64,000 nt of DNA from Massilia putida (GTDB lineage: Bacteria > Pseudomonadota > Gammaproteobacteria > Burkholderiales > Burkholderiaceae_D): NCBI RefSeq assembly GCF_001941825.1, contig NZ_CP019038.1:6386001-6450000 (forward strand), given 5' to 3'. The position numbers were made by a program, and so were the translations under genes. This document shows, piece by piece, positions 1-64,000 of the stretch (positions within the stretch are counted from its first letter, which is position 1; each line of letters starts with the position of its first letter). Under the pieces are notes generated by a model. It was not told the DNA's origin, did no database searches, and was given only the letters and a program-made list of their open reading frames with translations.

Positions 1-785
1 GGGTGTTCGAAACCAGCGACACTGGCATCGGCGTGAAGTACTCGCCGGATGGCCACAGCTGGACACAGGGTGTCAGCCTTTTCGGGAATGGCCTTCCGTG
101 GTGGGGCGCTTACAACGGCAACACTACAAAGGCGTGGGCGCCAGATATCCATGATTGGAACGGCAGGGCGATCGTGTATTACGCGGTGTCGACATTCGGG
201 TCGCAGAATTCGGCAATCGGCCTCGCCACCGCCACGAGCATCGCGAAGGGCGACTGGGTCGACCAGGGAATTGTGCTCAGTTCCAATTCAGGGTCGGATT
301 TTAACGCCATTGATCCAAATTTCTACGTCGACCCGTCAGGGCAGCCATGGCTGGCCTATGGTTCTTGGTGGACCGGCATTTACGTCACTCGCGTCGATGT
401 GACCACGCTCAAGCCGACTGGATCCCGATACCACCTTGCTGCCGACAGCTCGGGTATCGAGAACTCGTTCATTATGAGAAACGGCAGCTACTATTACCTT
501 TTCGTGTCGAAAGGGACGTGCTGCAGCGGCAGCAGTAGCACCTACCGAATTGCCTATGGGCGTTCGGCGAGCGTCACGGGGCCCTATCTCGACAAGAATG
601 GTGTGGACATGGTGAATGGCGGTGGCACGGTGCTCGAAGCCGGCGCTGGCGAGTGGATCGCACCCGGCGGCGAAAGCGTGGCAAATGGCGCAATGATCCG
701 GCACAAGCTGGACTCGTACAACAATTACACGCCAATCATGTTCATTAGCGATCTGGTCTTCGTCAATGGTTGGCCCTCGTTCTGA
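1..785 (+). CDS. GH43 arabinanase-like glycoside hydrolase, 3' part
   Basis: C-terminal part of a glycoside hydrolase family 43 five-bladed propeller enzyme, probably acting on arabinan. The frame is open through the left window edge (first complete codon at position 3), so the N-terminus, signal peptide and first catalytic Asp lie outside. Visible family marks are the NAIDPNFYVD segment (the Asp that tunes the acid), GIENSFI (candidate acid Glu) and the CCSGSSSTYRIAYGRS stretch typical of endo-arabinanases. The protein ends right after the propeller at VNGWPSF. The usual GPGH histidine motif near the end is replaced by APGGES, so activity is uncertain. It stands apart from all other genes here, next to insertion sequences. 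Confidence 0.8.
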   Translation, partial: VFETSDTGIGVKYSPDGHSWTQGVSLFGNGLPWWGAYNGNTTKAWAPDIHDWNGRAIVYYAVSTFGSQNSAIGLATATSIAKGDWVDQGIVLSSNSGSDFNAIDPNFYVDPSGQPWLAYGSWWTGIYVTRVDVTTLKPTGSRYHLAADSSGIENSFIMRNGSYYYLFVSKGTCCSGSSSTYRIAYGRSASVTGPYLDKNGVDMVNGGGTVLEAGAGEWIAPGGESVANGAMIRHKLDSYNNYTPIMFISDLVFVNGWPSF

Positions 786-1230
786 ACCTGGGCGCGGAAC
801 GTAGTACACATGGCGTCGCGGTCTTCGCTTAATTAGCGCGTGCTGATCTTCGATGTATTGTCCCGCCTGCTAGGAGCAAGTATGCAAGCCATGTGCTGTC
901 ATATCGCCAAATGCACATGGTTTGTAAAGGCTAGTTTGCGATCGGTGGCCATTAGGCCGGTCCGTACCGACCAGACTATGCATGACGGCAGCACACTCGC
1001 CGCAGTTTTCAGCGCCTGCAAACAAGCGGCGTCGCCCAGCGCGGTTTAGCGCAATGCTCGCGTTCGGTTTTGTCGCGTTGAGGGGTACTCGTGCTCATCA
1101 GGTAGATGTTTAGTTTCGTGTGATCATGTCCCTCGCCGTAGCTGGCCTTTGTTTCGTGCAAAGGCTATGCTGGGCGAATTGATTGCTGGGTTCAGCAGTC
1201 CTGGCATTCAATCGCATCTAGAGCAAACTG
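786..1230. other. Non-coding stretch between GH43 gene and IS element
   Basis: No convincing gene is seen in these 445 bases. The short open frames present lack ribosome binding sites and resemble no family I recognise. Base composition is less GC-rich than in the catabolic islands downstream, which fits an IS-rich junction. Confidence 0.5.
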
Positions 1231-1257
1231 TGGCCTGCTGCCGATTCCACAGACACC
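1231..1257 (+). repeat. IS3 left terminal inverted repeat
   Basis: 27-base left end. The first 17 bases match the right end exactly, and GACACC at the inner end matches as well. Confidence 0.85.
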
Positions 1258-1291
1258 AAGTTAAGGTGGAAAATGGGGTCAGGAGGAATCA

Positions 1292-1759
1292 ATGGCAGCA
1301 GCAAGAAGGCAGTTCAGCCGAGAGTTCAAACTTGAGGCGGTGAAGTTGGTCGAAGAACGCGGGGTATCGGTACGCCAAGCTGCTCAAGACCTGGACGTGC
1401 ACGAAAACGTCCTACGCAAATGGGTACGCGAATTGCGCGAGCAACCCGAGGAAGCATTCCCTGGCAACGGCAAGATGACGGCCCAGGATGCTGAGATTGC
1501 GCGGTTGCGCAAAGAAGTCACCAAGCTCAAGATGGAGCGAGACCTGTTGAAAAAAGCCGCGGCCTACTTCGCGAAGGAGTCGATTGAAGTTCGGCTTCAT
1601 CGCGAAGCACCGAGGAGTCTGGCCGGTCAATTTGATGTGCGAGGCGCTCGGTGTCTCGAGGGGCGGCTTCTATGGCTGGCTGACGCGTCCGCCGAGCCGG
1701 CGCAGCAGGCAAGACAAAAAGCTGGGTGTCCAAGTACGGCAAAGCTTCCTGCGCAGTGA
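1292..1759 (+). CDS. IS3 transposase OrfA (HTH protein), readthrough form
   Basis: DNA-binding subunit of the IS3 transposase. Residues 1-60 form an HTH_Tnp_1 helix-turn-helix (SREFKLEAVKLVEERGVS, then VRQAAQDLDVHENVLRKWV), followed by a leucine-zipper-like helix ending in LLKKAAAYFAKES. Normal OrfA proteins stop within a few residues of that point, at about 100 residues. Here the frame stays open to 155 residues, and everything after residue 98 is out-of-frame orfB sequence. OrfB lies in the +1 frame relative to OrfA instead of the usual -1, so a small indel at about 1580-1590 probably altered the junction. An A6G run at 1550-1556 marks the expected frameshift region. The GGAGG-like site at 1281-1285 supports the start. 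Confidence 0.8.
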   Translation: MAAARRQFSREFKLEAVKLVEERGVSVRQAAQDLDVHENVLRKWVRELREQPEEAFPGNGKMTAQDAEIARLRKEVTKLKMERDLLKKAAAYFAKESIEVRLHREAPRSLAGQFDVRGARCLEGRLLWLADASAEPAQQARQKAGCPSTAKLPAQ

Positions 1760-2441
1760 CCGGACCTACGGAGCAAGGCGAGTCTGGCGCGACGTTCTTG
1801 AGCAAGGCTTGCAGTGTGGGCTGCATCGTATCGAGCGTCTGATGCGAGACCAGGCGTTGCGCGCCCGGCCTCGACGCCGAGGTCTGCCCAAGGACCGCGG
1901 AGCGCGCAGCTCCGCGGCAGAGAACCTGCTCGATCGGCAGTTCCAGGCCGAGGCGCCAAATCAGAAATGGGTCGCCGACTTTACGTATATTTGGACTGCC
2001 GAAGGATGGCTGTACGTTGCCGCCGTGCTGGACCTTTATTCGCGTCGTATCGTTGGCTGGTCGATGCAAGACAGCATGACTTCGCAACTTGTCGTCGATG
2101 CGCTGATGATGGCTGTCTGGCGTCGAGGTAAGCCAACTGCGTTGCTCCACCATTCGGATCAGGGCAGCCAATACACCAGCGAGCACTTCCAACAACTGCT
2201 CAAGGAACAGGGCATTACCTGCAGCATGAGCCGGGCCGGCGAAGTCTGGGACAACTCGGCAATGGAGAGCTTCTTCAGCTCGCTCAAGACTGAACGAACA
2301 GCACGAAAGGTGTACCGTACCCGTACCCAGGCGCGCTCAGACGTGTTCGACTACATCGAACGCTTCTACAATACTACGCGGCGACATTCGACGCTGGGAT
2401 ACGTCAGCCCAATGCAGTTTGAAGAAGCTAGAAAAGCTTAA
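1584..2441 (+). CDS. IS3 transposase OrfB (DDE integrase domain)
   Basis: Catalytic part of the IS3 transposase, 285 residues from a TTG codon within orfA. It has the HTH_21 region (YGARRVWRDVLEQGL), then an rve integrase core with all three acidic residues in context: first Asp in KWVADFTYI, second Asp in HHSDQGSQY, Glu in NSAMESFFSSLK. The C-terminus RRHSTLGYVSPMQFE is standard. The domain looks intact, but the orfA-orfB frame relation is not the normal -1, so the usual fused OrfAB transposase could not be made by a single -1 slip. Mobility of this copy is doubtful. Confidence 0.9.
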   Translation: MKFGFIAKHRGVWPVNLMCEALGVSRGGFYGWLTRPPSRRSRQDKKLGVQVRQSFLRSDRTYGARRVWRDVLEQGLQCGLHRIERLMRDQALRARPRRRGLPKDRGARSSAAENLLDRQFQAEAPNQKWVADFTYIWTAEGWLYVAAVLDLYSRRIVGWSMQDSMTSQLVVDALMMAVWRRGKPTALLHHSDQGSQYTSEHFQQLLKEQGITCSMSRAGEVWDNSAMESFFSSLKTERTARKVYRTRTQARSDVFDYIERFYNTTRRHSTLGYVSPMQFEEARKA

Positions 2442-2444
2442 AGC

Positions 2445-2471
2445 GGTGTCACCCGAATCGGCAGCAGGCCA
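2445..2471 (-). repeat. IS3 right terminal inverted repeat
   Basis: 27-base right end, starting 4 bases after the orfB stop codon. Its outermost 17 bases mirror the left end exactly. Confidence 0.85.
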
Positions 2472-2506
2472 TATCTCAAGCATCTGGCACAGCCGACGTA
2501 CAGGAT

Positions 2507-2536
2507 AAATTCTTCGGTGTATCGCTTGCTGCTCAT
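2507..2536 (-). pseudogene. 5' fragment of a second IS3-type orfA
   Basis: Reading leftward from the ATG at 2536, preceded by a GGAGAGG ribosome site, the sequence encodes MSSKRYTEEF, the classic start of an IS3-group OrfA. After ten residues the similarity stops; the following codons do not continue the HTH. This is a truncated remnant cut near the right end of the intact IS3 copy. Confidence 0.6.
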
Positions 2537-2589
2537 TGCCTCTCCATTTGCCTCATTGTAAGGCTGAAGAGTATCTACGGTAGCGGTGG

Positions 2590-2709
2590 CGATTCACCCA
2601 GGAGAATCTAGACGAGGTAGCCAGACGGCTAAACGAGCGCCCACGGAAAACCCTCAACTATCAAACGCCAGCACAACGATTTCATGAATGTGTTGCGTTC
2701 ACCAGTTGA
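2590..2709 (+). pseudogene. 3' remnant of an IS30-family transposase
   Basis: An open frame from 2590 to the TGA at 2707-2709 encodes [18 protein letters not shown] and [15 protein letters not shown], the conserved C-terminus of IS30-family transposases. There is no start codon, and upstream sequence is unrelated, so only about 40 residues of the transposase survive. Confidence 0.75.
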
Positions 2710-2990
2710 ATCCACGGCCGATAGCGGAAGTTCGACGAGTGTACGGCAGTGTTGCTCAGGCTGCCACGAACGGCCCGAGGTCAGCAATTTTCTCACTTAC
2801 GGTGACACTCGTTTTTCACTAACTAGGCACAGTTTTCACTTGCCGTATCACCCGACCGTCGGAAACCCCAGGTCGGTTCGTATGTCGGCTGCCTGTCGCG
2901 GCAGGTCTCGATCCAGATCAACGTGGCGTCGGACTGCCGAGCGCGCGCCCGGATGGCCTCATCGCTTCCGCAGACGCCATGGCTGTTTGT
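2710..2990. other. Intergenic stretch after IS remnants
   Basis: No gene seen. There is a pair of related octamers, TTTTTCACT near 2813 and GTTTTCACT near 2831, possibly left from an insertion-sequence end, but no family can be named. Confidence 0.3.
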
Positions 2991-4001
2991 CTACCACAAC
3001 ACCGGCACCGCCGCGGTACTCTTGCCGCTCGCTTCCTCGCGCACCTGCGACGGCGTCTTGCCGTACTGGTTGCGGAAGCAGCGCGAGAAATGCGAGTTGC
3101 TCAGGAACCCGCATTGCAGCGCGATGTCGATGATCGAGCTGCGGGTCGAGACGAGCAGGTTCAGCGCGTTGTTCAGCCGCAGCTCGAACGCGAAGGCGAG
3201 GGGACTCATGCCCAGTTCGGCCTGGAACAGGCGTTCCAGGTGACGCACGCTCACGTTCACGTGCTGCGCGATGAATTCCGTCGGCAGCGGGTCGGACAAA
3301 TGGCGTTCGATCAGCAGCATCGCCTTGCGCACGCGGATATCGTCCGTCGTGCGCGTGGACAGGGGTTGCGGCTGCGGCGTCTTGGCCGGCAGCGGCGCGT
3401 GCTCGATCATGATGCGCATGGCCTTGGCCGCGCGGGCCTTGTCGCAATGGCGCTCGACCAGGTAGGCCGCGAGGTGGACCACGCTGGTGCCGCCCGCGCA
3501 CGTGAGGCGGTCGCCGTCGTCGATGAACAGTTCGTCCGAACTCACTTGCAAGTCGGGGAACTCGTTGGTGAAGTCGGCATGCACGTACCAGCTGACGCAG
3601 CTGCGCCGTCCTTTCATGAGCCCGAGGCGCGCCATCACGAAGGGGCCCGTGCAGATACCGACCAGCGGCACGGTGTCGGCCGCGCGCTTCAGGTAGTCGT
3701 TCATCGCGGGCGCCAGCTTGAGGGCGCTGAGCAGGCCGCCGACGACCACGATGTAATCGAACTTGGCGGGATCTTCCAGGCCGGCGGTCGGCGTGACCTC
3801 GATGCCGCAACTCGCCTTCACGGGCCGCATATCGTGGCTCAGGACGCTCCACGTGCAGTGGATCGGGCGGCTGCGGTCGCCATCGTCGGCGGCCAGGCGC
3901 AAGGTGTCGATGAAGGCCGAAAACGCGAGCATCGTGAAATTCGGCGCGAGGATGAACCCGACGGAGAGCCGGGGCTTTTTTGCTGCAATCGCATTTAACA
4001 C
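2991..4001 (-). CDS. GlxA/AraC-family transcriptional regulator (divergent from sox operon)
   Basis: Transcription factor of 336 residues. Residues about 12-180 form a DJ-1/PfpI-like amidase domain that usually senses a ligand (VVVGGLL, then GICTGPFVMARLGL around the nucleophile-elbow Cys). Two AraC helix-turn-helix motifs follow at the C-terminus (TEFIAQHVNVSVRHLERLF and IIDIALQCGFLSNSHFSRCFR). The GTG start at 4001 is preferred because GGAG lies 6 bases upstream and the protein then begins right before the domain. It diverges from soxB. Its N-terminal domain differs more from the other two GlxA proteins here than they do from each other. By position it could be a sarcosine- or dimethylglycine-responsive regulator analogous to SouR or CdhR of Pseudomonas; the ligand is not visible from sequence. 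Confidence 0.85.
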   Translation of the reverse strand: MLNAIAAKKPRLSVGFILAPNFTMLAFSAFIDTLRLAADDGDRSRPIHCTWSVLSHDMRPVKASCGIEVTPTAGLEDPAKFDYIVVVGGLLSALKLAPAMNDYLKRAADTVPLVGICTGPFVMARLGLMKGRRSCVSWYVHADFTNEFPDLQVSSDELFIDDGDRLTCAGGTSVVHLAAYLVERHCDKARAAKAMRIMIEHAPLPAKTPQPQPLSTRTTDDIRVRKAMLLIERHLSDPLPTEFIAQHVNVSVRHLERLFQAELGMSPLAFAFELRLNNALNLLVSTRSSIIDIALQCGFLSNSHFSRCFRNQYGKTPSQVREEASGKSTAAVPVLW

Positions 4002-4464
4002 GGTTGTCTCCTTACCGTTCCGGGTGCATGAACGGGTGTCCACCTCGTTCTTAGCATTTCCCGTACCTGCTTTATTTTGGTGGCAAGCATACACGCGGCT
4101 GCGCCCGCGAACAACTGGCAGTGGCGCATACAGTCAATGTGCGGGACGCCTCATTACATGTATACGCGGCAATGGCTCGTCGAGTTGCACGTACGCGACA
4201 CGTGCACGTTGATGGTGCCCAGGTGCATCGCGATCGTGCGCGGATGCCCTTGCGACAAGGGTCCATGCCCGATGCGCGGGCGGATGTCGGAATCGGACAA
4301 GCGGCCGTCTTCCCTGATCAAACCGCCCGCCGCGGCGCCCCCACGCGCGGCGTCCAGGCCACAGGATGTCGGAAACAGACAACTGGCCGTCTTATCCAAT
4401 CAATTTGCAATCCGTAACGGTCCCAATAATGGAACCCACAACACCTCACTGCGGAAAGCGCGAT
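4002..4464. other. Divergent intergenic region, GlxA regulator / sox operon
   Basis: 463 bases without a credible gene; short open frames on both strands lack family similarity. It holds two 40-base imperfect direct repeats (listed separately) and an AATAAT -10 candidate at 4425-4430 with no good -35, as expected of an activator-dependent promoter for soxB. Confidence 0.6.
4282..4403 (+). promoter_or_regulatory. Tandem operator repeats upstream of sox operon
   Basis: Two imperfect copies 82 bases apart, 4282-4322 and 4364-4403. Each contains GGATGTCGGAA, then GACAA, then GGCCGTCTT and an ATCAA end. The second copy ends 21 bases before the AATAAT box at 4425, so a bound activator would contact RNA polymerase. 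The core (GTCGNAA, about 3 bases, GACA, then CCG) recurs upstream of the BCCT gene and of gbcA. This suggests the binding site of one of the GlxA-type (GbdR-like) regulators; that link is inference. Confidence 0.55.
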
Positions 4465-5721
4465 ATGGCACAGAAGAACTACTCATTTTGGAGCCTCCTC
4501 CAGCAGGGCTTCAAACGCCAGGAAGGCTGGGACCAGGCCTGGCGCAGCCCGGAGCCCAAGGCCTCGTACGACGTGATCATCGTCGGCGCCGGCGGCCACG
4601 GCCTGGCCACTGCCTATTATCTGGCGAAGGAACACGGCATCAAGAACATCGCCGTGCTCGAAAAGGGCTACCTCGGCGGCGGCAACACGGCGCGCAACAC
4701 GACGATCGTGCGCTCGAACTACCTCTGGGACGAAGCCGCGATGCTGTACGAGCACTCGCTCAAGCTGTGGGAAGGCCTGTCGCAGGAAATCAACTTCAAC
4801 GTCATGTTCAGCCAGCGCGGCGTGTTCAATCTCGGCCACACCTTGCAGGACATGCGCGACATCGAGCGCCGCGTCAACGCCAACCTGCTCAACGATATCG
4901 ACGCGCAGGTGCTCACCGCGGCCGAAGTCAAGGAGCGCATCCCGATGATCGACGCCAGCCCGAACGCGCGCTATCCGATCATGGGCGCCAGCTTCCAGCC
5001 GCGCGGCGGCGTGGCCCGCCACGATGCGGTGGCCTGGGGCTTCGCCCGCGCCGCCAGCAACCTCGGGGTCGACATCATCGAGCAGTGCGAGGTCACCGGC
5101 ATGCACATCGAAGGCGGCCGTATCCGCGGTCTCGAGACCACGCGCGGCACCATTCGCGCCGAGCGCGTCGGCTGCGTCGCGGCGGGCCATTCGAGCACGC
5201 TGGCCAAGATGGCCGGCATCCGCCTGCCGCTGGAAAGCCACCCGCTGCAGGCGTTCGTGTCGGAATCGCTCAAGCCGGTGCTGCATACCGTGGTGATGTC
5301 GAACGCGGTGCACGGCTACCTGAGCCAGTCGGACAAGGGCGAACTCGTGATCGGCGCCGGCATCGACAGCTACCTGAGCTACGCGCAGCGCGGCAGCCCG
5401 CACGTCATCGAGCACACGGCCGCCGCCATCATCGAACTGTTCCCGATGTTCTCGCGGGTGCGCATGAACCGCCAGTGGGGCGGCATCGTCGACGTGTCGC
5501 CGGACGCCTGCCCGATCATCAGCAAGACCAAGGTCAAGGGCCTGTACTTCAACTGCGGCTGGGGCACCGGCGGCTTCAAGGCGACGCCCGGCTCGGGCAA
5601 CGTGTTCGCCCACACCATCGCGCGCGACCGGCCGCACCCGCTCAACGAAGCCTTTGCGCTGGACCGCTTCCACAGCGGCCATCTGATCGACGAACACGGT
5701 GCCGCAGGCGTCGCCCACTGA
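4465..5721 (+). CDS. soxB: Sarcosine oxidase, beta subunit
   Basis: Flavin subunit of heterotetrameric sarcosine oxidase, 418 residues, the family's usual length. It oxidises sarcosine to glycine while one carbon is passed to tetrahydrofolate. FAD-binding Rossmann motif at residues about 33-55 ([20 protein letters not shown]), the characteristic [18 protein letters not shown] block, and a RHDAVAWG segment whose His (about residue 186) matches the residue that carries covalent FMN in characterised enzymes. The ATG at 4465 gives a start like that of known SoxB proteins and follows a GGAAAG site. First gene of soxBDAG-sdaA-glyA. Confidence 0.95.
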
Positions 5722-5734
5722 CGGAGGAAGAGAC

Positions 5735-6028
5735 ATGTTGAAGTTCCACTGCCCGCACTGTAACGAGGTGCGCGAAGAAGAAGAGTTCAGCTACGCCGGC
5801 GAAGCGTTCATCGCGCGCCCGGCCGCGCCCGACGCTTGCCGCGACGACGAATGGGGCGACTACCTGTTCATGCGCAAGAACAGCAAGGGTTGGCACTGGG
5901 AGCAATGGCTGCATGCGGCCGCGTGCCGCAAGGTCGTCGCCGTCAAGCGCCACACCTTCACCCACGAGATAGGCGGCTGCTGGACGCTGGCCGAAGGCAA
6001 ACGGATCTACCTGGAGGAGCAAGCGTGA
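5735..6028 (+). CDS. soxD: Sarcosine oxidase, delta subunit
   Basis: Small zinc-binding subunit of sarcosine oxidase, 97 residues. It begins MLKFHCPHCNEVREEEEF; the CPHC pair and later Cys and His residues fit the Zn site of SoxD. A strong GGAGGAAG ribosome site lies 13 bases after the soxB stop, and the gene overlaps soxA by 4 bases (GTGA), which indicates translational coupling. Confidence 0.95.
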   Translation: MLKFHCPHCNEVREEEEFSYAGEAFIARPAAPDACRDDEWGDYLFMRKNSKGWHWEQWLHAAACRKVVAVKRHTFTHEIGGCWTLAEGKRIYLEEQA

Positions 6029-9000
6029 ACTCGCATCGTATCAATCGTCCCAACTCGCGCATCGACCGCAACAAGCCCGTCGACTTCACCTTCGACGGCA
6101 AGGCCTACCGGGGCTGTGAGGGCGACACGCTGGCTTCCGCGCTGCTGGCCAACGGCGTGCGCATGATCGGCCGCAGCTTCAAGTACGGCCGTCCGCGCGG
6201 CATCATCGGCCACGGCGCCGAGGAACCGAATGCGCTGATCCAGCTGGAGCGCGGTCCCGGCACCGTGCCGAACCTGAAGGCGACCCAGGTCGAGCTGTAC
6301 CAGGGCATGAACGCGTTCTCCACCACCGGCTGGCCGTCGTTGAACCTCGACGTCAAGAGCATCATGGGCCGCGCCGCGCGCTTCATGCCGGCCGGCTTCT
6401 ACTACAAGACCTTCATGGCGCCGGCGAAGATGTGGCCGCTGTACGAGGACGTGATCCGGCGCGCCGCGGGCTACGGCCGGGCGCCCGTCGATCCGGACCC
6501 GGAATTCTACGACCACCTGCACCACCACCCGGACGTGCTGGTCATCGGCGGCGGCGCCTGCGGCATCTGGTCCGCGCTGATCGCGGCGCGCGCCGGACTG
6601 CGCGTGATGCTCGTCGACGAACAGGCCGAGATGGGCGGCTGGCTGCTGTCCGACCACAACGCGGTGCTGGACAAGTGCTCGTCCGAGACCTGGCTGAAGC
6701 GCACCCTCGCGGAACTGGACTCTCTGCCGAACGTGACGCGGCTCGCCCGCACCACGGCGTTCGCCATGCACGACGGGAATCTGGTGCAGGCCGTCGAACT
6801 GCTGCAGGATCACATCGTCCCCAGCGCACGCGACGCGCTGCTGCCGCGCCAGCGCATGCACAAGATCCGGGCGCGCCACGTGGTGCTCGCGACCGGGGCG
6901 ATCGAACGTCCGCTCGTCTTCGGCAACAACGACCTGCCGGGCGTGATGACCGCCGCCGCCGGCCAGACCTATCTGAACCGCTACGCGGTGCGGGCCGGCC
7001 AGCGCGTGCTGGTCCTGACCAGCAACGACTGGGCCTATGGCGCAGCCGTCGACCTGGCCGGCGCCGGTGCCAAGGTGATCCTGTGCGACACCCGCGCCGG
7101 CGGCGCCATCGCGGGCCGCGCCGATGTGGCGCGCACGGCGGGCATCGAGGTCCTCAAGGGCCACGGCATCGCCCAGGCGCTGGGCGGCCGCAGCGTGACC
7201 GGCGCCCGGCTGGTGAAGCTGGATCCGCGCAAGGACGTCGCCATCGGCACCGGTCCGCGCGTCGATTGCGACCTGCTGCTGTCGTCGGGCGGCCTGTCGC
7301 CGAACGTGCACCTGTTCTGCCACAACGGCAGCCGCCCGGCCTGGGACGAGAACCGCCTGGCCTTCGTCGCGCCGGCCCAGGGCCGTCCCGGTATCGCCTG
7401 CGTCGGTGCCGTCGTCGGCGAGTTCGACCTGCAGGCGGCCATGGCGCAGACGACCAACGCCGTGCGCGCCGTGTGCACGCAGCTGGGCCGCAAGGTGGCG
7501 GCGCAGGCGCCCAAGATCGCCGGCGCCAAACTGCCGGTCGACGCCGCGCCGGCGCGCGCCATCTTCCGCGTCCCGGACGGCAAGCGCGAGGGGCATGGCG
7601 CCAAGGCCTTCGTCGACTTCCAGAACGACGTCGCCGCGTCCGACATCGAACTCGCGGTGCGCGAGAATTACCGCTCGATCGAGCACGTCAAGCGCTACAC
7701 GGGCCTCGGCTTCGGCACGGACCAGGGCAAGCTGTCGAACGTGAACGGCTTCGCGATCGCCGCCCGTGCGCTCGGCAAGCCGATCGGCGAAGTCGGCACG
7801 ACGACGTACCGCCCGGCCTACACGCCGGTCGCGTTCGGCGCGCTGGCCGGGTCGATGGTCGGCGACACGTTCGATCCGCGCCGCTACGCGCCGGCCCAGC
7901 AGGCGCACGTCAAGCGCGGCGCGCTGTTCGAGACGGTGGGGCAGTGGATGCGCCCCTGGTACTTCCCGAAACCGGGCGAGGACATGCACGCGGCCGTGAA
8001 CCGCGAGGCCGTGGCCGCCCGCACCAGTGTCGCCATGATGGACGCGTCGACCCTCGGCAAGATCGACATCCGCGGCCCGGACGCGCGCGAATTCCTCAAC
8101 CGCGTGTATTCGAACGCGTGGAGCCAGCTCGCGCCGGGCAAGTGCCGCTACGGCCTGATGCTGGACGAGAACGGGATGGTGATGGACGACGGCGTGACCT
8201 CCTGCCTCGGCGACCAGCACTTCATGATGACCACCACGACCGGCGGCGCGGCGCGCGTGCTGACGTGGCTGGAGAAGTGGCTGCAGACCGAGTGGCCGGA
8301 GCTGAAGGTGTACCTGACGTCCGTCACCGACCACTGGTCCACCTGCGCGGTGGTCGGCCCGAACAGCCGCGCCGTGCTGGAAAAGCTGTGCACCGACATC
8401 GACCTGTCGCCGGAAGCCTTCAAGTACATGGATTGCCGCGTCGGCACCGTGGCCGGCGTCCCGGCGCGCGTGTTCCGCATCAGCTTCTCCGGCGAGCTCG
8501 CGTACGAGGTCAACGTCGACGCCAGCTACGGCCACTACATGTGGGAGACCTTGATGGCGGCCGGCCAGGAGTTCGACATCACGCCGTACGGCACCGAGAC
8601 CATGCACGTGCTGCGTGCGGAGAAGGGTTTCATCATCGTCGGCCAGGACACCGACGGTTCGGTCTCGCCGATCGACCTCGGCATGGGCTGGGCGGTGAGC
8701 ATGAAGAAGCCGTTCAGCTTCCTCGGCAAGCGCTCGCTGGCCCGCGCCGACACGGCCCGCTCCGACCGCAAGCAGCTGGTCGGCCTGACGACGGAAGACC
8801 CGAACGTGGTGCTGGCCGAGGGCGCGCAGATCGTCGACGGCAGCGCAGGCAGGGGCCAGGGCGGTGCGCAGCGCAGCGTGGGCCGCGTCACGTCGAGCTA
8901 CCACAGCGCCTTCCTCGGCCGCTCGATCGCGCTGGCGCTGATCGAAGGCGGCCTCGCCAAGGAAGGCCAGGTATTCCACGCCTGGGACGGCGGCGCCATG

Positions 9001-9063
9001 ACGGCCGCGAAGATCGTCTCGCCGGTATTCATTGATCCTGAAGGGAAGCGTCAACATGTCTAA
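6025..9063 (+). CDS. soxA: Sarcosine oxidase, alpha subunit
   Basis: Large subunit, 1012 residues, binding NAD and tetrahydrofolate. Domains in order: an N-terminal Fer2_4-like domain (about 15-105, YRGCEGDTLASALLANG), a pyridine-nucleotide-disulfide-type dinucleotide-binding domain (VLVIGGGACGIWSALIAARAG at about 170), and a C-terminal GCV_T/aminomethyltransferase folate domain from about 620 (MDASTLGKIDIRGPDAREFL, then FSGELAYEVNVDA). The GTG start at 6025 overlaps the soxD stop and has GGAGG upstream; longer in-frame extensions run into soxD and are not credible. Its 3' end overlaps soxG by 8 bases. Confidence 0.95.
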   Translation: MNSHRINRPNSRIDRNKPVDFTFDGKAYRGCEGDTLASALLANGVRMIGRSFKYGRPRGIIGHGAEEPNALIQLERGPGTVPNLKATQVELYQGMNAFSTTGWPSLNLDVKSIMGRAARFMPAGFYYKTFMAPAKMWPLYEDVIRRAAGYGRAPVDPDPEFYDHLHHHPDVLVIGGGACGIWSALIAARAGLRVMLVDEQAEMGGWLLSDHNAVLDKCSSETWLKRTLAELDSLPNVTRLARTTAFAMHDGNLVQAVELLQDHIVPSARDALLPRQRMHKIRARHVVLATGAIERPLVFGNNDLPGVMTAAAGQTYLNRYAVRAGQRVLVLTSNDWAYGAAVDLAGAGAKVILCDTRAGGAIAGRADVARTAGIEVLKGHGIAQALGGRSVTGARLVKLDPRKDVAIGTGPRVDCDLLLSSGGLSPNVHLFCHNGSRPAWDENRLAFVAPAQGRPGIACVGAVVGEFDLQAAMAQTTNAVRAVCTQLGRKVAAQAPKIAGAKLPVDAAPARAIFRVPDGKREGHGAKAFVDFQNDVAASDIELAVRENYRSIEHVKRYTGLGFGTDQGKLSNVNGFAIAARALGKPIGEVGTTTYRPAYTPVAFGALAGSMVGDTFDPRRYAPAQQAHVKRGALFETVGQWMRPWYFPKPGEDMHAAVNREAVAARTSVAMMDASTLGKIDIRGPDAREFLNRVYSNAWSQLAPGKCRYGLMLDENGMVMDDGVTSCLGDQHFMMTTTTGGAARVLTWLEKWLQTEWPELKVYLTSVTDHWSTCAVVGPNSRAVLEKLCTDIDLSPEAFKYMDCRVGTVAGVPARVFRISFSGELAYEVNVDASYGHYMWETLMAAGQEFDITPYGTETMHVLRAEKGFIIVGQDTDGSVSPIDLGMGWAVSMKKPFSFLGKRSLARADTARSDRKQLVGLTTEDPNVVLAEGAQIVDGSAGRGQGGAQRSVGRVTSSYHSAFLGRSIALALIEGGLAKEGQVFHAWDGGAMTAAKIVSPVFIDPEGKRQHV

Positions 9064-9751
9064 CTCCAATCTGCAGTTTGCCGACGTCGTCGAACCGCAA
9101 GCGCGCGCGAAGGTCGCGTTCGCGCCCTACGCGCAAAGCCCCCTGCATGATTTCGGCCTGCCCGCCAAGGCGCGCCGCCCGGACGGCAGCTGCGGCGTGT
9201 GGATGAACGAATTGGCCCTGCTGGGCTACGTGATCGTGCGCGGCGACGCCCAGGACCCGGCTTTCGTGCGCGCCGTCAAGAGCGTGCTGGGCATCGCCTT
9301 GCCGACCGTCCCCGGCACCGTGACGCCGTTCGCGAACGGCGTCGCCCTGTGGCAGGCGCCGGACGAATGGCTGCTGGTGTGCGCCCGGTCGGCGCGCCAG
9401 GCCTGCATCGCCGGCCTGGAAGCGGCCCTGGCGGACATGCATGCCCAGGTCGTCGACAACTCGGGCGGCCTGACGATGGTCTACCTGACCGGCGCCCAGC
9501 AGGTCACGTTGCTGCGCCACGTCGGCGTGTACGACTTCGAGACCCTGGGGCCGGGGCGCCTGGCGAGCACCGTCTGCGGCAAGGCCACGATCACCGTGTT
9601 CCGCCACGACGACAAGGGCATCTTCCTGATCTTCCGCCGCAGCTTCGCCGACTACATCTGGCGCCTGCTGTCGAAAACCGCACGGCCGTATGGCCTCGGC
9701 ATCGCCGCGCTCGAGCACAGCACGGCACATCCGGTCCTGCGCCTGGTCTGA
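9056..9751 (+). CDS. soxG: Sarcosine oxidase, gamma subunit
   Basis: Gamma subunit, 231 residues, slightly longer than usual because of an N-terminal extension. It shows the GCV_T-related fold with GVWMNELALLGYVIVRG, WQAPDEWLLV and the closing FRRSFADYIWRLL. It starts inside the last codons of soxA (AAGGGAAG upstream), so all four sox genes are translationally coupled. It completes the tetramer that turns sarcosine, THF and O2 into glycine, methylene-THF and H2O2. Confidence 0.93.
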   Translation: MSNSNLQFADVVEPQARAKVAFAPYAQSPLHDFGLPAKARRPDGSCGVWMNELALLGYVIVRGDAQDPAFVRAVKSVLGIALPTVPGTVTPFANGVALWQAPDEWLLVCARSARQACIAGLEAALADMHAQVVDNSGGLTMVYLTGAQQVTLLRHVGVYDFETLGPGRLASTVCGKATITVFRHDDKGIFLIFRRSFADYIWRLLSKTARPYGLGIAALEHSTAHPVLRLV

Positions 9752-9762
9752 GGAGACACACC

Positions 9763-11139
9763 ATGCCATTCAGTGTATTCGACGTGTTCCGCATCGGCAT
9801 CGGCCCATCCAGCTCGCACACCGTGGGCCCGATGCTCGCCGTGAGCCGCTACCTGCAGGCGCTGCGCCCGCAACTGGCGGAAGTGGTGCGCGTCCGCACC
9901 GATCTGTACGGATCGCTGGCGCTGACCGGCGTCGGGCACCGCACCGACTTCGCCGTGCTGCTTGGCCTGTTGGGCGAACAGCCGCACCTGGTCGATCCGG
10001 CCGCCTCGCAACTGTACGTCGACCGTGTGCTGCGCGACGGGCGCCTGCTGCTGGGCGGCGTGCATGCGGTGCCGTTCGATGTCGCCACCGACCTGCTGTT
10101 CCACAAAAGCGAGACGCTGCCGCAGCATCCGAACGGCATGCGCCTCACCGCGTTCGACGACCGCGGCAACGTGCTGCTGGCCCGGTCGTATTTCTCGATC
10201 GGCGGCGGCGCCGTCAAGGACGAGGACGAAATCAACGTGCGCCATGCCGACGCCCACGCCGCGCACGAGGAGCCATGCCCGTTCGCCAGCGCCGCCGAGC
10301 TGCTGGCGTGGTGCGAACGGCGCCGCTGCAGCATCGCCGACGTCGTGCTGCACAACGAGTCGCGCTACCACGACCCGGCCGTCACGCGCGACCGCGTGCT
10401 GGAGATCTGGCACGTGATGCGCGATTGCGTCGAGCGCGGCTTGCAGACCGAGGGCGTGCTGCCCGGCGGCCTGAACCTGAAGCGCCGCGCGCCCGGCCTG
10501 TACCGCCAGGCCATGCACGGCGCCGACGGCAAGCTGCCCGCCGATTTCGCGATCATGGACACGCTGTCCGCGTTCGCGATCGCGGTCAACGAAGAGAACG
10601 CGTCCGGCGGCCGCGTCGTGACGGCGCCCACCAACGGGTCGGCCGGCGTGATCCCGGCGGTGCTGAGCTACTACACGCGTTCCCACCCGCGGGCCGGCGA
10701 CGCGGCCGTGCTGACCTTCCTGCTCACGGCGGCCGGCATCGGCATGCTCTACAAGCGCAATGCGTCGATCTCGGCGGCCGAGATGGGCTGCCAGGGCGAG
10801 ATCGGCGTGTCGGCCTCGATGGCGGCGGCCGGCCTGGCGGCCGTCATGGGCGGCACGCCGGAACAGGTCGAGAACGCGGCCGAGATCGCGATGGAGCACT
10901 TCCTCGGCATGACCTGCGATCCGCTGAACGGCCTGGTGCAGGTGCCCTGCATCGAGCGCAACAGCATGGGCGCGATCAAGGCCGTCAACGCGGCGCGCAT
11001 GGCGCTGATGAGCGACGGCAGCCACATCGTCTCGCTCGACCAGGTCATCGAAACGATGCGCCAGACCGGCGTCGACATGCAAGTGAATTACAAGGAAACC
11101 TCGCTCGGCGGCCTCGCCGTCAACGTCGTCAGCTGCTGA
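9763..11139 (+). CDS. sdaA: L-serine ammonia-lyase (iron-sulfur dependent)
   Basis: Deaminates L-serine to pyruvate, the exit from the betaine pathway. 458 residues, single-chain type: beta domain first ([19 protein letters not shown] at residues 4-25), alpha domain after about 180. Cluster cysteines are visible in [13 protein letters not shown] (about 340), [10 protein letters not shown] (about 385) and VQVPCIERN (about 396). AGGAGA stands 7 to 8 bases before the ATG. It sits 11 bases after soxG and 19 before glyA, so it belongs to the same transcript; the pairing with glyA shows that glycine is routed through serine to pyruvate. Confidence 0.95.
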
Positions 11140-11158
11140 GCCCAACAACGGAGACACC

Positions 11159-12430
<1,272 letters not shown>

Positions 12431-12456
12431 TAACACCATCGACAGGAGGAGAAGAC

Positions 12457-13428
12457 ATGAGCAAACTGCACGACGAGTCGGTGGTCATCGACGGCCTGAT
12501 CATCGCCAAATGGGACAAGGAGATCTTCGAGGACATGCGGCGCGGCGGCCTCACGGCGGCCAACTGCACGGTCTCGGTGTGGGAAGGCTTCAACGACACG
12601 GTCGCGAACATCGCCGACATGAAGAAGCTGATCCGCGAGAACAATGAGATGGTGTCGCTGGTGCGCAGCACCGAGGACATCCTGGACGCCAAGCGCAAGG
12701 GCAAGACCGGCATCATCCTCGGCTTCCAGAACGCCCACGCGTTCGAGGACAATCTGGGCTACATCGAGGCGTTCGCCGACATGGGCGTCCGCGTGGTCCA
12801 GCTGTGCTACAACACGCAGAACCTCGTCGGCACCGGCTGCTACGAGCGCGACGGCGGCCTGTCCGGCTTCGGCCGCGAGGTCATCGCCGAGATGAATCGC
12901 GTCGGTATCATGGTCGACCTGTCGCACGTCGGCGGCGCCACGTCGGAAGAGGCGATCCTCGCGTCCACGAAGCCGGTGTGCTATTCGCACTGCCTGCCGT
13001 CGGGCCTCAAGGAACACCCGCGCAACAAGAGCGACGAGCAGCTGCGCTTCATCGCTGACCGCGGCGGCTTCATCGGCGTGACCATGTTCCCGCCTTTCCT
13101 CAAGCGCGGCATCGAAGCGACCGTGGACGATTACGTCGAGGCGATCGACTATGTCATCAACCTGGTGGGCGAGGATTGCGTCGGCATCGGCACCGACTTC
13201 ACCCAGGGCTACGACAAGGGCTTCTTCGACTGGATCACCCACGACAAGGGCCGCCACCGCCGGCTGACCAATTTCGGCCGGATCATCAACCCGGAAGGCA
13301 TCCGCACCATCGGCGAATTCCCGAACCTGACCGCCGCCATGGAGCGCGCCGGCTGGACGGAGTCGCGCATCCGCAAGGTGATGGGCGGGAACTGGGTCAA
13401 CACGTTCCGCGAAGTCTGGGGCGCTTGA
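12457..13428 (+). CDS. Membrane-dipeptidase-family (M19) protein of betaine clusters
   Basis: 323-residue amidohydrolase-fold protein of the renal dipeptidase family (peptidase M19). Metal-site-like pieces include VVIDGLI near the N-terminus, MVDLSHVGG and PVCYSHCLP (His ligands), and GIGTDFTQGYD near the C-terminus. In Pseudomonas a homologue (PA5396) lies beside the dgcA and dgcB genes and is induced by betaine, but its reaction is not established. GGAGGAG precedes the ATG at 12457. Same-strand neighbours on both sides suggest a shared transcript with glyA and dgcA. Confidence 0.8.
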   Translation: MSKLHDESVVIDGLIIAKWDKEIFEDMRRGGLTAANCTVSVWEGFNDTVANIADMKKLIRENNEMVSLVRSTEDILDAKRKGKTGIILGFQNAHAFEDNLGYIEAFADMGVRVVQLCYNTQNLVGTGCYERDGGLSGFGREVIAEMNRVGIMVDLSHVGGATSEEAILASTKPVCYSHCLPSGLKEHPRNKSDEQLRFIADRGGFIGVTMFPPFLKRGIEATVDDYVEAIDYVINLVGEDCVGIGTDFTQGYDKGFFDWITHDKGRHRRLTNFGRIINPEGIRTIGEFPNLTAAMERAGWTESRIRKVMGGNWVNTFREVWGA

Positions 13429-13471
13429 ACGCCTCTGCTGTCATTAAAGAATCCACTGAAAGGTTTTGCCG

Positions 13472-13993
13472 ATGAAGCCCCAACTTCCGATCGACGTCAA
13501 CGAGGAAACCGGCGTCTGGACCACCGACGGCCTGCCGATGTTGTACGTGCCGCGCCACTTCTTCACCAATAACCATCTCGCCATCGAAGCGGCCCTCGGG
13601 CGCGATCGCTATGCGGACCAGTTGTACGATGCGGGCTACAAGTCGGCGTATTTCTGGTGCGCGAAAGAAGCCGCGACGCACGAGCTGTCCGGGATGGACG
13701 TGTACGAACACTACCTGAAGCGCCTGTCGCAGCGCGGCTGGGGCCTGTTCGCCTTCGAGTCGGCCGATGCCGACACGGGCCACGCCCGCATCACCCTGCA
13801 CAACTCGTCGTTCGTGCTGGCCCAGCCCGAGGCGCACGACAAGCTGTGCTACATGTTCGCCGGCTGGTTCGCCGGCGCCATGGACTGGGTGGGCAAGGAC
13901 ACCGGCCGCGATTACGTCACCACCAGCCGCGAGGCGCATTGCGCGGCCGAGGAAGGCCACGACCACTGCGTCTTCATCGTCGAACCGAAATAA
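13472..13993 (+). CDS. V4R-like small protein of dimethylglycine clusters (DUF5943-type)
   Basis: 173-residue protein matching the small conserved gene found directly upstream of dgcA in Pseudomonas (PA5397-like). The C-terminal half resembles the V4R (4-vinyl reductase) small-molecule-binding fold: FAGWFAGAMDWV, then HCAAEEGHDHCVFIVEP with two Cys and several His that could bind a metal or thiol ligand. No signal peptide or membrane helix. Conserved placement between the M19 protein and dgcA argues for a role in demethylation, perhaps substrate or folate handling, but none is proven. The ATG at 13472 follows AAAGG at a spacing of 8. Confidence 0.7.
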   Translation: MKPQLPIDVNEETGVWTTDGLPMLYVPRHFFTNNHLAIEAALGRDRYADQLYDAGYKSAYFWCAKEAATHELSGMDVYEHYLKRLSQRGWGLFAFESADADTGHARITLHNSSFVLAQPEAHDKLCYMFAGWFAGAMDWVGKDTGRDYVTTSREAHCAAEEGHDHCVFIVEPK

Positions 13994-14002
13994 GAGGCCA
14001 GC

Positions 14003-16063
14003 ATGCGTTACCCGAACCTGTTCGCGCCGCTCACCATCAACAAGCTGACGATCCGCAACCGCATCGTCAGCACCGCCCACGCCGAGGTGTACGCGGAAAA
14101 CGGCGTGCCGGGCGAGCGCTATATCCGTTATTACGAAGAGAAGGCGAAGGGCGGCGTCGGCCTGTGCATCTGCGGCGGCTCGAGCCCGGTGTCGATCGAC
14201 AGCCCGCAAGGCTGGTGGAAGTCGGTCGACCTGTCGAACGACCGCGTGATCGAGCCGCTGGCGCGCCTGGCCGCGACGATGCACAAGCACGGCGCCAAGA
14301 TCATGATCCAGGCGACGCACATGGGGCGTCGTTCGAACTACCACGGCGAGCACTGGCCGCACCTGCTCACGCCGTCGGGCGTGCGCGAACCGGTCCACCG
14401 CGGCAACGCCAAGACCATCGAGCTGCACGAGATCCGCCGCATCGTCGGCGACTTCGCCGCCGCCGCGAAGCGCGTCAAGGCGGCCGGCATGGACGGCATC
14501 GAGATCTCGGCCGCCCACCAGCACCTGATCGACCAGTTCTGGAGCCTGCGCACCAACAAGCGCACCGACGAATACGGCGGCTCGCTCGCCAACCGCATGC
14601 GCTTCGGCGTCGAAGTGTTGACGGCCGTGCGCGACGCGGTGGGACCGGACTTCGTCGTCGGCCTGCGCATGTGCGGCGACGAATTCCACGAGGACGGCCT
14701 CTCCCACGAGGTGCTGAAGGAGATCGCGGTCGCGATGGAGAAGACGGGGCTGATCGACTACATCAGCATCGTCGGCTCCGGCGCCGACACGCACAACACG
14801 CTGGTCAACTGCATGCCGCCGATGGCCTTGCCGCCGGAGCCGTTCGTGCACCTGGCCGCCGGCATCAAGTCGGTCCTTACCCTGCCGGTGATGCACGCGC
14901 AAAGCATCCGCGACCCCGTCCAGGCCGAGCGCATCCTGGCCAACGGCATGTGCGACCTGGTCGGCATGACGCGGGCCCACATGGCGGACCCGCACCTCGT
15001 CATCAAGATCCGCGACGGCAAGGAAGACCAGATCAAGCAGTGCGTCGGCGCCAACTACTGCATCGACCGCCAGTACAACGGCCTGGACGTGCTGTGCATC
15101 CAGAACGCGGCGACCAGCCGCGAACAGACGATGCCGCACACGATCGAGAAGTCGCGCGGGCCGAAGCGCAAGGTGGTCGTCGTCGGCGCCGGGCCGGCCG
15201 GCCTCGAGGCGGCGCGGGTGGCGCGCGAGCGCGGCCACGACGTCGTGCTGTTCGAGAAGAACGAGCAGGTGGGCGGCCAGGTGCTGCTGGCCGCGAAGGC
15301 GCCGCAGCGCGAGCAGATGGCGGGCATCGTGCGCTGGTTCGACATGGAGACCAAGCGTCTCGGCGTCGACCGCCGCCTCGGTACCGCGGCCACCATCGGC
15401 GCCATCATGGCCGAGAAGCCGGACATCGTCGTCATGGCCACGGGCGGAAACAGCCACACGGGCGAGAACCCGAACTGGCACGTGGCCGACGGCCTGGCCG
15501 TGAGCAGCTGGGACATCCTGTCCGGCAAGGTCGCGCCGGGCAAGAACGTGCTCGTGTACGACGGCATCAGCGCCCACGCTGGCGCCGGCACGGCCGACTT
15601 CATCGCCAGCCGCGGCAACGTCGTCGAGATCGTGACGCCGGACGTGAAGGTGGGCGACGACGTGGGCGGCACCACGTTCCCGATCTTCTACCGCCGCATG
15701 TATTCGCAGGGCGTCGTGATGACGCCGAACTACTGGCTGGATTCGGTGACGCGCGAGGGCGACAAGCTGATCGCCACGATCCGCAACGAGTACACCGAGG
15801 AGCTGGAAGAGCGCGAAGTCGACCAGGTCGTGATCGAAAACGGCATCACGCCGAACGACGGCCTGTATTGGGAACTGAAGGAGCGGTCGCTGAACCGCGG
15901 CGAGACCGACGTGCACAAGCTGTTCGCCGCCGAGCCGCAGCCGCGCCTGGACCAGGAGATCGGGCCGGGCGACTTCCTGCTGTTCCGCGTGGGCGATTGC
16001 GTCTCGATGCACAACATCCACGCCGCGATCTACGATTCTCTGCGCCTGTGCAAGGACTTCTGA
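14003..16063 (+). CDS. dgcA: Dimethylglycine demethylase subunit DgcA (OYE-like flavoprotein)
   Basis: 686-residue flavin/iron-sulfur enzyme required with DgcB to turn dimethylglycine into sarcosine. N-terminal old-yellow-enzyme TIM barrel (residues 1-335, NRIVSTAHAEVYAENG, MDGIEISAAHQHLIDQFWS), then a cluster region, then an FAD/NAD(P)-binding half starting at KVVVVGAGPAGLEAARVARE (about 390). In the cluster motif CVGANYCIDRQYNG, with a further Cys in VLCIQN, the second of the four cysteines known from trimethylamine dehydrogenase is Ala, so the 4Fe-4S cluster has three visible Cys ligands. The DgcB stop-to-start spacing of 1 base shows tight coupling. Confidence 0.9.
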   Translation: MRYPNLFAPLTINKLTIRNRIVSTAHAEVYAENGVPGERYIRYYEEKAKGGVGLCICGGSSPVSIDSPQGWWKSVDLSNDRVIEPLARLAATMHKHGAKIMIQATHMGRRSNYHGEHWPHLLTPSGVREPVHRGNAKTIELHEIRRIVGDFAAAAKRVKAAGMDGIEISAAHQHLIDQFWSLRTNKRTDEYGGSLANRMRFGVEVLTAVRDAVGPDFVVGLRMCGDEFHEDGLSHEVLKEIAVAMEKTGLIDYISIVGSGADTHNTLVNCMPPMALPPEPFVHLAAGIKSVLTLPVMHAQSIRDPVQAERILANGMCDLVGMTRAHMADPHLVIKIRDGKEDQIKQCVGANYCIDRQYNGLDVLCIQNAATSREQTMPHTIEKSRGPKRKVVVVGAGPAGLEAARVARERGHDVVLFEKNEQVGGQVLLAAKAPQREQMAGIVRWFDMETKRLGVDRRLGTAATIGAIMAEKPDIVVMATGGNSHTGENPNWHVADGLAVSSWDILSGKVAPGKNVLVYDGISAHAGAGTADFIASRGNVVEIVTPDVKVGDDVGGTTFPIFYRRMYSQGVVMTPNYWLDSVTREGDKLIATIRNEYTEELEEREVDQVVIENGITPNDGLYWELKERSLNRGETDVHKLFAAEPQPRLDQEIGPGDFLLFRVGDCVSMHNIHAAIYDSLRLCKDF

Positions 16064-16064
16064 C

Positions 16065-17933
16065 ATGTTCGCCAACATCCTCACCATCTCGTTCTGGGCC
16101 AGCATGGCGCTGATGCTGCTTGGGCTGGCACAACGCGCCCGGCTGTGGAGCAACGGCCGCGCCCAACCGGTCGCGCTAGCCAAGCTGTTCGCGATCCCGA
16201 AGCGTTATTTCGTCGACCTGCACCACGTGGTGGCGCGCGAGCCGTTCATCGCCCGCACCCACGTGGCGGTGGCCGGCGGCGCCATCCTGGCCATGCTCGT
16301 CATCGGCATCAACTACGGGCTGGCGCTGTACTCGCCCGTGCTCGACCGGGTGCTGTTGGGCGCGTCGTGCCTGATGCTGGCCGGCGCCGCCATGGTCGCG
16401 TGGCGCCGTCTCGCGCCGCCGGCGCGGCTGTCGCGCGGGCCGTGGATGCGCCTGCCGTTCACCCTGGCCGCGTTCGCGCTCGGCGCCGCGCTGGCCGCCT
16501 GGTACGCGCCGCAGGGCGCGCAGGCGCCGGCGCTGCTGGCCATCGTCCTGCTCGCGCTGGGGGCCGCCGAGCTGGCGCTGGGCATCGGCATGGGCGGCCC
16601 GATGAAGCATGCCGTCGCCGGCCTGCTCAATCTGGCCTTCCACCCGCGCCAGCAGCGCTTCGAGGGCAAGCGGTCGACCGACCTGCGCCCGCTGAACCTG
16701 GAAGGCGGCGACTTCGGCGTGGCCAAGCCGGCCGATTTCGCCTGGAACCGCCTGCTGCAGTTCGACGCCTGCGTCCAGTGCGGCAAATGCGAGGCCGCGT
16801 GCCCGGCGCTGGCCGCGGGGCAGCCGCTCAATCCGAAAAAACTCATCCAGGACATGGTCGTCGGCCTGTCCGGCAAGACGGACGCCGGCTATGCGGGCAC
16901 GCCGTATCCCGGCAAGCCGGTCGGCAAGCATGGCGGCGCGCCGCAGCAGCCGATCTTCCCCGGCCTGCTCGACGCCGACACGGTCTGGTCGTGCACGACA
17001 TGCCGCGCCTGCGTGCAGGAGTGCCCGATGCTGATCGAGCACGTGGACGCCGTCGTCGACATGCGGCGCTCGCTGACGCTGGTCGACGGCGCCGTCCCCG
17101 GCAAGGGCGCGCAGGCGCTGGACAACCTGCGCCACACGCAGACCGTGGGCGGCTTCCCGCGCGCCGTGCGCTACCACTGGGCCGTCGACCTCGACGTGCC
17201 CGTGCTCGGCCCGGGCGACCGCACGGACTATCTGCTGATCGCGGGCGAGGGGGCGTTCGACATGCGCTACCAGCGCGCGCTGCGGGCGCTGGTGAAAGTG
17301 CTGAAGCATGCGAAGGTCGATTTCGCCGTGCTGGGCGAGGCGGAAATCGACAGCGGCGACCTGGCGCGCCGCCTCGGCGACGAAGCGGGTTTCCAGCAGC
17401 TGGCGCGCGCCAATATCGCCACGCTCGGCAAGCTGCACTTCAAGCACATCGTCACGCCCGACCCGCACGTGTTCCATTGCATGAAGAACGAGTACCCGGC
17501 GCTGGGCGGCCGCTACGACGTCGTGCACCACAGCGGCTTGATCGCGAAGCTGTTCAGGGAAGGCCGCATGCGCCTGAAGGGCGAGGCGCTGGAAGCGCCG
17601 CTGACCTACCACGACCCGTGCTATCTGGGCCGCTACAACGGCGAGCTCGACGCGCCGCGCGACGTGCTGGCCGCGCTGGGAATCGCCGTGCGCGAGATGG
17701 AGCGGTCGCGCGAACGCGGACGCTGCTGCGGCGGCGGGGGCGGGGCGCCGTTCACCGACATCCCGGGCACCACGCGCATCCCGGACATCCGCATCGTCGA
17801 TGCGCGCACGATCGGCGCGGAGGTGGTGGCCGTCGCGTGCCCGAACTGCACCGCGATGCTGGAAGGCGTCGTCGGGCCGCGTCCCGAAGTCATGGAACTT
17901 GCTGAGCTGGTTGCCCAGCGCTTGGGAGATTAA
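16065..17933 (+). CDS. dgcB: Dimethylglycine demethylase subunit DgcB (membrane Fe-S electron carrier)
   Basis: 622-residue membrane protein that takes electrons from DgcA. N-terminal part with about five transmembrane helices (residues 1-190), then a double 4Fe-4S ferredoxin domain (CVQCGKCEAACPALAAGQPL at about 237 and CTTCRACVQECPMLIEH at about 310), and a C-terminal pair of CCG domains (YHDPCYLGRYNG, then RCCGGGGGAPF), as in heterodisulfide-reductase-like subunits. It starts one base after the dgcA stop and abuts the ETF alpha gene, which it may use as partner or acceptor. Confidence 0.9.
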   Translation: MFANILTISFWASMALMLLGLAQRARLWSNGRAQPVALAKLFAIPKRYFVDLHHVVAREPFIARTHVAVAGGAILAMLVIGINYGLALYSPVLDRVLLGASCLMLAGAAMVAWRRLAPPARLSRGPWMRLPFTLAAFALGAALAAWYAPQGAQAPALLAIVLLALGAAELALGIGMGGPMKHAVAGLLNLAFHPRQQRFEGKRSTDLRPLNLEGGDFGVAKPADFAWNRLLQFDACVQCGKCEAACPALAAGQPLNPKKLIQDMVVGLSGKTDAGYAGTPYPGKPVGKHGGAPQQPIFPGLLDADTVWSCTTCRACVQECPMLIEHVDAVVDMRRSLTLVDGAVPGKGAQALDNLRHTQTVGGFPRAVRYHWAVDLDVPVLGPGDRTDYLLIAGEGAFDMRYQRALRALVKVLKHAKVDFAVLGEAEIDSGDLARRLGDEAGFQQLARANIATLGKLHFKHIVTPDPHVFHCMKNEYPALGGRYDVVHHSGLIAKLFREGRMRLKGEALEAPLTYHDPCYLGRYNGELDAPRDVLAALGIAVREMERSRERGRCCGGGGGAPFTDIPGTTRIPDIRIVDARTIGAEVVAVACPNCTAMLEGVVGPRPEVMELAELVAQRLGD

Positions 17934-19040
17934 ATGGAACGTCGTCAATCAACCGCGCGCCGGGTCAATCCGCGCCGCCCGTACGTCATCTCGGCCCGTG
18001 GCCTGAAGCGCATCATCCTCGGCGCGGAGGAGGGCTCGCGCGACCTGCTGCTGTCGCACCACGCCGCCGCGCGCAAGCAGCTGCGCACCACGCAGCCGTT
18101 CGAGCGGCATATGCTCGTGCTGGTGCACACCGACCGCGGCATGCTCGACGAGCATGCGCGCCAGGCGATCGCCGCGGCCGCACTGCTGGCCGACGGCGTC
18201 ACCGGCGTCGTCGTGGCCGTGCTGGGCGGCACCACGGCCGACCTGGGGGCTTGCGGCGCCGACGCGGTGATCAATCTGCCGCAGCTGGACGCGATGCGCT
18301 TCTGCCCCGAACAGACGCTGGCGCTGGCGCAGCAGTTGATCGCGCGCTACCAGCCGGTCCACATCTTCCTACCGGACCGCAGCGCCGACGGCGACCTGGG
18401 ACGGCGCCTGGCCGCGCGCACCGGCCGCACCATCGCCACCGACGTCGTCGAGCTGGATGCGAGCGGCGCCTGCCGCCTGGTGCCGGGCGGGCGCTTCGCA
18501 CGCTGCGCGCTGCCGCAGGTCATGCTGCTGGCGCGCCACGCGGCGGATGCCGACCTGCCGTTCATCGGCCACGGCACGATCGAGGAAGTGGACATTCCCG
18601 CGGCGTTGCAGCCGGGCGTGCGCGACCTGGGCCTGGAAACGAGCAGCCCGGATCAGATCGGGCTGGAAGAGGCGGACTTCATCCTCTCGGGCGGCAACGG
18701 CATGCGCGACATGGACACGTTCGGCGCGCTGGCCAAGGCGCTGGGCGCCGCGACCGGCGCGTCGCGGGTGGCCGTGGACGACGGCCGCTTCCCGCGCGCC
18801 AAGCAGATCGGCGCGACCGGCAAGACCGTGCAGGCCAGCGCCTATCTCGCCCTCGGCATCTCGGGCGCGGTGCAGCACCTGCAGGGCATCAAGGACTGCC
18901 GCCACGTCATCGCGGTGAATCTCGACGACAGCGCCCCGATCGTCAAGCGCGCCAACCTCACGCTGGTCGAGGATGCGCAGGCGCTGATGGGGGCCCTGCT
19001 GCGGCAGGTGGAAGCGGCGCGCGCGGCCGCCGCGGCATAA
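17934..19040 (+). CDS. Electron transfer flavoprotein alpha-like subunit (dimethylglycine demethylation)
   Basis: 368-residue ETF alpha homologue. The C-terminal FAD domain is clear: VAVDDGRFPRAKQIGATGKT, then LALGISGAVQHLQGIKDC and VIAVNLDDSAPI. The N-terminus carries an extra 70 residues rich in Arg (RRQSTARRVNPRRPY) ahead of the AANH-like domain, a feature of the ETF alpha proteins linked to dgcAB. The start codon follows the dgcB stop directly (TAA then ATG), so translation is coupled. It forms a heterodimer with the next gene product and is a dedicated copy, separate from the general ETF. Confidence 0.88.
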   Translation: MERRQSTARRVNPRRPYVISARGLKRIILGAEEGSRDLLLSHHAAARKQLRTTQPFERHMLVLVHTDRGMLDEHARQAIAAAALLADGVTGVVVAVLGGTTADLGACGADAVINLPQLDAMRFCPEQTLALAQQLIARYQPVHIFLPDRSADGDLGRRLAARTGRTIATDVVELDASGACRLVPGGRFARCALPQVMLLARHAADADLPFIGHGTIEEVDIPAALQPGVRDLGLETSSPDQIGLEEADFILSGGNGMRDMDTFGALAKALGAATGASRVAVDDGRFPRAKQIGATGKTVQASAYLALGISGAVQHLQGIKDCRHVIAVNLDDSAPIVKRANLTLVEDAQALMGALLRQVEAARAAAAA

Positions 19041-19057
19041 CGAAGGAAAGGGAAACC

Positions 19058-19834
19058 ATGACGACTACGCTCAGGATCGCGGTACTGGTGTCGACCGCGC
19101 GCCATCCCGTCAGCGGCCAGCCGGTGCGCAGCAGCAGCGACGCGGCCGCGTTCGAACTCGGTTGCGGCCTCGCGCCGGCCGGGCGCCTGACGGTGCTCTC
19201 GGCCGGCATGACCGGCAAGGAGAATCTGGAAGAGTACCTCGGACTCGGTGTCGAGGCCATCGAAGTGCTGACCGTGGCCGCGACGGCCGACGTGCTGCCG
19301 GCGCTGCTGGCGCGCCTGAAGGGCTTCGACCTCGTGCTGTGCGGCATGCGCTCGGACGGCCAGTCCGCGTCCGGCATGCTGCCGTATCTGCTGGCCGAAG
19401 GGCTGGGCGTGCCGCTCGTCGGCGACGTGCTGGAAGCGAAGGCGGACCACCGCACGCTGACGGTGCGCCAGTTCCTGCCCAAGGGGATGCGCCGGCGCCT
19501 GGAAGTGAGCCTGCCGGCCGTGCTGGCCGTGCATCCGCGCGCGCCGCAGACCCGCCAGTACGCCTATGCGCGGGCGCGGGCCGGACGCGTCACGTATGTC
19601 GCGGGCGCGATCGGCGGCGGCCCGGCGGCGCCGGCCTGGCAGTTCGAGCTGGCCACGCGGCGTCCGCGCCCGCTCAAGGCGAAGGTGGTGCAGAGTGGCC
19701 ACAGCCGGATGATGGGCGCGATCGGCGGCGACGCCGGTGCGCGCGGGGGACAGGTCGTCAAGCAGGGCAGCGCCGAGCAGAAGGCGCAGGTCCTGCTGGA
19801 CTACCTGCGCGAACACCGGCTGATCGACTTCTGA
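19058..19834 (+). CDS. Electron transfer flavoprotein beta-like subunit (dimethylglycine demethylation)
   Basis: 258-residue ETF beta homologue: IAVLVSTARHPVSG at the start, VLCGMRSDGQSASGMLPYLLAEGLGVPLV in the middle (the adenine-nucleotide-binding pattern) and RRRLEVSLPAVLAVHP toward the end. AAGGAAAGGG precedes the ATG. Partner of the ETF alpha-like protein; together they probably take electrons from DgcAB or pass them to the quinone pool. Confidence 0.87.
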   Translation: MTTTLRIAVLVSTARHPVSGQPVRSSSDAAAFELGCGLAPAGRLTVLSAGMTGKENLEEYLGLGVEAIEVLTVAATADVLPALLARLKGFDLVLCGMRSDGQSASGMLPYLLAEGLGVPLVGDVLEAKADHRTLTVRQFLPKGMRRRLEVSLPAVLAVHPRAPQTRQYAYARARAGRVTYVAGAIGGGPAAPAWQFELATRRPRPLKAKVVQSGHSRMMGAIGGDAGARGGQVVKQGSAEQKAQVLLDYLREHRLIDF

Positions 19835-19835
19835 C

Positions 19836-20207
19836 ATGGCCGGCCGATTCATCCCCTGGACCATCGAGGTCCGCGCGCTGGCCACCGAGTTGCGGCGAGG
19901 CGGCGCATGGCGGCGCCAGGCCGCCACGGTCGACATCACCGTCCACGCGCTCGCGCCGGCGTTTCCGCAGACGATAGACGACTGCATCGATTACCAGCCG
20001 ATCTGCGAACACGTGTTGGGCGCCTGGTCGGACGACGCCTCGGGCGCGCTGCCGGAGCAGGCCGTGCGCGATCTGATCGCGTACATCCTCGACCGCGACG
20101 GGCGCGTCAAGCAGGTCGACGTGGCGCTGACGACCGGCGGCGTCACCTTGCGGGTGGCGCAGGCGCGCGAAGCATGGGTGATCCGGGAGTCCCGTCTGGT
20201 CGCGTGA
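19836..20207 (+). CDS. FolB-like (dihydroneopterin aldolase fold) protein, degenerate active site
   Basis: 123 residues with the T-fold pattern of dihydroneopterin aldolase: a FPQTIDDCIDYQPICEHVLGAW segment whose Tyr matches the FolB active-site Tyr, and an amphipathic helix QAVRDLIAYIL. The catalytic SKP lysine motif near the C-terminus is absent (here VALTTGGVTLRVAQ), as is the N-terminal Glu, so it is probably not an active aldolase. It starts 1 base after the ETF beta stop (TGACATG), so it belongs to the dgc operon. Possibly a pterin- or folate-binding accessory for the folate-linked demethylases; inferred. Confidence 0.6.
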   Translation: MAGRFIPWTIEVRALATELRRGGAWRRQAATVDITVHALAPAFPQTIDDCIDYQPICEHVLGAWSDDASGALPEQAVRDLIAYILDRDGRVKQVDVALTTGGVTLRVAQAREAWVIRESRLVA

Positions 20208-20236
20208 TTGACACGGTGGTAACGCACGGCTAGCAT
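20208..20236 (+). promoter_or_regulatory. Sigma-70-type promoter before gbdR-like gene
   Basis: TTGACA at 20208-20213, a 17-base spacer and TAGCAT at 20231-20236. The -35 is a perfect consensus and the -10 matches 4 of 6. It lies 33 bases before the start of the GlxA regulator gene, so that gene has its own promoter, separate from the dgc operon. Confidence 0.6.
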
Positions 20237-20269
20237 GAATGACGCTGCGCGTTGCCATCCAAGGAAGTC

Positions 20270-21259
20270 ATGTCTCCGTCGTCGGGCCGCCCGGCCCTGC
20301 ATATCGCTTTTCTCACGTTGCCCGATTACTCGATGATCGCGTTGGCGAACGCGCTCGAAGTGCTGCGCATGGCCAACCGCGCCAGCGGCAAGAACCTGTA
20401 CCGCTGGACGATCGTCACGCCCGACGGCCGCCCGGCGCGCGCCAGCAACGGCCTGCCGCTCAGCCCCACCGTGGCGCTCGGGCAGGCGGATTCTCCCGAC
20501 ATGGTGTTCGTCTGCGGCGGCGTGCGGGTGCGCGCGGCCTGCGACGCCTCTCTGGCCGCATGCCTCACGCGTCTCGCGCGCAGCGGCGTCGTGCTGGGCG
20601 CGCTGTGCACCGGCAGCTATGCGCTCATCAAGACCGGCCTGATGAAAGGCTACCGCTGTGCCGTCCACTGGGAACAGATGGCGGCCCTGCGCGAGGAATT
20701 CCCGGACGTCGACTTCAGCGACGGCCTGTTCGTCATCGACCGCGACCGCATCACCTGCTCGGGCGGCACCGCGCCGATCGACCTGATGCTGCACCTCACC
20801 GAATCCCGCTACGGCAAGCCCGTGGCCGCCGCCATCTCGGCGCAGTTCACCGTCGAGCGCATCCGCGACGCGGCGCACCCCCAGCACGTGCCGCTCGCCG
20901 CGCGCCTCGGCTTCGGCCGCGCGGAGCTCGTGCAGGCGTCCACGCTGATGGAAAGCCATATCGAAGAGCCGCTGGCGATGGCCGAGCTGGCGCGTCGCGT
21001 CGGCCTGTCGCCGCGCCAGCTGCAGCGCATGTTCCGGCATTACCTCGACATGGCGCCGCACCAGTACTACCTGCGGCTGCGCCTCGGCCGCGCGCGCGAG
21101 CTGCTGACGCAGACCGACATGTCGATCATGGACGTGATGGTCGCCTGCGGCTTCGAATCGTCGCCCCATTTCAGCAGGGCGTATCGCGAACAGTTCGGCC
21201 ATCCGCCCAGCGCCGCGCGGCGCGGCGGCGCCGTTCAATTACCGGCCGTTACAGGCTGA
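20270..21259 (+). CDS. gbdR: GbdR-type GlxA/AraC-family transcriptional activator
   Basis: 329-residue regulator. N-terminal DJ-1/PfpI-like domain (IAFLTLPDYSMIALANALEV, VFVCGGVRV, LGALCTGSYALIKTGLMKGYR) and C-terminal double AraC HTH (MAELARRVGLSPRQLQRMF and IMDVMVACGFESSPHFSRAYR). The opening pattern, with LRMANRASGKNLYRW and ASNGLPLSPTV, resembles GbdR, the glycine betaine and dimethylglycine activator of Pseudomonas. The ATG at 20270 with AAGGA just upstream is chosen over a TTG at 20252. It lies between the dgc operon and the BCCT transporter. The paralogue at 28010 is similarly GbdR-like, so the symbol could belong to either. Confidence 0.75.
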   Translation: MSPSSGRPALHIAFLTLPDYSMIALANALEVLRMANRASGKNLYRWTIVTPDGRPARASNGLPLSPTVALGQADSPDMVFVCGGVRVRAACDASLAACLTRLARSGVVLGALCTGSYALIKTGLMKGYRCAVHWEQMAALREEFPDVDFSDGLFVIDRDRITCSGGTAPIDLMLHLTESRYGKPVAAAISAQFTVERIRDAAHPQHVPLAARLGFGRAELVQASTLMESHIEEPLAMAELARRVGLSPRQLQRMFRHYLDMAPHQYYLRLRLGRARELLTQTDMSIMDVMVACGFESSPHFSRAYREQFGHPPSAARRGGAVQLPAVTG

Positions 21260-21277
21260 CGAACACAGTCAACAGAT

Positions 21278-21300
21278 TGTCGCAATCCAGACATTTGCCG
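21278..21300 (+). promoter_or_regulatory. Candidate GbdR-type operator before BCCT transporter
   Basis: The TGTCGCAATCC, AGACA, TTGCCG pattern repeats the core seen upstream of soxB. A TATGTT box at 21315-21320 is a possible -10. This is one of four copies of the motif in the window, all ahead of betaine genes. Confidence 0.45.
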
Positions 21301-21412
21301 ATCGATGCCCAGCGTATGTTTGAGTCTGGCCGCTGACGAGCAGGCCATGGGGCCCGGGCCCGTCATTCTTACAAAAAACACCGCGACCAATTGCGTCGAT
21401 TTGGGAGGCAAG

Positions 21413-22963
21413 ATGAAGCACACTGCGGGTGGGGTGGATTTTCGCCCTGAAGCCAATATCAAAGTCCTGGGGTTGAACTTCCATAAGTTCATATTTCCAG
21501 TCTCTATCCTTTTCATGCTCGTGGCCGTGGTGGCCGCCCTCGTCGATCCCCCGGCTGCCGGCCGGTTCCTCGAAGAGCTGAAGCAGGCCAGCCTCAAGCA
21601 TTTCGATTCGTTCACTATGCTTGCTGGCAACATCATGGTGCTGTTCTGCGCGGCGCTGGCGATCACGCCTTGGGGCAGCATCCGGCTCGGCGGCAAGCAT
21701 GCAAAGCCGGAATTCAAGACGCTCTCGTGGTTCTGCATGATGTTCGCCGCCGGCATGGGCGTCGGGCTGCTGTACTGGGGCGTGGCCGAGCCGGTCGCGC
21801 ACTACACCGCATGGTTCAAGACGCCCTTGAACGTCATAAAGGACACGCCGGAGGCGGCGCATGCCGCGATGGGCGCGACCATCTTCCACTGGAGCTTCCA
21901 CCCGTGGGCCATCTACCTGACGACCGCCGTCGTCGTCGGCTACTTCGGCTATAACAAGGGCTTGCCGTTTTCGCTCAGCTCCGGCCTGCAGCCGTTCATC
22001 GGCAAGGCGCACAAGGGCACCCTCGGCCACGTCGTCGACGTCTTCACGGTGGTGCTGACGGTGTTCGGCCACGCGACGTCGATCGGCCTGGCCGCCATGC
22101 AGGCCACGGCCGGCATCACCCACGTGCTGGGCGTGCCGAACAGCTTCGCCTACCAGATGCTGTTCATCGGCGTCGTCGTCGTCGTCGCCGGATTCACCCT
22201 GATGCGCGGCCTCCACAACGGCGTCAAGGTGCTCAGCAACATCAACATGTTCATCGCGCTGTCGCTGTTCCTGGCCGTCGTGGCGGGTGTGGGCTTCACG
22301 ACCTTCGGGTCGAACGTCGTGAGCACCACCGTCGACTACGCGAAATACTTCCTCCCGTTGAGCAACTGGATCGATCGTCCGGACCAGGAATGGCTGCACG
22401 GCTGGACCGTGTTCTACTGGGCCTGGTGGTGCACGTGGGGGCCGCTGGTCGGCGTGTTCGTCGCGCGCATCTCGAAAGGCCGCACGCTGCGCCAGATGGT
22501 GGGCGTGGTGCTGGTGGCGCCCACCCTGGTGTCGATCCTGTGGTTCACCGCGTTCGGCGACAGCGCCATCGGCAGCATCCTGCATGGCTCGCCGGCGTTC
22601 GCTCAGGGACTCGGCAACGTCGACACGGCGATCTTCCGCTTCCTCGAAACGATCCCGATGTTCGCCTTCACGTCGGTCGCCGTCGTGATGCTCCTCGTGA
22701 TCTTCATGGTCACGTCGGTCAACTCGGCCGCCATCGTCGTCGACAACCTCGCTGCGGGCGGCAATCCGAACACGCCGGCCATCCAGCAGGTGATCTGGCT
22801 GGTCATGATCGCGCTGGTGACGGTGATCCTGTTCGTGATCGGCGACGAATCCGCGCTGAAGGGCATCGAGGCGGGCGCCATCGCGATGGGGCCGCCGTTC
22901 CTCGCGCTGATCCTGGTGCTGATGGTCGGCTTCATCAAGGCCGTCGCCCAGGAACCCCGCTAA
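21413..22963 (+). CDS. BCCT-family betaine/choline/carnitine transporter
   Basis: 516-residue secondary transporter with 12 predicted helices. The signature lies at GMGVGLLYWGVAEPVAHY (helix 3), which forms the glycine-rich unwound stretch, and in YWAWWCTWGPLVGVFVARIS (helix 8), with the tryptophan-rich cage that binds the trimethylammonium group. There is no long charged C-terminal osmosensory tail; the protein ends soon after helix 12 (KAVAQEPR), which fits nutrient uptake better than osmoregulation. The ATG at 21413 has GGGAGG at 5 to 6 bases; an upstream in-frame TTG is not needed. Substrate is probably glycine betaine or a relative, by context. Confidence 0.9.
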   Translation: MKHTAGGVDFRPEANIKVLGLNFHKFIFPVSILFMLVAVVAALVDPPAAGRFLEELKQASLKHFDSFTMLAGNIMVLFCAALAITPWGSIRLGGKHAKPEFKTLSWFCMMFAAGMGVGLLYWGVAEPVAHYTAWFKTPLNVIKDTPEAAHAAMGATIFHWSFHPWAIYLTTAVVVGYFGYNKGLPFSLSSGLQPFIGKAHKGTLGHVVDVFTVVLTVFGHATSIGLAAMQATAGITHVLGVPNSFAYQMLFIGVVVVVAGFTLMRGLHNGVKVLSNINMFIALSLFLAVVAGVGFTTFGSNVVSTTVDYAKYFLPLSNWIDRPDQEWLHGWTVFYWAWWCTWGPLVGVFVARISKGRTLRQMVGVVLVAPTLVSILWFTAFGDSAIGSILHGSPAFAQGLGNVDTAIFRFLETIPMFAFTSVAVVMLLVIFMVTSVNSAAIVVDNLAAGGNPNTPAIQQVIWLVMIALVTVILFVIGDESALKGIEAGAIAMGPPFLALILVLMVGFIKAVAQEPR

Positions 22964-22968
22964 GCATC

Positions 22969-22986
22969 CGGCGCGGCCCCGCGCCG
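22969..22986. other. Hairpin between BCCT and porin genes
   Basis: CGGCGCGG and CCGCGCCG form an 8-bp stem with a 2-base loop directly after the transporter stop. There is no T-tract, so it is more likely an mRNA-stabilising or attenuating hairpin than a terminator. Confidence 0.4.
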
Positions 22987-23044
22987 CGCCGTTCCCCCAT
23001 CGACCCGCACATGGCGCCCGCCGGCGCCAGGAGGAGACACGTCC

Positions 23045-24235
23045 GTGAACGACATCAAATGCCTGTGCTGCGCCGCGCTGCTGGTCGCGGCGTCCGCGCA
23101 TGCCGAAGACGCCGCCAAATCGCCGCTGCAGATCGGCGGCGCGATCCGTTTCAATTATGTGTATAAAAGCTGGCAGGAAGACCACCCGAACGGCTTCTTC
23201 GGGCTGGACACGGCGCGCCTGGACGTCAATTACGACGACGGCACGCTGATCGGCTCCGCGCAGTACCGCTACAACCGCTTTCCGAAGGGGCAGGGCGGCT
23301 ACTGGCAGACCTTCCTGCATCACGGCTGGGTGGGCATGCGCTTCGCCGACAAGAGCACGATCCATGTGGGGCTCGACAAGAACATGTTCGGCCTGTCGCC
23401 CTTCGCATCCAATAACTTCTACGAATCCATCGCGTTCTACACGGGCTTCGAGGACAAGTACGACCTGGGCGCGACGTATGCGAGCCGCCCCGGCCCCGTC
23501 GAGTGGCAGCTCGGCTTTTATCCGCGCGACGGCGGTTCCTACAGCGGCGGCAGCAACACGGCCAGCGCCTCCAACCGCTACTCTTACAACATCGTGCCGG
23601 ACGACGACAAGCAGGGCTTCGGCACCGGACAGAGCGACCGCGAGCGCAACACGCTGATCGGCCGTGTGGTGTGGCACGTCGGCGACGCGCCGCAGCACGA
23701 ATTCGGCGTCTCCGGGCTGGCGGGCGAGATCCGCAATGGTGCCGGCACCGACACCCGCCGCCATGCCGTGGCGGTGCACTACAAGGGCGCGTACGGCCCG
23801 TTCGGCGTGATGCTGGAAGCGCTGCGCTACGACTACCGCACGCGCCACACGGCGACGCAGACCTATGGCGGCCTCGATCCGAACAGCTTCGTGATGCTGG
23901 GCGCGTTCGGCTATCCCTACCCGGTGGCGACGAAAGGCGACATCTATATCGCCAACGTCAGCTACGACATTCCCGGCACGCTGGGGCCGTTCAAAGGGTT
24001 CAAGGTCTACAACGACTACGGCGTCCTGCGCAAGCGCGTCGCCGGGTACAAGGACTCGGTGCAGAACGTGACCGGCATGAGCTTCGCGGCCGGGAAGTGG
24101 TTCTTCTACACCGACTTCATGCTCGGCAAGCACCATCCGTACATGACGCCGGACTTCGGCGGACTGGCCTCGACGTCCGCGGCGCACGACGGCTACACCC
24201 GCCGCGTGAACCTGCAGGCAGGTTATTACTTTTGA
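23045..24235 (+). CDS. Outer-membrane porin-like protein in betaine cluster
   Basis: 396 residues from a GTG start with an AGGAGGAG site upstream. A signal peptide spans residues 1-20 (CLCCAALLVAASAHA). The mature part alternates short amphipathic strands (GAIRFNYVYKSW, ARLDVNYDDGTLIGSAQYRY) and ends in aromatic Phe (LQAGYYF), the classic beta-barrel insertion signal. I cannot place it in a named porin family beyond a general gated or substrate-specific porin. Lying between the BCCT transporter and gbcA, it probably lets quaternary amines cross the outer membrane. Confidence 0.7.
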   Translation: MNDIKCLCCAALLVAASAHAEDAAKSPLQIGGAIRFNYVYKSWQEDHPNGFFGLDTARLDVNYDDGTLIGSAQYRYNRFPKGQGGYWQTFLHHGWVGMRFADKSTIHVGLDKNMFGLSPFASNNFYESIAFYTGFEDKYDLGATYASRPGPVEWQLGFYPRDGGSYSGGSNTASASNRYSYNIVPDDDKQGFGTGQSDRERNTLIGRVVWHVGDAPQHEFGVSGLAGEIRNGAGTDTRRHAVAVHYKGAYGPFGVMLEALRYDYRTRHTATQTYGGLDPNSFVMLGAFGYPYPVATKGDIYIANVSYDIPGTLGPFKGFKVYNDYGVLRKRVAGYKDSVQNVTGMSFAAGKWFFYTDFMLGKHHPYMTPDFGGLASTSAAHDGYTRRVNLQAGYYF

Positions 24236-24266
24236 CCGCCGGCGCACGTCGTAAAGCTCGCCAAAG

Positions 24267-24353
24267 TCGTCGCAAAAAGACAAGTCCCGGCAACGGCTTT
24301 GGTCGAACATGAAGTCATACACAAGCGTCATATGTATTCATTTTCGTGTCATA
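24267..24353 (+). promoter_or_regulatory. Operator and repeat region before gbcA
   Basis: TCGTCGCAAAAAGACAAG at 24267-24284 followed by TCCCGG repeats the motif found before soxB and the BCCT gene. Downstream are three copies of GTCATA at 24314, 24327 and 24348. A TATGTA box at 24331 could serve as the -10. Together this is a candidate activator-controlled promoter for gbcAB. Confidence 0.45.
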
Positions 24354-24376
24354 TACCTAGCAAGAAAGCGACCGCA

Positions 24377-25618
24377 ATGAACCGTACTCCCGACCTTCGC
24401 ACCCTCCTGGCCCGCCGCAAGCCCGGCTACAGCCTCGAGGCGCCGTTCTACCTCGACCCTGCGGTGTTCGAACAGGACCTGAAACTCATCTTCGGCCGGC
24501 ACTGGATCTACGCAGGACCCGAAGCCGCCGTGCCGGAAGACGGCGATTTCTTCACCATCGACATCGGCACGACATCGGTTCTGCTGGTGCGCGACGGCGA
24601 CGGCGCGGTCAACGCCTTCCACAACGTGTGCCGCCACCGCGGCTCGCGGCTGTGCAATGAGCACAAGGGCGCGGTCGGCAACCTGGTGTGCCCTTACCAC
24701 CAGTGGACCTACGACCTGAAGGGCGCGCTGATGTTCGCCGAGCACATGGGGGACGATTTCGATCGCAAGACCCACAACCTCAAGCCGGTCCACATCCGCA
24801 ACATCGCGGGCCTGCTGTTCATCTGCCTCGCGGAGAATCCGCCGGCCGACATCGAGGAACTCGCGGCCGCGATGACGCCCTACATCGAGCAGCACCGCGT
24901 GGCCGACTGCAAGGTGGCGGCGCAGATCGACATCGTCGAGAACTGCAACTGGAAGCTGACGATGGAGAACAACCGCGAGTGCTACCACTGCCGCGGCAGC
25001 CATCCGGAGCTGACCCGTTCCCTGTTCGAATACGGCTTCGGCTACGCGCCGACGCCCGAGACCTGCGACGGCATCAACGAATACAACCGCATCCTGGAAC
25101 AGCGCCACGCGCAGTGGGAGGCGCTCGGCCTGCCGTGCCGCGAGATCGACCACCTGGACGACCGCGTGACGGGCTTCCGCACCCAGCGCCTGCCGCTGGA
25201 CCGAGGCGGCGAAGCGCAGACGATGAACGGCAAGGCCGCCAGCAGCAAGCGCCTCGGCGCATTCCAGCAGTCCGACCTGGGCGCGCTGTCGTTCTGGACC
25301 CAGCCGAATTCCTGGCACCACTTCATGGCCGACCACATCGTGACCTTCACCGTGCTGCCGATCGCCGTCGACAAGACGCTCGTGCGCACGACCTGGCTGG
25401 TGCACAAGGACGCGGTCGAAGGCGTGGACTACGACGTCGCCAACCTGACCGCCGTGTGGAACGCGACCAATGCCCAGGACCGCAAGCTGTGCGAGCAGTC
25501 GCAGGCCGGCATCGCCAGCCCGGCGTACGAACCGGGGCCGTATTCGCCGTTCACGGAAGGCCTGGTCGACAAGTTCTGCAACTGGTACATCGGCCGCCTG
25601 TCGACCGAGATCGGATAA
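24377..25618 (+). CDS. gbcA: Glycine betaine monooxygenase, Rieske oxygenase subunit
   Basis: Removes one methyl of glycine betaine as formaldehyde, giving dimethylglycine. 413 residues. The Rieske 2Fe-2S site is CRHRGSRLC and, 18 to 20 residues later, CPYHQWTYDL (residues about 85-115). The non-heme iron site is in NNRECYHCRGSHPEL (two His) with a candidate Asp in GLVDKFCNWY near the C-terminus. The ATG at 24377 is preferred because the protein then begins like GbcA proteins; the upstream in-frame extension is AT-rich promoter DNA. Followed 3 bases later by gbcB. Confidence 0.93.
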   Translation: MNRTPDLRTLLARRKPGYSLEAPFYLDPAVFEQDLKLIFGRHWIYAGPEAAVPEDGDFFTIDIGTTSVLLVRDGDGAVNAFHNVCRHRGSRLCNEHKGAVGNLVCPYHQWTYDLKGALMFAEHMGDDFDRKTHNLKPVHIRNIAGLLFICLAENPPADIEELAAAMTPYIEQHRVADCKVAAQIDIVENCNWKLTMENNRECYHCRGSHPELTRSLFEYGFGYAPTPETCDGINEYNRILEQRHAQWEALGLPCREIDHLDDRVTGFRTQRLPLDRGGEAQTMNGKAASSKRLGAFQQSDLGALSFWTQPNSWHHFMADHIVTFTVLPIAVDKTLVRTTWLVHKDAVEGVDYDVANLTAVWNATNAQDRKLCEQSQAGIASPAYEPGPYSPFTEGLVDKFCNWYIGRLSTEIG

Positions 25619-25621
25619 GTC

Positions 25622-26713
25622 ATGCACAACCCCACGCTCGCCAACCTGGCCGTCCCGTGGGACGGCGACCGCGACGACACGCTCGTCTGCCGCGCCGTGC
25701 GGCAGGAAACGCATGACGTCAAGACCTTCGTCTTCGCGGCCCCGGAACCGCGCCTGTTCCGCTACGCGCCCGGCCAGTTCATCACGCTCGAACTCGAGGT
25801 CCAGGGCCAGGCGGTCCAGCGCTGCTACACGCTGTCGTCCACGCCGTCGCGGCCGGACACGGTGTCGATCACGGTCAAGCGCGTGCCCGGCGGCCCGGTC
25901 TCGAACTGGCTGCACGACAACCTCGAAGCCGGGGGGCGGGTCAAGGTGCGCGGTCCGGCCGGCGGCTTCTCGTGCTTCCTGCATCCGATGCCGGAAAAGC
26001 AGAAATACCTGTTCCTGTCGGCCGGCAGCGGGATCACGCCGCTGATGTCGATGGCGCGCGCGATGCACGACCTGGTGCTCGACGCCGACATCGCGTTCGT
26101 GCACAGCGCGCGCACGCCCGACGACATCATCTTCGCGCGCGAACTGGAGCTGATGGCGCACAACCGCGACGGCCTGTTCCGGCTCGGCACCGTGTGCGAA
26201 CGGCGCGGCGCGCAGGCCGCGTGGTCGGGCTTCAACGGCTTCCTCAGCCTCGCCGTGCTGCAGAACGTGGCGCCCGATTTCCGCGAACGCAAGGTGTTCA
26301 CGTGCGGTCCCGCGCCCTACATGGCGGCAGTGCGGACGATGCTCGAAGGCGCCGGCTTCGACATGGCCGGCTACCACGAGGAGAGCTTCTCGTTCGAGAC
26401 CCTGGCGCGGGAATCGGCCGACGAAGCGCCGGCCGCCGCGACGGAGGAATCCGCGTTCAAGGTGACCTTCAGCCGCAGCGGCGACGAGCTCGCGTGCGCA
26501 CCGGGCCAGACGATCCTCGCCGCCGCCAAGGCCGCGGGCGTCCGCTTCCCGGTCTCGTGCACGCAAGGCCTGTGCGGCACCTGCAAGACCAAGATGGTGT
26601 CCGGCCAGGTCGACATGCGCCACGCGGGCGGCATCCGCCAGCGCGAGATCGACCAGGGCTGGATCCTGCCGTGCTGCAGCAAGCCGCTGGCCGACGTCGT
26701 CCTCGAACGCTAG
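25622..26713 (+). CDS. gbcB: Glycine betaine monooxygenase, reductase subunit
   Basis: 363-residue electron donor for GbcA: FAD domain (RLFRYAPGQFITLELE, RCYTLSSTPSRPDTVSIT), NAD domain (LFLSAGSGITPLMSMARAM, VFTCGPAPYMAAV) and a C-terminal plant-type 2Fe-2S ferredoxin (FPVSCTQGLCGTCKTKMVSG with a later Cys in ILPCCSKPL). It starts 3 bases after gbcA. The order reductase then ferredoxin is standard for class IA-like Rieske partners and for GbcB. Confidence 0.93.
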   Translation: MHNPTLANLAVPWDGDRDDTLVCRAVRQETHDVKTFVFAAPEPRLFRYAPGQFITLELEVQGQAVQRCYTLSSTPSRPDTVSITVKRVPGGPVSNWLHDNLEAGGRVKVRGPAGGFSCFLHPMPEKQKYLFLSAGSGITPLMSMARAMHDLVLDADIAFVHSARTPDDIIFARELELMAHNRDGLFRLGTVCERRGAQAAWSGFNGFLSLAVLQNVAPDFRERKVFTCGPAPYMAAVRTMLEGAGFDMAGYHEESFSFETLARESADEAPAAATEESAFKVTFSRSGDELACAPGQTILAAAKAAGVRFPVSCTQGLCGTCKTKMVSGQVDMRHAGGIRQREIDQGWILPCCSKPLADVVLER

Positions 26714-26746
26714 GCCATTCAACAATCACATCAAGGAGACAGACAA

Positions 26747-27949
26747 ATGCCGGAAAATCGCGGTGTCGTATATATCGAACAGGGCAGGGTGGAGGTGCAG
26801 TCCATCCCGTTCCCGAAACTGCAGGCGCCGAACGGGCGCAAGATCGGCCATGGCGTGATCCTGCGCGTCGTGTCGACCAATATCTGCGGCTCCGACCAGC
26901 ACATGGTGCGCGGCCGGACGACCGCGCCGGCGGGCCTCGTGCTCGGCCACGAGATCACCGGCGAGGTGATCGAGGTCGGCGCCGACGTCGAGACGCTGAG
27001 CGTGGGTGACCTCGTGTCGGTGCCGTTCAACGTGGCGTGCGGCCGCTGCCGCACCTGCAAGGAACAGCACACGGGCGTGTGCCTGTCCGTGAACCCGTCG
27101 CGCGCCGGCGGCGCCTACGGCTACGTCGACATGGGCGGCTGGATCGGCGGCCAGGCCGAATACGTGATGGTGCCGTATGCCGACTTCAACCTGCTGAAAT
27201 TCCCGGACAAGGCCCAGGCGATGGCGAAGATCCGCGACCTGACCTGCTTGTCCGACATCCTGCCGACCGGCTTCCACGGCGCGGTGACGGCCGGCGTCGG
27301 TCCCGGCTCGACCGTGTATGTCGCCGGCGCCGGCCCGGTGGGCCTCGCCGCCGCCGCGTCGGCCCGCCTGCTGGGCGCCGCCGTCGTGATCGTCGGCGAC
27401 GTCAATCCGGCGCGGCTGGAGCATGCGCGCAAGGTCGGCTTCGAGACGGTCGACCTGTCGCAGGACGCCACGCTGGGCGAGCAGATCGAGCAGATCCTGG
27501 GCACGCCGGAAGTGGATTGCGCGGTGGACTGCGTGGGCTTCGAGGCGCGCGGCCACGGCCACGCGGGCGCGCAGCACGAGGCGCCCGCCACCGTGCTGAA
27601 CTCGCTGATGGAAGTCACGCGCGCGGCCGGCAAGATCGGCATCCCGGGCTTGTACGTGACGGACGATCCGGGCGCCGTCGACGCCGCGGCCAGGAAGGGC
27701 AGCCTGTCGATCCGCTTCGGCCTGGGCTGGGCCAAGTCGCACAGCTTCCATACCGGCCAGACCCCGGTCATGAAGTACAACCGCCAGCTGATGCAGGCGA
27801 TCCTGTGGGACCGCCTCAACATCGCGGAGATCGTCGGCGTGCAGCTGATCACGCTCGACCAGGCGCCGGAAGGCTATGCCGCGTTCGACGCGGGCGCGCC
27901 GAAGAAGTACGTGATCGACCCGCACCGCCTGCTTGCCGCAGCGGCCTGA
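26747..27949 (+). CDS. fdhA: Glutathione-independent formaldehyde dehydrogenase
   Basis: Zn- and NAD-dependent medium-chain dehydrogenase, 400 residues, oxidising the formaldehyde released by GbcA and DgcA to formate. Catalytic Zn ligands in TNICGSDQHM and VLGHEITGEV; structural Zn site CGRCRTCKEQHTGVC (about 98-112); NAD Rossmann motif VYVAGAGPVGLAAAASARLLG (about 187). The long insert after DCVGFEARGHGH is diagnostic for the FdhA group over common alcohol dehydrogenases. AAGGAG lies 9 bases before the ATG. Same transcript as gbcAB is likely (33-base gap). Confidence 0.93.
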   Translation: MPENRGVVYIEQGRVEVQSIPFPKLQAPNGRKIGHGVILRVVSTNICGSDQHMVRGRTTAPAGLVLGHEITGEVIEVGADVETLSVGDLVSVPFNVACGRCRTCKEQHTGVCLSVNPSRAGGAYGYVDMGGWIGGQAEYVMVPYADFNLLKFPDKAQAMAKIRDLTCLSDILPTGFHGAVTAGVGPGSTVYVAGAGPVGLAAAASARLLGAAVVIVGDVNPARLEHARKVGFETVDLSQDATLGEQIEQILGTPEVDCAVDCVGFEARGHGHAGAQHEAPATVLNSLMEVTRAAGKIGIPGLYVTDDPGAVDAAARKGSLSIRFGLGWAKSHSFHTGQTPVMKYNRQLMQAILWDRLNIAEIVGVQLITLDQAPEGYAAFDAGAPKKYVIDPHRLLAAAA

Positions 27950-28009
27950 CTTGCCACGCCACGCCGTCTGTGCCATCTTACGGGGCTCAAACGGCTGGTG
28001 GAGGCTCGC

Positions 28010-28978
28010 ATGCCCGCGACGACAGACTTGTGCGCCCTGACGCACTTCGGCTTTGCGCCGCTCGACAGTTTTTCGATGATCGCGTTCACGAACGCGATCG
28101 AAGTGCTGCGCATGGCCACCTATCTCGGCTACGAACCGGGCTACCGCTGGTCAGTGCTCAGCGTCGACGGTGGTGAGGTCACGGCCAGCAACGGCCTGTC
28201 CATCCCGTCGCAGCGCTTCGATCCCATTGACGCGCCTGACATCGTGTTCGTCTGCGGCGGCGTCGAAGTGGAGGCGGCCACGGGCGCGGACACGCTGGAC
28301 TGGTTGCGCGCGATCGCGCAACACGGCGTCGCGCTGGGGAGCCTGTGCACGGGCGCGCACGCGCTGGCCGCCGCCGGGCTGCTCGACGGCTACCGCTGCA
28401 CCAGTCATTGGGAAAACGCGGCGAAGCTGGCCAGGACCTTCCCGCAGGTGACGTTCGCGCCGGAGCTGTTCGTGATCGACCGCGACCGCATCACGTGCAG
28501 CGGCGGCATCGCGCCGCTCGACATGATGCTCAACATCGTCGCGGCCCGGCTGGGGCCCGCCGCCGTGGCGCTGATCGCCAGCCAGTTTATCCACGAACAC
28601 GTGCGCGAGCGCGACCACCGCCAGGCCGTGCCGCTGGCGGCGCGCCTGGCCGATGCGCAGCCGGCCATGCGCGACGTGGTGCAGCTGATGGAGGCGAACG
28701 TGGGCGAACCGCTGGCGCTCGGCGAGCTCGCGGCGCTGGCCGGTTCGTCGCCGCGCCAGCTGCAGCGCATGTTCAAGCAGCACCTCGGCATGTCGCCGCT
28801 GCACTACTACCTGGAACTGCGCCTGCGCCGGGCGCGCGCGCTGCTGCGCCAGACCGACCTGCCGCTTGCCAGAATCGGCGCGGACTGCGGCTTCCACTCG
28901 CCCGCGCGGTTCAGCAAGGCCTATCGCGACATGTTCAAGGTCGCGCCAGGCGCCGAGCGGCGCCTGCACAAGCCTTGA
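28010..28978 (+). CDS. Second GbdR-like GlxA/AraC-family regulator
   Basis: 322 residues. N-terminal DJ-1/PfpI-like domain (FGFAPLDSFSMIAFTNAIEV, VFVCGGVEVEAATG, LGSLCTGAHALAAAGLLDGYR) and double AraC HTH (LGELAALAGSSPRQLQRMF and LARIGADCGFHSPARFSKAYR). It is a close paralogue of the regulator at 20270 and shares the same helix-turn-helix recognition framework, so the two may read similar operators but respond to different amines. The ATG at 28010 has GGAGG 5 bases upstream and is chosen over GTG 27998. It is convergent with purU: the two stop codons abut with no gap. Confidence 0.82.
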   Translation: MPATTDLCALTHFGFAPLDSFSMIAFTNAIEVLRMATYLGYEPGYRWSVLSVDGGEVTASNGLSIPSQRFDPIDAPDIVFVCGGVEVEAATGADTLDWLRAIAQHGVALGSLCTGAHALAAAGLLDGYRCTSHWENAAKLARTFPQVTFAPELFVIDRDRITCSGGIAPLDMMLNIVAARLGPAAVALIASQFIHEHVRERDHRQAVPLAARLADAQPAMRDVVQLMEANVGEPLALGELAALAGSSPRQLQRMFKQHLGMSPLHYYLELRLRRARALLRQTDLPLARIGADCGFHSPARFSKAYRDMFKVAPGAERRLHKP

Positions 28979-29851
28979 TCAGCGCAGCACGACGGTGCGC
29001 TGACCGTTCAGGAACACGCGCCGTTCGACCTGCAGCCGGATCGCGCGCGACAGCGCCACGCATTCCATGTCGCGGCCCGTGGCGCGCAACTGGTCCGGGT
29101 CGTAGCTGTGGTCGACGCGCTCGACCACCTGCTCGATGATCGGCCCTTCGTCCAGGTCCGACGTGACGTAGTGCGCGGTGGCGCCGATCAGCTTCACGCC
29201 GCGGCTGTGCGCCTGGTGGTACGGGCGCGCGCCCTTGAAGCCGGGCAGGAAGGAATGGTGGATGTTGATCGCGCGGCCGGACAGTTGCGCACTCAGGTTC
29301 GCCGACAGGATCTGCATGTAGCGGGCCAGCACGACGAGGTCGGCCTGCGTGCGGTCGATCAGCGCGAGCAGCGCCGCTTCCTGCGCGTCTTTCGTATCGG
29401 GCGTTATCGGCAGGTGGTGGAACGGGATGTCGTGCGCCGCCGCCAGCGGCCGCAGGTCCGGGTGGTTCGAGACGACGGCGACGATGTCGATCTTGAGTTC
29501 GCCCAGCCGCCAGCGGTACAGCAGGTCGTTCAGGCAGTGGTCCAGTTTCGACACCATGATCAGCACGCGCGGGCGCTCCGCGGCGGCGCTGATCGTCCAC
29601 GCCATGTCGAAGCGCGCGCCGATCGGTGCGAAGCCCGCGCGCAGTTCGGTGAGCGCCAGTCCGGCTTCGGACGTGGGGTGGAACACGAAGCGGGCGAAGA
29701 AGCGCTGTTCGAGCTTGTCGTCGAACGCGGCGATGTCGTCGATGTAGCAGCCGCGCTGCTCGAGAAAAGCCGTGACGGCGGCCACCTGTCCGGCCGAACT
29801 GGCGCAGGACAGGGTCAGGATGTAATTCGATTCCGCGTGGTGCAAGGTCAT
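28979..29851 (-). CDS. purU: Formyltetrahydrofolate deformylase
   Basis: Hydrolyses 10-formyl-THF to formate and THF, 290 residues. N-terminal ACT domain (ILTLSCASSAGQVAAVTAFL, residues 9-80) and C-terminal formyltransferase domain with NIHHSFLPGF (catalytic Asn and His) and HYVTSDLDEGPII (Asp). The ATG at 29851 is chosen; longer frames extend into the divergent promoter. In betaine catabolism it recycles THF after sarcosine oxidase has loaded it with one-carbon units, matching the purU and fdhA placement seen next to sox genes in Pseudomonas. Confidence 0.94.
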   Translation of the reverse strand: MTLHHAESNYILTLSCASSAGQVAAVTAFLEQRGCYIDDIAAFDDKLEQRFFARFVFHPTSEAGLALTELRAGFAPIGARFDMAWTISAAAERPRVLIMVSKLDHCLNDLLYRWRLGELKIDIVAVVSNHPDLRPLAAAHDIPFHHLPITPDTKDAQEAALLALIDRTQADLVVLARYMQILSANLSAQLSGRAINIHHSFLPGFKGARPYHQAHSRGVKLIGATAHYVTSDLDEGPIIEQVVERVDHSYDPDQLRATGRDMECVALSRAIRLQVERRVFLNGQRTVVLR

Positions 29852-30048
29852 GATGGTCTCTAGGGGTGGTCTTCCCCCATTACACAGCAAGCACCGCGCG
29901 CCATCGGTCACGGGAGCGCCAGCCAACGAGACAAATGCGACACGATGCGCTTGGCGCCGCGGGACAAGCACATGTCGTTTTCAGTCATGGCGGCTCGGGG
30001 CGCGCCACTACAATCGGGACTCGACTGACATTTTGGAAGGACATCGAC

Positions 30049-30555
30049 GTGGAACTTTTGGAAGCGAGTGAGGCGGGCAGTCTGCTGGATCTGTTTTCGC
30101 AGCAGAAGTGGGCGTGGGAGGCGGTCGAACACGACCCCGTGTTCACGATCGACGAGGCGCTGGCCGCGGTGCCGCACCTGGGCGGCCTGAAAACCAAGAA
30201 CGTCTTCGTCCGCGACGGCAAGGGCCAGCGTCACATCCTCGTGATCGTCCCGCACGACCGGCGCGTGGACATGGCCGAACTGGGCCGCCAGTTGCCGGCC
30301 ACGAGATTGAGCATGGCGTCGCCCGACCGCCTGCAGCGCCATCTCGGCGTGACGCCCGGCGCGGTGAGCATCTTCGCCGTCATCAACGACAAGGACAATG
30401 CCGTCGAACTGGTCATCGACGAAGCCGTCTGGAAGGCCGCCAAGGTGCAGGGCCACCCGCTGCGCAACACGGCGACGCTGGCCGTGCCGCACGCCACGCT
30501 GGAAGCCTTCCTCGCCCACACCGGACACACGCCGCGCGTGATGCGGGTGCCGTGA
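30049..30555 (+). CDS. proX: Prolyl-tRNA editing protein (YbaK/ProX family)
   Basis: 168-residue freestanding editing domain that clears mischarged Ala-tRNA(Pro) or related species. YbaK fold with HDPVFTIDEALAAVP, the lysine-bearing GGLKTKNVFVRD motif, LSMASPDRLQRHLGVTPGAVSIFAVIND and a C-terminal GHPLRNTATLAVP. The GTG at 30049 is supported by GGAAGG 8 bases upstream. A TACAAT -10 candidate lies at 30009-30014. Its stop overlaps the start of the following FolB-like gene. Confidence 0.85.
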   Translation: MELLEASEAGSLLDLFSQQKWAWEAVEHDPVFTIDEALAAVPHLGGLKTKNVFVRDGKGQRHILVIVPHDRRVDMAELGRQLPATRLSMASPDRLQRHLGVTPGAVSIFAVINDKDNAVELVIDEAVWKAAKVQGHPLRNTATLAVPHATLEAFLAHTGHTPRVMRVP

Positions 30556-30950
30556 TGGACCCGTTCGGCGGGCGCAAGGGCCCGGTGATCGCCATCTCCA
30601 ACCTGGACACGCGCCTCAGGGTCGGCATCTGGGACCACGAGCGCGAATTCCAGCCCGTGCACGTGAACCTGGTGATGGCACCGGATGCGGCGCGCTTGCT
30701 GCCGGGCGGCGGCGGCATCGACTACCGGCCCATCGTGCGCTGGGTGAAGGAAGAGTGGCCGTGCGCGCCGCACACGCCGCTGCTCGAGACCCGGCTGCGC
30801 GAGCTGATCGACTATGTGTTCGCGTGCGATCTCGGCGTCGTCTGGCTCGACGCGGCGCTGTCGAAGCCGCAGGCGTGTCCGGAGGCGCGCGGCGTCGGCG
30901 TGCGCATGGCGTTGTCGCGCGACGACCATGCGGTGTGGTTCGCTAGGTAG
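30555..30950 (+). CDS. FolB-like dihydroneopterin aldolase family protein
   Basis: 131 residues with the T-fold and most FolB active-site marks: Glu in VGIWDHEREFQPVHVNL, Tyr in GIDYRPIVRWV, and the Lys-containing LSKPQACPEARGVGVRM at the C-terminus. It therefore looks catalytically competent for dihydroneopterin aldolase or epimerase chemistry, unlike the FolB-like gene at 19836. Its ATG overlaps the proX stop (TGATG). It ends inside the 3' end of the convergent LysR pseudogene. It may be an auxiliary copy raising folate supply for the folate-consuming sarcosine pathway; a separate housekeeping folB is expected. Confidence 0.72.
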   Translation: MDPFGGRKGPVIAISNLDTRLRVGIWDHEREFQPVHVNLVMAPDAARLLPGGGGIDYRPIVRWVKEEWPCAPHTPLLETRLRELIDYVFACDLGVVWLDAALSKPQACPEARGVGVRMALSRDDHAVWFAR

Positions 30951-31823
30951 ACCGCGCGAGCGTCAGAAAGTTGTTCACCTTCGCCGACGTATCGGCCTCG
31001 CGCGACGCCAGCGCCAGCTGCGTGACGGCTTCGGCGTCGGTGATGTCCACGTACACCACGCCTTCCGCCTGGATCTGGCCGACCGACGCCGGCACGATCG
31101 ACACGCCGAATTCCGCCGACACCAGGTTGACCACGGACGACAGCTGCGGCGCCTGCTGGCCCAGCAGCGGTTCGAACCCCGCGTGCCGGCACGCGGACAG
31201 GATTTCGTCGTGCAGCATGGGACTGTCCACCCGCGGGATCAGGATGAAGGATTCGCCGGCCAGCGCCGACAACGGAATCCGGCGTTGTTGCGCCAGCGGG
31301 TGGGCGACCGGCAGCACGGCCTTGAACTGCTCGCTCGCGATCGGGTGGAGCGCCACCCCCGCGAACGTATGCGTGCCCGGCCGCAGCAGCGCCAGGTCGA
31401 GCCGGCCGTCGTTCAGCAATTCCAGCAGCTGCGCCGTCGTGTCTTCGGTGAGGGTGAGGCCCACGCCGGGATACACGCTGCGGTAGGCCCGGATCAGCGA
31501 CCGGACGATCGGGTGGAACGTCGCGGAGGCCGTCAGCCCCAGGTTCAGGTGGCCGGTCTCGCCGCGGCCCGCGCGCTGCGCATTCAAGACCGCGTCCCGC
31601 GCGTCGTTCAATAACCGCTTGGCGTCGACCAGCAGCGTCTTGCCGGCTTCGGTCGGCACGACGCCGTGGCCCGTCCGATAAAAAGCTGCACGTCGAGCTC
31701 GCGCTCCAGCGCGATGATCTGCTGGCTCAGCGGCGGCTGGCCGATTCCGAGCCGCTCCGCCGCCCGCGTCACATTGCCTTCTTCCGCCACGGCGATGAAA
31801 TAGCGAAGATGTCGTAACTCCAT
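30943..31823 (-). pseudogene. LysR-family regulator disrupted by a 1-base frameshift
   Basis: A CatM/BenM-like LysR gene split across two frames. From the ATG at 31823 ([26 protein letters not shown]) the HTH is intact up to LDVQLFI at about 31677. One missing base there (between 31676 and 31677 on the minus strand, where ATC-CGG is expected) throws the rest out of frame. Downstream the protein resumes as [16 protein letters not shown] and runs through a complete substrate-binding domain to 30943. Adding one base would give a normal protein of about 293 residues. It is either a recent inactivation or a sequencing error; the rest shows no decay. Confidence 0.8.
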
Positions 31824-31840
31824 GCTGGTATCTGTTTTAG

Positions 31841-31864
31841 ATATGGATCCCAAACGATCCATAT
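31841..31864. promoter_or_regulatory. 24-bp perfect palindromic operator candidate
   Basis: ATATGGATC, a 6-base spacer, then GATCCATAT: 9-bp arms without a mismatch. It lies 17 bases upstream of the LysR pseudogene start and ends one base before the -35 box of the sdh promoter, so a bound protein could affect both directions. Confidence 0.55.
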
Positions 31865-31865
31865 A

Positions 31866-31895
31866 TTGGACAGTATAGCCTTTCTTTACGATAAT
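31866..31895 (+). promoter_or_regulatory. Promoter of sdhCDAB
   Basis: TTGGAC (31866-31871), an 18-base spacer and GATAAT (31890-31895), a strong sigma-70-like pair 43 bases upstream of sdhC. Confidence 0.6.
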
Positions 31896-31937
31896 GCATA
31901 TTACATCCCCTCCACCCCAACCAAGGAAGTCGTGTCA

Positions 31938-32351
31938 ATGTCCGAAGCCCTGCAAAAACAAAGGCAGCCGATCCGTAATGTGAGCATTACGGACATCACG
32001 ATGAATTACAAACAGCCGCCGTCGGCGATCGTGTCGATCCTGCACCGTATCAGCGGCTTCGTGCTGTTCCTCTGCCTGCCGTTCCTGCTCTACCTGTTCG
32101 AGCAAAGCATCCGCTCCGAGATCTCGTTCGCGCACTTCGCCGGGATCGTCAGCCATCCGTTCACGAAGATCGTCATCCTGGGCCTGTCCTGGGGCTACCT
32201 GCACCATTTCTGCGCCGGTATCCGCCACCTGTTCATGGACAACCACATGGCGCTCGACAAGGATGCGTCGCAGCGCACCGCGCGCTACGTGTTGTCAATC
32301 AGCCTGGTCCTGACGCTGCTGGTCGCTCTCAAACTGTTCGGAGTGTTTTAA
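31938..32351 (+). CDS. sdhC: Succinate dehydrogenase cytochrome b556 subunit
   Basis: Membrane anchor of complex II, 137 residues with three transmembrane helices (SILHRISGFVLFLCLPFLLYLF, IVILGLSWGYLHHFCAGIRH, VLSISLVLTLLVALKLF). The heme-ligating His is in YLHHFCAGIRHLFMD, and the HRISG motif at the start of helix 1 lines the quinone site. ATG 31938 (MSEALQK) with AAGGA upstream is the typical SdhC start. First gene of sdhCDAB. Confidence 0.93.
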   Translation: MSEALQKQRQPIRNVSITDITMNYKQPPSAIVSILHRISGFVLFLCLPFLLYLFEQSIRSEISFAHFAGIVSHPFTKIVILGLSWGYLHHFCAGIRHLFMDNHMALDKDASQRTARYVLSISLVLTLLVALKLFGVF

Positions 32352-32356
32352 TTATC

Positions 32357-32728
32357 ATGGCTACTACCCCCAAGAACATCGGACAGCGCCGCCTCGTCGT
32401 CGGCGCGCACTACGGCATGCGCGACTGGCTGGCCCAGCGCGTCACCGCCATCGTGATGGTCGTCTTCACCGTCATCCTCTTGGCCTCGTTCCTGACCGGC
32501 CAGAATTTCACCTACGAAGGCTGGGCCGGCTTGTTCGCCCGCCAGTGGTTCAAGCTTTTCACGATGGTCACGTTCTTCGGCCTGTTCTACCACGTGTGGG
32601 TCGGCATCCGTGACATCTGGATGGACTACGTCAAACCGGTCGGCATCCGCCTGACCCTGCAGATCGCCACGGTGCTCTGGCTGCTCGCCTGCGCCGCCTG
32701 GACTGTGCAAATTCTCTGGAGCGTGTAA
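32357..32728 (+). CDS. sdhD: Succinate dehydrogenase membrane anchor subunit
   Basis: 123 residues, three transmembrane helices (IVMVVFTVILLASFLTG, FKLFTMVTFFGLFYHVWVGI, LQIATVLWLLACAAWTVQIL). The heme-binding His is in LFYHVWVGIRDIWMDYVKP, followed by the conserved Asp-Tyr of the quinone pocket. It lies 5 bases after sdhC. Confidence 0.93.
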   Translation: MATTPKNIGQRRLVVGAHYGMRDWLAQRVTAIVMVVFTVILLASFLTGQNFTYEGWAGLFARQWFKLFTMVTFFGLFYHVWVGIRDIWMDYVKPVGIRLTLQIATVLWLLACAAWTVQILWSV

Positions 32729-32730
32729 TC

Positions 32731-34509
32731 GTGGCAGCAATCAACAACAACATCCCCGTCCGTCACTTCGACGTGGTCATCGTCGGCGCCGGCGGTTCCG
32801 GCCTGCGCGCCGCGCTGCAATTGTCCGAAGCGGGCCTGAACGTGGCCGTGCTGTCGAAAGTCTTCCCGACCCGTTCGCACACCGTCGCCGCCCAGGGCGG
32901 CATCGGCGCCTCGCTGGGCAACATGAGCGAGGACGACTGGTACTGGCACATGTTCGACACCGTGAAAGGGTCGGACTACCTGGGCGACCAGGACGCCATC
33001 GAATTCATGTGCCGCGAAGCGCCGAAGGTCGTGTACGAGCTCGAACACTTCGGCATGCCGTTCGACCGCAACCCGGACGGTACGATCTACCAGCGTCCGT
33101 TCGGCGGCCACACGGCGAACTTCGGCGAAAAGCCGGTGCAGCGCGCCTGCGCCGCCGCCGACCGTACCGGCCACGCGCTGCTGCACACGCTGTACCAGCG
33201 TAACGTCCGCTCGCGCACCCACTTCTTCGTCGAGTGGCAGGCGCTGGACCTGGTGCGCAACGCCGACGGCGACGTGCTGGGCGTCGTCGCGCTCGAGATG
33301 GAAACGGGCGACGTCATGATGCTGCAGGCGAAAACGACCGTGTTCGCCACGGGCGGCGCCGGCCGCATCTTCGCCGCCTCGACCAACGCCTTCATCAACA
33401 CCGGCGACGGCCTGGGCATGGCGGCGCGTGCCGGCATCCCGCTGCAGGACATGGAGTTCTGGCAGTTCCACCCGACCGGCGTGGCCGGCGCGGGCGTCCT
33501 GATCACGGAAGGCGTGCGCGGCGAAGGCGGTATCCTGATCAACGCCAACGGCGAACGCTTCATGGAGCGCTATGCGCCGACCTTGAAAGACCTGGCGCCG
33601 CGCGACTTCGTGTCGCGTTCGATGGACCAGGAAATCAAGGAAGGCCGCGGCGTCGGCCCGAACAAGGACCACGTGCTGCTGGACCTGCGCCACATCGGCG
33701 CGGACACGATCCGCAAGCGCCTGCCGTCGATCCTGGAAATCGGCCATAAATTCGCCAACGTCGACGCGACCAAGGAACCGATTCCCGTCGTCCCGACCAT
33801 CCACTACCAGATGGGCGGCATCCCGACCAACATCCACGGCCAGGTCGTCGTCCCCGACGGTACCGGTTCGCAGAAAGTGGTCAACGGTTTGTATGCGATC
33901 GGCGAATGCTCGTGCGTGTCGGTGCACGGCGCGAACCGCCTGGGCACGAACTCGCTGCTCGACCTGGTGGTGTTCGGCCGCGCGGCCGGCAACCACATCG
34001 TCGCGCAGAACCTGAAGGAGCAGGGCAACCGCGCGCTGCCGAAGGATTTCGCGGACTACGCGCTGGGCCGTCTGAACCGCCTGGAAAACTCGACGGGCGG
34101 CGAGAAGGTGCAGGACGTGGCCAACGCCATCCGCGCCACGATGCAGAAGCACTGCGGCGTGTTCCGTACGCAGGCGCTGATGGACGAAGGCGTCAAGGAA
34201 ATCATGGCGCTGGACGAGCGCCGCAAGCACGTCTCGTTCAAGGACAAATCGAAGGTGTTCAACACGGCGCGCATCGAAGCGATCGAGCTGGACAACCTGA
34301 TCGAAGTGGCCAAGGCGACCGTGGTGTCGGCCGCGGCGCGCAAGGAATCGCGCGGCGCCCACGCCCACAGCGACTACGAGCAGCGCGACGATGTGAACTG
34401 GATGAAGCACACCCTGTTCTACTCGGAGGGCAACCGTCTCGACTACAAGCCGGTCGTGACCAAGCCGCTCACCGTCGACACGTTCAAACCGAAGCCCCGC
34501 ACGTTCTAA
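32731..34509 (+). CDS. sdhA: Succinate dehydrogenase flavoprotein subunit
   Basis: 592 residues, full length. FAD Rossmann motif VVIVGAGGSGLRAALQLSEAG; SRSHTVAAQGG-type block (TRSHTVAAQGGIGASLGN) containing the His that covalently carries FAD; catalytic HPTGVAGAGVLITEGVRGEGG and RMGGIPT-type loop (YQMGGIPTNIHGQV); capping Arg in LGTNSLLDLVVFGRAAG. It starts with GTG directly after sdhD. The gap to sdhB is an unusual 144 bases. Confidence 0.97.
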   Translation: MAAINNNIPVRHFDVVIVGAGGSGLRAALQLSEAGLNVAVLSKVFPTRSHTVAAQGGIGASLGNMSEDDWYWHMFDTVKGSDYLGDQDAIEFMCREAPKVVYELEHFGMPFDRNPDGTIYQRPFGGHTANFGEKPVQRACAAADRTGHALLHTLYQRNVRSRTHFFVEWQALDLVRNADGDVLGVVALEMETGDVMMLQAKTTVFATGGAGRIFAASTNAFINTGDGLGMAARAGIPLQDMEFWQFHPTGVAGAGVLITEGVRGEGGILINANGERFMERYAPTLKDLAPRDFVSRSMDQEIKEGRGVGPNKDHVLLDLRHIGADTIRKRLPSILEIGHKFANVDATKEPIPVVPTIHYQMGGIPTNIHGQVVVPDGTGSQKVVNGLYAIGECSCVSVHGANRLGTNSLLDLVVFGRAAGNHIVAQNLKEQGNRALPKDFADYALGRLNRLENSTGGEKVQDVANAIRATMQKHCGVFRTQALMDEGVKEIMALDERRKHVSFKDKSKVFNTARIEAIELDNLIEVAKATVVSAAARKESRGAHAHSDYEQRDDVNWMKHTLFYSEGNRLDYKPVVTKPLTVDTFKPKPRTF

Positions 34510-34519
34510 TAGCTAAAAA

Positions 34520-34637
34520 GGGCCTCGATAAACCGTCGCGAGCGGCAGCAATGTTGTCCGAGAAGCGCAGCTGTACGAGCAGTACAGCGAGCATCGCAGG
34601 ACGACAGTGCAACGCGCAGCAGGTTTTGCGAGGTCCC
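34520..34637. repeat. 118-bp foldback (giant imperfect palindrome) between sdhA and sdhB
   Basis: The centre is a perfect 7-bp stem, GCTGTAC (34570-34576), loop GAGCA, GTACAGC (34582-34588). Pairing continues outward with interruptions: a TTGTCC stretch on the left faces GGACGAC on the right, and the ends GGGCCTCG (34520) and CGAGGTCCC (34637) mirror each other. The midpoint of the whole block coincides with the central loop. It resembles a small non-autonomous repeat (MITE or REP type) and would fold in the sdh mRNA. It is not coding. Confidence 0.65.
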
Positions 34638-34653
34638 AACCGATAGGCACACC

Positions 34654-35364
34654 ATGGCACGCACAGTTCACCTGAAAATCTACCGCTACGATCCGGACAA
34701 GGATGCGAAGCCCTATATGCAAGACGTCACCGTCGAGCTGAAAGACACCGACAAGATGCTGCTGGACGCACTGCAGCGCATCAAGTCGGACGTCGACGAC
34801 TCGCTCGCGCTGCGCCGCTCGTGCCGCGAAGGCGTGTGCGGTTCGGACGCGATGAACATCAACGGCAAGAACGGCCTGGCCTGCACGACCAACCTGAACG
34901 AGCTGACGCAGCCGATCGTGCTGCGTCCGCTGCCGGGCCTGCCGGTCATCCGCGATCTGATCGTGGACATGACCAACTTCTTCAAGCAGTACCACTCGAT
35001 CAAGCCGTACCTGATCAACGACTCGATTCCGCCGGAGAAAGAGCGCCTGCAGTCGCCCGAAGAGCGCGAAGAGCTCGACGGCGTGTACGAGTGCATCCTG
35101 TGCGCGTGCTGCTCGACGTCGTGCCCGTCGTTCTGGTGGAATCCGGACAAGTTCGTGGGCCCGGCCGGCCTGCTGCAGGCGTACCGCTTCATCGCCGACT
35201 CGCGCGACGAGGCGACCAGCGAGCGCTTGGACAACCTGGAAGACCCGTACCGCCTGTTCCGCTGCCATTCGATCATGAATTGCACGGACGTGTGCCCGAA
35301 GGGTTTGAACCCGAACAAGGCCATCGGCAAGATCAAGGAATTGCTGGTCCGCCGGGCGATCTAA
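34654..35364 (+). CDS. sdhB: Succinate dehydrogenase iron-sulfur subunit
   Basis: 236 residues. The 2Fe-2S domain has [20 protein letters not shown] and LAC. The 4Fe-4S and 3Fe-4S clusters lie in [16 protein letters not shown] and [19 protein letters not shown]. Normal length and motif set. The usual next genes of betaproteobacterial sdh operons (sdhE, gltA) are not found; instead a palindrome cluster and a convergent hydrolase follow. Confidence 0.97.
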
Positions 35365-35371
35365 AAGCAGG

Positions 35372-35483
35372 GTGGGCGGTCCTCCGCCCACGCGGCGATA
35401 CGCGGCATGGATACATGGTATCCGTGCCGGCGGTTGCCGAGCGCGTGGGGTCATCCGGGCCGGCGGCCCGGATGACCCCACGC
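35372..35483. repeat. Three consecutive palindromes between convergent genes
   Basis: Hairpin 1: GTGGGCGG, TCCT, CCGCCCAC (35372-35391). Hairpin 2: arms 35403-35414 and 35418-35429 (GGCATGGATAC with GTATCCGTGCC), with one wobble pair. Hairpin 3: 19-bp perfect arms 35443-35461 and 35465-35483 with a 3-base loop. They fill the space between the sdhB stop and the hydrolase stop, so they probably end transcription from both sides or protect the mRNA ends. No T-tracts. The GTGGG and CCCAC themes suggest a REP-like family. Confidence 0.65.
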
Positions 35484-35490
35484 TACAACA

Positions 35491-36342
35491 TCATTTCCCC
35501 ACGAAGGCTTCGATCGTCCGGTTGAATTCCGCCGCGTGCGTGACATTCATGCCGTGCGAGGCGCCCGCAATCACGCGTTGTTCGGCGTCCGCAATCCACT
35601 CCACGAGCGTTTCCACATTTTGCCGATACACGCGCGGGCTCTTCGCCCCGGCGATCAGCAACGTCCTGCATCTGATGCTCTCCGCCGCGGCGCGCGTGTA
35701 GGCGGGCAGCGGATCGCGGAACTGCTTCGGCAGCGTGTCCGCATTGTCGATCGCCATCGTGCGGAACGCGGTCGGGCTCTTGCGCCAGATGCCCGGCATG
35801 CTGACCGAATCGACGAACAACTCCAGCCCCGCATCGATATCGCCGTTTCCGATCAACGCCGCGGCTTGCGCGCGCAGGGCGTCGGTTGCCGGTGCGGTGG
35901 GCGCTTCCGGCATGCCGTCGATCAGCAACGGGCCGCCCGGATCGGCGAGCGTCAGCGACTGCACCAGGTATGGATACTCGCGCGCCAGGTGGAAGGCGAC
36001 GCAGCCGCCGCGCGAGTGGCCCACCAGGTGCACCGGACCGATGCCCATCGCCGTGATGAATTCGGCAAGTTCCGCGACGTGCGTGCTCCAGCTGAAGGCG
36101 CCCGGAATCGACGTGTCGTCGACCGGCCAGTAATGGCTGAGACTGACGGACACGCATTGGAAGCGTTGCGACAGCACGTCCAGCTGGCCGTTCCAGTAGC
36201 GGTAGTCGCACAGCGACCCGTGGACGAACTGCAGCGGTGCGCCGGTTCCGCGCGTCACGTACGGCATGCGCACGCCCGAGGGAAGGGTGGCAAAAAAGAC
36301 TTCCGGCGTGGCGAGGGCGTGTTGATCGGTTCGTGCGTTCAT
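35491..36342 (-). CDS. Alpha/beta hydrolase
   Basis: 283-residue alpha/beta-fold hydrolase: oxyanion region VHGSLCDYRYW, nucleophile elbow LVGHSRGGCVAF (Ser at about 109), C-terminal His in GASHGMNVTHAAEFN. The acidic residue is not in its common position (GAKSPRVY), as in one haloperoxidase-like subgroup. No signal peptide. The ATG at 36342 has AGGAG 8 bases upstream; a longer frame would cross the divergent promoter. It is divergent from a LysR gene that probably controls it. Substrate unknown; nearby aromatic genes make an ester or lactone plausible. Confidence 0.8.
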   Translation of the reverse strand: MNARTDQHALATPEVFFATLPSGVRMPYVTRGTGAPLQFVHGSLCDYRYWNGQLDVLSQRFQCVSVSLSHYWPVDDTSIPGAFSWSTHVAELAEFITAMGIGPVHLVGHSRGGCVAFHLAREYPYLVQSLTLADPGGPLLIDGMPEAPTAPATDALRAQAAALIGNGDIDAGLELFVDSVSMPGIWRKSPTAFRTMAIDNADTLPKQFRDPLPAYTRAAAESIRCRTLLIAGAKSPRVYRQNVETLVEWIADAEQRVIAGASHGMNVTHAAEFNRTIEAFVGK

Positions 36343-36399
36343 GATTGGGCTCCTTTCCGCTACTATGCCCCACAGCGAATTCCAAGAAAATCGCATAAT

Positions 36400-36414
36400 A
36401 TTGATCGTATCAAT
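36400..36414. promoter_or_regulatory. LysR-type operator candidate
   Basis: ATTGAT-CGT-ATCAAT, 6-bp perfect arms, 17 bases before the LysR start and in the spacer shared with the divergent hydrolase. It has the T-N11-A form of LysR-box sites. Confidence 0.5.
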
Positions 36415-36431
36415 CAGATTTTCTGAACCTT

Positions 36432-37283
36432 ATGAAAGCACTCGATCTCGACGTCCTGACCATGATCGTGGCCGTGGCGGACACCGGTAACATCAGCCGC
36501 GCGGCCGAAGTCGTGCACCGCTCGCAATCGGCGGTGAGCATGCAGATCAAGACGCTGGAGACGGCGCTCGGCAAGCCGCTGTTCGTGCGCGGGCCCCGCA
36601 GCGTCACGCCGACGCAGGACGGCGAAGTCCTGCTGACGTACGCCCGGCGCATGCTCGCGCTGCGCGACGAGGCATGGGCGGCCGTCGTGCGGCCGGATAT
36701 CACGGGGCGCGTCGTCATCGGCGTCCCCGACGATTACGCGTCGTCGCTGCTGCCGTCGATCCTGAAGAAGTTCTCCGCCACGTATCCGAAGGTGCAGATC
36801 CAGGTGGTCGGATTGCCGAGCGTGGCGCTCGCGCCGATGGTCAAGGACGGCTCGGTCGACCTGGTGTGCGCGACGCGCGTGAAGGGCCTGTCGGGTGAAT
36901 TCATCCGCTTCGAACCGATGGTGTGGGCCGCGACGCCCAGCGCGCGCGGCATCTGGAGCGAACGCCCGCTGCCGATCGCCGTTTTCCTGCCCGGCAGCGT
37001 CGCGCGCGAGAACGCGATCCGCAGCCTCGAACGGGCGAAGATTCCCTACCGGACGTCGTATGAAAGCCCGAGCCTGATGGGGCTCCTGAGCATGGTCGAG
37101 GCGGGACTCGCGGTGGCGCCGCTCGCGCGCTGCGCGGTGCCCGCGCACCTGACCTTGCTCGGCCAGGCGCAGGGACTGCCGGAGATCGACCCGCTCGAGG
37201 TGATCCTCGCGCGCAGCACGAAATCGAAGCGGCCGCCGTGCGACTTCCTGGCCGAGAAGATCATGTCGGAGCTGCGGCGCTGA
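36432..37283 (+). CDS. LysR-family transcriptional regulator
   Basis: 283 residues. Winged HTH at the N-terminus (MIVAVADTGNISRAAEVVHRSQSAVSMQIKTLE) and a LysR substrate-binding domain (ITGRVVIGVPDDYASSLLPSIL onward). It belongs to the subgroup with an LDLDVLTM start, unlike the CatM-type regulator at 48194. Divergent from the alpha/beta hydrolase with a shared 89-base spacer, so autoregulation and control of the hydrolase are likely. It lies upstream of benE, but the operator in front of benE is of CatM/BenM type, so this protein is probably not the benE regulator. Confidence 0.85.
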   Translation: MKALDLDVLTMIVAVADTGNISRAAEVVHRSQSAVSMQIKTLETALGKPLFVRGPRSVTPTQDGEVLLTYARRMLALRDEAWAAVVRPDITGRVVIGVPDDYASSLLPSILKKFSATYPKVQIQVVGLPSVALAPMVKDGSVDLVCATRVKGLSGEFIRFEPMVWAATPSARGIWSERPLPIAVFLPGSVARENAIRSLERAKIPYRTSYESPSLMGLLSMVEAGLAVAPLARCAVPAHLTLLGQAQGLPEIDPLEVILARSTKSKRPPCDFLAEKIMSELRR

Positions 37284-37300
37284 CGCGCGGGAAGAACCCA

Positions 37301-37366
37301 TACCTCCCAGGTATCGAAGGAATACCAAAACGGTCTTGGACTGGTCTTGGCAATCTCTCTACTCTT
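37301..37366 (+). promoter_or_regulatory. CatM/BenM-type operator and promoter of benE
   Basis: ATAC-N7-GTAT at 37301-37315 (also a perfect ATACCT-CCC-AGGTAT palindrome), then a third half-site ATACC at 37323, then TTGGAC (-35, 37337-37342), an 18-base gap and TACTCT (-10, 37361-37366). The ATAC-N7-GTAT pattern is the consensus reported for Acinetobacter BenM and CatM. The block 37301-37342 matches the catB promoter block (48189 down to 48148) at 32 of 42 positions, including every half-site and the -35. Confidence 0.75.
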
Positions 37367-37397
37367 CAATCCGATAACGATAAAGAGTGGAGACGGC

Positions 37398-38639
37398 ATG
37401 ACCCAAGAGGCACAACTGCGCCGCCACGCGCAAGGGCAGGACGCGGCCGACGCTGAAGCATGCGGCGGGCGCTGGTCCGACTGGTCCGTGTCGGCCGTCG
37501 CCGCCGGCTTCCTCGCCGTGCTGGTCTCGTTCTCCGGACCGCTGGCGATCTTTTACCAGGCCGCCCAGGCCGGCCACATGCCGGACCGCGTGTTCGCGTC
37601 CTGGGTCTGGGGCATCTCGACCGGCGCGGGCGTTGCCGGCATCCTCCTGAGCTGGCGCCTGCGCGCGCCGGTGATCACGGCATGGTCGGCGCCGGGCACG
37701 GCGCTCCTCATCCCGCTGTTTCCCCAGCTGCCGCTCGGCGAGGCCGTCGGCGCCTATCTCACCGCCGCCGTCATCCTGCTCGCGATCGGCCTGTCCGGTT
37801 CCCTCGAACGCATCATGGCCCACGTACCCAAAGGGATCGCGAGCGGCATGATGGCCGGCATCCTCGTGCCGTTCGGGATGAACGCGTTCAGGACGGCCGG
37901 CACTTTCCCGCTGCTGGCGTTCGGCATGATCGCGGCCTATCTGGTGTTCCGGCGCGTCGTGCCGCGTTACGGCGTCGTGCTGCTGCTGGCCGTCGGCACC
38001 GGCATCGCATGGCTGTCCGGCGCGACCCATTTTGCCGATGTCCGCTTCGCGCTGGTCGTGCCGCAGGCGATCGCGCCCGCGTGGAGCTGGACCGGCACGT
38101 TCAGCCTCGCGCTGCCGCTCGTGCTGGTGACGCTGACCGGCCAGTACCTGCCCGGCATGGCCGTGTTGAAGACGTCCGGCTATGCGACGCCCGCGCGCCC
38201 GGTGATCGTCACGTGCAGCCTCGCGTCGCTGGCGGTCGCCTTCACGGGCGGCATCACGATCGCGATCGCCGCCATCACGGCCGCCATGTGCACGAGCCGC
38301 GACGCGCACGAGGATCCGCGCCGCCGCTACGTCGCCGGCATCGCCAACGGCGTGTTCTACCTGCTCGCGGGCATGTGCGGCGGCTCGATCGTCATGCTGT
38401 TCGCGGCGCTGCCGAAGGAATTGATCGTCTGCCTGGCCGGGCTGGCGCTGCTCGGCGCCATCGCCACGAACCTCGCCGGCGTGATGGCGGCCGAGGATCA
38501 CCGCGACGCCTCCGTGATCGCCTTCCTCGCCACGGCCTCGAGCATGTCCTTCCTCGGCCTCGGTTCCGCGTTCTGGGGCATCGTCATCGGCATGGCGGCG
38601 CACCGCATCCTGCACCACACCACAACGACCCATCAATAA
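37398..38639 (+). CDS. benE: Benzoate transporter BenE family
   Basis: 413-residue inner-membrane proton symporter of the BenE family with about 12 helices. Typical stretches are WSVSAVAAGFLAVLVSFSGPLAIFYQAA near the N-terminus, SAPGTALLIPLFPQLPLGEAVGAYL, and VTLTGQYLPGMAVLKTSGY plus GGITIAIAAITAAMCTSRDAHED in the second half. ATG 37398 has GGAG upstream. Followed 12 bases later by an aromatic-acid MFS carrier. Confidence 0.92.
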   Translation: MTQEAQLRRHAQGQDAADAEACGGRWSDWSVSAVAAGFLAVLVSFSGPLAIFYQAAQAGHMPDRVFASWVWGISTGAGVAGILLSWRLRAPVITAWSAPGTALLIPLFPQLPLGEAVGAYLTAAVILLAIGLSGSLERIMAHVPKGIASGMMAGILVPFGMNAFRTAGTFPLLAFGMIAAYLVFRRVVPRYGVVLLLAVGTGIAWLSGATHFADVRFALVVPQAIAPAWSWTGTFSLALPLVLVTLTGQYLPGMAVLKTSGYATPARPVIVTCSLASLAVAFTGGITIAIAAITAAMCTSRDAHEDPRRRYVAGIANGVFYLLAGMCGGSIVMLFAALPKELIVCLAGLALLGAIATNLAGVMAAEDHRDASVIAFLATASSMSFLGLGSAFWGIVIGMAAHRILHHTTTTHQ

Positions 38640-38651
38640 GGAGACAACCGT

Positions 38652-39995
38652 ATGCGGCACATCGACATCCACGCACTGGCCGACGGGGCCAGGTTCAACC
38701 GCTTTCACGCCGGTATCCTGGCCTGGTGCGCCCTCATCATCATCTGCGACGGCTACGACCTGGCCGTGGCCGGCATCGCGCTGCCGTCGATCATGAAAGA
38801 GATGGGCGTGACGGCGCAGAACGCCGGCTTCATGGTCAGCGCCGCCCTGTTCGGCATGATGTTCGGCGCGATCTTCCTCGGCACGATCGCGGACCGCATC
38901 GGCCGCCGCCATGCGATCGTCATCTGCCTCGCGCTGTTCAGCGTGTTCACGGCCGCCGCCGGCATGAGCACCGATCCCTATGTGTTCAGCGCGATGCGCT
39001 TCCTCGCGGGCCTCGGCATCGGCGGTGTGATGCCGAACGTGGTCGCGCAGATGACGGAGTATGCGCCCAAGCGCATCCGCGCCACGATGGTCACCTTGAT
39101 GTTCAGCGGCTACGCGGTGGGCGGCATGCTGGCCGCGCTGCTGGGCAAGGGCCTGATCGAGCATCACGGCTGGCAGTCCGTGTTCCTCGCGGCCGGCGTG
39201 CCGGTCCTCTTGATCCCGTTCATCCTGAAAAGCCTGCCGGAATCGATGCCGTTCCTCGTCAGGCGCGGCCGCGTGGCCGAACTGCAGCGCACCCTGGCGC
39301 GCATGGACCCGTCGTATCGTGCCGAGACCGGCGACCGCTTCGACTTGCCGGCGACCGATCGCATGCAGGGCGCGCCGATCGGACAGCTGTTCCAGGACGG
39401 CCGAGGATTCTCAACGATGATGTTCTGGATCGCCTTCTTCATGTGCCTGTTCATGGTGTACGCGCTCAGTTCCTGGCTCGCCAAGCTGATGGCCGGCGCC
39501 GGCTACAGTCTCGGTTCCGCGCTGACCTTCGTGCTGGTGCTGAATTTCGGCGCCGTCATCGGCGCCGTCGGCGGCGGTTGGCTTGCCGACCGCTTCCACA
39601 TCAAGTACGTGCTGGTGGCGATGTACGCGCTGGCCGCCGTCTCGATCACCTTGCTCGGCTATCCGGTGCCGACGCCTGTGTTGTTCGTGCTCGTCGGCTT
39701 CGCCGGCGCGTCGACCATCGGCACGCAGATCGTCACCTACGCCTATGCGGGCCAGTTCTATCCGACCGCGATCCGATCGACCGGCATCGGCTGGGCGTCC
39801 GGCGTCGGCCGCGGCGGCGCCATCCTCGCGCCCATCGTGATCGGCACGCTCGTCGGCATGGCGCTGCCGCTGCAGCAGAACTACCAGGCCATGGCCATCC
39901 CGGCCGTGATCGCCGCGGTGTCGGTCGCCCTGATCCGCCACGGCCGCTCGGCGTCCGCCGCGTCAAGGCACGCCGGCGTCATCGCCGAAGCCTGA
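38652..39995 (+). CDS. benK: Aromatic acid:H+ symporter, MFS (BenK/PcaK type)
   Basis: 447-residue MFS permease of the AAHS family. Helix 1 has the acidic motif ALIIICDGYDLAVAGIALP required in PcaK and BenK. The loop 2-3 motif is GTIADRIGRRHAI, and the second repeat is GGGWLADRFHIKYVL. 12 helices. With benE it makes two parallel benzoate uptake routes under one promoter, as in Acinetobacter and Pseudomonas. Benzoate as substrate rests on context; 4-hydroxybenzoate cannot be excluded. Confidence 0.85.
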   Translation: MRHIDIHALADGARFNRFHAGILAWCALIIICDGYDLAVAGIALPSIMKEMGVTAQNAGFMVSAALFGMMFGAIFLGTIADRIGRRHAIVICLALFSVFTAAAGMSTDPYVFSAMRFLAGLGIGGVMPNVVAQMTEYAPKRIRATMVTLMFSGYAVGGMLAALLGKGLIEHHGWQSVFLAAGVPVLLIPFILKSLPESMPFLVRRGRVAELQRTLARMDPSYRAETGDRFDLPATDRMQGAPIGQLFQDGRGFSTMMFWIAFFMCLFMVYALSSWLAKLMAGAGYSLGSALTFVLVLNFGAVIGAVGGGWLADRFHIKYVLVAMYALAAVSITLLGYPVPTPVLFVLVGFAGASTIGTQIVTYAYAGQFYPTAIRSTGIGWASGVGRGGAILAPIVIGTLVGMALPLQQNYQAMAIPAVIAAVSVALIRHGRSASAASRHAGVIAEA

Positions 39996-40037
39996 CCGGA
40001 TTCCCTATCATGCAGTGTCATGGGTGCGCAGCATCCA

Positions 40038-40059
40038 GGGCGGAGCTTTGCCTCCGCCC
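40038..40059. other. Hairpin between benK and porin genes
   Basis: GGGCGGAG, a 6-base loop, CTCCGCCC: an 8-bp stem in the 97-base gap. No T-tract; a likely attenuator or mRNA-stability element that lets the porin be expressed at a different level from the transporters. Confidence 0.4.
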
Positions 40060-40092
40060 GAACCATCAGTAAAACAATCAACAGGAGACAAG

Positions 40093-41178
40093 ATGAAAAA
40101 GGCAGTAGCGATCGCCCTCGCGGCGGGTCTGGGGGCGGGCAGCGCGCATGCGCAAAGCCAGGTGACGGTGTACGGCATCATCGACGTGGCGCTCGCGCAC
40201 ATGAACAACGCGGACGCGGCGGGCCACGGCGTCACGCGTGAACCGTCGCTGACGGGCAGCCTGCCGTCGCGCATCGGCTTTCGCGGCAGCGAGGATCTCG
40301 GCGGCGGCCTGTCCGCCGTGTTCAACCTGGAGAGCGGCTTCAACCCGGACGTCGGCACGCTGGGGCAGGGCGGCCGCATCTTCGGACGCCAGGCGTGGGT
40401 CGGCCTGCGCGGCCGCTGGGGCACGCTGCAGCTGGGCCGCATCCTCAACATGACGTACCAGGCCACGATGAAGAGCGACGTGCTGGGCCCGAATCTCTTT
40501 TCGATCAACAGCATCGACCTGTATCTGCCGAACGCGCGCAGCGACAATGCGATCGGCTACCTCGGCACCTTCGACGGCCTGACGGTCGGCGCCACGTGGA
40601 GCTTCGGCCGCGATGCGTCGGGCGCCGGCGGCCCATCCGCCACCGGCTGCGCGGGCGAGGTGCCGGGCAATGCGCGCGCCTGCCGCCAGTACACGGCGCT
40701 GCTGGGTTATGACACGAAGGCCTACGGCATCGACGCCACGTACGACAAGCTGTACGGGAACACGGGCGCGGCGGGCGGCCTGACGAGCAGCGCCGATTAT
40801 GACCGCCGCGCCACGGCCAACGGTTACGTCATGATCGGTGCGGCGAAGATCGGCGCGGGCGTCATCGACCGCAAGACGGTTGCCGCCACCGGCCTCGTCG
40901 AATCCGATCTGGTCTACCTCGGCGCGAGCATCCCGGTCGCACCGCGGCTGACGCTCGACGCCCAGGTCGCGCGCAGGAACGTCAAGGGTTCGTCCGACGA
41001 CACGAATCTCGTGGTCGCCCGCCTCACCTATGCGCTGTCGGTGCGCAGCGCCGTGTATGCGGGCGCAGGGCGCATGGACAACCACGGCGCCGCCGCGATC
41101 GCGCTGGACGCCGGCGGTACGACGGCGCCGGGCAGGACGCAGAGCGGCGTGATGGCGGGGCTGCGCCACACCTTCTGA
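40093..41178 (+). CDS. Gram-negative porin (Porin_4 family)
   Basis: 361-residue trimeric porin of the betaproteobacterial type. Signal peptide MKKAVAIALAAGLGAGSAHA, first strand QSQVTVYGIIDVALAHM, then SRIGFRGSEDLGGGLSAVFNLESGF and FGRQAWVGLRGRWGTLQLGR, which are hallmark motifs, and a terminal Phe (MAGLRHTF). AGGAGA precedes the ATG. Third gene of the benE-benK-porin run; probably the outer-membrane entry for aromatic acids. Confidence 0.9.
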   Translation: MKKAVAIALAAGLGAGSAHAQSQVTVYGIIDVALAHMNNADAAGHGVTREPSLTGSLPSRIGFRGSEDLGGGLSAVFNLESGFNPDVGTLGQGGRIFGRQAWVGLRGRWGTLQLGRILNMTYQATMKSDVLGPNLFSINSIDLYLPNARSDNAIGYLGTFDGLTVGATWSFGRDASGAGGPSATGCAGEVPGNARACRQYTALLGYDTKAYGIDATYDKLYGNTGAAGGLTSSADYDRRATANGYVMIGAAKIGAGVIDRKTVAATGLVESDLVYLGASIPVAPRLTLDAQVARRNVKGSSDDTNLVVARLTYALSVRSAVYAGAGRMDNHGAAAIALDAGGTTAPGRTQSGVMAGLRHTF

Positions 41179-41190
41179 TTTCCGTGATCG

Positions 41191-41225
41191 AAAAAAAGGC
41201 ACCGTGCGCCAGGGGCGGACGGTGC
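41191..41225 (-). terminator. Rho-independent terminator after pcaD
   Basis: On the minus strand a hairpin (7-bp GCACCGT/ACGGTGC stem, one G-G mismatch, then a 4-bp CGCC/GGCG stem with a 3-base loop) is followed by seven T. It ends the long catB-to-pcaD transcript 14 bases after the pcaD stop; the same stem could also act on the convergent porin transcript. Confidence 0.75.
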
Positions 41226-41238
41226 GCATGAAGGAGGC

Positions 41239-42018
41239 TCAGGCGGCCAGGAAGTGCAGCAGGTGCGTCGTGAACGGCGCGTCCGCCTCGACGTTCGAGA
41301 TGTGCGACGCCGGCACGACGGCCAGTTCCGCCGTGCGGATCGTCGCCGCCAGCGATTCGCCGTCGGCGACGGTGGTGACCGGATCGTGGGCGCCGGCGAT
41401 GACGAGCGTAGCCGCGGCGATCGTTGCGGCCGCGCCGCGCAGATCGGCATCGGCCAGCGCGGCGCAACAGGCCGCGTAACCCTCGCGGTCCTGCTCGCGC
41501 AAACGCGCGATCATGCGCGCGACGCGCGGCGGCTCGCGCGCGATGAACGCCGGCGTGAACCAGCGCGCGGCGGCGCCGTCGGCCACGCCGCCCATGCCGT
41601 CGGCCCGCACCTGGGCGGCGCGCGCGCTCCAGGCCTCGGGCGTGCCGATGCGCGCCGAGGTGTTCGCCAGCACGAGTTTGCCGAGCCGCTGCGGACGGTG
41701 GATGCCCAGCCACTGGCCGATCATGCCGCCCATCGAGATGCCGCAGAAGTGCGCGCGCGGGATCGCCAGCGCATCGAGCAGCCCGACGACGTCGCGGCCC
41801 AGGCGTTCGAGCGTCACCGGCGCCGTGCCGCGCCCCGACCGGCCGTGGCCGCGCGTGTCGTAGCGCAGCACGTGAAAATCGCGCGCCAGAAAGGCCACCT
41901 GCGGATCCCACATCGAGAGGTCAGTGCCGAGGGAGTTCGACAGCACGATGCAGGGCCGCGCCGGGTCGCCGTCGGCCCGCAGGTGCACGCGGACGTCATC
42001 CACTTGAACGAAGCTCAT
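41239..42018 (-). CDS. pcaD: 3-oxoadipate enol-lactonase
   Basis: Hydrolyses 3-oxoadipate enol-lactone to 3-oxoadipate, 259 residues. Alpha/beta fold with oxyanion region VLSNSLGTDLSMWDPQ, nucleophile elbow FCGISMGGMIGQWLG, Asp in VIAGAHDPVTTVADG and His in PASHISNVEADAPF. The LSNSLGTDLSMW motif is diagnostic for PcaD. Last gene of the minus-strand run; thiolase and CoA-transferase (pcaIJF) are not in the window, so the pathway must finish elsewhere. Confidence 0.92.
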   Translation of the reverse strand: MSFVQVDDVRVHLRADGDPARPCIVLSNSLGTDLSMWDPQVAFLARDFHVLRYDTRGHGRSGRGTAPVTLERLGRDVVGLLDALAIPRAHFCGISMGGMIGQWLGIHRPQRLGKLVLANTSARIGTPEAWSARAAQVRADGMGGVADGAAARWFTPAFIAREPPRVARMIARLREQDREGYAACCAALADADLRGAAATIAAATLVIAGAHDPVTTVADGESLAATIRTAELAVVPASHISNVEADAPFTTHLLHFLAA

Positions 42019-42022
42019 GGCA

Positions 42023-44349
<2,327 letters not shown>

Positions 44350-44353
<4 letters not shown>

Positions 44354-45720
44354 TTTGCGTCTCCTTTCGCGTCGAATGCCTTCTTCATGACGTCGAGCCA
44401 GTAGCGGTGCTGGATCGTGTACAAGCCTTCGTCCTCGGTGCGCACGCCGCTCATCACCGGCGCGAGGCCGATGTCCTTCGCCGCGTCGTCCGCGCCCTGG
44501 ATCCAGTGCGCGGCGCCGCGGCACATGTCGTTCCATTGCATGGCCGCGCCGTTGTAGCCCTGCTGGCAGGCGCGGAATTCTTCCAGGTCGTCCGGCGTCG
44601 CCATGCCGCTCACGTTGAAGAAATCCTCGTACTGGCGGATGCGGTGGGCACGCGCTTCCGCCGACTCGCCCTTCGGCGCGATGCAGTAGATCGTCACCTC
44701 GGTCTTGTCCACGGCGAGGGGACGCAGCACGCGGATCTGGGAGCTGAACTGGTCCATCAGGTACACGTTCGGGTACAGGCACAGGTTGCGCGAGCGGCCC
44801 ACCATCCAGTCGGCCGTGGCACGGCCGTACTTCTCGGCGTACTCGGCGTGGCGCGCGAAGTTCGGGCGGTCTTCCGGATTCGCCCACTGCGACCACAGGA
44901 GCATGTGGCCGTGCTCGAAGGCGTAGAAGCCGCCACCCTGACGGCCCCAGTTGCCGGCGTCCATGGCGCGGATCTTGTCTTCGCACGCCGCGTGCTCCTG
45001 CTTCCTGCGGTTGGTCGTGGCCGCGTAATTCCAGTGCACGGCCGTCACGTGGTAGCCGTCCGCGCCATTCTCGGCCTGCAGCTTCCAGTTGCCGTCGAAC
45101 GTGTAGGTCGACGAACCGCGCAGCACTTCCAGGCCTTCGGGCGACTGGTTGACGATCATGTCGATGATCTTGCCGGCCTCGCCAAGGAATACTTCCAGCG
45201 GTTCGACGTCCGGATTCAGGCTGCCGAACAGGAAGCCCTTGTAGTTGCCGAAGCGCGCCAGCTTTTTCAGGTCGTGCGAGCCTTCCTTGTTGAAGCATTC
45301 CGGATAGCCGGCGGACTCGGGGTCCTTCACCTTCAGCAGCTTGCCGCTGTTGTTGAAGGTCCAGCCGTGGAACGGGCAGGTGTAGGTCGCCTTGTTGCCG
45401 CGCTTGTGGCGGCACAGCTGCGCGCCGCGGTGGCTGCAGGCGTTGATGAACGCGTTCAGTTCGCCGTTGCGGTTGCGCGCGATGAACACCGGCTGGCGGC
45501 CGATGTGCGTCGTGTAGTAGTCGTTGACGTTGGCGACCTGGCTCTCGTGCGCCAGGTAGATCCAGTTGCCCTCGAAGATGTGCCGCATCTCGAGGTCGAA
45601 CAGGGCTTCGTCGGTGAAGGCGCTGCGGTGCAGGCGATGGTCGCCCGTTTGCGCGTCTTCGATCATGTAGTCGTCCAGACTCTTCGGCTTGAACGCGTCG
45701 ACAGGAACGATCGGGATCAT
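44350..45720 (-). CDS. benA: Benzoate 1,2-dioxygenase large subunit
   Basis: 456-residue Rieske oxygenase alpha subunit. The Rieske site is [15 protein letters not shown] and [15 protein letters not shown] (about 96-125). The mononuclear iron site is [15 protein letters not shown] (two His), with an Asp expected further on. It dihydroxylates benzoate to the cis-diol. The 9-base gap to catA shows that ben and cat genes share one transcript here. Confidence 0.95.
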
Positions 45721-45729
45721 GGCGTCTCC

Positions 45730-46650
45730 TCAGGCGGCGGCGCGCGGACGGTCGACCAGCGTGGTCGGGGCGGCGGCGGTGTCGTGGTACAGGCGGAAGT
45801 CGAAGTCGATCGAGGCGAACGGTTTGTCCAGGCGCTTGGCGTCGATCTCGGCCGGGTCGTCGATGCGGTTCACCTTCGGCACCAGGCCTTCGCGGCTGGC
45901 GAACGCGAAGTCGTCCCAGAGGTAGTCGTCGCCGTCGATGTTGATCTGCGTGGTCAGCTTGCGGTGGCCGGGGGCGCTCACGAAGAAGTGGATGTGCGCG
46001 GGACGCTGGCCGTGGCGGCCCAATTGGTTCAGCAGCGCCTGGGTGGTGCCGTCCGGCGGGCAGCCGTAGCCGACCGGGATGATCGAGCGGAACTGGTAGC
46101 GGCCATGTTCGTCCGTGATGATGGTGCGGCGCAGGTTGAAATGCGACTGGGTCCGGTCGAAGAACGAGTAGTTGCCGAGCAGGTTGGCATGCCACACCTC
46201 GACCTTCGCGCCCGGCAGCGGCTTGCCCTGCTGGTCGAACACGGTGCCCTGCATGAACAGGACTTCGCCGCGGTCGGATTCCGTGCCGTCGTCCAGGCGG
46301 GCGAAGCCCACGCTTTCCGGCGCGCCGGCCACGTACAGCGGGCCTTCGATGGTGCGCGGCGTGCCGCCTTCCAGGCCGGCCTTCCGTTCCGCCTCGTCGG
46401 CGCGGATGTCGAGGAAGCGTTCGAGGCCAAGGCCCGCGGCCAGCAGGCCCAGTTCGTTGGCGGCGCCGGCGGCCGACATGTACGACACGCCGCGCCAGAA
46501 TTCGGTCGGGGTGATGTCGAGGTCCTCGATCGCCTTGCACAGGTCGCCCAGCAGGCGCAGCACGACCTGCTGCACGCGCGGGTTGGCGGGACGGTCGGCG
46601 GCGTCCACGACCCAGCTCTTGGCCAGTTGTTCGATGTCTGCGTGATTCAT
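45730..46650 (-). CDS. catA: Catechol 1,2-dioxygenase
   Basis: 306-residue intradiol dioxygenase giving cis,cis-muconate. N-terminal dimerisation helices (LAKSWVVDAADRPANPRVQQVVLRLL), then the beta-sandwich with the iron ligands: Tyr in EVWHANLLGNYSFFD, Tyr in IIPVGYGCPPDG, and two His in RPAHIHFFVSAPGH. Length and motifs fit CatA over protocatechuate dioxygenase. Middle of the catBCA-benABCD-pcaD operon. Confidence 0.95.
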   Translation of the reverse strand: MNHADIEQLAKSWVVDAADRPANPRVQQVVLRLLGDLCKAIEDLDITPTEFWRGVSYMSAAGAANELGLLAAGLGLERFLDIRADEAERKAGLEGGTPRTIEGPLYVAGAPESVGFARLDDGTESDRGEVLFMQGTVFDQQGKPLPGAKVEVWHANLLGNYSFFDRTQSHFNLRRTIITDEHGRYQFRSIIPVGYGCPPDGTTQALLNQLGRHGQRPAHIHFFVSAPGHRKLTTQINIDGDDYLWDDFAFASREGLVPKVNRIDDPAEIDAKRLDKPFASIDFDFRLYHDTAAAPTTLVDRPRAAA

Positions 46651-46672
46651 ATTGGTCTCCTTGATGGTCTGA

Positions 46673-46963
46673 TTAGAAGTCGCCGTCGCGGACGGACGAG
46701 GGATGGCGGCACAGCGGCGTCACGTCGATGTGCATGTACGGGAACAGGGGCAGGGTGGTCAGCAGCGTGTGCAGCTCGTCGATACTGTCGACGTCGAAGA
46801 TGCTGACGTTGGCGTACTGCCCGGCGATGCGCCACAGGTGGCGCCACTTGCCCTCGCGTTGCAGGCGCTGGGCGAAATCCTTTTCGGTCTGCTTGAGCGT
46901 TACCGCTTGCTCGGGCGGCATCGAGGCCGGCAGATCGACGGTCATTCGTACATGGAAGAGCAT
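46673..46963 (-). CDS. catC: Muconolactone delta-isomerase
   Basis: 96 residues, normal for CatC. It starts MLFHVRMTVDLPASMPPEQA and ends with LPLFPYMHIDVTPLCRHPSS. It isomerises muconolactone to 3-oxoadipate enol-lactone, the PcaD substrate. Lies 22 bases before catA and 18 after catB. Confidence 0.95.
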   Translation of the reverse strand: MLFHVRMTVDLPASMPPEQAVTLKQTEKDFAQRLQREGKWRHLWRIAGQYANVSIFDVDSIDELHTLLTTLPLFPYMHIDVTPLCRHPSSVRDGDF

Positions 46964-46981
46964 GGTGGTCTCCGAAAGTCG

Positions 46982-48091
46982 TTATTTGCGCTGCAGGCTG
47001 CGCAGCTTGTCCATGTCGATCTCGACACCGAGACCGGGGCCGGCCGGCACCTGCAGCTCGAAGTCGCGGTACACGAGCGGTTCGCGCAGCACTTCCTGGG
47101 TCAGGAGCAGGGGGCCGAACAATTCCGTGTCCCAGGCCAGGTCGGCGAAGGTCGCGCAGACGTGGGCGGTCGCCGCGGTGCCGATGCCGCCTTCGAGCAT
47201 CGTGCCGCCGTACAGGCCGACGCCGGCCAGGCGGGCGACGGTGGCGACTTCCAGCGCGGGCAGCAGGCCGCCGGACTGCGCGATCTTGACCGCGTAGACG
47301 TCGGCGGCCTCGATGCGGGCGAGGGCCAGCGCATCGACCGGGCCGTGCAGCGCCTCGTCGGCCATGATGGCGACGTCGAAGCGGCGCGTCAGGCGGGCCA
47401 GCATGGCCGTGTGATGGGCTTTCACGGGTTGCTCGATCAGGTCGATGCCGCCCGCTTCCAGCTGCGCGATGCCGCGCACCGCGTCGGATTCGTTCCACGC
47501 CTGGTTGACGTCGACGCGCACGCTGGCGCGGTCGCCCAGGGCGCGCTTGATCGCCAGCACGTGGGCGACGTCGTCGTCGACGCTGCGCAGGCCGATCTTC
47601 AGCTTGAAGATGCGGTGGCGGCGGATCTCCAGCATGTGTTCCGCCTCGGCGATGTCCTTTGCCGTGTCGCCGCTGGCCAGGGTCCAGGCCACCGGCAGCG
47701 TGTCGCGCACGCGGCCGCCCAGCAGGTCGGACAACGGCACGTTCAGGCGGCGCGCATGGGCGTCCAGCAGGGCCGTCTCGAGGGCGCACTTGGCGAAGCG
47801 GTTGCCCTGGATGGTCTTGCGGATCTTCGCCATCGCCTTGGCCGGCTGCGTCGCGTCCATGCCCACCAGCAGCGGGGCGATATGCGTGTCGATATTGACC
47901 TTGACGCTCTCGGGGCTTTCGTCGCCGTAGTTCAGGCCGCCGATGGTGGTCGCCTCGCCCCAGCCCTGGATACCGTCGGCGCAGCGGACGCGGACGAGCA
48001 CCAGGGTCTGCGTGTTCATCGTCGCGACGGACAGCTTGTGCGGCCGGATCGTCGGTACGTCGAGTAAGAAGGTTTCGATATGTTGTATCAT
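46982..48091 (-). CDS. catB: Muconate cycloisomerase
   Basis: 369-residue enolase-superfamily enzyme lactonising cis,cis-muconate. The KxK base is in RIFKLKIGLRS; metal ligands are Asp in RVDVNQAWNE, Glu in IDLIEQPVKA and Asp in AIMADEALHG; the second Lys is in YAVKIAQSGG. The N-terminus IETFLLDVPTIRPHKLS is the MLE pattern. There is no clear ribosome site before the ATG (the leader is AT-rich), so initiation may depend on an unstructured leader. First gene of the eight-gene operon. Confidence 0.95.
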   Translation of the reverse strand: MIQHIETFLLDVPTIRPHKLSVATMNTQTLVLVRVRCADGIQGWGEATTIGGLNYGDESPESVKVNIDTHIAPLLVGMDATQPAKAMAKIRKTIQGNRFAKCALETALLDAHARRLNVPLSDLLGGRVRDTLPVAWTLASGDTAKDIAEAEHMLEIRRHRIFKLKIGLRSVDDDVAHVLAIKRALGDRASVRVDVNQAWNESDAVRGIAQLEAGGIDLIEQPVKAHHTAMLARLTRRFDVAIMADEALHGPVDALALARIEAADVYAVKIAQSGGLLPALEVATVARLAGVGLYGGTMLEGGIGTAATAHVCATFADLAWDTELFGPLLLTQEVLREPLVYRDFELQVPAGPGLGVEIDMDKLRSLQRK

Positions 48092-48123
48092 ATTTAATGC
48101 GTATAATTCGCTGTGGTGATGAC

Positions 48124-48189
48124 ACGATATTCCTCGGTAAGGAGGCCGTCCAACACCGTTTTGGTATCAACTCAATACCCTATAGGTAT
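48124..48189 (-). promoter_or_regulatory. CatM/BenM-type operator and catB promoter
   Basis: On the minus strand: ATAC-N7-GTAT (48189 to 48175), third half-site ATACC ending at 48163, -35 TTGGAC (48153 to 48148), an 18-base spacer, -10 TATCGT (48129 to 48124). The layout is identical to the benE promoter at 37301-37366. The upstream half-sites reach to within 4 bases of the catR-like start codon, so binding would also repress that gene's own translation or transcription start. Confidence 0.75.
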
Positions 48190-48193
48190 CATC

Positions 48194-49108
48194 ATGGAAT
48201 TAAGACACCTGCGCTATTTCGTCGCGGTCGCGGAAGAAAGGAATTTCACGCGGGCCGCGGAGCGCCTGCACATCGCCCAGCCGCCGTTGAGCCGGCAGAT
48301 CCAGCAGCTGGAAGAAGACCTGGGTGTGACGCTCATCGAAAAAGGCGTGCGGCCGCTGCGCCTGACGGAGGCCGGCGCGTTCTTCCTGGCGCATGCCAGG
48401 CCGCTGCTCGACCAGGTGCGCGACCTGCGCACGATGACCCAGCGCGTGGGCAAGCTGGAACGCACGCTGTCCGCCGGCTTCGTGGCGTCGACCTTGTACG
48501 GTCTTCTGCCGGACATCATCCGCCGCTACCGCGAAAACAATCCGGAAGTGGAAGTGACGCTGCACGAGATGACGACGGTGGAGCAGCTCAAGGCGCTGAA
48601 GGAGGGACGCATCGACGTCGGCTTCGGGCGCCTGAAAAGCGAGGATCCGAGCATCCGCCGCATCCTGTTGCGCGAGGAGCCGATGGTGGTGGCGCTGTTC
48701 CCGGGCCACCGCCTGACGGAGAAGGAGGGCGACCTGCGCCTGACCGACCTGGTCCACGAACGCCTGCTGGTCTATCCCAAGGCGCCGCGCCCCAGCTTCG
48801 CCGACCAGGTGCTGGCCGCGTTCAGCCAGGCGAACCTGCGGGCCGACCACGTGACCGAAGTGCGCGAACTGCAGATCGCCATGGGCCTGGTGGCCGCCGG
48901 GGAGGGCATCGCGATCGTGCCGGAGAGCGTGCAGGGCATGCATCACCGGAACGTCATCTACCGCAGGCTGGCCGACAAGCATGCGTTCTCGCCGATCTTC
49001 TTCAGCGTACGCCTGATGGACCGCTCGCCCGAGCTGGAAAACATGCTGGCCGCCGTGTATTCGATCTACGACGACCTCGGCATCCCGTACGTCAAGGAAG
49101 TGCTGTAG
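48194..49108 (+). CDS. catR: CatM/BenM-type LysR regulator of ben and cat genes
   Basis: 304-residue LysR protein of the CatM/BenM/CatR group: [40 protein letters not shown] at the N-terminus, then a muconate-type effector domain (GFVASTLYGLLPDIIRRYRENNP, GRIDVGFGRLKSEDP, AAGEGIAIVPESVQ). It diverges from catB with the operator in between. It probably activates catB-pcaD and, through the twin operator 11 kb away, benE-benK-porin, with cis,cis-muconate (and perhaps benzoate) as effector. The symbol catR is used by analogy; catM or benM would fit equally. Confidence 0.85.
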   Translation: MELRHLRYFVAVAEERNFTRAAERLHIAQPPLSRQIQQLEEDLGVTLIEKGVRPLRLTEAGAFFLAHARPLLDQVRDLRTMTQRVGKLERTLSAGFVASTLYGLLPDIIRRYRENNPEVEVTLHEMTTVEQLKALKEGRIDVGFGRLKSEDPSIRRILLREEPMVVALFPGHRLTEKEGDLRLTDLVHERLLVYPKAPRPSFADQVLAAFSQANLRADHVTEVRELQIAMGLVAAGEGIAIVPESVQGMHHRNVIYRRLADKHAFSPIFFSVRLMDRSPELENMLAAVYSIYDDLGIPYVKEVL

Positions 49109-49196
49109 GGCGTCCCGGCGCCGCAAATTTGACGATTTTTGTATACCTGCATAAGATTGGTGTTTTGTCACATTAATTTTAAGTTTCCCAAAGGCA

Positions 49197-49871
49197 ATGA
49201 AACCAATGAAAGAACCTAGCGACCAACCCAACGGCAAGAAAGCCCCGGCGGAACCCGAGCGCAATCTGCGCGCCCAGGGGCAGCGCACGCGCAATGCCAT
49301 CATCGAGGTTGCGAAGGGCCTGCTGCTGGAAGGGGGGAGCCTGGAATTCACCTTGCGCGAGGTCGCGCTGCGAGCCGGTATCAGCATCAGCAATCTCCAG
49401 TATTACTTTCCGACGCGGCTCGCGGTGCTGCGGGCGGTCGTCGAGCCGGTGGTCGAGGCCTATTTGGGTGAGCTGCGGCAGGCGCTGACCGCCGAAGCGT
49501 CGTCCCGCGCGATGATCGATGCCTTGGTCGATCGCGCCCTCGAGGATGCGAAAAATGCCGAGCGCACGGCGCTGTGGTGGCATTTCGTTTCGCTGGCCGC
49601 CATCGATCCGGAGTGCTCGCAGCTGCTCGACGAATGGTACGAGGAAGTGACGCCGGGGATCGCGAAGTTCATCCGCGCCGTCGACCCTGCGTGCAAGCCG
49701 GCCGACAGTCTGCACCGCGCCACGCTGCTCATCGCAATGGCCGACGGCCTCAGTTTCCAATTGGGTGCCGGCCGCCGCAAGCGCAGCTACACGCGCGGCC
49801 TCGACGCCAAATTCCGCGCGGCCGTCGACTGCATCCTTCTGGGCGGGATGCCGCGCGCGGCGGACGGCTAG
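49197..49871 (+). CDS. TetR-family transcriptional regulator
   Basis: 224 residues. N-terminal TetR HTH (RNAIIEVAKGLLLEGGSLEFTLREVALRAGISISNLQYYFP) after a charged 25-residue leader, then a helical ligand domain with WWHFVSLAAIDPECSQLLDEWYE. The effector is unknown. An alternative ATG at 49206 has better spacing to AAAGG. Followed by a strong terminator, then the acyl-CoA dehydrogenase gene, which it may control. Confidence 0.85.
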   Translation: MKPMKEPSDQPNGKKAPAEPERNLRAQGQRTRNAIIEVAKGLLLEGGSLEFTLREVALRAGISISNLQYYFPTRLAVLRAVVEPVVEAYLGELRQALTAEASSRAMIDALVDRALEDAKNAERTALWWHFVSLAAIDPECSQLLDEWYEEVTPGIAKFIRAVDPACKPADSLHRATLLIAMADGLSFQLGAGRRKRSYTRGLDAKFRAAVDCILLGGMPRAADG

Positions 49872-49909
49872 TACCTCCTTATCGCAATATGCCGCCGCAA
49901 GGCGCAGGA

Positions 49910-49935
49910 CGACAGGCAAGCCTGTCGTTTTTTTT
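49910..49935 (+). terminator. Rho-independent terminator after tetR gene
   Basis: CGACAGGC, two-base loop, GCCTGTCG (8-bp stem), followed by eight T. Confidence 0.85.
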
Positions 49936-49954
49936 GCGCTTTATTTTTGTACTT

Positions 49955-49981
49955 TGTCCTAACTTCGGTAATATGTTCTAA
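49955..49981 (+). promoter_or_regulatory. TGNCCTAA direct repeat before acyl-CoA dehydrogenase
   Basis: TGTCCTAA at 49955 and TGTTCTAA at 49974, 19 bases apart, with GTAATATG between. The same arrangement, including a GTA-NN-ATG centre, occurs before the DUF1329 gene at 53224-53250. Two helical turns between repeats fits a regulator binding in tandem on one DNA face, or extended -35 and -10 elements of a less common sigma factor. Confidence 0.55.
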
Positions 49982-50040
49982 TATCAGGGCAGGGCGACCG
50001 GTACCGACAGCCGGCGGCCATACTTCGAAAGGAGACAACC

Positions 50041-51330
50041 ATGATTCGTCTGTACAAGACCACGGCATTGCCGCTGGCGGGCCTGAGCGGCTTCGAGACC
50101 CCGCTCTCGGAAGAGGAAACCGCAATCCAAAACACGGTGCACCGCTTCGCGCGCGACGTGTTGCGCCCCGTCGGCCGCCAACTCGACGGCATGGCGCCGG
50201 AAGAGGTGATCGCGCCGGGCTCGCCATTCTGGTCCGCGATGTTCGAGAGCGCGAAACTCGGCCTCGATCCGCAGCTGATCGCCCAGTTTCCGCCGGAAAT
50301 GGCGATCCGCATCGAATCGCTCATCGGCGAGGAACTCGGCTGGGGTGATCCGGGCCTGGCCATCTCGATCGGGGTCGCGACGGCGCCGCTGATGATGGCG
50401 CAGTCGCTCGGCAACCAGGAGCTGATCGACCTGTGCACGGGCAAGATCGGCTGCTGGATGAACACGCAGCCCGACCGCGGGTCCGACGCGGCGATCCTGT
50501 ACCGCGAGGAACTGAGCGCCAGCGGCCGCCAGCCGGTCGGCAACGTCAGCGCGAAAGTGGGCGAGGACGAGATCGTCATCAACGGCCAGAGCTCGGCGTG
50601 GATCTCGAACGGCTCGGTGGCGCAGGTCGCGCTCGCGTACATGGCGGCGGATTACGGCGACGGTTTCTACGGCACCGGCGAAAACAGCGCATTCACCAAC
50701 GGCATCGGCTTGATCATCCCGCTCGACCTGCCGGGCGTCTCGCGCGGCAAGCCGCTGGACAAGATCGGCCAGCGCGCCCTGCCGCAGGGCGAGATTTACT
50801 TCGACAACGTCCGGGTGCCGAAGCGCTTCGCCGTCGCGCTGCAGGACGAGTATCTCGGCAACCTGACGTCGATGTGGTCGTACGCCGGCACGCATATGTG
50901 CCAAGTGTTCGTGGGCGCCGCGCGCGCGGCGTTTGAACTGGCGCTGGCGTACTGCCACGAGCGCAAGCAGGGTGGGGCACTGCTGATCGAGCACCAGATG
51001 ACGCAGCTGCGCCTGGGCGATATGCTGCGTCGCCTGGAGATGGCACGCGCGATCGCCCGCCGCAGCCTCGCGTACGCACGCATGTCGCCGCAGAGCCATC
51101 CGTTCGTGACGGCCCAGGCCAAGGTCAGCGTGACGGAAGAGGCGATGAAGATTACGCACGAGGCGATGCAGCTCCTGGGCGGCAACGCGACCACGCGTGA
51201 ATTCCCGATCGAGAAGATGTTCCGCGACGTTCGTTCCGCACTGATCGAGGATGGCGAAAACTACGTCCTGACGTCGCGCCTGGGTGTGCTGGCTGGACGC
51301 CTGTACCAGAACGGCTGGACGCGGGAGTGA
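50041..51330 (+). CDS. Acyl-CoA dehydrogenase family protein
   Basis: 429-residue flavoprotein. N-terminal helical domain (EEETAIQNTVHRFARDVLRPVGRQLDG), beta domain (CWMNTQPDRGSDAAILY, VINGQSSAWISNGSVAQVALAYM), C-terminal helical domain (LLIEHQMTQLRLGDMLRRLEMA, ITHEAMQLLGGNATTREFPIEKMFRDVRSALIEDGENYVL). A Glu near the end (IEDGENYVL) sits where the catalytic base is found in the common families. Substrate unknown. AAAGGAGA precedes the ATG. It heads an operon with two membrane proteins. Confidence 0.85.
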   Translation: MIRLYKTTALPLAGLSGFETPLSEEETAIQNTVHRFARDVLRPVGRQLDGMAPEEVIAPGSPFWSAMFESAKLGLDPQLIAQFPPEMAIRIESLIGEELGWGDPGLAISIGVATAPLMMAQSLGNQELIDLCTGKIGCWMNTQPDRGSDAAILYREELSASGRQPVGNVSAKVGEDEIVINGQSSAWISNGSVAQVALAYMAADYGDGFYGTGENSAFTNGIGLIIPLDLPGVSRGKPLDKIGQRALPQGEIYFDNVRVPKRFAVALQDEYLGNLTSMWSYAGTHMCQVFVGAARAAFELALAYCHERKQGGALLIEHQMTQLRLGDMLRRLEMARAIARRSLAYARMSPQSHPFVTAQAKVSVTEEAMKITHEAMQLLGGNATTREFPIEKMFRDVRSALIEDGENYVLTSRLGVLAGRLYQNGWTRE

Positions 51331-51332
51331 TC

Positions 51333-51968
51333 ATGGACGCCAAAACCATCATCCTCTGCAGCGCCACGGTCCTGCTGCTGGCGACCTCGCTGATCTACGG
51401 CCTCAAATTCCTCGGGCGGCGCAACTACCTGCTCGGCGTCGAGTGGCTCGTTGTGACCTTGTCGACGTCGAACCTGCTCGTCTACCTGCTGAGCGGCGCG
51501 CAGACCGCCTACAAGATCTCGTACTTCTGCGACGCGTTTTCGCGCGGATTCGGCATTCCCGTCATCGCCACGGCGGGCCTGATGGCGGTGACGCACCGCT
51601 ACAAGCCGTCGACGTTCACGGACATCGTGTTCTTTGTCGGTGCCATCGCCGGGACGGCCGTGCTGGTGTCGGGTGGACTCGTCGCGAAACCGCTGCCGTA
51701 CTTCTATGTGCTCATGTGGACCGCGTACTCGGTCTATCTCGCATACTTCGCCTGGCGCCTGATGCGCGCCGGGCAGACCGGCTACGCGCTGGGCGTGGTC
51801 GTCGCGCTGGTGCTCGGGGAGGCTGTCGCCTGGACCTACGACCTGTTCCAGTTCCCCCACGACGACGGCCGCCTGATGTTTTACACGTTCGCGCTGACGA
51901 CCTGGTCGTACACGGTGGTGCAGCTGTATTACGCCTATGGCGCGCTGGAACGCGTGGAGGCCAAATGA
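51333..51968 (+). CDS. Seven-helix membrane protein of unknown function
   Basis: 211 residues, about seven transmembrane helices (TIILCSATVLLLATSLIYG through TFALTTWSYTVVQLYYAYG), with short loops and no signal peptide. I do not recognise the family. It starts 2 bases after the acyl-CoA dehydrogenase stop with GGGAG upstream, and its stop overlaps the next ATG by 4 bases, so it is translationally coupled to the following membrane protein; the two probably form one complex. Confidence 0.75.
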   Translation: MDAKTIILCSATVLLLATSLIYGLKFLGRRNYLLGVEWLVVTLSTSNLLVYLLSGAQTAYKISYFCDAFSRGFGIPVIATAGLMAVTHRYKPSTFTDIVFFVGAIAGTAVLVSGGLVAKPLPYFYVLMWTAYSVYLAYFAWRLMRAGQTGYALGVVVALVLGEAVAWTYDLFQFPHDDGRLMFYTFALTTWSYTVVQLYYAYGALERVEAK

Positions 51969-52693
51969 GAGCCGCGCGTTTCACGGCCTGGACGGCCATC
52001 GTCGGCGGCCTGTTCGCGTACACGAACGTCGCCCTGGTATTGATGGCTACGGGCGGGAACACGGAGGCGATCCTGCACGGCGCCACCATGTTGGCCCTGC
52101 CGACAGGCACCCGCGACCTGTTCCGGTGGGGGATGTGCGCCGATATCGTTGGATTTTATTTGCCCGTCCTCGCTATCGGGGCGTATCTATGGCACCGCCA
52201 GCGCGAGCAGACCGGTGCCATGGGCGACATGGCGCTGCTGGCGATCCTTTTATACGCGGTGGTTGGCGTCGCGGGAGCATCGCTGCAGCTTGCGGCCCTG
52301 CATCCGCTGGCGCAGATGTACGCGGGCGGGAACGAGTCCGTCAGGGCCGCCGCTGACGCGGCGTGGACCGCCATTGCGCAGGGGAGTCAGCGTGGCCTGT
52401 GGTGGAGCGAAGGGCCCGTCGTGCTGTTCTGGGGCCTCGTCGTCGGTCCCCAGCTCGGCAAGGAGGAATGGGGCAGACCGCGCCTGTTCCTGCTGAAGGC
52501 GACCGGCTGGTGCTTCGGCCTGTTCTTCGTGTGCGGCATGTTCGACGCGCTGGCGCCCCTGATGAAGGCGATGCTAGTGATCGTCGTGCTGATCTTCCCG
52601 TTGTGGATGCTGTCGTTCGGCGGCCAGTTGCTGCGCCATGCGCGCTACCAATCCGCGCCGGGACAGGCAACGTTGACCGGGAAGGGGCTATAA
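51965..52693 (+). CDS. Six-helix membrane protein of unknown function
   Basis: 242 residues with about six transmembrane helices (FTAWTAIVGGLFAYTNVALVLMA to MLVIVVLIFPLWMLSFGGQLL). Family not recognised. It overlaps the previous gene (ATGA), which marks a two-gene membrane module linked to an acyl-CoA dehydrogenase. A role in electron transfer or lipid handling would be guesswork. Confidence 0.75.
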   Translation: MRAARFTAWTAIVGGLFAYTNVALVLMATGGNTEAILHGATMLALPTGTRDLFRWGMCADIVGFYLPVLAIGAYLWHRQREQTGAMGDMALLAILLYAVVGVAGASLQLAALHPLAQMYAGGNESVRAAADAAWTAIAQGSQRGLWWSEGPVVLFWGLVVGPQLGKEEWGRPRLFLLKATGWCFGLFFVCGMFDALAPLMKAMLVIVVLIFPLWMLSFGGQLLRHARYQSAPGQATLTGKGL

Positions 52694-53112
<419 letters not shown>

Positions 53113-53132
53113 CCCACCGCGCGCCCACGCGA

Positions 53133-53168
53133 GGCCGGATCCGACGTTCGTTCGGATCCGGCCTTTTT
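53133..53168 (+). terminator. Rho-independent terminator after nitronate monooxygenase remnant
   Basis: GGCCGGATCCGA and TCGGATCCGGCC form a 12-bp perfect stem around a 7-base loop, followed by five T. It closes the acyl-CoA dehydrogenase operon. Confidence 0.9.
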
Positions 53169-53223
53169 GTTTACCTCCCAAACATTACCGCGTCGTTGTT
53201 TTTCAATTTTCTGTTTGTATGTT

Positions 53224-53250
53224 TGACCTAAGTTTAGTAGAATGTCCTAA
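53224..53250 (+). promoter_or_regulatory. TGNCCTAA direct repeat before DUF1329 gene
   Basis: TGACCTAA at 53224 and TGTCCTAA at 53243, 19 bases apart, 34 bases before the DUF1329 start. It mirrors the repeat before the acyl-CoA dehydrogenase gene (TTG-CCTAA, GTA, ATGT-CTAA all shared). Confidence 0.55.
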
Positions 53251-53283
53251 AAGAGCGACAACCTTCATCAACAGGAGACGAAG

Positions 53284-54648
53284 ATGGACATCAAGACGAT
53301 TTTTCTCGGTACGACGCTCGTACTCGGCGCGGCAGCCCACGCCGCGGTCGGCGAGCAGGAAGCGGCGAAGCTCGGCAAGGAGTTGACACCGGTGGGTGCC
53401 GAGCGCGCGGGCAACAAGGACGGGACGATTCCCGCCTGGACCGGCGGCGACATGAAGGCGCCGGCCGGCTGGAAGACGGGCGCGCCGCGCCCCGATCCGT
53501 ACGCGGCCGACAAGCGCCTGTTCTCGATCGACGCGTCGAACGTCGACCGCTACAAGGACAAGCTGGCGCCTGGCCAGGTCGAGATGGTGAAGACGATCCC
53601 CGGCTACCGCATGGACGTCTACGCGACGCACCGCTCGTGCGGCTACCCGGAGTTCTTCTACGAGCGTACGAAGAAGAATGCATCGACCGCGAAGATGGCT
53701 GCCAACGGTCACGACATCGCCGAGGCCATCGGCGCCGCCGTGCCGTTCCCGATCCCCCACAGTGGCGCCGAGGCGGTCTGGAACCACAAGTTGAACTGGA
53801 AGGGCGAAGGCTTCACGTCGCATTACGCCGGCTACATCCCGCCCAAGGGCAGCGACAGCATCGGCGAGCCGATCGCGCAGGACGAATTCGAAACGTCGCC
53901 CATGTGGTCGCCGTCGAACAAGGGCATCGCCGACGCGCGCGGCATCGAATACCAGATGCTCAACGTGTTCACCGGCCCGCCGTCCATCGCCGGCGATGCG
54001 ACGCTCGCGCAATACAACTTCTCCAAGCCGAACGACGTCTGGCTGTACTTCGCGAGCCAGCGCCGCGTGCGCCGCGCACCGACGTATCAGTACGACGCGC
54101 CGGTGCTGAACACCGAAAACCTGGAAATCGTCGACCAGTACCTGCAGTTCAACGGCCCGCTGGACCGCTACGACTGGAAGATCGCCGGCAAGAAGGAGGT
54201 CTACGTCCCGTACAACACTTATCGCCTGAATTCGCCGGCGAACAAGGTCGCGGACGTCGTCAAGCCGAAGTTCTTCAGCCGCGACCTGACCCGCTACGAG
54301 CTGCACCGCATGTGGGTTGTGGAAGCGACGCTCAAAGAAGGCATGCGCCACATGTTCCCCAAGCGGACCTTCTACATCGACGAAGACACGTGGACGATCC
54401 TCGTCGAGGACATGTACGACGCTCAGGGCAAGGTCTGGCGCACGTCCGAGATGGGACCGTACATGGCGTGGGAAGTGCCCGCGTGCGTGTGGGCGGCCAA
54501 CAGCAGCTATGACCACGTCACGGGCCGCGTCCTGCTGGACCGCGTCCTCGCCGGCGGCAAGGAACCCGACTGGCTGGCCGCGCGTGAAGGCCGGCTGAAG
54601 GCGGGCACTTTCGAACCGGACGGCCTGCGCCGCGCGACGACGCGCTAA
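53284..54648 (+). CDS. DUF1329 protein, secreted
   Basis: 454 residues. Signal peptide (KTIFLGTTLVLGAAAHAA), then the DUF1329 pattern: AAKLGKELTPVGAERAGNKDGTIPAWTGG near the start and repeated WTILVEDMYDAQGKVWR-like strands at the end. The family is thought to have a lipoprotein-carrier-like (LolB-like) half-barrel fold and is almost always encoded beside DUF1302. AGGAGA precedes the ATG. First gene of a seven-gene or longer run; likely a periplasmic carrier of a hydrophobic ligand. Confidence 0.88.
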   Translation: MDIKTIFLGTTLVLGAAAHAAVGEQEAAKLGKELTPVGAERAGNKDGTIPAWTGGDMKAPAGWKTGAPRPDPYAADKRLFSIDASNVDRYKDKLAPGQVEMVKTIPGYRMDVYATHRSCGYPEFFYERTKKNASTAKMAANGHDIAEAIGAAVPFPIPHSGAEAVWNHKLNWKGEGFTSHYAGYIPPKGSDSIGEPIAQDEFETSPMWSPSNKGIADARGIEYQMLNVFTGPPSIAGDATLAQYNFSKPNDVWLYFASQRRVRRAPTYQYDAPVLNTENLEIVDQYLQFNGPLDRYDWKIAGKKEVYVPYNTYRLNSPANKVADVVKPKFFSRDLTRYELHRMWVVEATLKEGMRHMFPKRTFYIDEDTWTILVEDMYDAQGKVWRTSEMGPYMAWEVPACVWAANSSYDHVTGRVLLDRVLAGGKEPDWLAAREGRLKAGTFEPDGLRRATTR

Positions 54649-54673
54649 TCACACGATAAAAGGGGATGCGGAG

Positions 54674-56587
54674 ATGAAGACACGTGATGATGTGGAAGTG
54701 CGCCTGGTGCGCACTCTGGCCGCGACGGCCGTCCTGGGCGCGCTGGCGGCGGCGGGATCTGCCCGCGCCGCCGAGTGGCCGCTGGCCAGTGGCTGGTCGG
54801 TGAACCTGGATTCGACGGTGTCGTTCGGCCTGGCCGTGCGCACGTCGAAGACGGATTGCCGCAACGTCGGCAATGACAACGGCGGCTGCGTCGGCGATGC
54901 GGTGACGCCGCTGCAGGCGGCGTATCCGAATGCGTATTCGATGAACCTGGATACGCTGCGCCTGAACCAGGACCTGGGCAACCTGCACTACAAGAACGGG
55001 CAGGTCGTATCGGCCAACCTGCAGTACACGGCCGACCTGTTCGTGAAAGGCGAGGACGGCTGGAGCGGCCTGCTGCGCGGCGTCGTCAACCACGACTTCG
55101 CCATCGACCATACGAAGCGCGGCCCGCTCGATCCGGACGCGAAGCATTTCGCCGTCAGCAATCCGCGCTGGCTCGACGCCTATGTGACGAAGGAATTCGA
55201 CCTCGGCGACCAGCAGGCGCGCGTCCGCGTCGGCAACCAGGTGCTGAGCTGGGGCGAGGACCTGTACATCACGGGCGGCGTGAACTCGATCAATCCGATC
55301 TACGTGCCGGCCGCGCACCAGCCGGGCACGCCGCTGAAGAATCTGTTCATCCCGGCACCGATGGTGTCGTTCAGCACCTCGCTCGCGCACGGCCTCGGCG
55401 TGGAAGCGTTCTACCAGTGGAAGTGGAACCGCTTCGAATTCGACGCGCCCGGCACGTTCTTCTCGACCAGTAACTTCCTCGGCAAGGGCGGACGCGGGAT
55501 CTACCTGCCGACGTCCGTCCTGAACGCGGCCGTGGCGCCGTTCGGCCTGCCGCCGTTCCCGGCCGGGACGATCGGCAACACGGGCACGGTCATCACGGGA
55601 CCGAATCCCGCCACCGGCCTGCCGTACGACCGGCGGCTAAGCTTCGGCGAGCTGGCGAATCCCGCGACCAACCCGGCCGGGGCAATCATCGGCGCGGGTA
55701 CCGTCATCCCGCGCGCCGCCGACCGCACGCCGAGAAACGGCCAGGGCGGTATCGCACTGCGCTACCAGTTGCCCGACTCCGGCAATGAACTGGGCCTGTA
55801 CTACACCCGCTACGACGACAAGGTGCCGTTCGTGAGCTATCAGGTGGTCGGCACCAATGCGAATCCGTTCGGCTGGGAGGCCGCGCTGGACTACGGCCGC
55901 AACCGCAACCTGTTCGGCGTGTCGTACAACTTCCAGGCCGGCGAATGGGCCATCGGCACCGAACTGTCGTTCCGTCCGCGCGACGGCGTGGCGATCGACC
56001 CGAGCTCCGTGATCGACCCGCGCAATGCCCATTACTGCAATGCGCTCACTGATTTCACGGCGGCGCCCGTCGGCACGTATTGCCGCGGCTGGGTCGACAC
56101 GCAGCACTACCAGCTGCACATGACGGGCATCCACATCATGTCGCCCTCGGGTTCGTTCGGCGGCCTGCTGCGGCTGCTCGGCGCGAGCGAGGGCACGATC
56201 ACGGCGGAGACGGCGGTCGCGCACTATCCGAAGTTGAGGCTGGACGGCAGCGTGCCGTACGCCGTCACGGCCGACTACAAGCTGCCGACCAAGACGTCGT
56301 GGGGCATGGTGGTCGCGAGTTCCGTGACGTATCCGAACGTGTTCGGCACGCGCGCGTCGGTGGCGCCCGACATCGCAATCTCGCAAGGCCTGTCCGGCGT
56401 GGCCGCGACGGCGTTGCCGGGCTTCGTCAAGGGGGCGGGTGCGGCGGTGCTCGGCGCGACGATCGACTTCAAGGTCAAGCCCGAGACGAAGCTGCGCGTG
56501 GACGTGACGCAGAACTGGGGCGGTGGGGCGAGCAATCTGCTGCGCGACCGTAATTTCATGACCATCAGCCTGACGTCGTCCTTCTAA
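54674..56587 (+). CDS. DUF1302 outer-membrane protein
   Basis: 637 residues. A signal peptide with an Arg-bearing leader (VRLVRTLAATAVLGALAAAGSARA), then the DUF1302 opening SGWSVNLDSTVSFGLAVRT. Later it shows many alternating amphipathic strands, VRVGNQVLSWGEDLYITGGVN (a conserved family motif), and a terminal Phe (MTISLTSSF), consistent with a beta-barrel. It lies 25 bases after the DUF1329 gene. Proposed to form the outer-membrane channel of the locus. Confidence 0.87.
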   Translation: MKTRDDVEVRLVRTLAATAVLGALAAAGSARAAEWPLASGWSVNLDSTVSFGLAVRTSKTDCRNVGNDNGGCVGDAVTPLQAAYPNAYSMNLDTLRLNQDLGNLHYKNGQVVSANLQYTADLFVKGEDGWSGLLRGVVNHDFAIDHTKRGPLDPDAKHFAVSNPRWLDAYVTKEFDLGDQQARVRVGNQVLSWGEDLYITGGVNSINPIYVPAAHQPGTPLKNLFIPAPMVSFSTSLAHGLGVEAFYQWKWNRFEFDAPGTFFSTSNFLGKGGRGIYLPTSVLNAAVAPFGLPPFPAGTIGNTGTVITGPNPATGLPYDRRLSFGELANPATNPAGAIIGAGTVIPRAADRTPRNGQGGIALRYQLPDSGNELGLYYTRYDDKVPFVSYQVVGTNANPFGWEAALDYGRNRNLFGVSYNFQAGEWAIGTELSFRPRDGVAIDPSSVIDPRNAHYCNALTDFTAAPVGTYCRGWVDTQHYQLHMTGIHIMSPSGSFGGLLRLLGASEGTITAETAVAHYPKLRLDGSVPYAVTADYKLPTKTSWGMVVASSVTYPNVFGTRASVAPDIAISQGLSGVAATALPGFVKGAGAAVLGATIDFKVKPETKLRVDVTQNWGGGASNLLRDRNFMTISLTSSF

Positions 56588-56588
56588 A

Positions 56589-58967
56589 ATGCTTGCGCAC
56601 CTCATCCTCCGTCTCGAGCGCACCCTGTTTGGGCATCGCCTCGCATTCCTCCTCGTGCTGGCGGGCTTCACGGCCTTCATGGGGCTGAACGCGACGAAGC
56701 TCCAGCTCGAAGCCGGATTCGAAAAGCAGCTGCCGCAGGGCCACGAGTACATCCGGACGTTCGAGAAGTTCCGCACGCAGCTGTTCGGTGCCAACCGGCT
56801 GACCATCGCCGTCCACGCCCGCCACGGCGACATCTGGAACCCGGCCGCGCTCACGCAGGTGCTCAAGGTCACGGACGCCGTGACGTACCTGCCGGGCGTG
56901 GACCGCACGAGCGTGACGTCGCTGTGGACACCGAATGTGTTCTTCACCGAGATCACGGAAGACGGCTTCCGGGCCGAACCCGTGGCCGGCGGCGACATCG
57001 TGCCGGAGAAGCTGTCCGCGGACGTTATCGCGCAGATGCGCCAGCGGACGACGGCCGGCGGCCACGTCGGCACGCTCGTCGCGCGCGACCAGACGAGCGC
57101 CCTGATCACGGCGCAGCTGACCGACGTCGATCCGCGCACCGGCAAGAAGCTCGACTACATCGCGTTCAACCGGCTGCTCGAGGAAAAGATCCGGCGCCCG
57201 TTCGAGAACGATCAGGTCGAGGTCGAGATCATCGGCTTCGCCAAGCAGATCGGCGACATCGCCGACCGGTCGGATGAGGTGACGCACTTCTTCGCCATCG
57301 CCTTCCTGCTGACCGGCATCGCCGTGTACTGGTATTGCCGTTCGATCCGCCTGACCCTGCTGCCGCTCGCGTGCTCGCTCACGTCGCTCGTGTGGCAGTT
57401 CGGTACGCTGCACCTGCTGGGCTTCGGGCTCGATCCGCTCGCGATCCTCGTGCCGTTCCTCGTCTTCGCGATCGGCGTCTCGCACGGCATCCAGCAGATC
57501 AACTTCATCATCCGCGAAGTCGCGCAAGGCAAGGATTCGTTCGCCGCCGCGCGCCACAGCTTCACGGGCCTGTTGATCCCCGGTTCGCTGGCGCTCATCA
57601 CGGCGCTCGTGAGCTTCGTGACGCTCGTGCTCATCCCGATCCCGATGATCCGCGAGCTGGCGATCACGGCGGCCATCGGCGTCGGCTACAAGATCCTCAC
57701 GAACCTCATGATGCTGCCCGTCGCGGCCTCGTATTTCCGCTTCACGCCGGAGTATGCGCAGCGGGCGCTCGTGCGGCGCGAGAAGCAGGGCGCCTGGCTG
57801 GGCATCGTGGCCCGTATCGCCAAGCCGCGCAATGCCCTCGTCATGACCCTCATCGGCGCGACGGTGTTCGGCCTCGCGTTCTGGAAGAGCCAGGGCCGCC
57901 ACATCGGCAGCCTGCAGGCCGGGGCGCCGGAGCTGCGCGCCGAGTCGCGCTACAACCGCGACGCCGCCGCCATCGTCGACCGCTTCGACGTGGGCCTGGA
58001 CTGGCTGACCGTCGTGTTCGAGGCGACGCCGGAACGCCAGGGCGAAGTCTGCTCGCGCGCCGACGAGCTCCTGTTCATCGACGAATTCGCGTGGCACATG
58101 GAGGGCGTGCCGGGCGTCGTGTCGGCCGATTCGGCGGCCGGGCAGCTCAAGCTGTACAACGCGGGCCTCAACGAGGGCAACCCGAGGATGGCCACCGTGG
58201 CGCGCGATCCGCGCGGGCTCGGCTCGCAATTCCAGGGCGTGAACAACCGCATCGCCGGACTGGCGTCGAACGACTGCCGCGTGCAGGGCGTGAACCTGTA
58301 CTTGCCGGACCACCGCGCGACGACGATCAAGAGCGTGATCACGGCAGTGAAGGACTACCGCGCCGCGAACCGGCTGGACGGCGTGAACGTCAGGCTCGCG
58401 AGCGGCAACGCGGGCGTGCAAGCGGCCACGAACGAGGTGCTGGAAGAGAGCGAGATGCCGATGATGCTGTACGTGTACGCGGCGATCCTCATTCTCGTGT
58501 TCCTCGTGTACCGCGACTGGCGCGCGATGATCGCCTGCTGCCTGCCGCTCACGGTGGCCACGTGGATCGGATACTGGTTCATGAAGGAATTCCAGATCGG
58601 CCTGACGGTGGCCACTCTGCCCGTGATGGTTCTCGCGGTCGGCATCGGCGTGGACTACGCCTTCTACATCTATAACCGCCTGCAGGTGCAGCTGGCGAAC
58701 GGTCTGGATTTCACGCGTGCCCTCGAACTGGCGCTGACGGAAACGGGCCTGGCCACCGTGTTCACGGCCATCACGCTGTCGATCGGCGTCGCGACGTGGA
58801 CGTTCTCCAGCTTGAAATTCCAGGCCGACATGGGGGCGCTGCTGACCTTCATGTTCATCGTGAACATGGTCATGGCCATCACCTTGCTGCCGGCCTTCGC
58901 AGCGGTGCTCGAGTGGCTGTTCCCGCGCCGCGGTCCGGTGCACATGCCGGCGATCCTGCACCACTGA
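56589..58967 (+). CDS. MMPL/RND-superfamily transporter
   Basis: 792-residue inner-membrane protein with two repeats of one helix, a large periplasmic loop and five helices. The RND core shows LDPLAILVPFLVFAIGVSHGIQQIN in repeat 1 and VATLPVMVLAVGIGVDYAFYIYNRLQ in repeat 2 (the Asp-Tyr proton-relay motif). It groups with the hydrophobe exporter class that accompanies DUF1302 and DUF1329 genes, not with AcrB-type pumps (no partner membrane-fusion protein). It starts 1 base after the DUF1302 stop. Confidence 0.9.
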   Translation: MLAHLILRLERTLFGHRLAFLLVLAGFTAFMGLNATKLQLEAGFEKQLPQGHEYIRTFEKFRTQLFGANRLTIAVHARHGDIWNPAALTQVLKVTDAVTYLPGVDRTSVTSLWTPNVFFTEITEDGFRAEPVAGGDIVPEKLSADVIAQMRQRTTAGGHVGTLVARDQTSALITAQLTDVDPRTGKKLDYIAFNRLLEEKIRRPFENDQVEVEIIGFAKQIGDIADRSDEVTHFFAIAFLLTGIAVYWYCRSIRLTLLPLACSLTSLVWQFGTLHLLGFGLDPLAILVPFLVFAIGVSHGIQQINFIIREVAQGKDSFAAARHSFTGLLIPGSLALITALVSFVTLVLIPIPMIRELAITAAIGVGYKILTNLMMLPVAASYFRFTPEYAQRALVRREKQGAWLGIVARIAKPRNALVMTLIGATVFGLAFWKSQGRHIGSLQAGAPELRAESRYNRDAAAIVDRFDVGLDWLTVVFEATPERQGEVCSRADELLFIDEFAWHMEGVPGVVSADSAAGQLKLYNAGLNEGNPRMATVARDPRGLGSQFQGVNNRIAGLASNDCRVQGVNLYLPDHRATTIKSVITAVKDYRAANRLDGVNVRLASGNAGVQAATNEVLEESEMPMMLYVYAAILILVFLVYRDWRAMIACCLPLTVATWIGYWFMKEFQIGLTVATLPVMVLAVGIGVDYAFYIYNRLQVQLANGLDFTRALELALTETGLATVFTAITLSIGVATWTFSSLKFQADMGALLTFMFIVNMVMAITLLPAFAAVLEWLFPRRGPVHMPAILHH

Positions 58968-58977
58968 GAGGTCAAAC

Positions 58978-59925
58978 ATGAAACTCATCCGATTCCTTCC
59001 GTTCGTCGCCCTGGTCTCGTGCGCTGCGGGCGCAACGACGGCGCAGCACTGGCCGACGATGACCGCATCCCAGCACGTCGCCAACGCGGTCCGCGCGCCG
59101 CTGCTGGCCGCCGCGCGCGTCGGTAACCGCATCGTCGCCGTCGGCGACCATGGCGTCGTGCTGCTGTCCGACGACGGCAAGACGTACCGGCAGGCGAAAA
59201 CTGTCCCGGTCCGCTCGATGCTGACGTCCGTCCAGTTCCTCGACCCGCAGCACGGCTATGCGGCTGGCCACGACGGCGTCGTCCTCGGCACGCAGGACGG
59301 CGGCGAGACGTGGACGCTGCTGCGCGCCACGCCGGGCGAAGAGCAGCCCATCCTGTCGTTCCACTTCGACAGCCAGGAACACGGCATCGCCGTGGGCCTG
59401 TACGGGTGGGCGATCGAAACGCGGGACGGCGGCCGCACCTGGACCGAGCGCCACGTCGGCGCGGGCGAAGACGCCGACCGCCATCTGTTCCACGTGTTCG
59501 CGTCGCCCCACGGGACGCTGTTGATCGCGGGCGAGGCGGGGACCTTGTACCGCTCGGCCGATGGCGGCAAGACCTGGGACGGGATCTCCACCGGCAACAA
59601 GGGCTCCCTGTGGTACGGGACGGCGCTCGTCGACGGCACCTTGCTCGTCTGCGGCATGCGCGGCCACCTGTATCGCAGCAGCGATGACGGCCGCACATGG
59701 CAGGCCGTTCAATCAGGCACGACGCAGTCGCTGACCGGCATCGCGCAGATGGGGGACGGCAGCGTCGTCGTCGCCGGCATGGCCGGGACGGCATTGCGCA
59801 GTCTGGACGGCGGCAGGACGTTCACGCTCACGCAGCGCCCCGAGCGCGAACCCCTCACGGCGGTCATTGCTGCCGGCGTCCGGTCGCCCGTGCTGATGTC
59901 GATGGCGGGGCCGGTGGCGCACTGA
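58978..59925 (+). CDS. YCF48/BNR-repeat beta-propeller protein, secreted
   Basis: 315 residues. Signal peptide (IRFLPFVALVSCAAGATT), then six or so BNR-type repeats with the SDDGKTY, TQDGGETWTLL, TRDGGRTWTE, SADGGKTWDGIS, SSDDGRTWQAV and SLDGGRTFTL Asp-box pattern. Resembles the Hcf136/YCF48-like propellers found next to MMPL transporters in hydrophobe-handling clusters. It may be a periplasmic scaffold between the MMPL pump and the DUF1302 barrel; inferred. Confidence 0.85.
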   Translation: MKLIRFLPFVALVSCAAGATTAQHWPTMTASQHVANAVRAPLLAAARVGNRIVAVGDHGVVLLSDDGKTYRQAKTVPVRSMLTSVQFLDPQHGYAAGHDGVVLGTQDGGETWTLLRATPGEEQPILSFHFDSQEHGIAVGLYGWAIETRDGGRTWTERHVGAGEDADRHLFHVFASPHGTLLIAGEAGTLYRSADGGKTWDGISTGNKGSLWYGTALVDGTLLVCGMRGHLYRSSDDGRTWQAVQSGTTQSLTGIAQMGDGSVVVAGMAGTALRSLDGGRTFTLTQRPEREPLTAVIAAGVRSPVLMSMAGPVAH

Positions 59926-59952
59926 TTCATTCGAACGGGCAGGCAAAGCATC

Positions 59953-61434
59953 ATGAAACACAAGAACTTGAAAGAACCGGGACCCGCGCTCACGCGGCGC
60001 GGCTTCCTCGGCGCGGCGGCTTCCGTCACGGCGGCGGCGGCCGTGCTGCCGACGGGCGCCAGCGGCGCGGCGACGGCGAAAGCGGACGGCGACGTGCTCG
60101 ACGTCGCGATCATCGGCGCGGGTCTCGCCGGCCTGACGGCGGCGCGCGACCTGCGCCGCGCCGGCTGCGAATCGTTCGTCGTCCTGGAAGCGCGTGACCG
60201 CGTCGGCGGCCGCACGCTCAACCACGATCTCGGCAACGGCTATGTTTCCGAAGCGGGCGGTCAGTGGATCGGCCCCGGCCAGACGGCGATCCTGGACCTC
60301 GCGCGCGAACTCGGCGTCGGGACGTTCCCGACGTACTGGCAGGGCAAGCTCACGATCCTCGCGGACGGCAAGCGGGCCACGGTCGAAAGCGATGGCGGTT
60401 TCGGGACCGATCCTGTGCTGCGCCGCGAGCTGGAGGAGATGGCGAAGCTGGTGCCGTCGGGCGCGCCGTGGACGTCGCCGCGCGCCGCGGAGTTTGACGC
60501 GATGTCGCTGGCCGACTGGCTGGCGAAGAAGAACCTCGCGCCGGCCGACCAGTTCAACTGGGTGCTCGCGGCGACGCTGACGAGCGGCACGGCGCCGACC
60601 AAGATCTCGCTGCTGCACTACCTCGCGCTGATCAACTCGGCCGACTGCAATTACGAACGGCTCGAAGCCGTGAAGGGCGGTGCGCAGGAGACGCGCATCG
60701 CGGGCGGCTCGCAGATCCTGGCGACGAAGATGGCGCAGGCGCTGGGCGACAAGGTGCGTCTGGCCAGCCCCGTGCTGCGCATCGAGAACTGGACGGACGG
60801 CCCCGTCGCCATCCACACGCCGCGTGGCGTCGTCCGGGCGCGTTCCGTGATCGTCGCGCTGTCGCCGCCGCTGTGCAACCAGATCGCGTTCGAGCCGCCG
60901 CTGCCGGACAAGCGCCGCGAACTGCAGCGGCGCTGGCCCGCGAATGCGCCGATGCGCAAGACGGTGCACGTCTACAAGAAGGCGTTCTGGCGCGAGAAGG
61001 GCTTCAACGGCTGGGTGGTGCAGGCGCAGGGTCCGGTGCTGTGGGCGTTCGACAACTCGCCGGAAGACGTTTCGATCGGCGTCCTCACGGCGTTCGTGAA
61101 CAACGGGATGCTGCCGACCGACCCCAAACAGGCCGAGGCCGAATTGTCGCGCATCTATGCCCAGGCGTTCGGCGACGAAGCGCTGCACCCGGTCGCCTAC
61201 CACGACTACGACTGGGGCAAGGCCGACCGCTGGTCGCTCAGTTGCGCCTCGCCGGTCCCGCCCGGGTTCTATACCACCTATGGCGACGCGCTGCACCCGG
61301 CCGTCGGGCGCCTGATCTGGTCGGGCACGGAGACGGCGGACATCTGGGCGACGTCGATGGACGGCGCCGTGCGCTCGGGCCACAAGGCCGCACTGCAGGC
61401 GCTGCGCGATGTCGCGGCGCGCAAAACGGCATGA
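59953..61434 (+). CDS. Tat-exported flavin monoamine oxidase-type enzyme 1
   Basis: 493 residues. A twin-arginine signal LTRRGFLGAAASVTAAAAVL indicates export of the folded flavoprotein. FAD-binding Rossmann motif DVAIIGAGLAGLTAARDLRRAG and RVGGRTLNHDLGNGYVSEAGGQWIGPGQTA follow the monoamine oxidase pattern. The C-terminal RLIWSGTETADIWATSMDGAVRSG closes the FAD site. Its tandem partner at 61457 is closely related. Substrate is an amine or an allylic or aliphatic alcohol-like compound; not determinable here. First of two paralogues that share a diheme cytochrome c downstream. Confidence 0.87.
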   Translation: MKHKNLKEPGPALTRRGFLGAAASVTAAAAVLPTGASGAATAKADGDVLDVAIIGAGLAGLTAARDLRRAGCESFVVLEARDRVGGRTLNHDLGNGYVSEAGGQWIGPGQTAILDLARELGVGTFPTYWQGKLTILADGKRATVESDGGFGTDPVLRRELEEMAKLVPSGAPWTSPRAAEFDAMSLADWLAKKNLAPADQFNWVLAATLTSGTAPTKISLLHYLALINSADCNYERLEAVKGGAQETRIAGGSQILATKMAQALGDKVRLASPVLRIENWTDGPVAIHTPRGVVRARSVIVALSPPLCNQIAFEPPLPDKRRELQRRWPANAPMRKTVHVYKKAFWREKGFNGWVVQAQGPVLWAFDNSPEDVSIGVLTAFVNNGMLPTDPKQAEAELSRIYAQAFGDEALHPVAYHDYDWGKADRWSLSCASPVPPGFYTTYGDALHPAVGRLIWSGTETADIWATSMDGAVRSGHKAALQALRDVAARKTA

Positions 61435-61456
61435 ACTGATTTCTGAAGGTGACAAC

Positions 61457-62926
61457 ATGGACAAAGAAGACAATCGCAACGATGGGCCCGCGCTGACGCG
61501 CCGGGGCTTCCTGGGCATGGCGACGGCGGCGGCCGCGACGGCGGCGTTGCCGCGCGTGGCGGCGGCCGGCGCGGGCATCGATCCGGACGTGCTCGACATC
61601 GCGATCATCGGCGCCGGCCTGGCCGGCCTGACGGCGGCGCGCGACCTGCACCGCGCCGGCTGCGAATCGTTCGTCGTGCTGGAGGCGCGCGAGCGCGTGG
61701 GAGGGCGCACGCTCAACCACGATCTCGGCAAGGGCTATTTCACGGAAGCGGGCGGCCAATGGATCGGTCCGGGCCAGACGGCGGTCGCCGACCTGGCGCG
61801 CGAGCTCGGCGTCGGCACGTTCCCGACCTACTGGGAGGGCAAGACGACGTTCTTCGCTGGCGACGCGCATGCGACGGTCGCCCTCGACGGCGGCTTCGGC
61901 ACCGACCGCAAGCTGACGAGCGAGCTCGAATCGATGGCGAAGCTCGTGCCGTCGGGTGCGCCCTGGACGTCGCCGCGCGCAGCGGAATTCGATGCGATGT
62001 CGCTCGGCGACTGGCTGTCGAAAAAGAATATCGCGCCGCAGGACCAGATCGGCTGGACGACGGGCTCCGTGCTCTCGGGCGGCAACGTGCCGTCGCGGCT
62101 GTCGCTGCTGCACTGGCTGTCGATGATCAATTCGGCCGACTGCATCTACGACCGTCTGGAATCGGTCAAGGATGCGGCACAGGGCACGCGCATCTCGGGC
62201 GGCTCGCAGATCCTGTCGATCAAGATGGCCGAGGCGTTGGGCGACAAGGTGCGGCTGTCGAGTCCCGTGCTGCGCGTCGAACACTGGCACGACGGTCCGG
62301 TCACGATCCACACGGCGAGAGGCGTGATTCGCGCGCGCCACGTGATCGTCGCGCTGTCGCCGCCGCTGTGCAACCAGATCGCGTTCGATCCCCCACTGCC
62401 CGAAAAACGTCGCGAGATGCAGCGGCGCTGGCCCGCCGTCGCGCCGGCGCGCAAGACGGCGCACGTCTACAAGAAGACGTTCTGGCGCGACAAGGGCTTG
62501 AACGGCTGGATGATTCAGGCGAAGGGCCCGATTCTCTGGGCTTACGACAATTCGCCGGAAGACGCGTCGTTCGGCGTGATCAACGCGTTCGTCGCCAACG
62601 GCCACCTGCCGTCCGACCACGACGCTGCGGGCAAGGAGTTGGCGCGCATCTATGCGGAGGCTCTGGGCGAGGAAGCGCTGCATCCCGTCGCCTACTACGA
62701 CCACGACTGGGGCAAGGCCGACCGCTGGACGCTGACGTGCGTGTCGGCCATTCCGCCCGGCTTCTATATGAAATACGGGGAGGCGCTGCACCCGCCCGTC
62801 GGCCGGCTGATCTGGTCGGGCACGGAAACGGCCGATATCTGGGCCGGCTATATGGATGGCGCCGTGCGCTCGGGCCACAAGGCGGCGCTGCAGGCGCTGC
62901 AAGCAATGAATGCAAGGAGAGCATGA
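61457..62926 (+). CDS. Tat-exported flavin monoamine oxidase-type enzyme 2
   Basis: 489 residues, a tandem duplicate of the preceding gene with the same order of motifs: Tat signal LTRRGFLGMATAAAATAALP, DIAIIGAGLAGLTAARDLHRAG, RVGGRTLNHDLGKGYFTEAGGQWIGPG and GTETADIWAGYMDGAVRSG. Differences cluster in the middle of the protein (for example TTGSVLSGGNVPSRLSLLHW against AATLTSGTAPTKISLLHY), where the substrate chamber lies, so the pair may act on related but different compounds. The ATG at 61457 follows GAAGGTG. Its stop overlaps the cytochrome gene. Confidence 0.87.
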   Translation: MDKEDNRNDGPALTRRGFLGMATAAAATAALPRVAAAGAGIDPDVLDIAIIGAGLAGLTAARDLHRAGCESFVVLEARERVGGRTLNHDLGKGYFTEAGGQWIGPGQTAVADLARELGVGTFPTYWEGKTTFFAGDAHATVALDGGFGTDRKLTSELESMAKLVPSGAPWTSPRAAEFDAMSLGDWLSKKNIAPQDQIGWTTGSVLSGGNVPSRLSLLHWLSMINSADCIYDRLESVKDAAQGTRISGGSQILSIKMAEALGDKVRLSSPVLRVEHWHDGPVTIHTARGVIRARHVIVALSPPLCNQIAFDPPLPEKRREMQRRWPAVAPARKTAHVYKKTFWRDKGLNGWMIQAKGPILWAYDNSPEDASFGVINAFVANGHLPSDHDAAGKELARIYAEALGEEALHPVAYYDHDWGKADRWTLTCVSAIPPGFYMKYGEALHPPVGRLIWSGTETADIWAGYMDGAVRSGHKAALQALQAMNARRA

Positions 62927-63642
62927 TGAGTACGACAACGACACCGCGCAAGCCGGACATGGCGGCCGGCGCACGCAAGCCGCGCAGCCGCGCCAAGCGG
63001 ATCTTCGCCTGGTCGGGCGGCCTGCTGCTGGCGGCCGCCGTGGTCGCCGGCGCGATCTACGGACCGCAATTCGTCGGCCTGTACCAGGTCGGCAAGCAGA
63101 TCGACACGATCGCGGAAGACAACGCCCGCACCGGCGGCCCGTGGCCGCGCGCGACCGACGCGTGCGTCTACTGCCACGGTTACGACGGCAACGCGCGAGC
63201 GCAGACCTATCCGCGCCTCGCGGGCCAATCGAAGGACTACCTCAAGAAGCAGCTCGAGGGCTTCGCCGCAGGTACGCGCAGTGACCCGACCATGACGCCG
63301 CTGGCGCTGGGCATGTCGGAACAGGAGATCGATGCCTTCGCGGCGCATTTCTCGAAGATGGTCCCGCAGCCCAATGTGACCTTCCACGCCGATCATGCAG
63401 GCGCGGTGCGCGGCGAGGCGCTGGTCACCTCGAGCAGCTGCACGTCCTGCCACGGCCAGAAGCTGGAAGGCAATGGCGGCTTTCCACGCCTGGCGGGACA
63501 GGGCTACGACTACGTGCGCGACCAGCTGATGCGCTTCAAGGACGGCACGCGCCACGATCCGTCGGGCGCGATGACGGCCGTCGCCGGCCAGCTGTCGCAG
63601 CAGAACATCGACGACCTCGCGCAGTACATCGCCAGCAAATAA
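62923..63642 (+). CDS. Membrane-anchored diheme cytochrome c
   Basis: 239 residues from the first of two adjacent ATGs (62923; 62926 has better spacing to AAGGAG). One N-terminal helix (IFAWSGGLLLAAAVVAGAIYG) anchors it, followed by two class I cytochrome c domains with heme sites CVYCH (about 78) and CTSCH (about 175) and axial Met candidates in TMTPLALGMS and GAMTAVAGQLS. Placed directly behind two flavin oxidases, it is the likely electron acceptor, as CycN is for the amine oxidase NicA2 of Pseudomonas putida. Confidence 0.9.
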   Translation: MMSTTTTPRKPDMAAGARKPRSRAKRIFAWSGGLLLAAAVVAGAIYGPQFVGLYQVGKQIDTIAEDNARTGGPWPRATDACVYCHGYDGNARAQTYPRLAGQSKDYLKKQLEGFAAGTRSDPTMTPLALGMSEQEIDAFAAHFSKMVPQPNVTFHADHAGAVRGEALVTSSSCTSCHGQKLEGNGGFPRLAGQGYDYVRDQLMRFKDGTRHDPSGAMTAVAGQLSQQNIDDLAQYIASK

Positions 63643-63696
63643 CCCAGCAACACCGCAGTACGTATCCACCAAAACTTTTATTTCAAGGAGACTCTC

Positions 63697-64000
63697 ATGG
63701 CTAAGCATCCTGTCGTCGTCTACGGCGCAAGCGGTTACACCGGCATGTTGATCATGGACTGGCTGATCGATCAGAACATCCCTTTCACGGCCGTGTCGCG
63801 CAATGCGAAGCGGACGAAGGAAATGATGGAGCAGCGCGTCGTGCGCCTCGAATCGGCGCAGTACGAAATCATTGAAGCGGAGCACAACGTCGAATCGCTG
63901 ACGAATGCTTTCCGCGGCGCGAAGGTCGTGTGCAATACCGTCGGACCGTTCAGCAATTTCGGGCTCGTCGCCGTCGAAGCGGCGCTGAAGGCAGGTTGCC
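63697..64000 (+). CDS. Saccharopine-dehydrogenase-like NAD(P)-binding reductase, 5' part
   Basis: First 101 residues of a gene that runs off the right edge. The Rossmann motif VVVYGASGYTGMLIMDWL and the later GAKVVCNTVGPFSNFGLVAVEAALKAGC match the saccharopine dehydrogenase NADP-binding domain family, which includes trans-acting enoyl reductases. AAGGAG lies 6 bases before the ATG at 63697. It is probably the next gene of the DUF1329-to-cytochrome operon; the substrate-specific part is not visible. Confidence 0.75.
   Translation, partial: MAKHPVVVYGASGYTGMLIMDWLIDQNIPFTAVSRNAKRTKEMMEQRVVRLESAQYEIIEAEHNVESLTNAFRGAKVVCNTVGPFSNFGLVAVEAALKAGC

Follow-up and report, generated by a model that had tools for sequence, protein, structure and literature searches.

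A Massilia putida gene cluster joining an envelope transport set to paired Tat-signal flavoproteins and a diheme cytochrome c

In a stretch of Massilia putida DNA (the window: 64,000 nucleotides, positions 6,386,001 to 6,450,000 of contig NZ_CP019038.1), genes for envelope transport adjoin genes for exported redox proteins. Do the two sets form one system, and if so, on what compound does it act? An earlier note, made from the letters of the window, had proposed an undescribed envelope oxidation system for a hydrophobic compound.

Gene content and limits of the operon

The same-strand set described in that note (DUF1329, DUF1302, MMPL, YCF48, two flavoproteins, a cytochrome and a reductase) was recovered in full, each gene where the note had placed it. 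It begins with a DUF1329 gene (53284..54648, + strand, as are all features below; PF07044, 1.8e-126), which also matches a LolA-like family (PF17131, 7.2e-12) and likely encodes a periplasmic carrier of lipid-like compounds. The DUF1302 protein that follows (54674..56587; PF06980, 9.3e-119) is likely an outer-membrane barrel and ends in TSSF, with a final Phe. Next are an MMPL/RND inner-membrane transporter (56589..58967; PF03176, 5e-24), HAE3-like in that TIGR00921 HAE3 is its best NCBIfam match at 140.6 bits, under the cut-off of 351.9, and a YCF48-like propeller that is likely secreted (58978..59925; PF14870, 3.9e-25). The redox part comprises two Tat-signal flavoprotein amine-oxidoreductases, FAO1 (59953..61434; Amino_oxidase PF01593, 8.2e-51) and FAO2 (61457..62926; PF01593, 3.5e-51, scanned from 61409), a membrane-anchored diheme c4-like cytochrome c, CYTC (62923..63642; cytochrome c match 6.3e-16), and a DUF5938 NAD(P)-type reductase (P0001), which starts at 63697 and continues past the window end at 64000 to L004:1231 (PF19362, 2.3e-49 for the whole protein). 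Judging the ribosome-binding site by eye, 61457 is a more likely start for FAO2 than 61409. Beyond the window the run is extended by genes for a CoA ligase, a thiolase and a DAO oxidase, the last of which has the aminophosphonate and pipecolate oxidase types as its best models, at scores under their cut-offs.

The 11 genes are indeed closely spaced, with gaps of -4 to 54 nt. In the 27 nt between the YCF48 gene and FAO1, neither terminator-like nor promoter-like sites were listed. Upstream lie a TetR-type regulator (49197..49871; PF13977/PF00440), an acyl-CoA dehydrogenase (50041..51330; PF00441, 6.8e-26) and two membrane proteins, TM1 (51327..51968) and TM2 (51965..52693; no Pfam match). An intrinsic terminator with a 14-pair stem and a T-rich tail (53131..53165) parts the dehydrogenase and both membrane proteins from the operon beginning at 53284; the region 53128-53180 folds at -27.5 kcal/mol (z -5.42), which none of 200 shuffles equalled. 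Because its gene precedes this terminator, the dehydrogenase is probably on another transcript here. In relatives the gene is a frequent neighbour (29/62 genomes in the fetched flanks, best 80 of 514 stretches).

Recurrence and mobility

The cluster set was found in 73 loci from 62 genomes and 16 genera. These loci remain from the best 80 of 514 confirmed stretches, so the sample leans to close relatives, and with fetched flanks of at most 10 kb the neighbour counts are too low. Gene families were built by single linkage, with one member Pfam-scanned for most families. Within these best 80 of 514 stretches, a CYTC homologue is present in all 62 genomes, a TM1 homologue in 46 and a TM2 homologue in 25, and TetR genes of one family (family 10) occur at 31/73 loci, twice in the window region. 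TM1 is a conserved seven-helix protein (model pLDDT 91.4, 7 helices) that has sub-threshold Pfam rows at E <= 1 and none at E <= 0.001; in the PDB, nothing matches the model at E <= 0.001. We rejected a receptor or rhodopsin identity suggested by the 50 matches listed (E 0.008 to 0.14), taking these to reflect the general seven-helix arrangement only.

The envelope and redox operons might be neighbours by chance. Consistent with this, when the window is compared with the Cupriavidus plasmid locus L085, FAO identity (57-64%) falls under that of most other cluster genes (65-88%; other low values are CYTC at 41-45% and TM1 at 62%), and in 12/62 genomes the fetched flanks show no transport set and no ligase/thiolase/reductase set (best 80 of 514 stretches). 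Against it, at least two of the four transport genes lie near an FAO in 34/62 genomes and all four in 20, across 10 genera in which their order and strand vary (best 80 of 514 stretches); a DUF1302 homologue occurs in the flanks of 34/62 genomes and a DUF1329 homologue in 33/62. The Massilia putida genome carries six DUF1302 genes in 7.5 Mb, giving any 21-kb stretch a chance of roughly 2% of containing one, a figure that is not a formal test because the 62 genomes are related. We consider chance adjacency very improbable. The joining of an envelope set to periplasmic oxidation recurs widely beyond the genus rather than being restricted to one strain, and the set has been kept together despite rearrangement.

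The cluster also looks sporadic. At E <= 1e-100, the only genome with an FAO was Massilia putida itself, both in a family sample (1/116 genomes, at most 13 candidates scored per genome) and in an order sample (1/399, at most three), so that misses are possible in each. The transport set and FAO occur together on plasmid p1 of Cupriavidus sp. KK10, and the Cupriavidus plasmid has the entire set except one membrane gene.

The flavoprotein pair and its electron acceptor

FAO1 and FAO2 are 73% identical, and each has a single RR in residues 1-60, located at residue 15, a Tat signal as judged by the motif. After leaving out 5/102 FAOs in which the FAD pattern was not matched, we found an RR ahead of the FAD motif in all 97 remaining proteins, FAO1 and FAO2 among them. 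All 50 structural matches among those listed for FAO are amine or amino-acid oxidoreductases. In monoamine oxidases (MAO), a lysine lies near flavin N5 and a cysteine binds FAD. The residues aligned with these in MAO-A, K336 and C431, are conserved in 97/97 FAOs, and the FAD is presumably covalent. The two-residue aromatic cage of MAO-type amine oxidases is absent: the first cage position is aromatic in 0/97 FAOs (V 58, I 27, T 10, A 2), the second is Tyr in 53, non-aromatic in 43 and a gap in one, and both are non-aromatic in 43/97. FAO1 is of the tyrosine-less type (A432/S468) and FAO2 of the tyrosine type (V, then Y). The two types are paired in 24/26 two-gene loci, and parsimony gives the tyrosine-less type two origins. 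Since one FAO stands alone in 4/16 genomes searched whole (G506, G512, G513, G514), an obligate heterodimer is unlikely. Columns exclusive to both tyrosine-less groups numbered four at a 60% threshold (vs one and none in two control pairings) and three at 70% (vs none and none); as the 50% threshold gave six columns vs four and four, we claim no signal of convergence beyond the cage.

CYTC has two CxxCH motifs (residues 81 and 173) downstream of an N-terminal hydrophobic stretch, and its best PDB matches are cytochromes c552 and c4. It is the gene directly 3' of 88/102 FAOs in automatic gene calls, which left out one CYTC at least, that of the window itself. Two heme motifs are present in 89/90 clustered CYTC proteins, as is the N-terminal hydrophobic stretch.

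The combination of an FAO with an anchored diheme cytochrome has been described as the cytochrome-using 'clade 1' (Akram et al., 2025, PMC12224317), which shares the Tat signal, the amine-oxidoreductase family and an adjoining membrane-bound diheme c4-type cytochrome, and comes from genera that also carry the cluster (B. metallica, B. stagnalis and a P. aeruginosa). At E <= 1e-15, the B. metallica LMG 24068 genome yields two FAO matches and no more, both within the cluster, so identity with the enzymes of Akram et al. is likely. Three such pairs, B. metallica included, were slow with O2 and modest with cytochrome. Counting against electron flow to the cytochrome, the clade 1 cytochrome rates are low (kox1 290-2700 per M per s), and a P. 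otitidis clade-1 enzyme without a cytochrome was faster with O2 (PMC12224317). FAO1 and FAO2 are likelier dehydrogenases than oxidases, and the label 'oxidase' used in the earlier note is probably wrong. Unlike our analysis, that paper handles single enzymes and states that for most the substrate is not known. Its main text contains none of the words neighbor, DUF and sphingosine, and the portions available have no catabolic or transport context, no division into two FAO types and no cage losses (PMC12224317).

Nicotine catabolism offers a second parallel: in NicA2/Pnao/CycN, two Tat-exported FAO dehydrogenases with a co-encoded cytochrome c catalyse successive steps (PMC9396064, PMC12224317). 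NicA2 and Pnao fall in clades 2 and 3, with monoheme cytochromes of about 11 kDa where ours is diheme (PMC12224317), and they have an aromatic first cage residue (Trp427 and Trp434, respectively), as described, which no FAO here has. In fold alignments they are 21-25% identical to FAO1. We know of no link between NicA2 or Pnao and DUF1302, DUF1329 or MMPL.

Substrate and direction of transport

The envelope half also has precedents. In gene content, the operon has the AmeABCD-type combination of DUF1302, DUF1329, YCF48-like and RND genes, described in 2018 from a monoterpene catabolic island of Castellaniella defragrans (with a YCF48-type COG4447 protein and an HAE3-type RND; PMC6394551). There the gene order differs, and the available portions of the paper mention neither an FAO nor a c4 cytochrome. 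Deletion of ameABCD lowers monoterpene tolerance (PMC6394551). Because AmeABCD is described as efflux, the envelope set here may export instead of import. P. putida PP_0765/PP_0766 and PP_2018/PP_2019 (DUF1302, DUF1329, a periplasmic protein and a multidrug-efflux-type transporter) are required for growth on Tween 20 and were proposed to form a transport system; by gene numbers they are split over two places, with redox genes unmentioned in the text available, whereas here there is one cluster (PMC10866462).

In these soil bacteria a mobile cluster seems to handle a greasy compound, oxidising it outside the cytoplasm before breaking it down. We think it probable that this is a catabolic cluster for a hydrophobic compound, most likely an amine. 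Amine chemistry is suggested by the structural matches of the FAOs, by RidA-family neighbours, by the best models of the DAO protein and by a P. aeruginosa plasmid, on which the opposite-strand genes next to FAO and cytochrome carry the annotations aldehyde dehydrogenase, choline dehydrogenase, alpha/beta hydrolase, CoA ligase, NAD(P)/FAD oxidoreductase and RidA. The DUF1302 barrel, LolA-like DUF1329 carrier, MMPL/RND pump and YCF48 propeller would shift the compound or its product across the envelope, and FAO1 and FAO2, exported by Tat, would oxidise it in the periplasm in two different steps. By analogy with characterised relatives, the anchored diheme cytochrome rather than O2 would receive the electrons and relay them to a terminal oxidase. 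The product would enter the cytoplasm, where the CoA ligase would activate it for degradation by acyl-CoA dehydrogenase, thiolase, DUF5938 reductase and DAO-type oxidase.

A non-amine substrate is also possible. The target may instead be a hydrophobic terpenoid, steroid or alkyl compound, attacked by the pair at a C-H or C-C bond with cytochrome as acceptor and the Ame-like set handling the hydrocarbon, on the model of the limonene dehydrogenase CtmAB with its two flavin subunits. The non-aromatic first cage residue in 97/97 FAOs weakens the amine reading, and Cys-Tyr is retained in 4/4 distant relatives that lack the N-terminal extension. AmeABCD also lies on a monoterpene island in the organism whose ctmAB begin the limonene pathway (PMC6394551, PMC4109377). 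However, CtmAB belongs to COG1233, the phytoene dehydrogenases (PMC4109377), and membership was rejected for FAO1 and FAO2, which lack the covalent-flavin consensus with histidine of CtmAB and delta-24 desaturase (PMC11061730). The lone FAOs noted above speak against an obligate two-subunit enzyme, and genes of the RidA family (imine deaminase type) near FAO in 27/62 genomes (best 80 of 514 stretches) point to imines. We regard this alternative as unlikely. Counting against the amine reading, in the Massilia putida genome itself no close RidA was found (best 32-37% identity), nor a PhyH match in a search run without a positive control.

Detoxification in place of catabolism is improbable. On this view the envelope set would expel a hydrophobic compound that is toxic, and its inactivation would fall to the periplasmic dehydrogenases, as proposed for P. 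aeruginosa sphBC and sphingosine; the tolerance phenotype of ameABCD fits, as does the need for sphBC in normal removal of this toxic long-chain amine, for which sufficiency was not shown (PMC11893366). CoA ligase, thiolase and acyl-CoA dehydrogenase genes near FAO (36, 31 and 29 of 62 genomes, respectively; best 80 of 514 stretches) instead suggest full breakdown. SphB and SphC do resemble our proteins as a Tat-exported periplasmic oxidoreductase and cytochrome c for a hydrophobic amine (PMC11893366, PMC3900636, PMC5150637). Their descriptions, a lactone-oxidase homologue (SphC) and a monoheme lipoprotein cytochrome (SphB), set them apart from Amino_oxidase proteins and diheme CYTC; we rejected homology and kept the analogy.

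Returning to the catabolic reading, 'undescribed' holds for the union only, because both halves were characterised before (PMC12224317, PMC6394551). What is new is their joining in one mobile catabolic cluster and the active-site pattern of the FAOs; among the open-licence papers listed we saw none joining FAO, c4 cytochrome and DUF1302/DUF1329. Clade 1 enzymes have a likely electron acceptor, but no known substrate in the available portions of PMC12224317, and the DUF1302/DUF1329/MMPL/YCF48 envelope system has an unsettled cargo and direction. Being in one conserved, partly plasmid-borne cluster, enzyme substrate and transporter cargo could be resolved together. The paired, cage-altered FAOs also offer a natural test of substrate change in the MAO fold. 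Perhaps a branch of this fold lost the amine cage and became a periplasmic respiratory-chain dehydrogenase for hydrophobic, perhaps non-amine compounds, usually as two complementary enzymes, of which one keeps the last cage tyrosine and the other does not, the pair being built at least twice from separate duplications and fed in many genomes by the DUF1302/DUF1329/MMPL/YCF48 line; taken as a whole, this is doubtful.

Extent of the gene run

All the genes named by the earlier note were found in the window. A run of genes begins at 53284, about 120 bp past a strong intrinsic terminator (53131-53165), and proceeds in the order DUF1329, DUF1302, MMPL, YCF48 (the transport set), the Tat-signal flavoprotein amine oxidoreductases (FAOs) FAO1 (59953..61434) and FAO2 (61457..62926), the anchored diheme cytochrome CYTC (62923..63642) and a DUF5938 reductase. 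Beyond the window, in locus L004 (run P0001-P0004, P0001 being the reductase), it continues with an AMP-binding CoA ligase, a Thiolase_C_1-type thiolase and a DAO-family flavoprotein. Intergenic gaps are -4 to 54 nt, including those beyond the window. A terminator scan of the + strand from 53165 to 64000 gave one further terminator-like site, at 57713 within the MMPL gene; the region's 11 such sites are no excess over shuffled sequence (mean 9.4, sd 3.3). The acyl-CoA dehydrogenase and the membrane proteins TM1 (51327..51968) and TM2 (51965..52693) all lie upstream of the terminator at 53131-53165.

Downstream of TM1 and TM2 is a seemingly broken nitronate monooxygenase-like remnant (52697-53112); its N-terminal stretch, read by eye from the DNA, passes into a different frame, and its C-terminal 99 aa match PF03060 weakly (E 0.073). 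The minus strand at 44350-48091 carries aromatic degradation genes (a Rieske ring-hydroxylating dioxygenase alpha subunit, a catechol-type dioxygenase and a muconate-lactonizing-type enzyme), with a LysR regulator beside them at 48113.

About 9 kb beyond the end of the window is a second TetR and TM1 pair (L004:9076-9750 and 9838-10518). Its TetR is 59% identical to the one at 49197, and its TM1-type protein 46% identical to TM1. This second pair suggests that the TetR and the seven-helix TM1 form one unit, perhaps with a sensing role.

Distribution of the cluster

We scanned one genome per species with an FAO alignment, grouped genomes by accession prefix and drew loci from the best 80 of 514 confirmed stretches, a sample biased to close relatives. 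This gave at least 73 distinct loci in 62 genomes and 16 genera: Massilia, Pseudoduganella, Duganella, Rugamonas, Janthinobacterium, Ralstonia, Cupriavidus, Burkholderia, Paraburkholderia, Caballeronia, Pandoraea, Pelomonas, Variovorax, Pseudomonas, Marinobacter and Sphingomonas. Neighbours were counted in flanks of up to 10 kb by tblastn homology to the window's protein over >40% of the query, or by clustering for PhyH and RidA. The earlier note's association of envelope genes with flavin oxidases and a cytochrome extends beyond Massilia among the matches listed; CYTC was near FAO in 62/62 genomes and DUF1302 in 34/62. Counts for the other neighbours were 46/62 for TM1, 37 for DAO, 36 for the ligase, 33 for DUF1329, 31 each for the thiolase and a PhyH-type dioxygenase, 29 each for acyl-CoA dehydrogenase and MMPL, 28 for the DUF5938 reductase, 27 for RidA, 26 for YCF48 and 25 for TM2. 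Twelve of the 62 genomes had neither two or more transport genes nor two or more of ligase, thiolase and reductase within these flanks.

Gene order and strand differ between loci, which argues for selection to hold the genes together. The closest copy among the matches listed, in Massilia pinisoli, has the same order at 77-98% identity. On the unannotated plasmid p1 of Cupriavidus sp. KK10, tblastn placed the transport set, ligase, thiolase, reductase, DAO, acyl-CoA dehydrogenase and TM1 in about 22 kb, with FAO-CYTC units toward both ends; TM2 was not found on this plasmid. With limited candidates scored per genome, the FAO did not turn up in any other genome sampled from the window's own family and order, and the cluster therefore looks like an accessory element, probably spread horizontally.

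Five of the six DUF1302 genes in the window's genome are on a small replicon (G000:C2, 457 kb; loci L005 and L007-L010), each adjoining a DUF1329 38-42% identical to the window's.

Two kinds of FAO

FAOs were sorted by residue 468, the second aromatic-cage position, before any tree was built. On a 97-row tree (two rows unlabelled), the distribution of tyrosine (53) and non-tyrosine (42) labels can be explained by 2 changes; shuffled labels required about 31 on average. One tyrosine-less group has members from Burkholderia, Paraburkholderia, Pandoraea, Cupriavidus, Pseudomonas and Marinobacter; the other is nested within the lineage to which the window belongs, in which a separate duplication gave rise to FAO1 and FAO2. 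A single clade of all tyrosine-less rows was rejected (AU p 4.6e-7, lnL 91.7 worse) on a 43-row tree with long outgroup branches that kept column 468, which if anything favours one clade. Since the outgroup has Tyr or Phe at this site, the most parsimonious explanation is two independent losses.

Two FAOs occur in 27 loci, counting the window. Of these, 24 combine both kinds, two have two tyrosine types (L020, L021), and in L067 one copy lacks a residue at the site. As L048 and L050 represent a single location, dropping the duplicate gives 23/25. When 16 chosen genomes were searched whole (cut-offs E <= 1e-15 and E <= 1e-60), 11 had at least one of each kind, four a single FAO (tyrosine type in G506, G512 and G513, non-tyrosine in G514) and one two of the tyrosine type (G516). 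Pairing is usual, not obligatory, so two successive steps fit better than one heterodimer.

Proposed redox partner and candidate substrate

CYTC is the next gene after 88 of 102 FAO genes, a lower bound, as the automatic gene caller overlooked the window's own CYTC. Two heme motifs occur in 89 of 90 clustered CYTC proteins, as does an N-terminal hydrophobic stretch (89/90). Tat FAOs with cytochromes fall into three clades in Akram et al. (2025) (PMC12224317), where clade 1 cytochromes are membrane-bound, diheme and c4-type. The clade 1 pairs tested there, from B. metallica, P. aeruginosa and B. stagnalis, showed O2 reaction rates close to the low rate of free flavin and, in solution, only modest reactivity toward the cytochrome, which the authors suggest may reflect the absence of the membrane; a P. 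otitidis clade-1 enzyme without cytochrome was faster with O2 (PMC12224317). At E <= 1e-15 the B. metallica LMG 24068 genome yields two FAO matches in all, both within this cluster, and we therefore take FAO1 and FAO2 as likely members of the clade 1 kind.

RidA-family proteins have imines as substrates. The window's genome gave Rid matches only at 32-37% identity, and a PhyH match was not found there. On a plasmid of P. aeruginosa strain H15, a tyrosine-type FAO and cytochrome adjoin opposite-strand genes whose annotations are coniferyl aldehyde dehydrogenase, choline dehydrogenase, alpha/beta hydrolase, CoA ligase, NAD(P)/FAD-dependent oxidoreductase and RidA. Such genes would be consistent with a route from amine via ketone and ester to acids. 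On this basis our preferred reading is that a hydrophobic amine would be oxidised in two steps by the FAO pair, much as nicotine is by NicA2 and Pnao. The compound would be transported, inward or outward, by the Ame-like set, which resembles AmeABCD of Castellaniella defragrans, described as an efflux system (PMC6394551). A P. putida DUF1302/DUF1329 pair is required for Tween 20 use and proposed as a transport system (PMC10866462).

Some Pseudomonas relatives carry a single tyrosine-type FAO (L026:12052-15394; L028 around 12060-18100). In L026 an alpha/beta hydrolase and a sulfatase (Pfam) come after the FAO, with family members also in L028 and L025, and this placement points tentatively to a hydrophobic substrate with a sulfate or ester group in these relatives. 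Distant actinobacterial FAO relatives (L089, L091) adjoin genes annotated as DUF4345 and SCP2 sterol-binding proteins.
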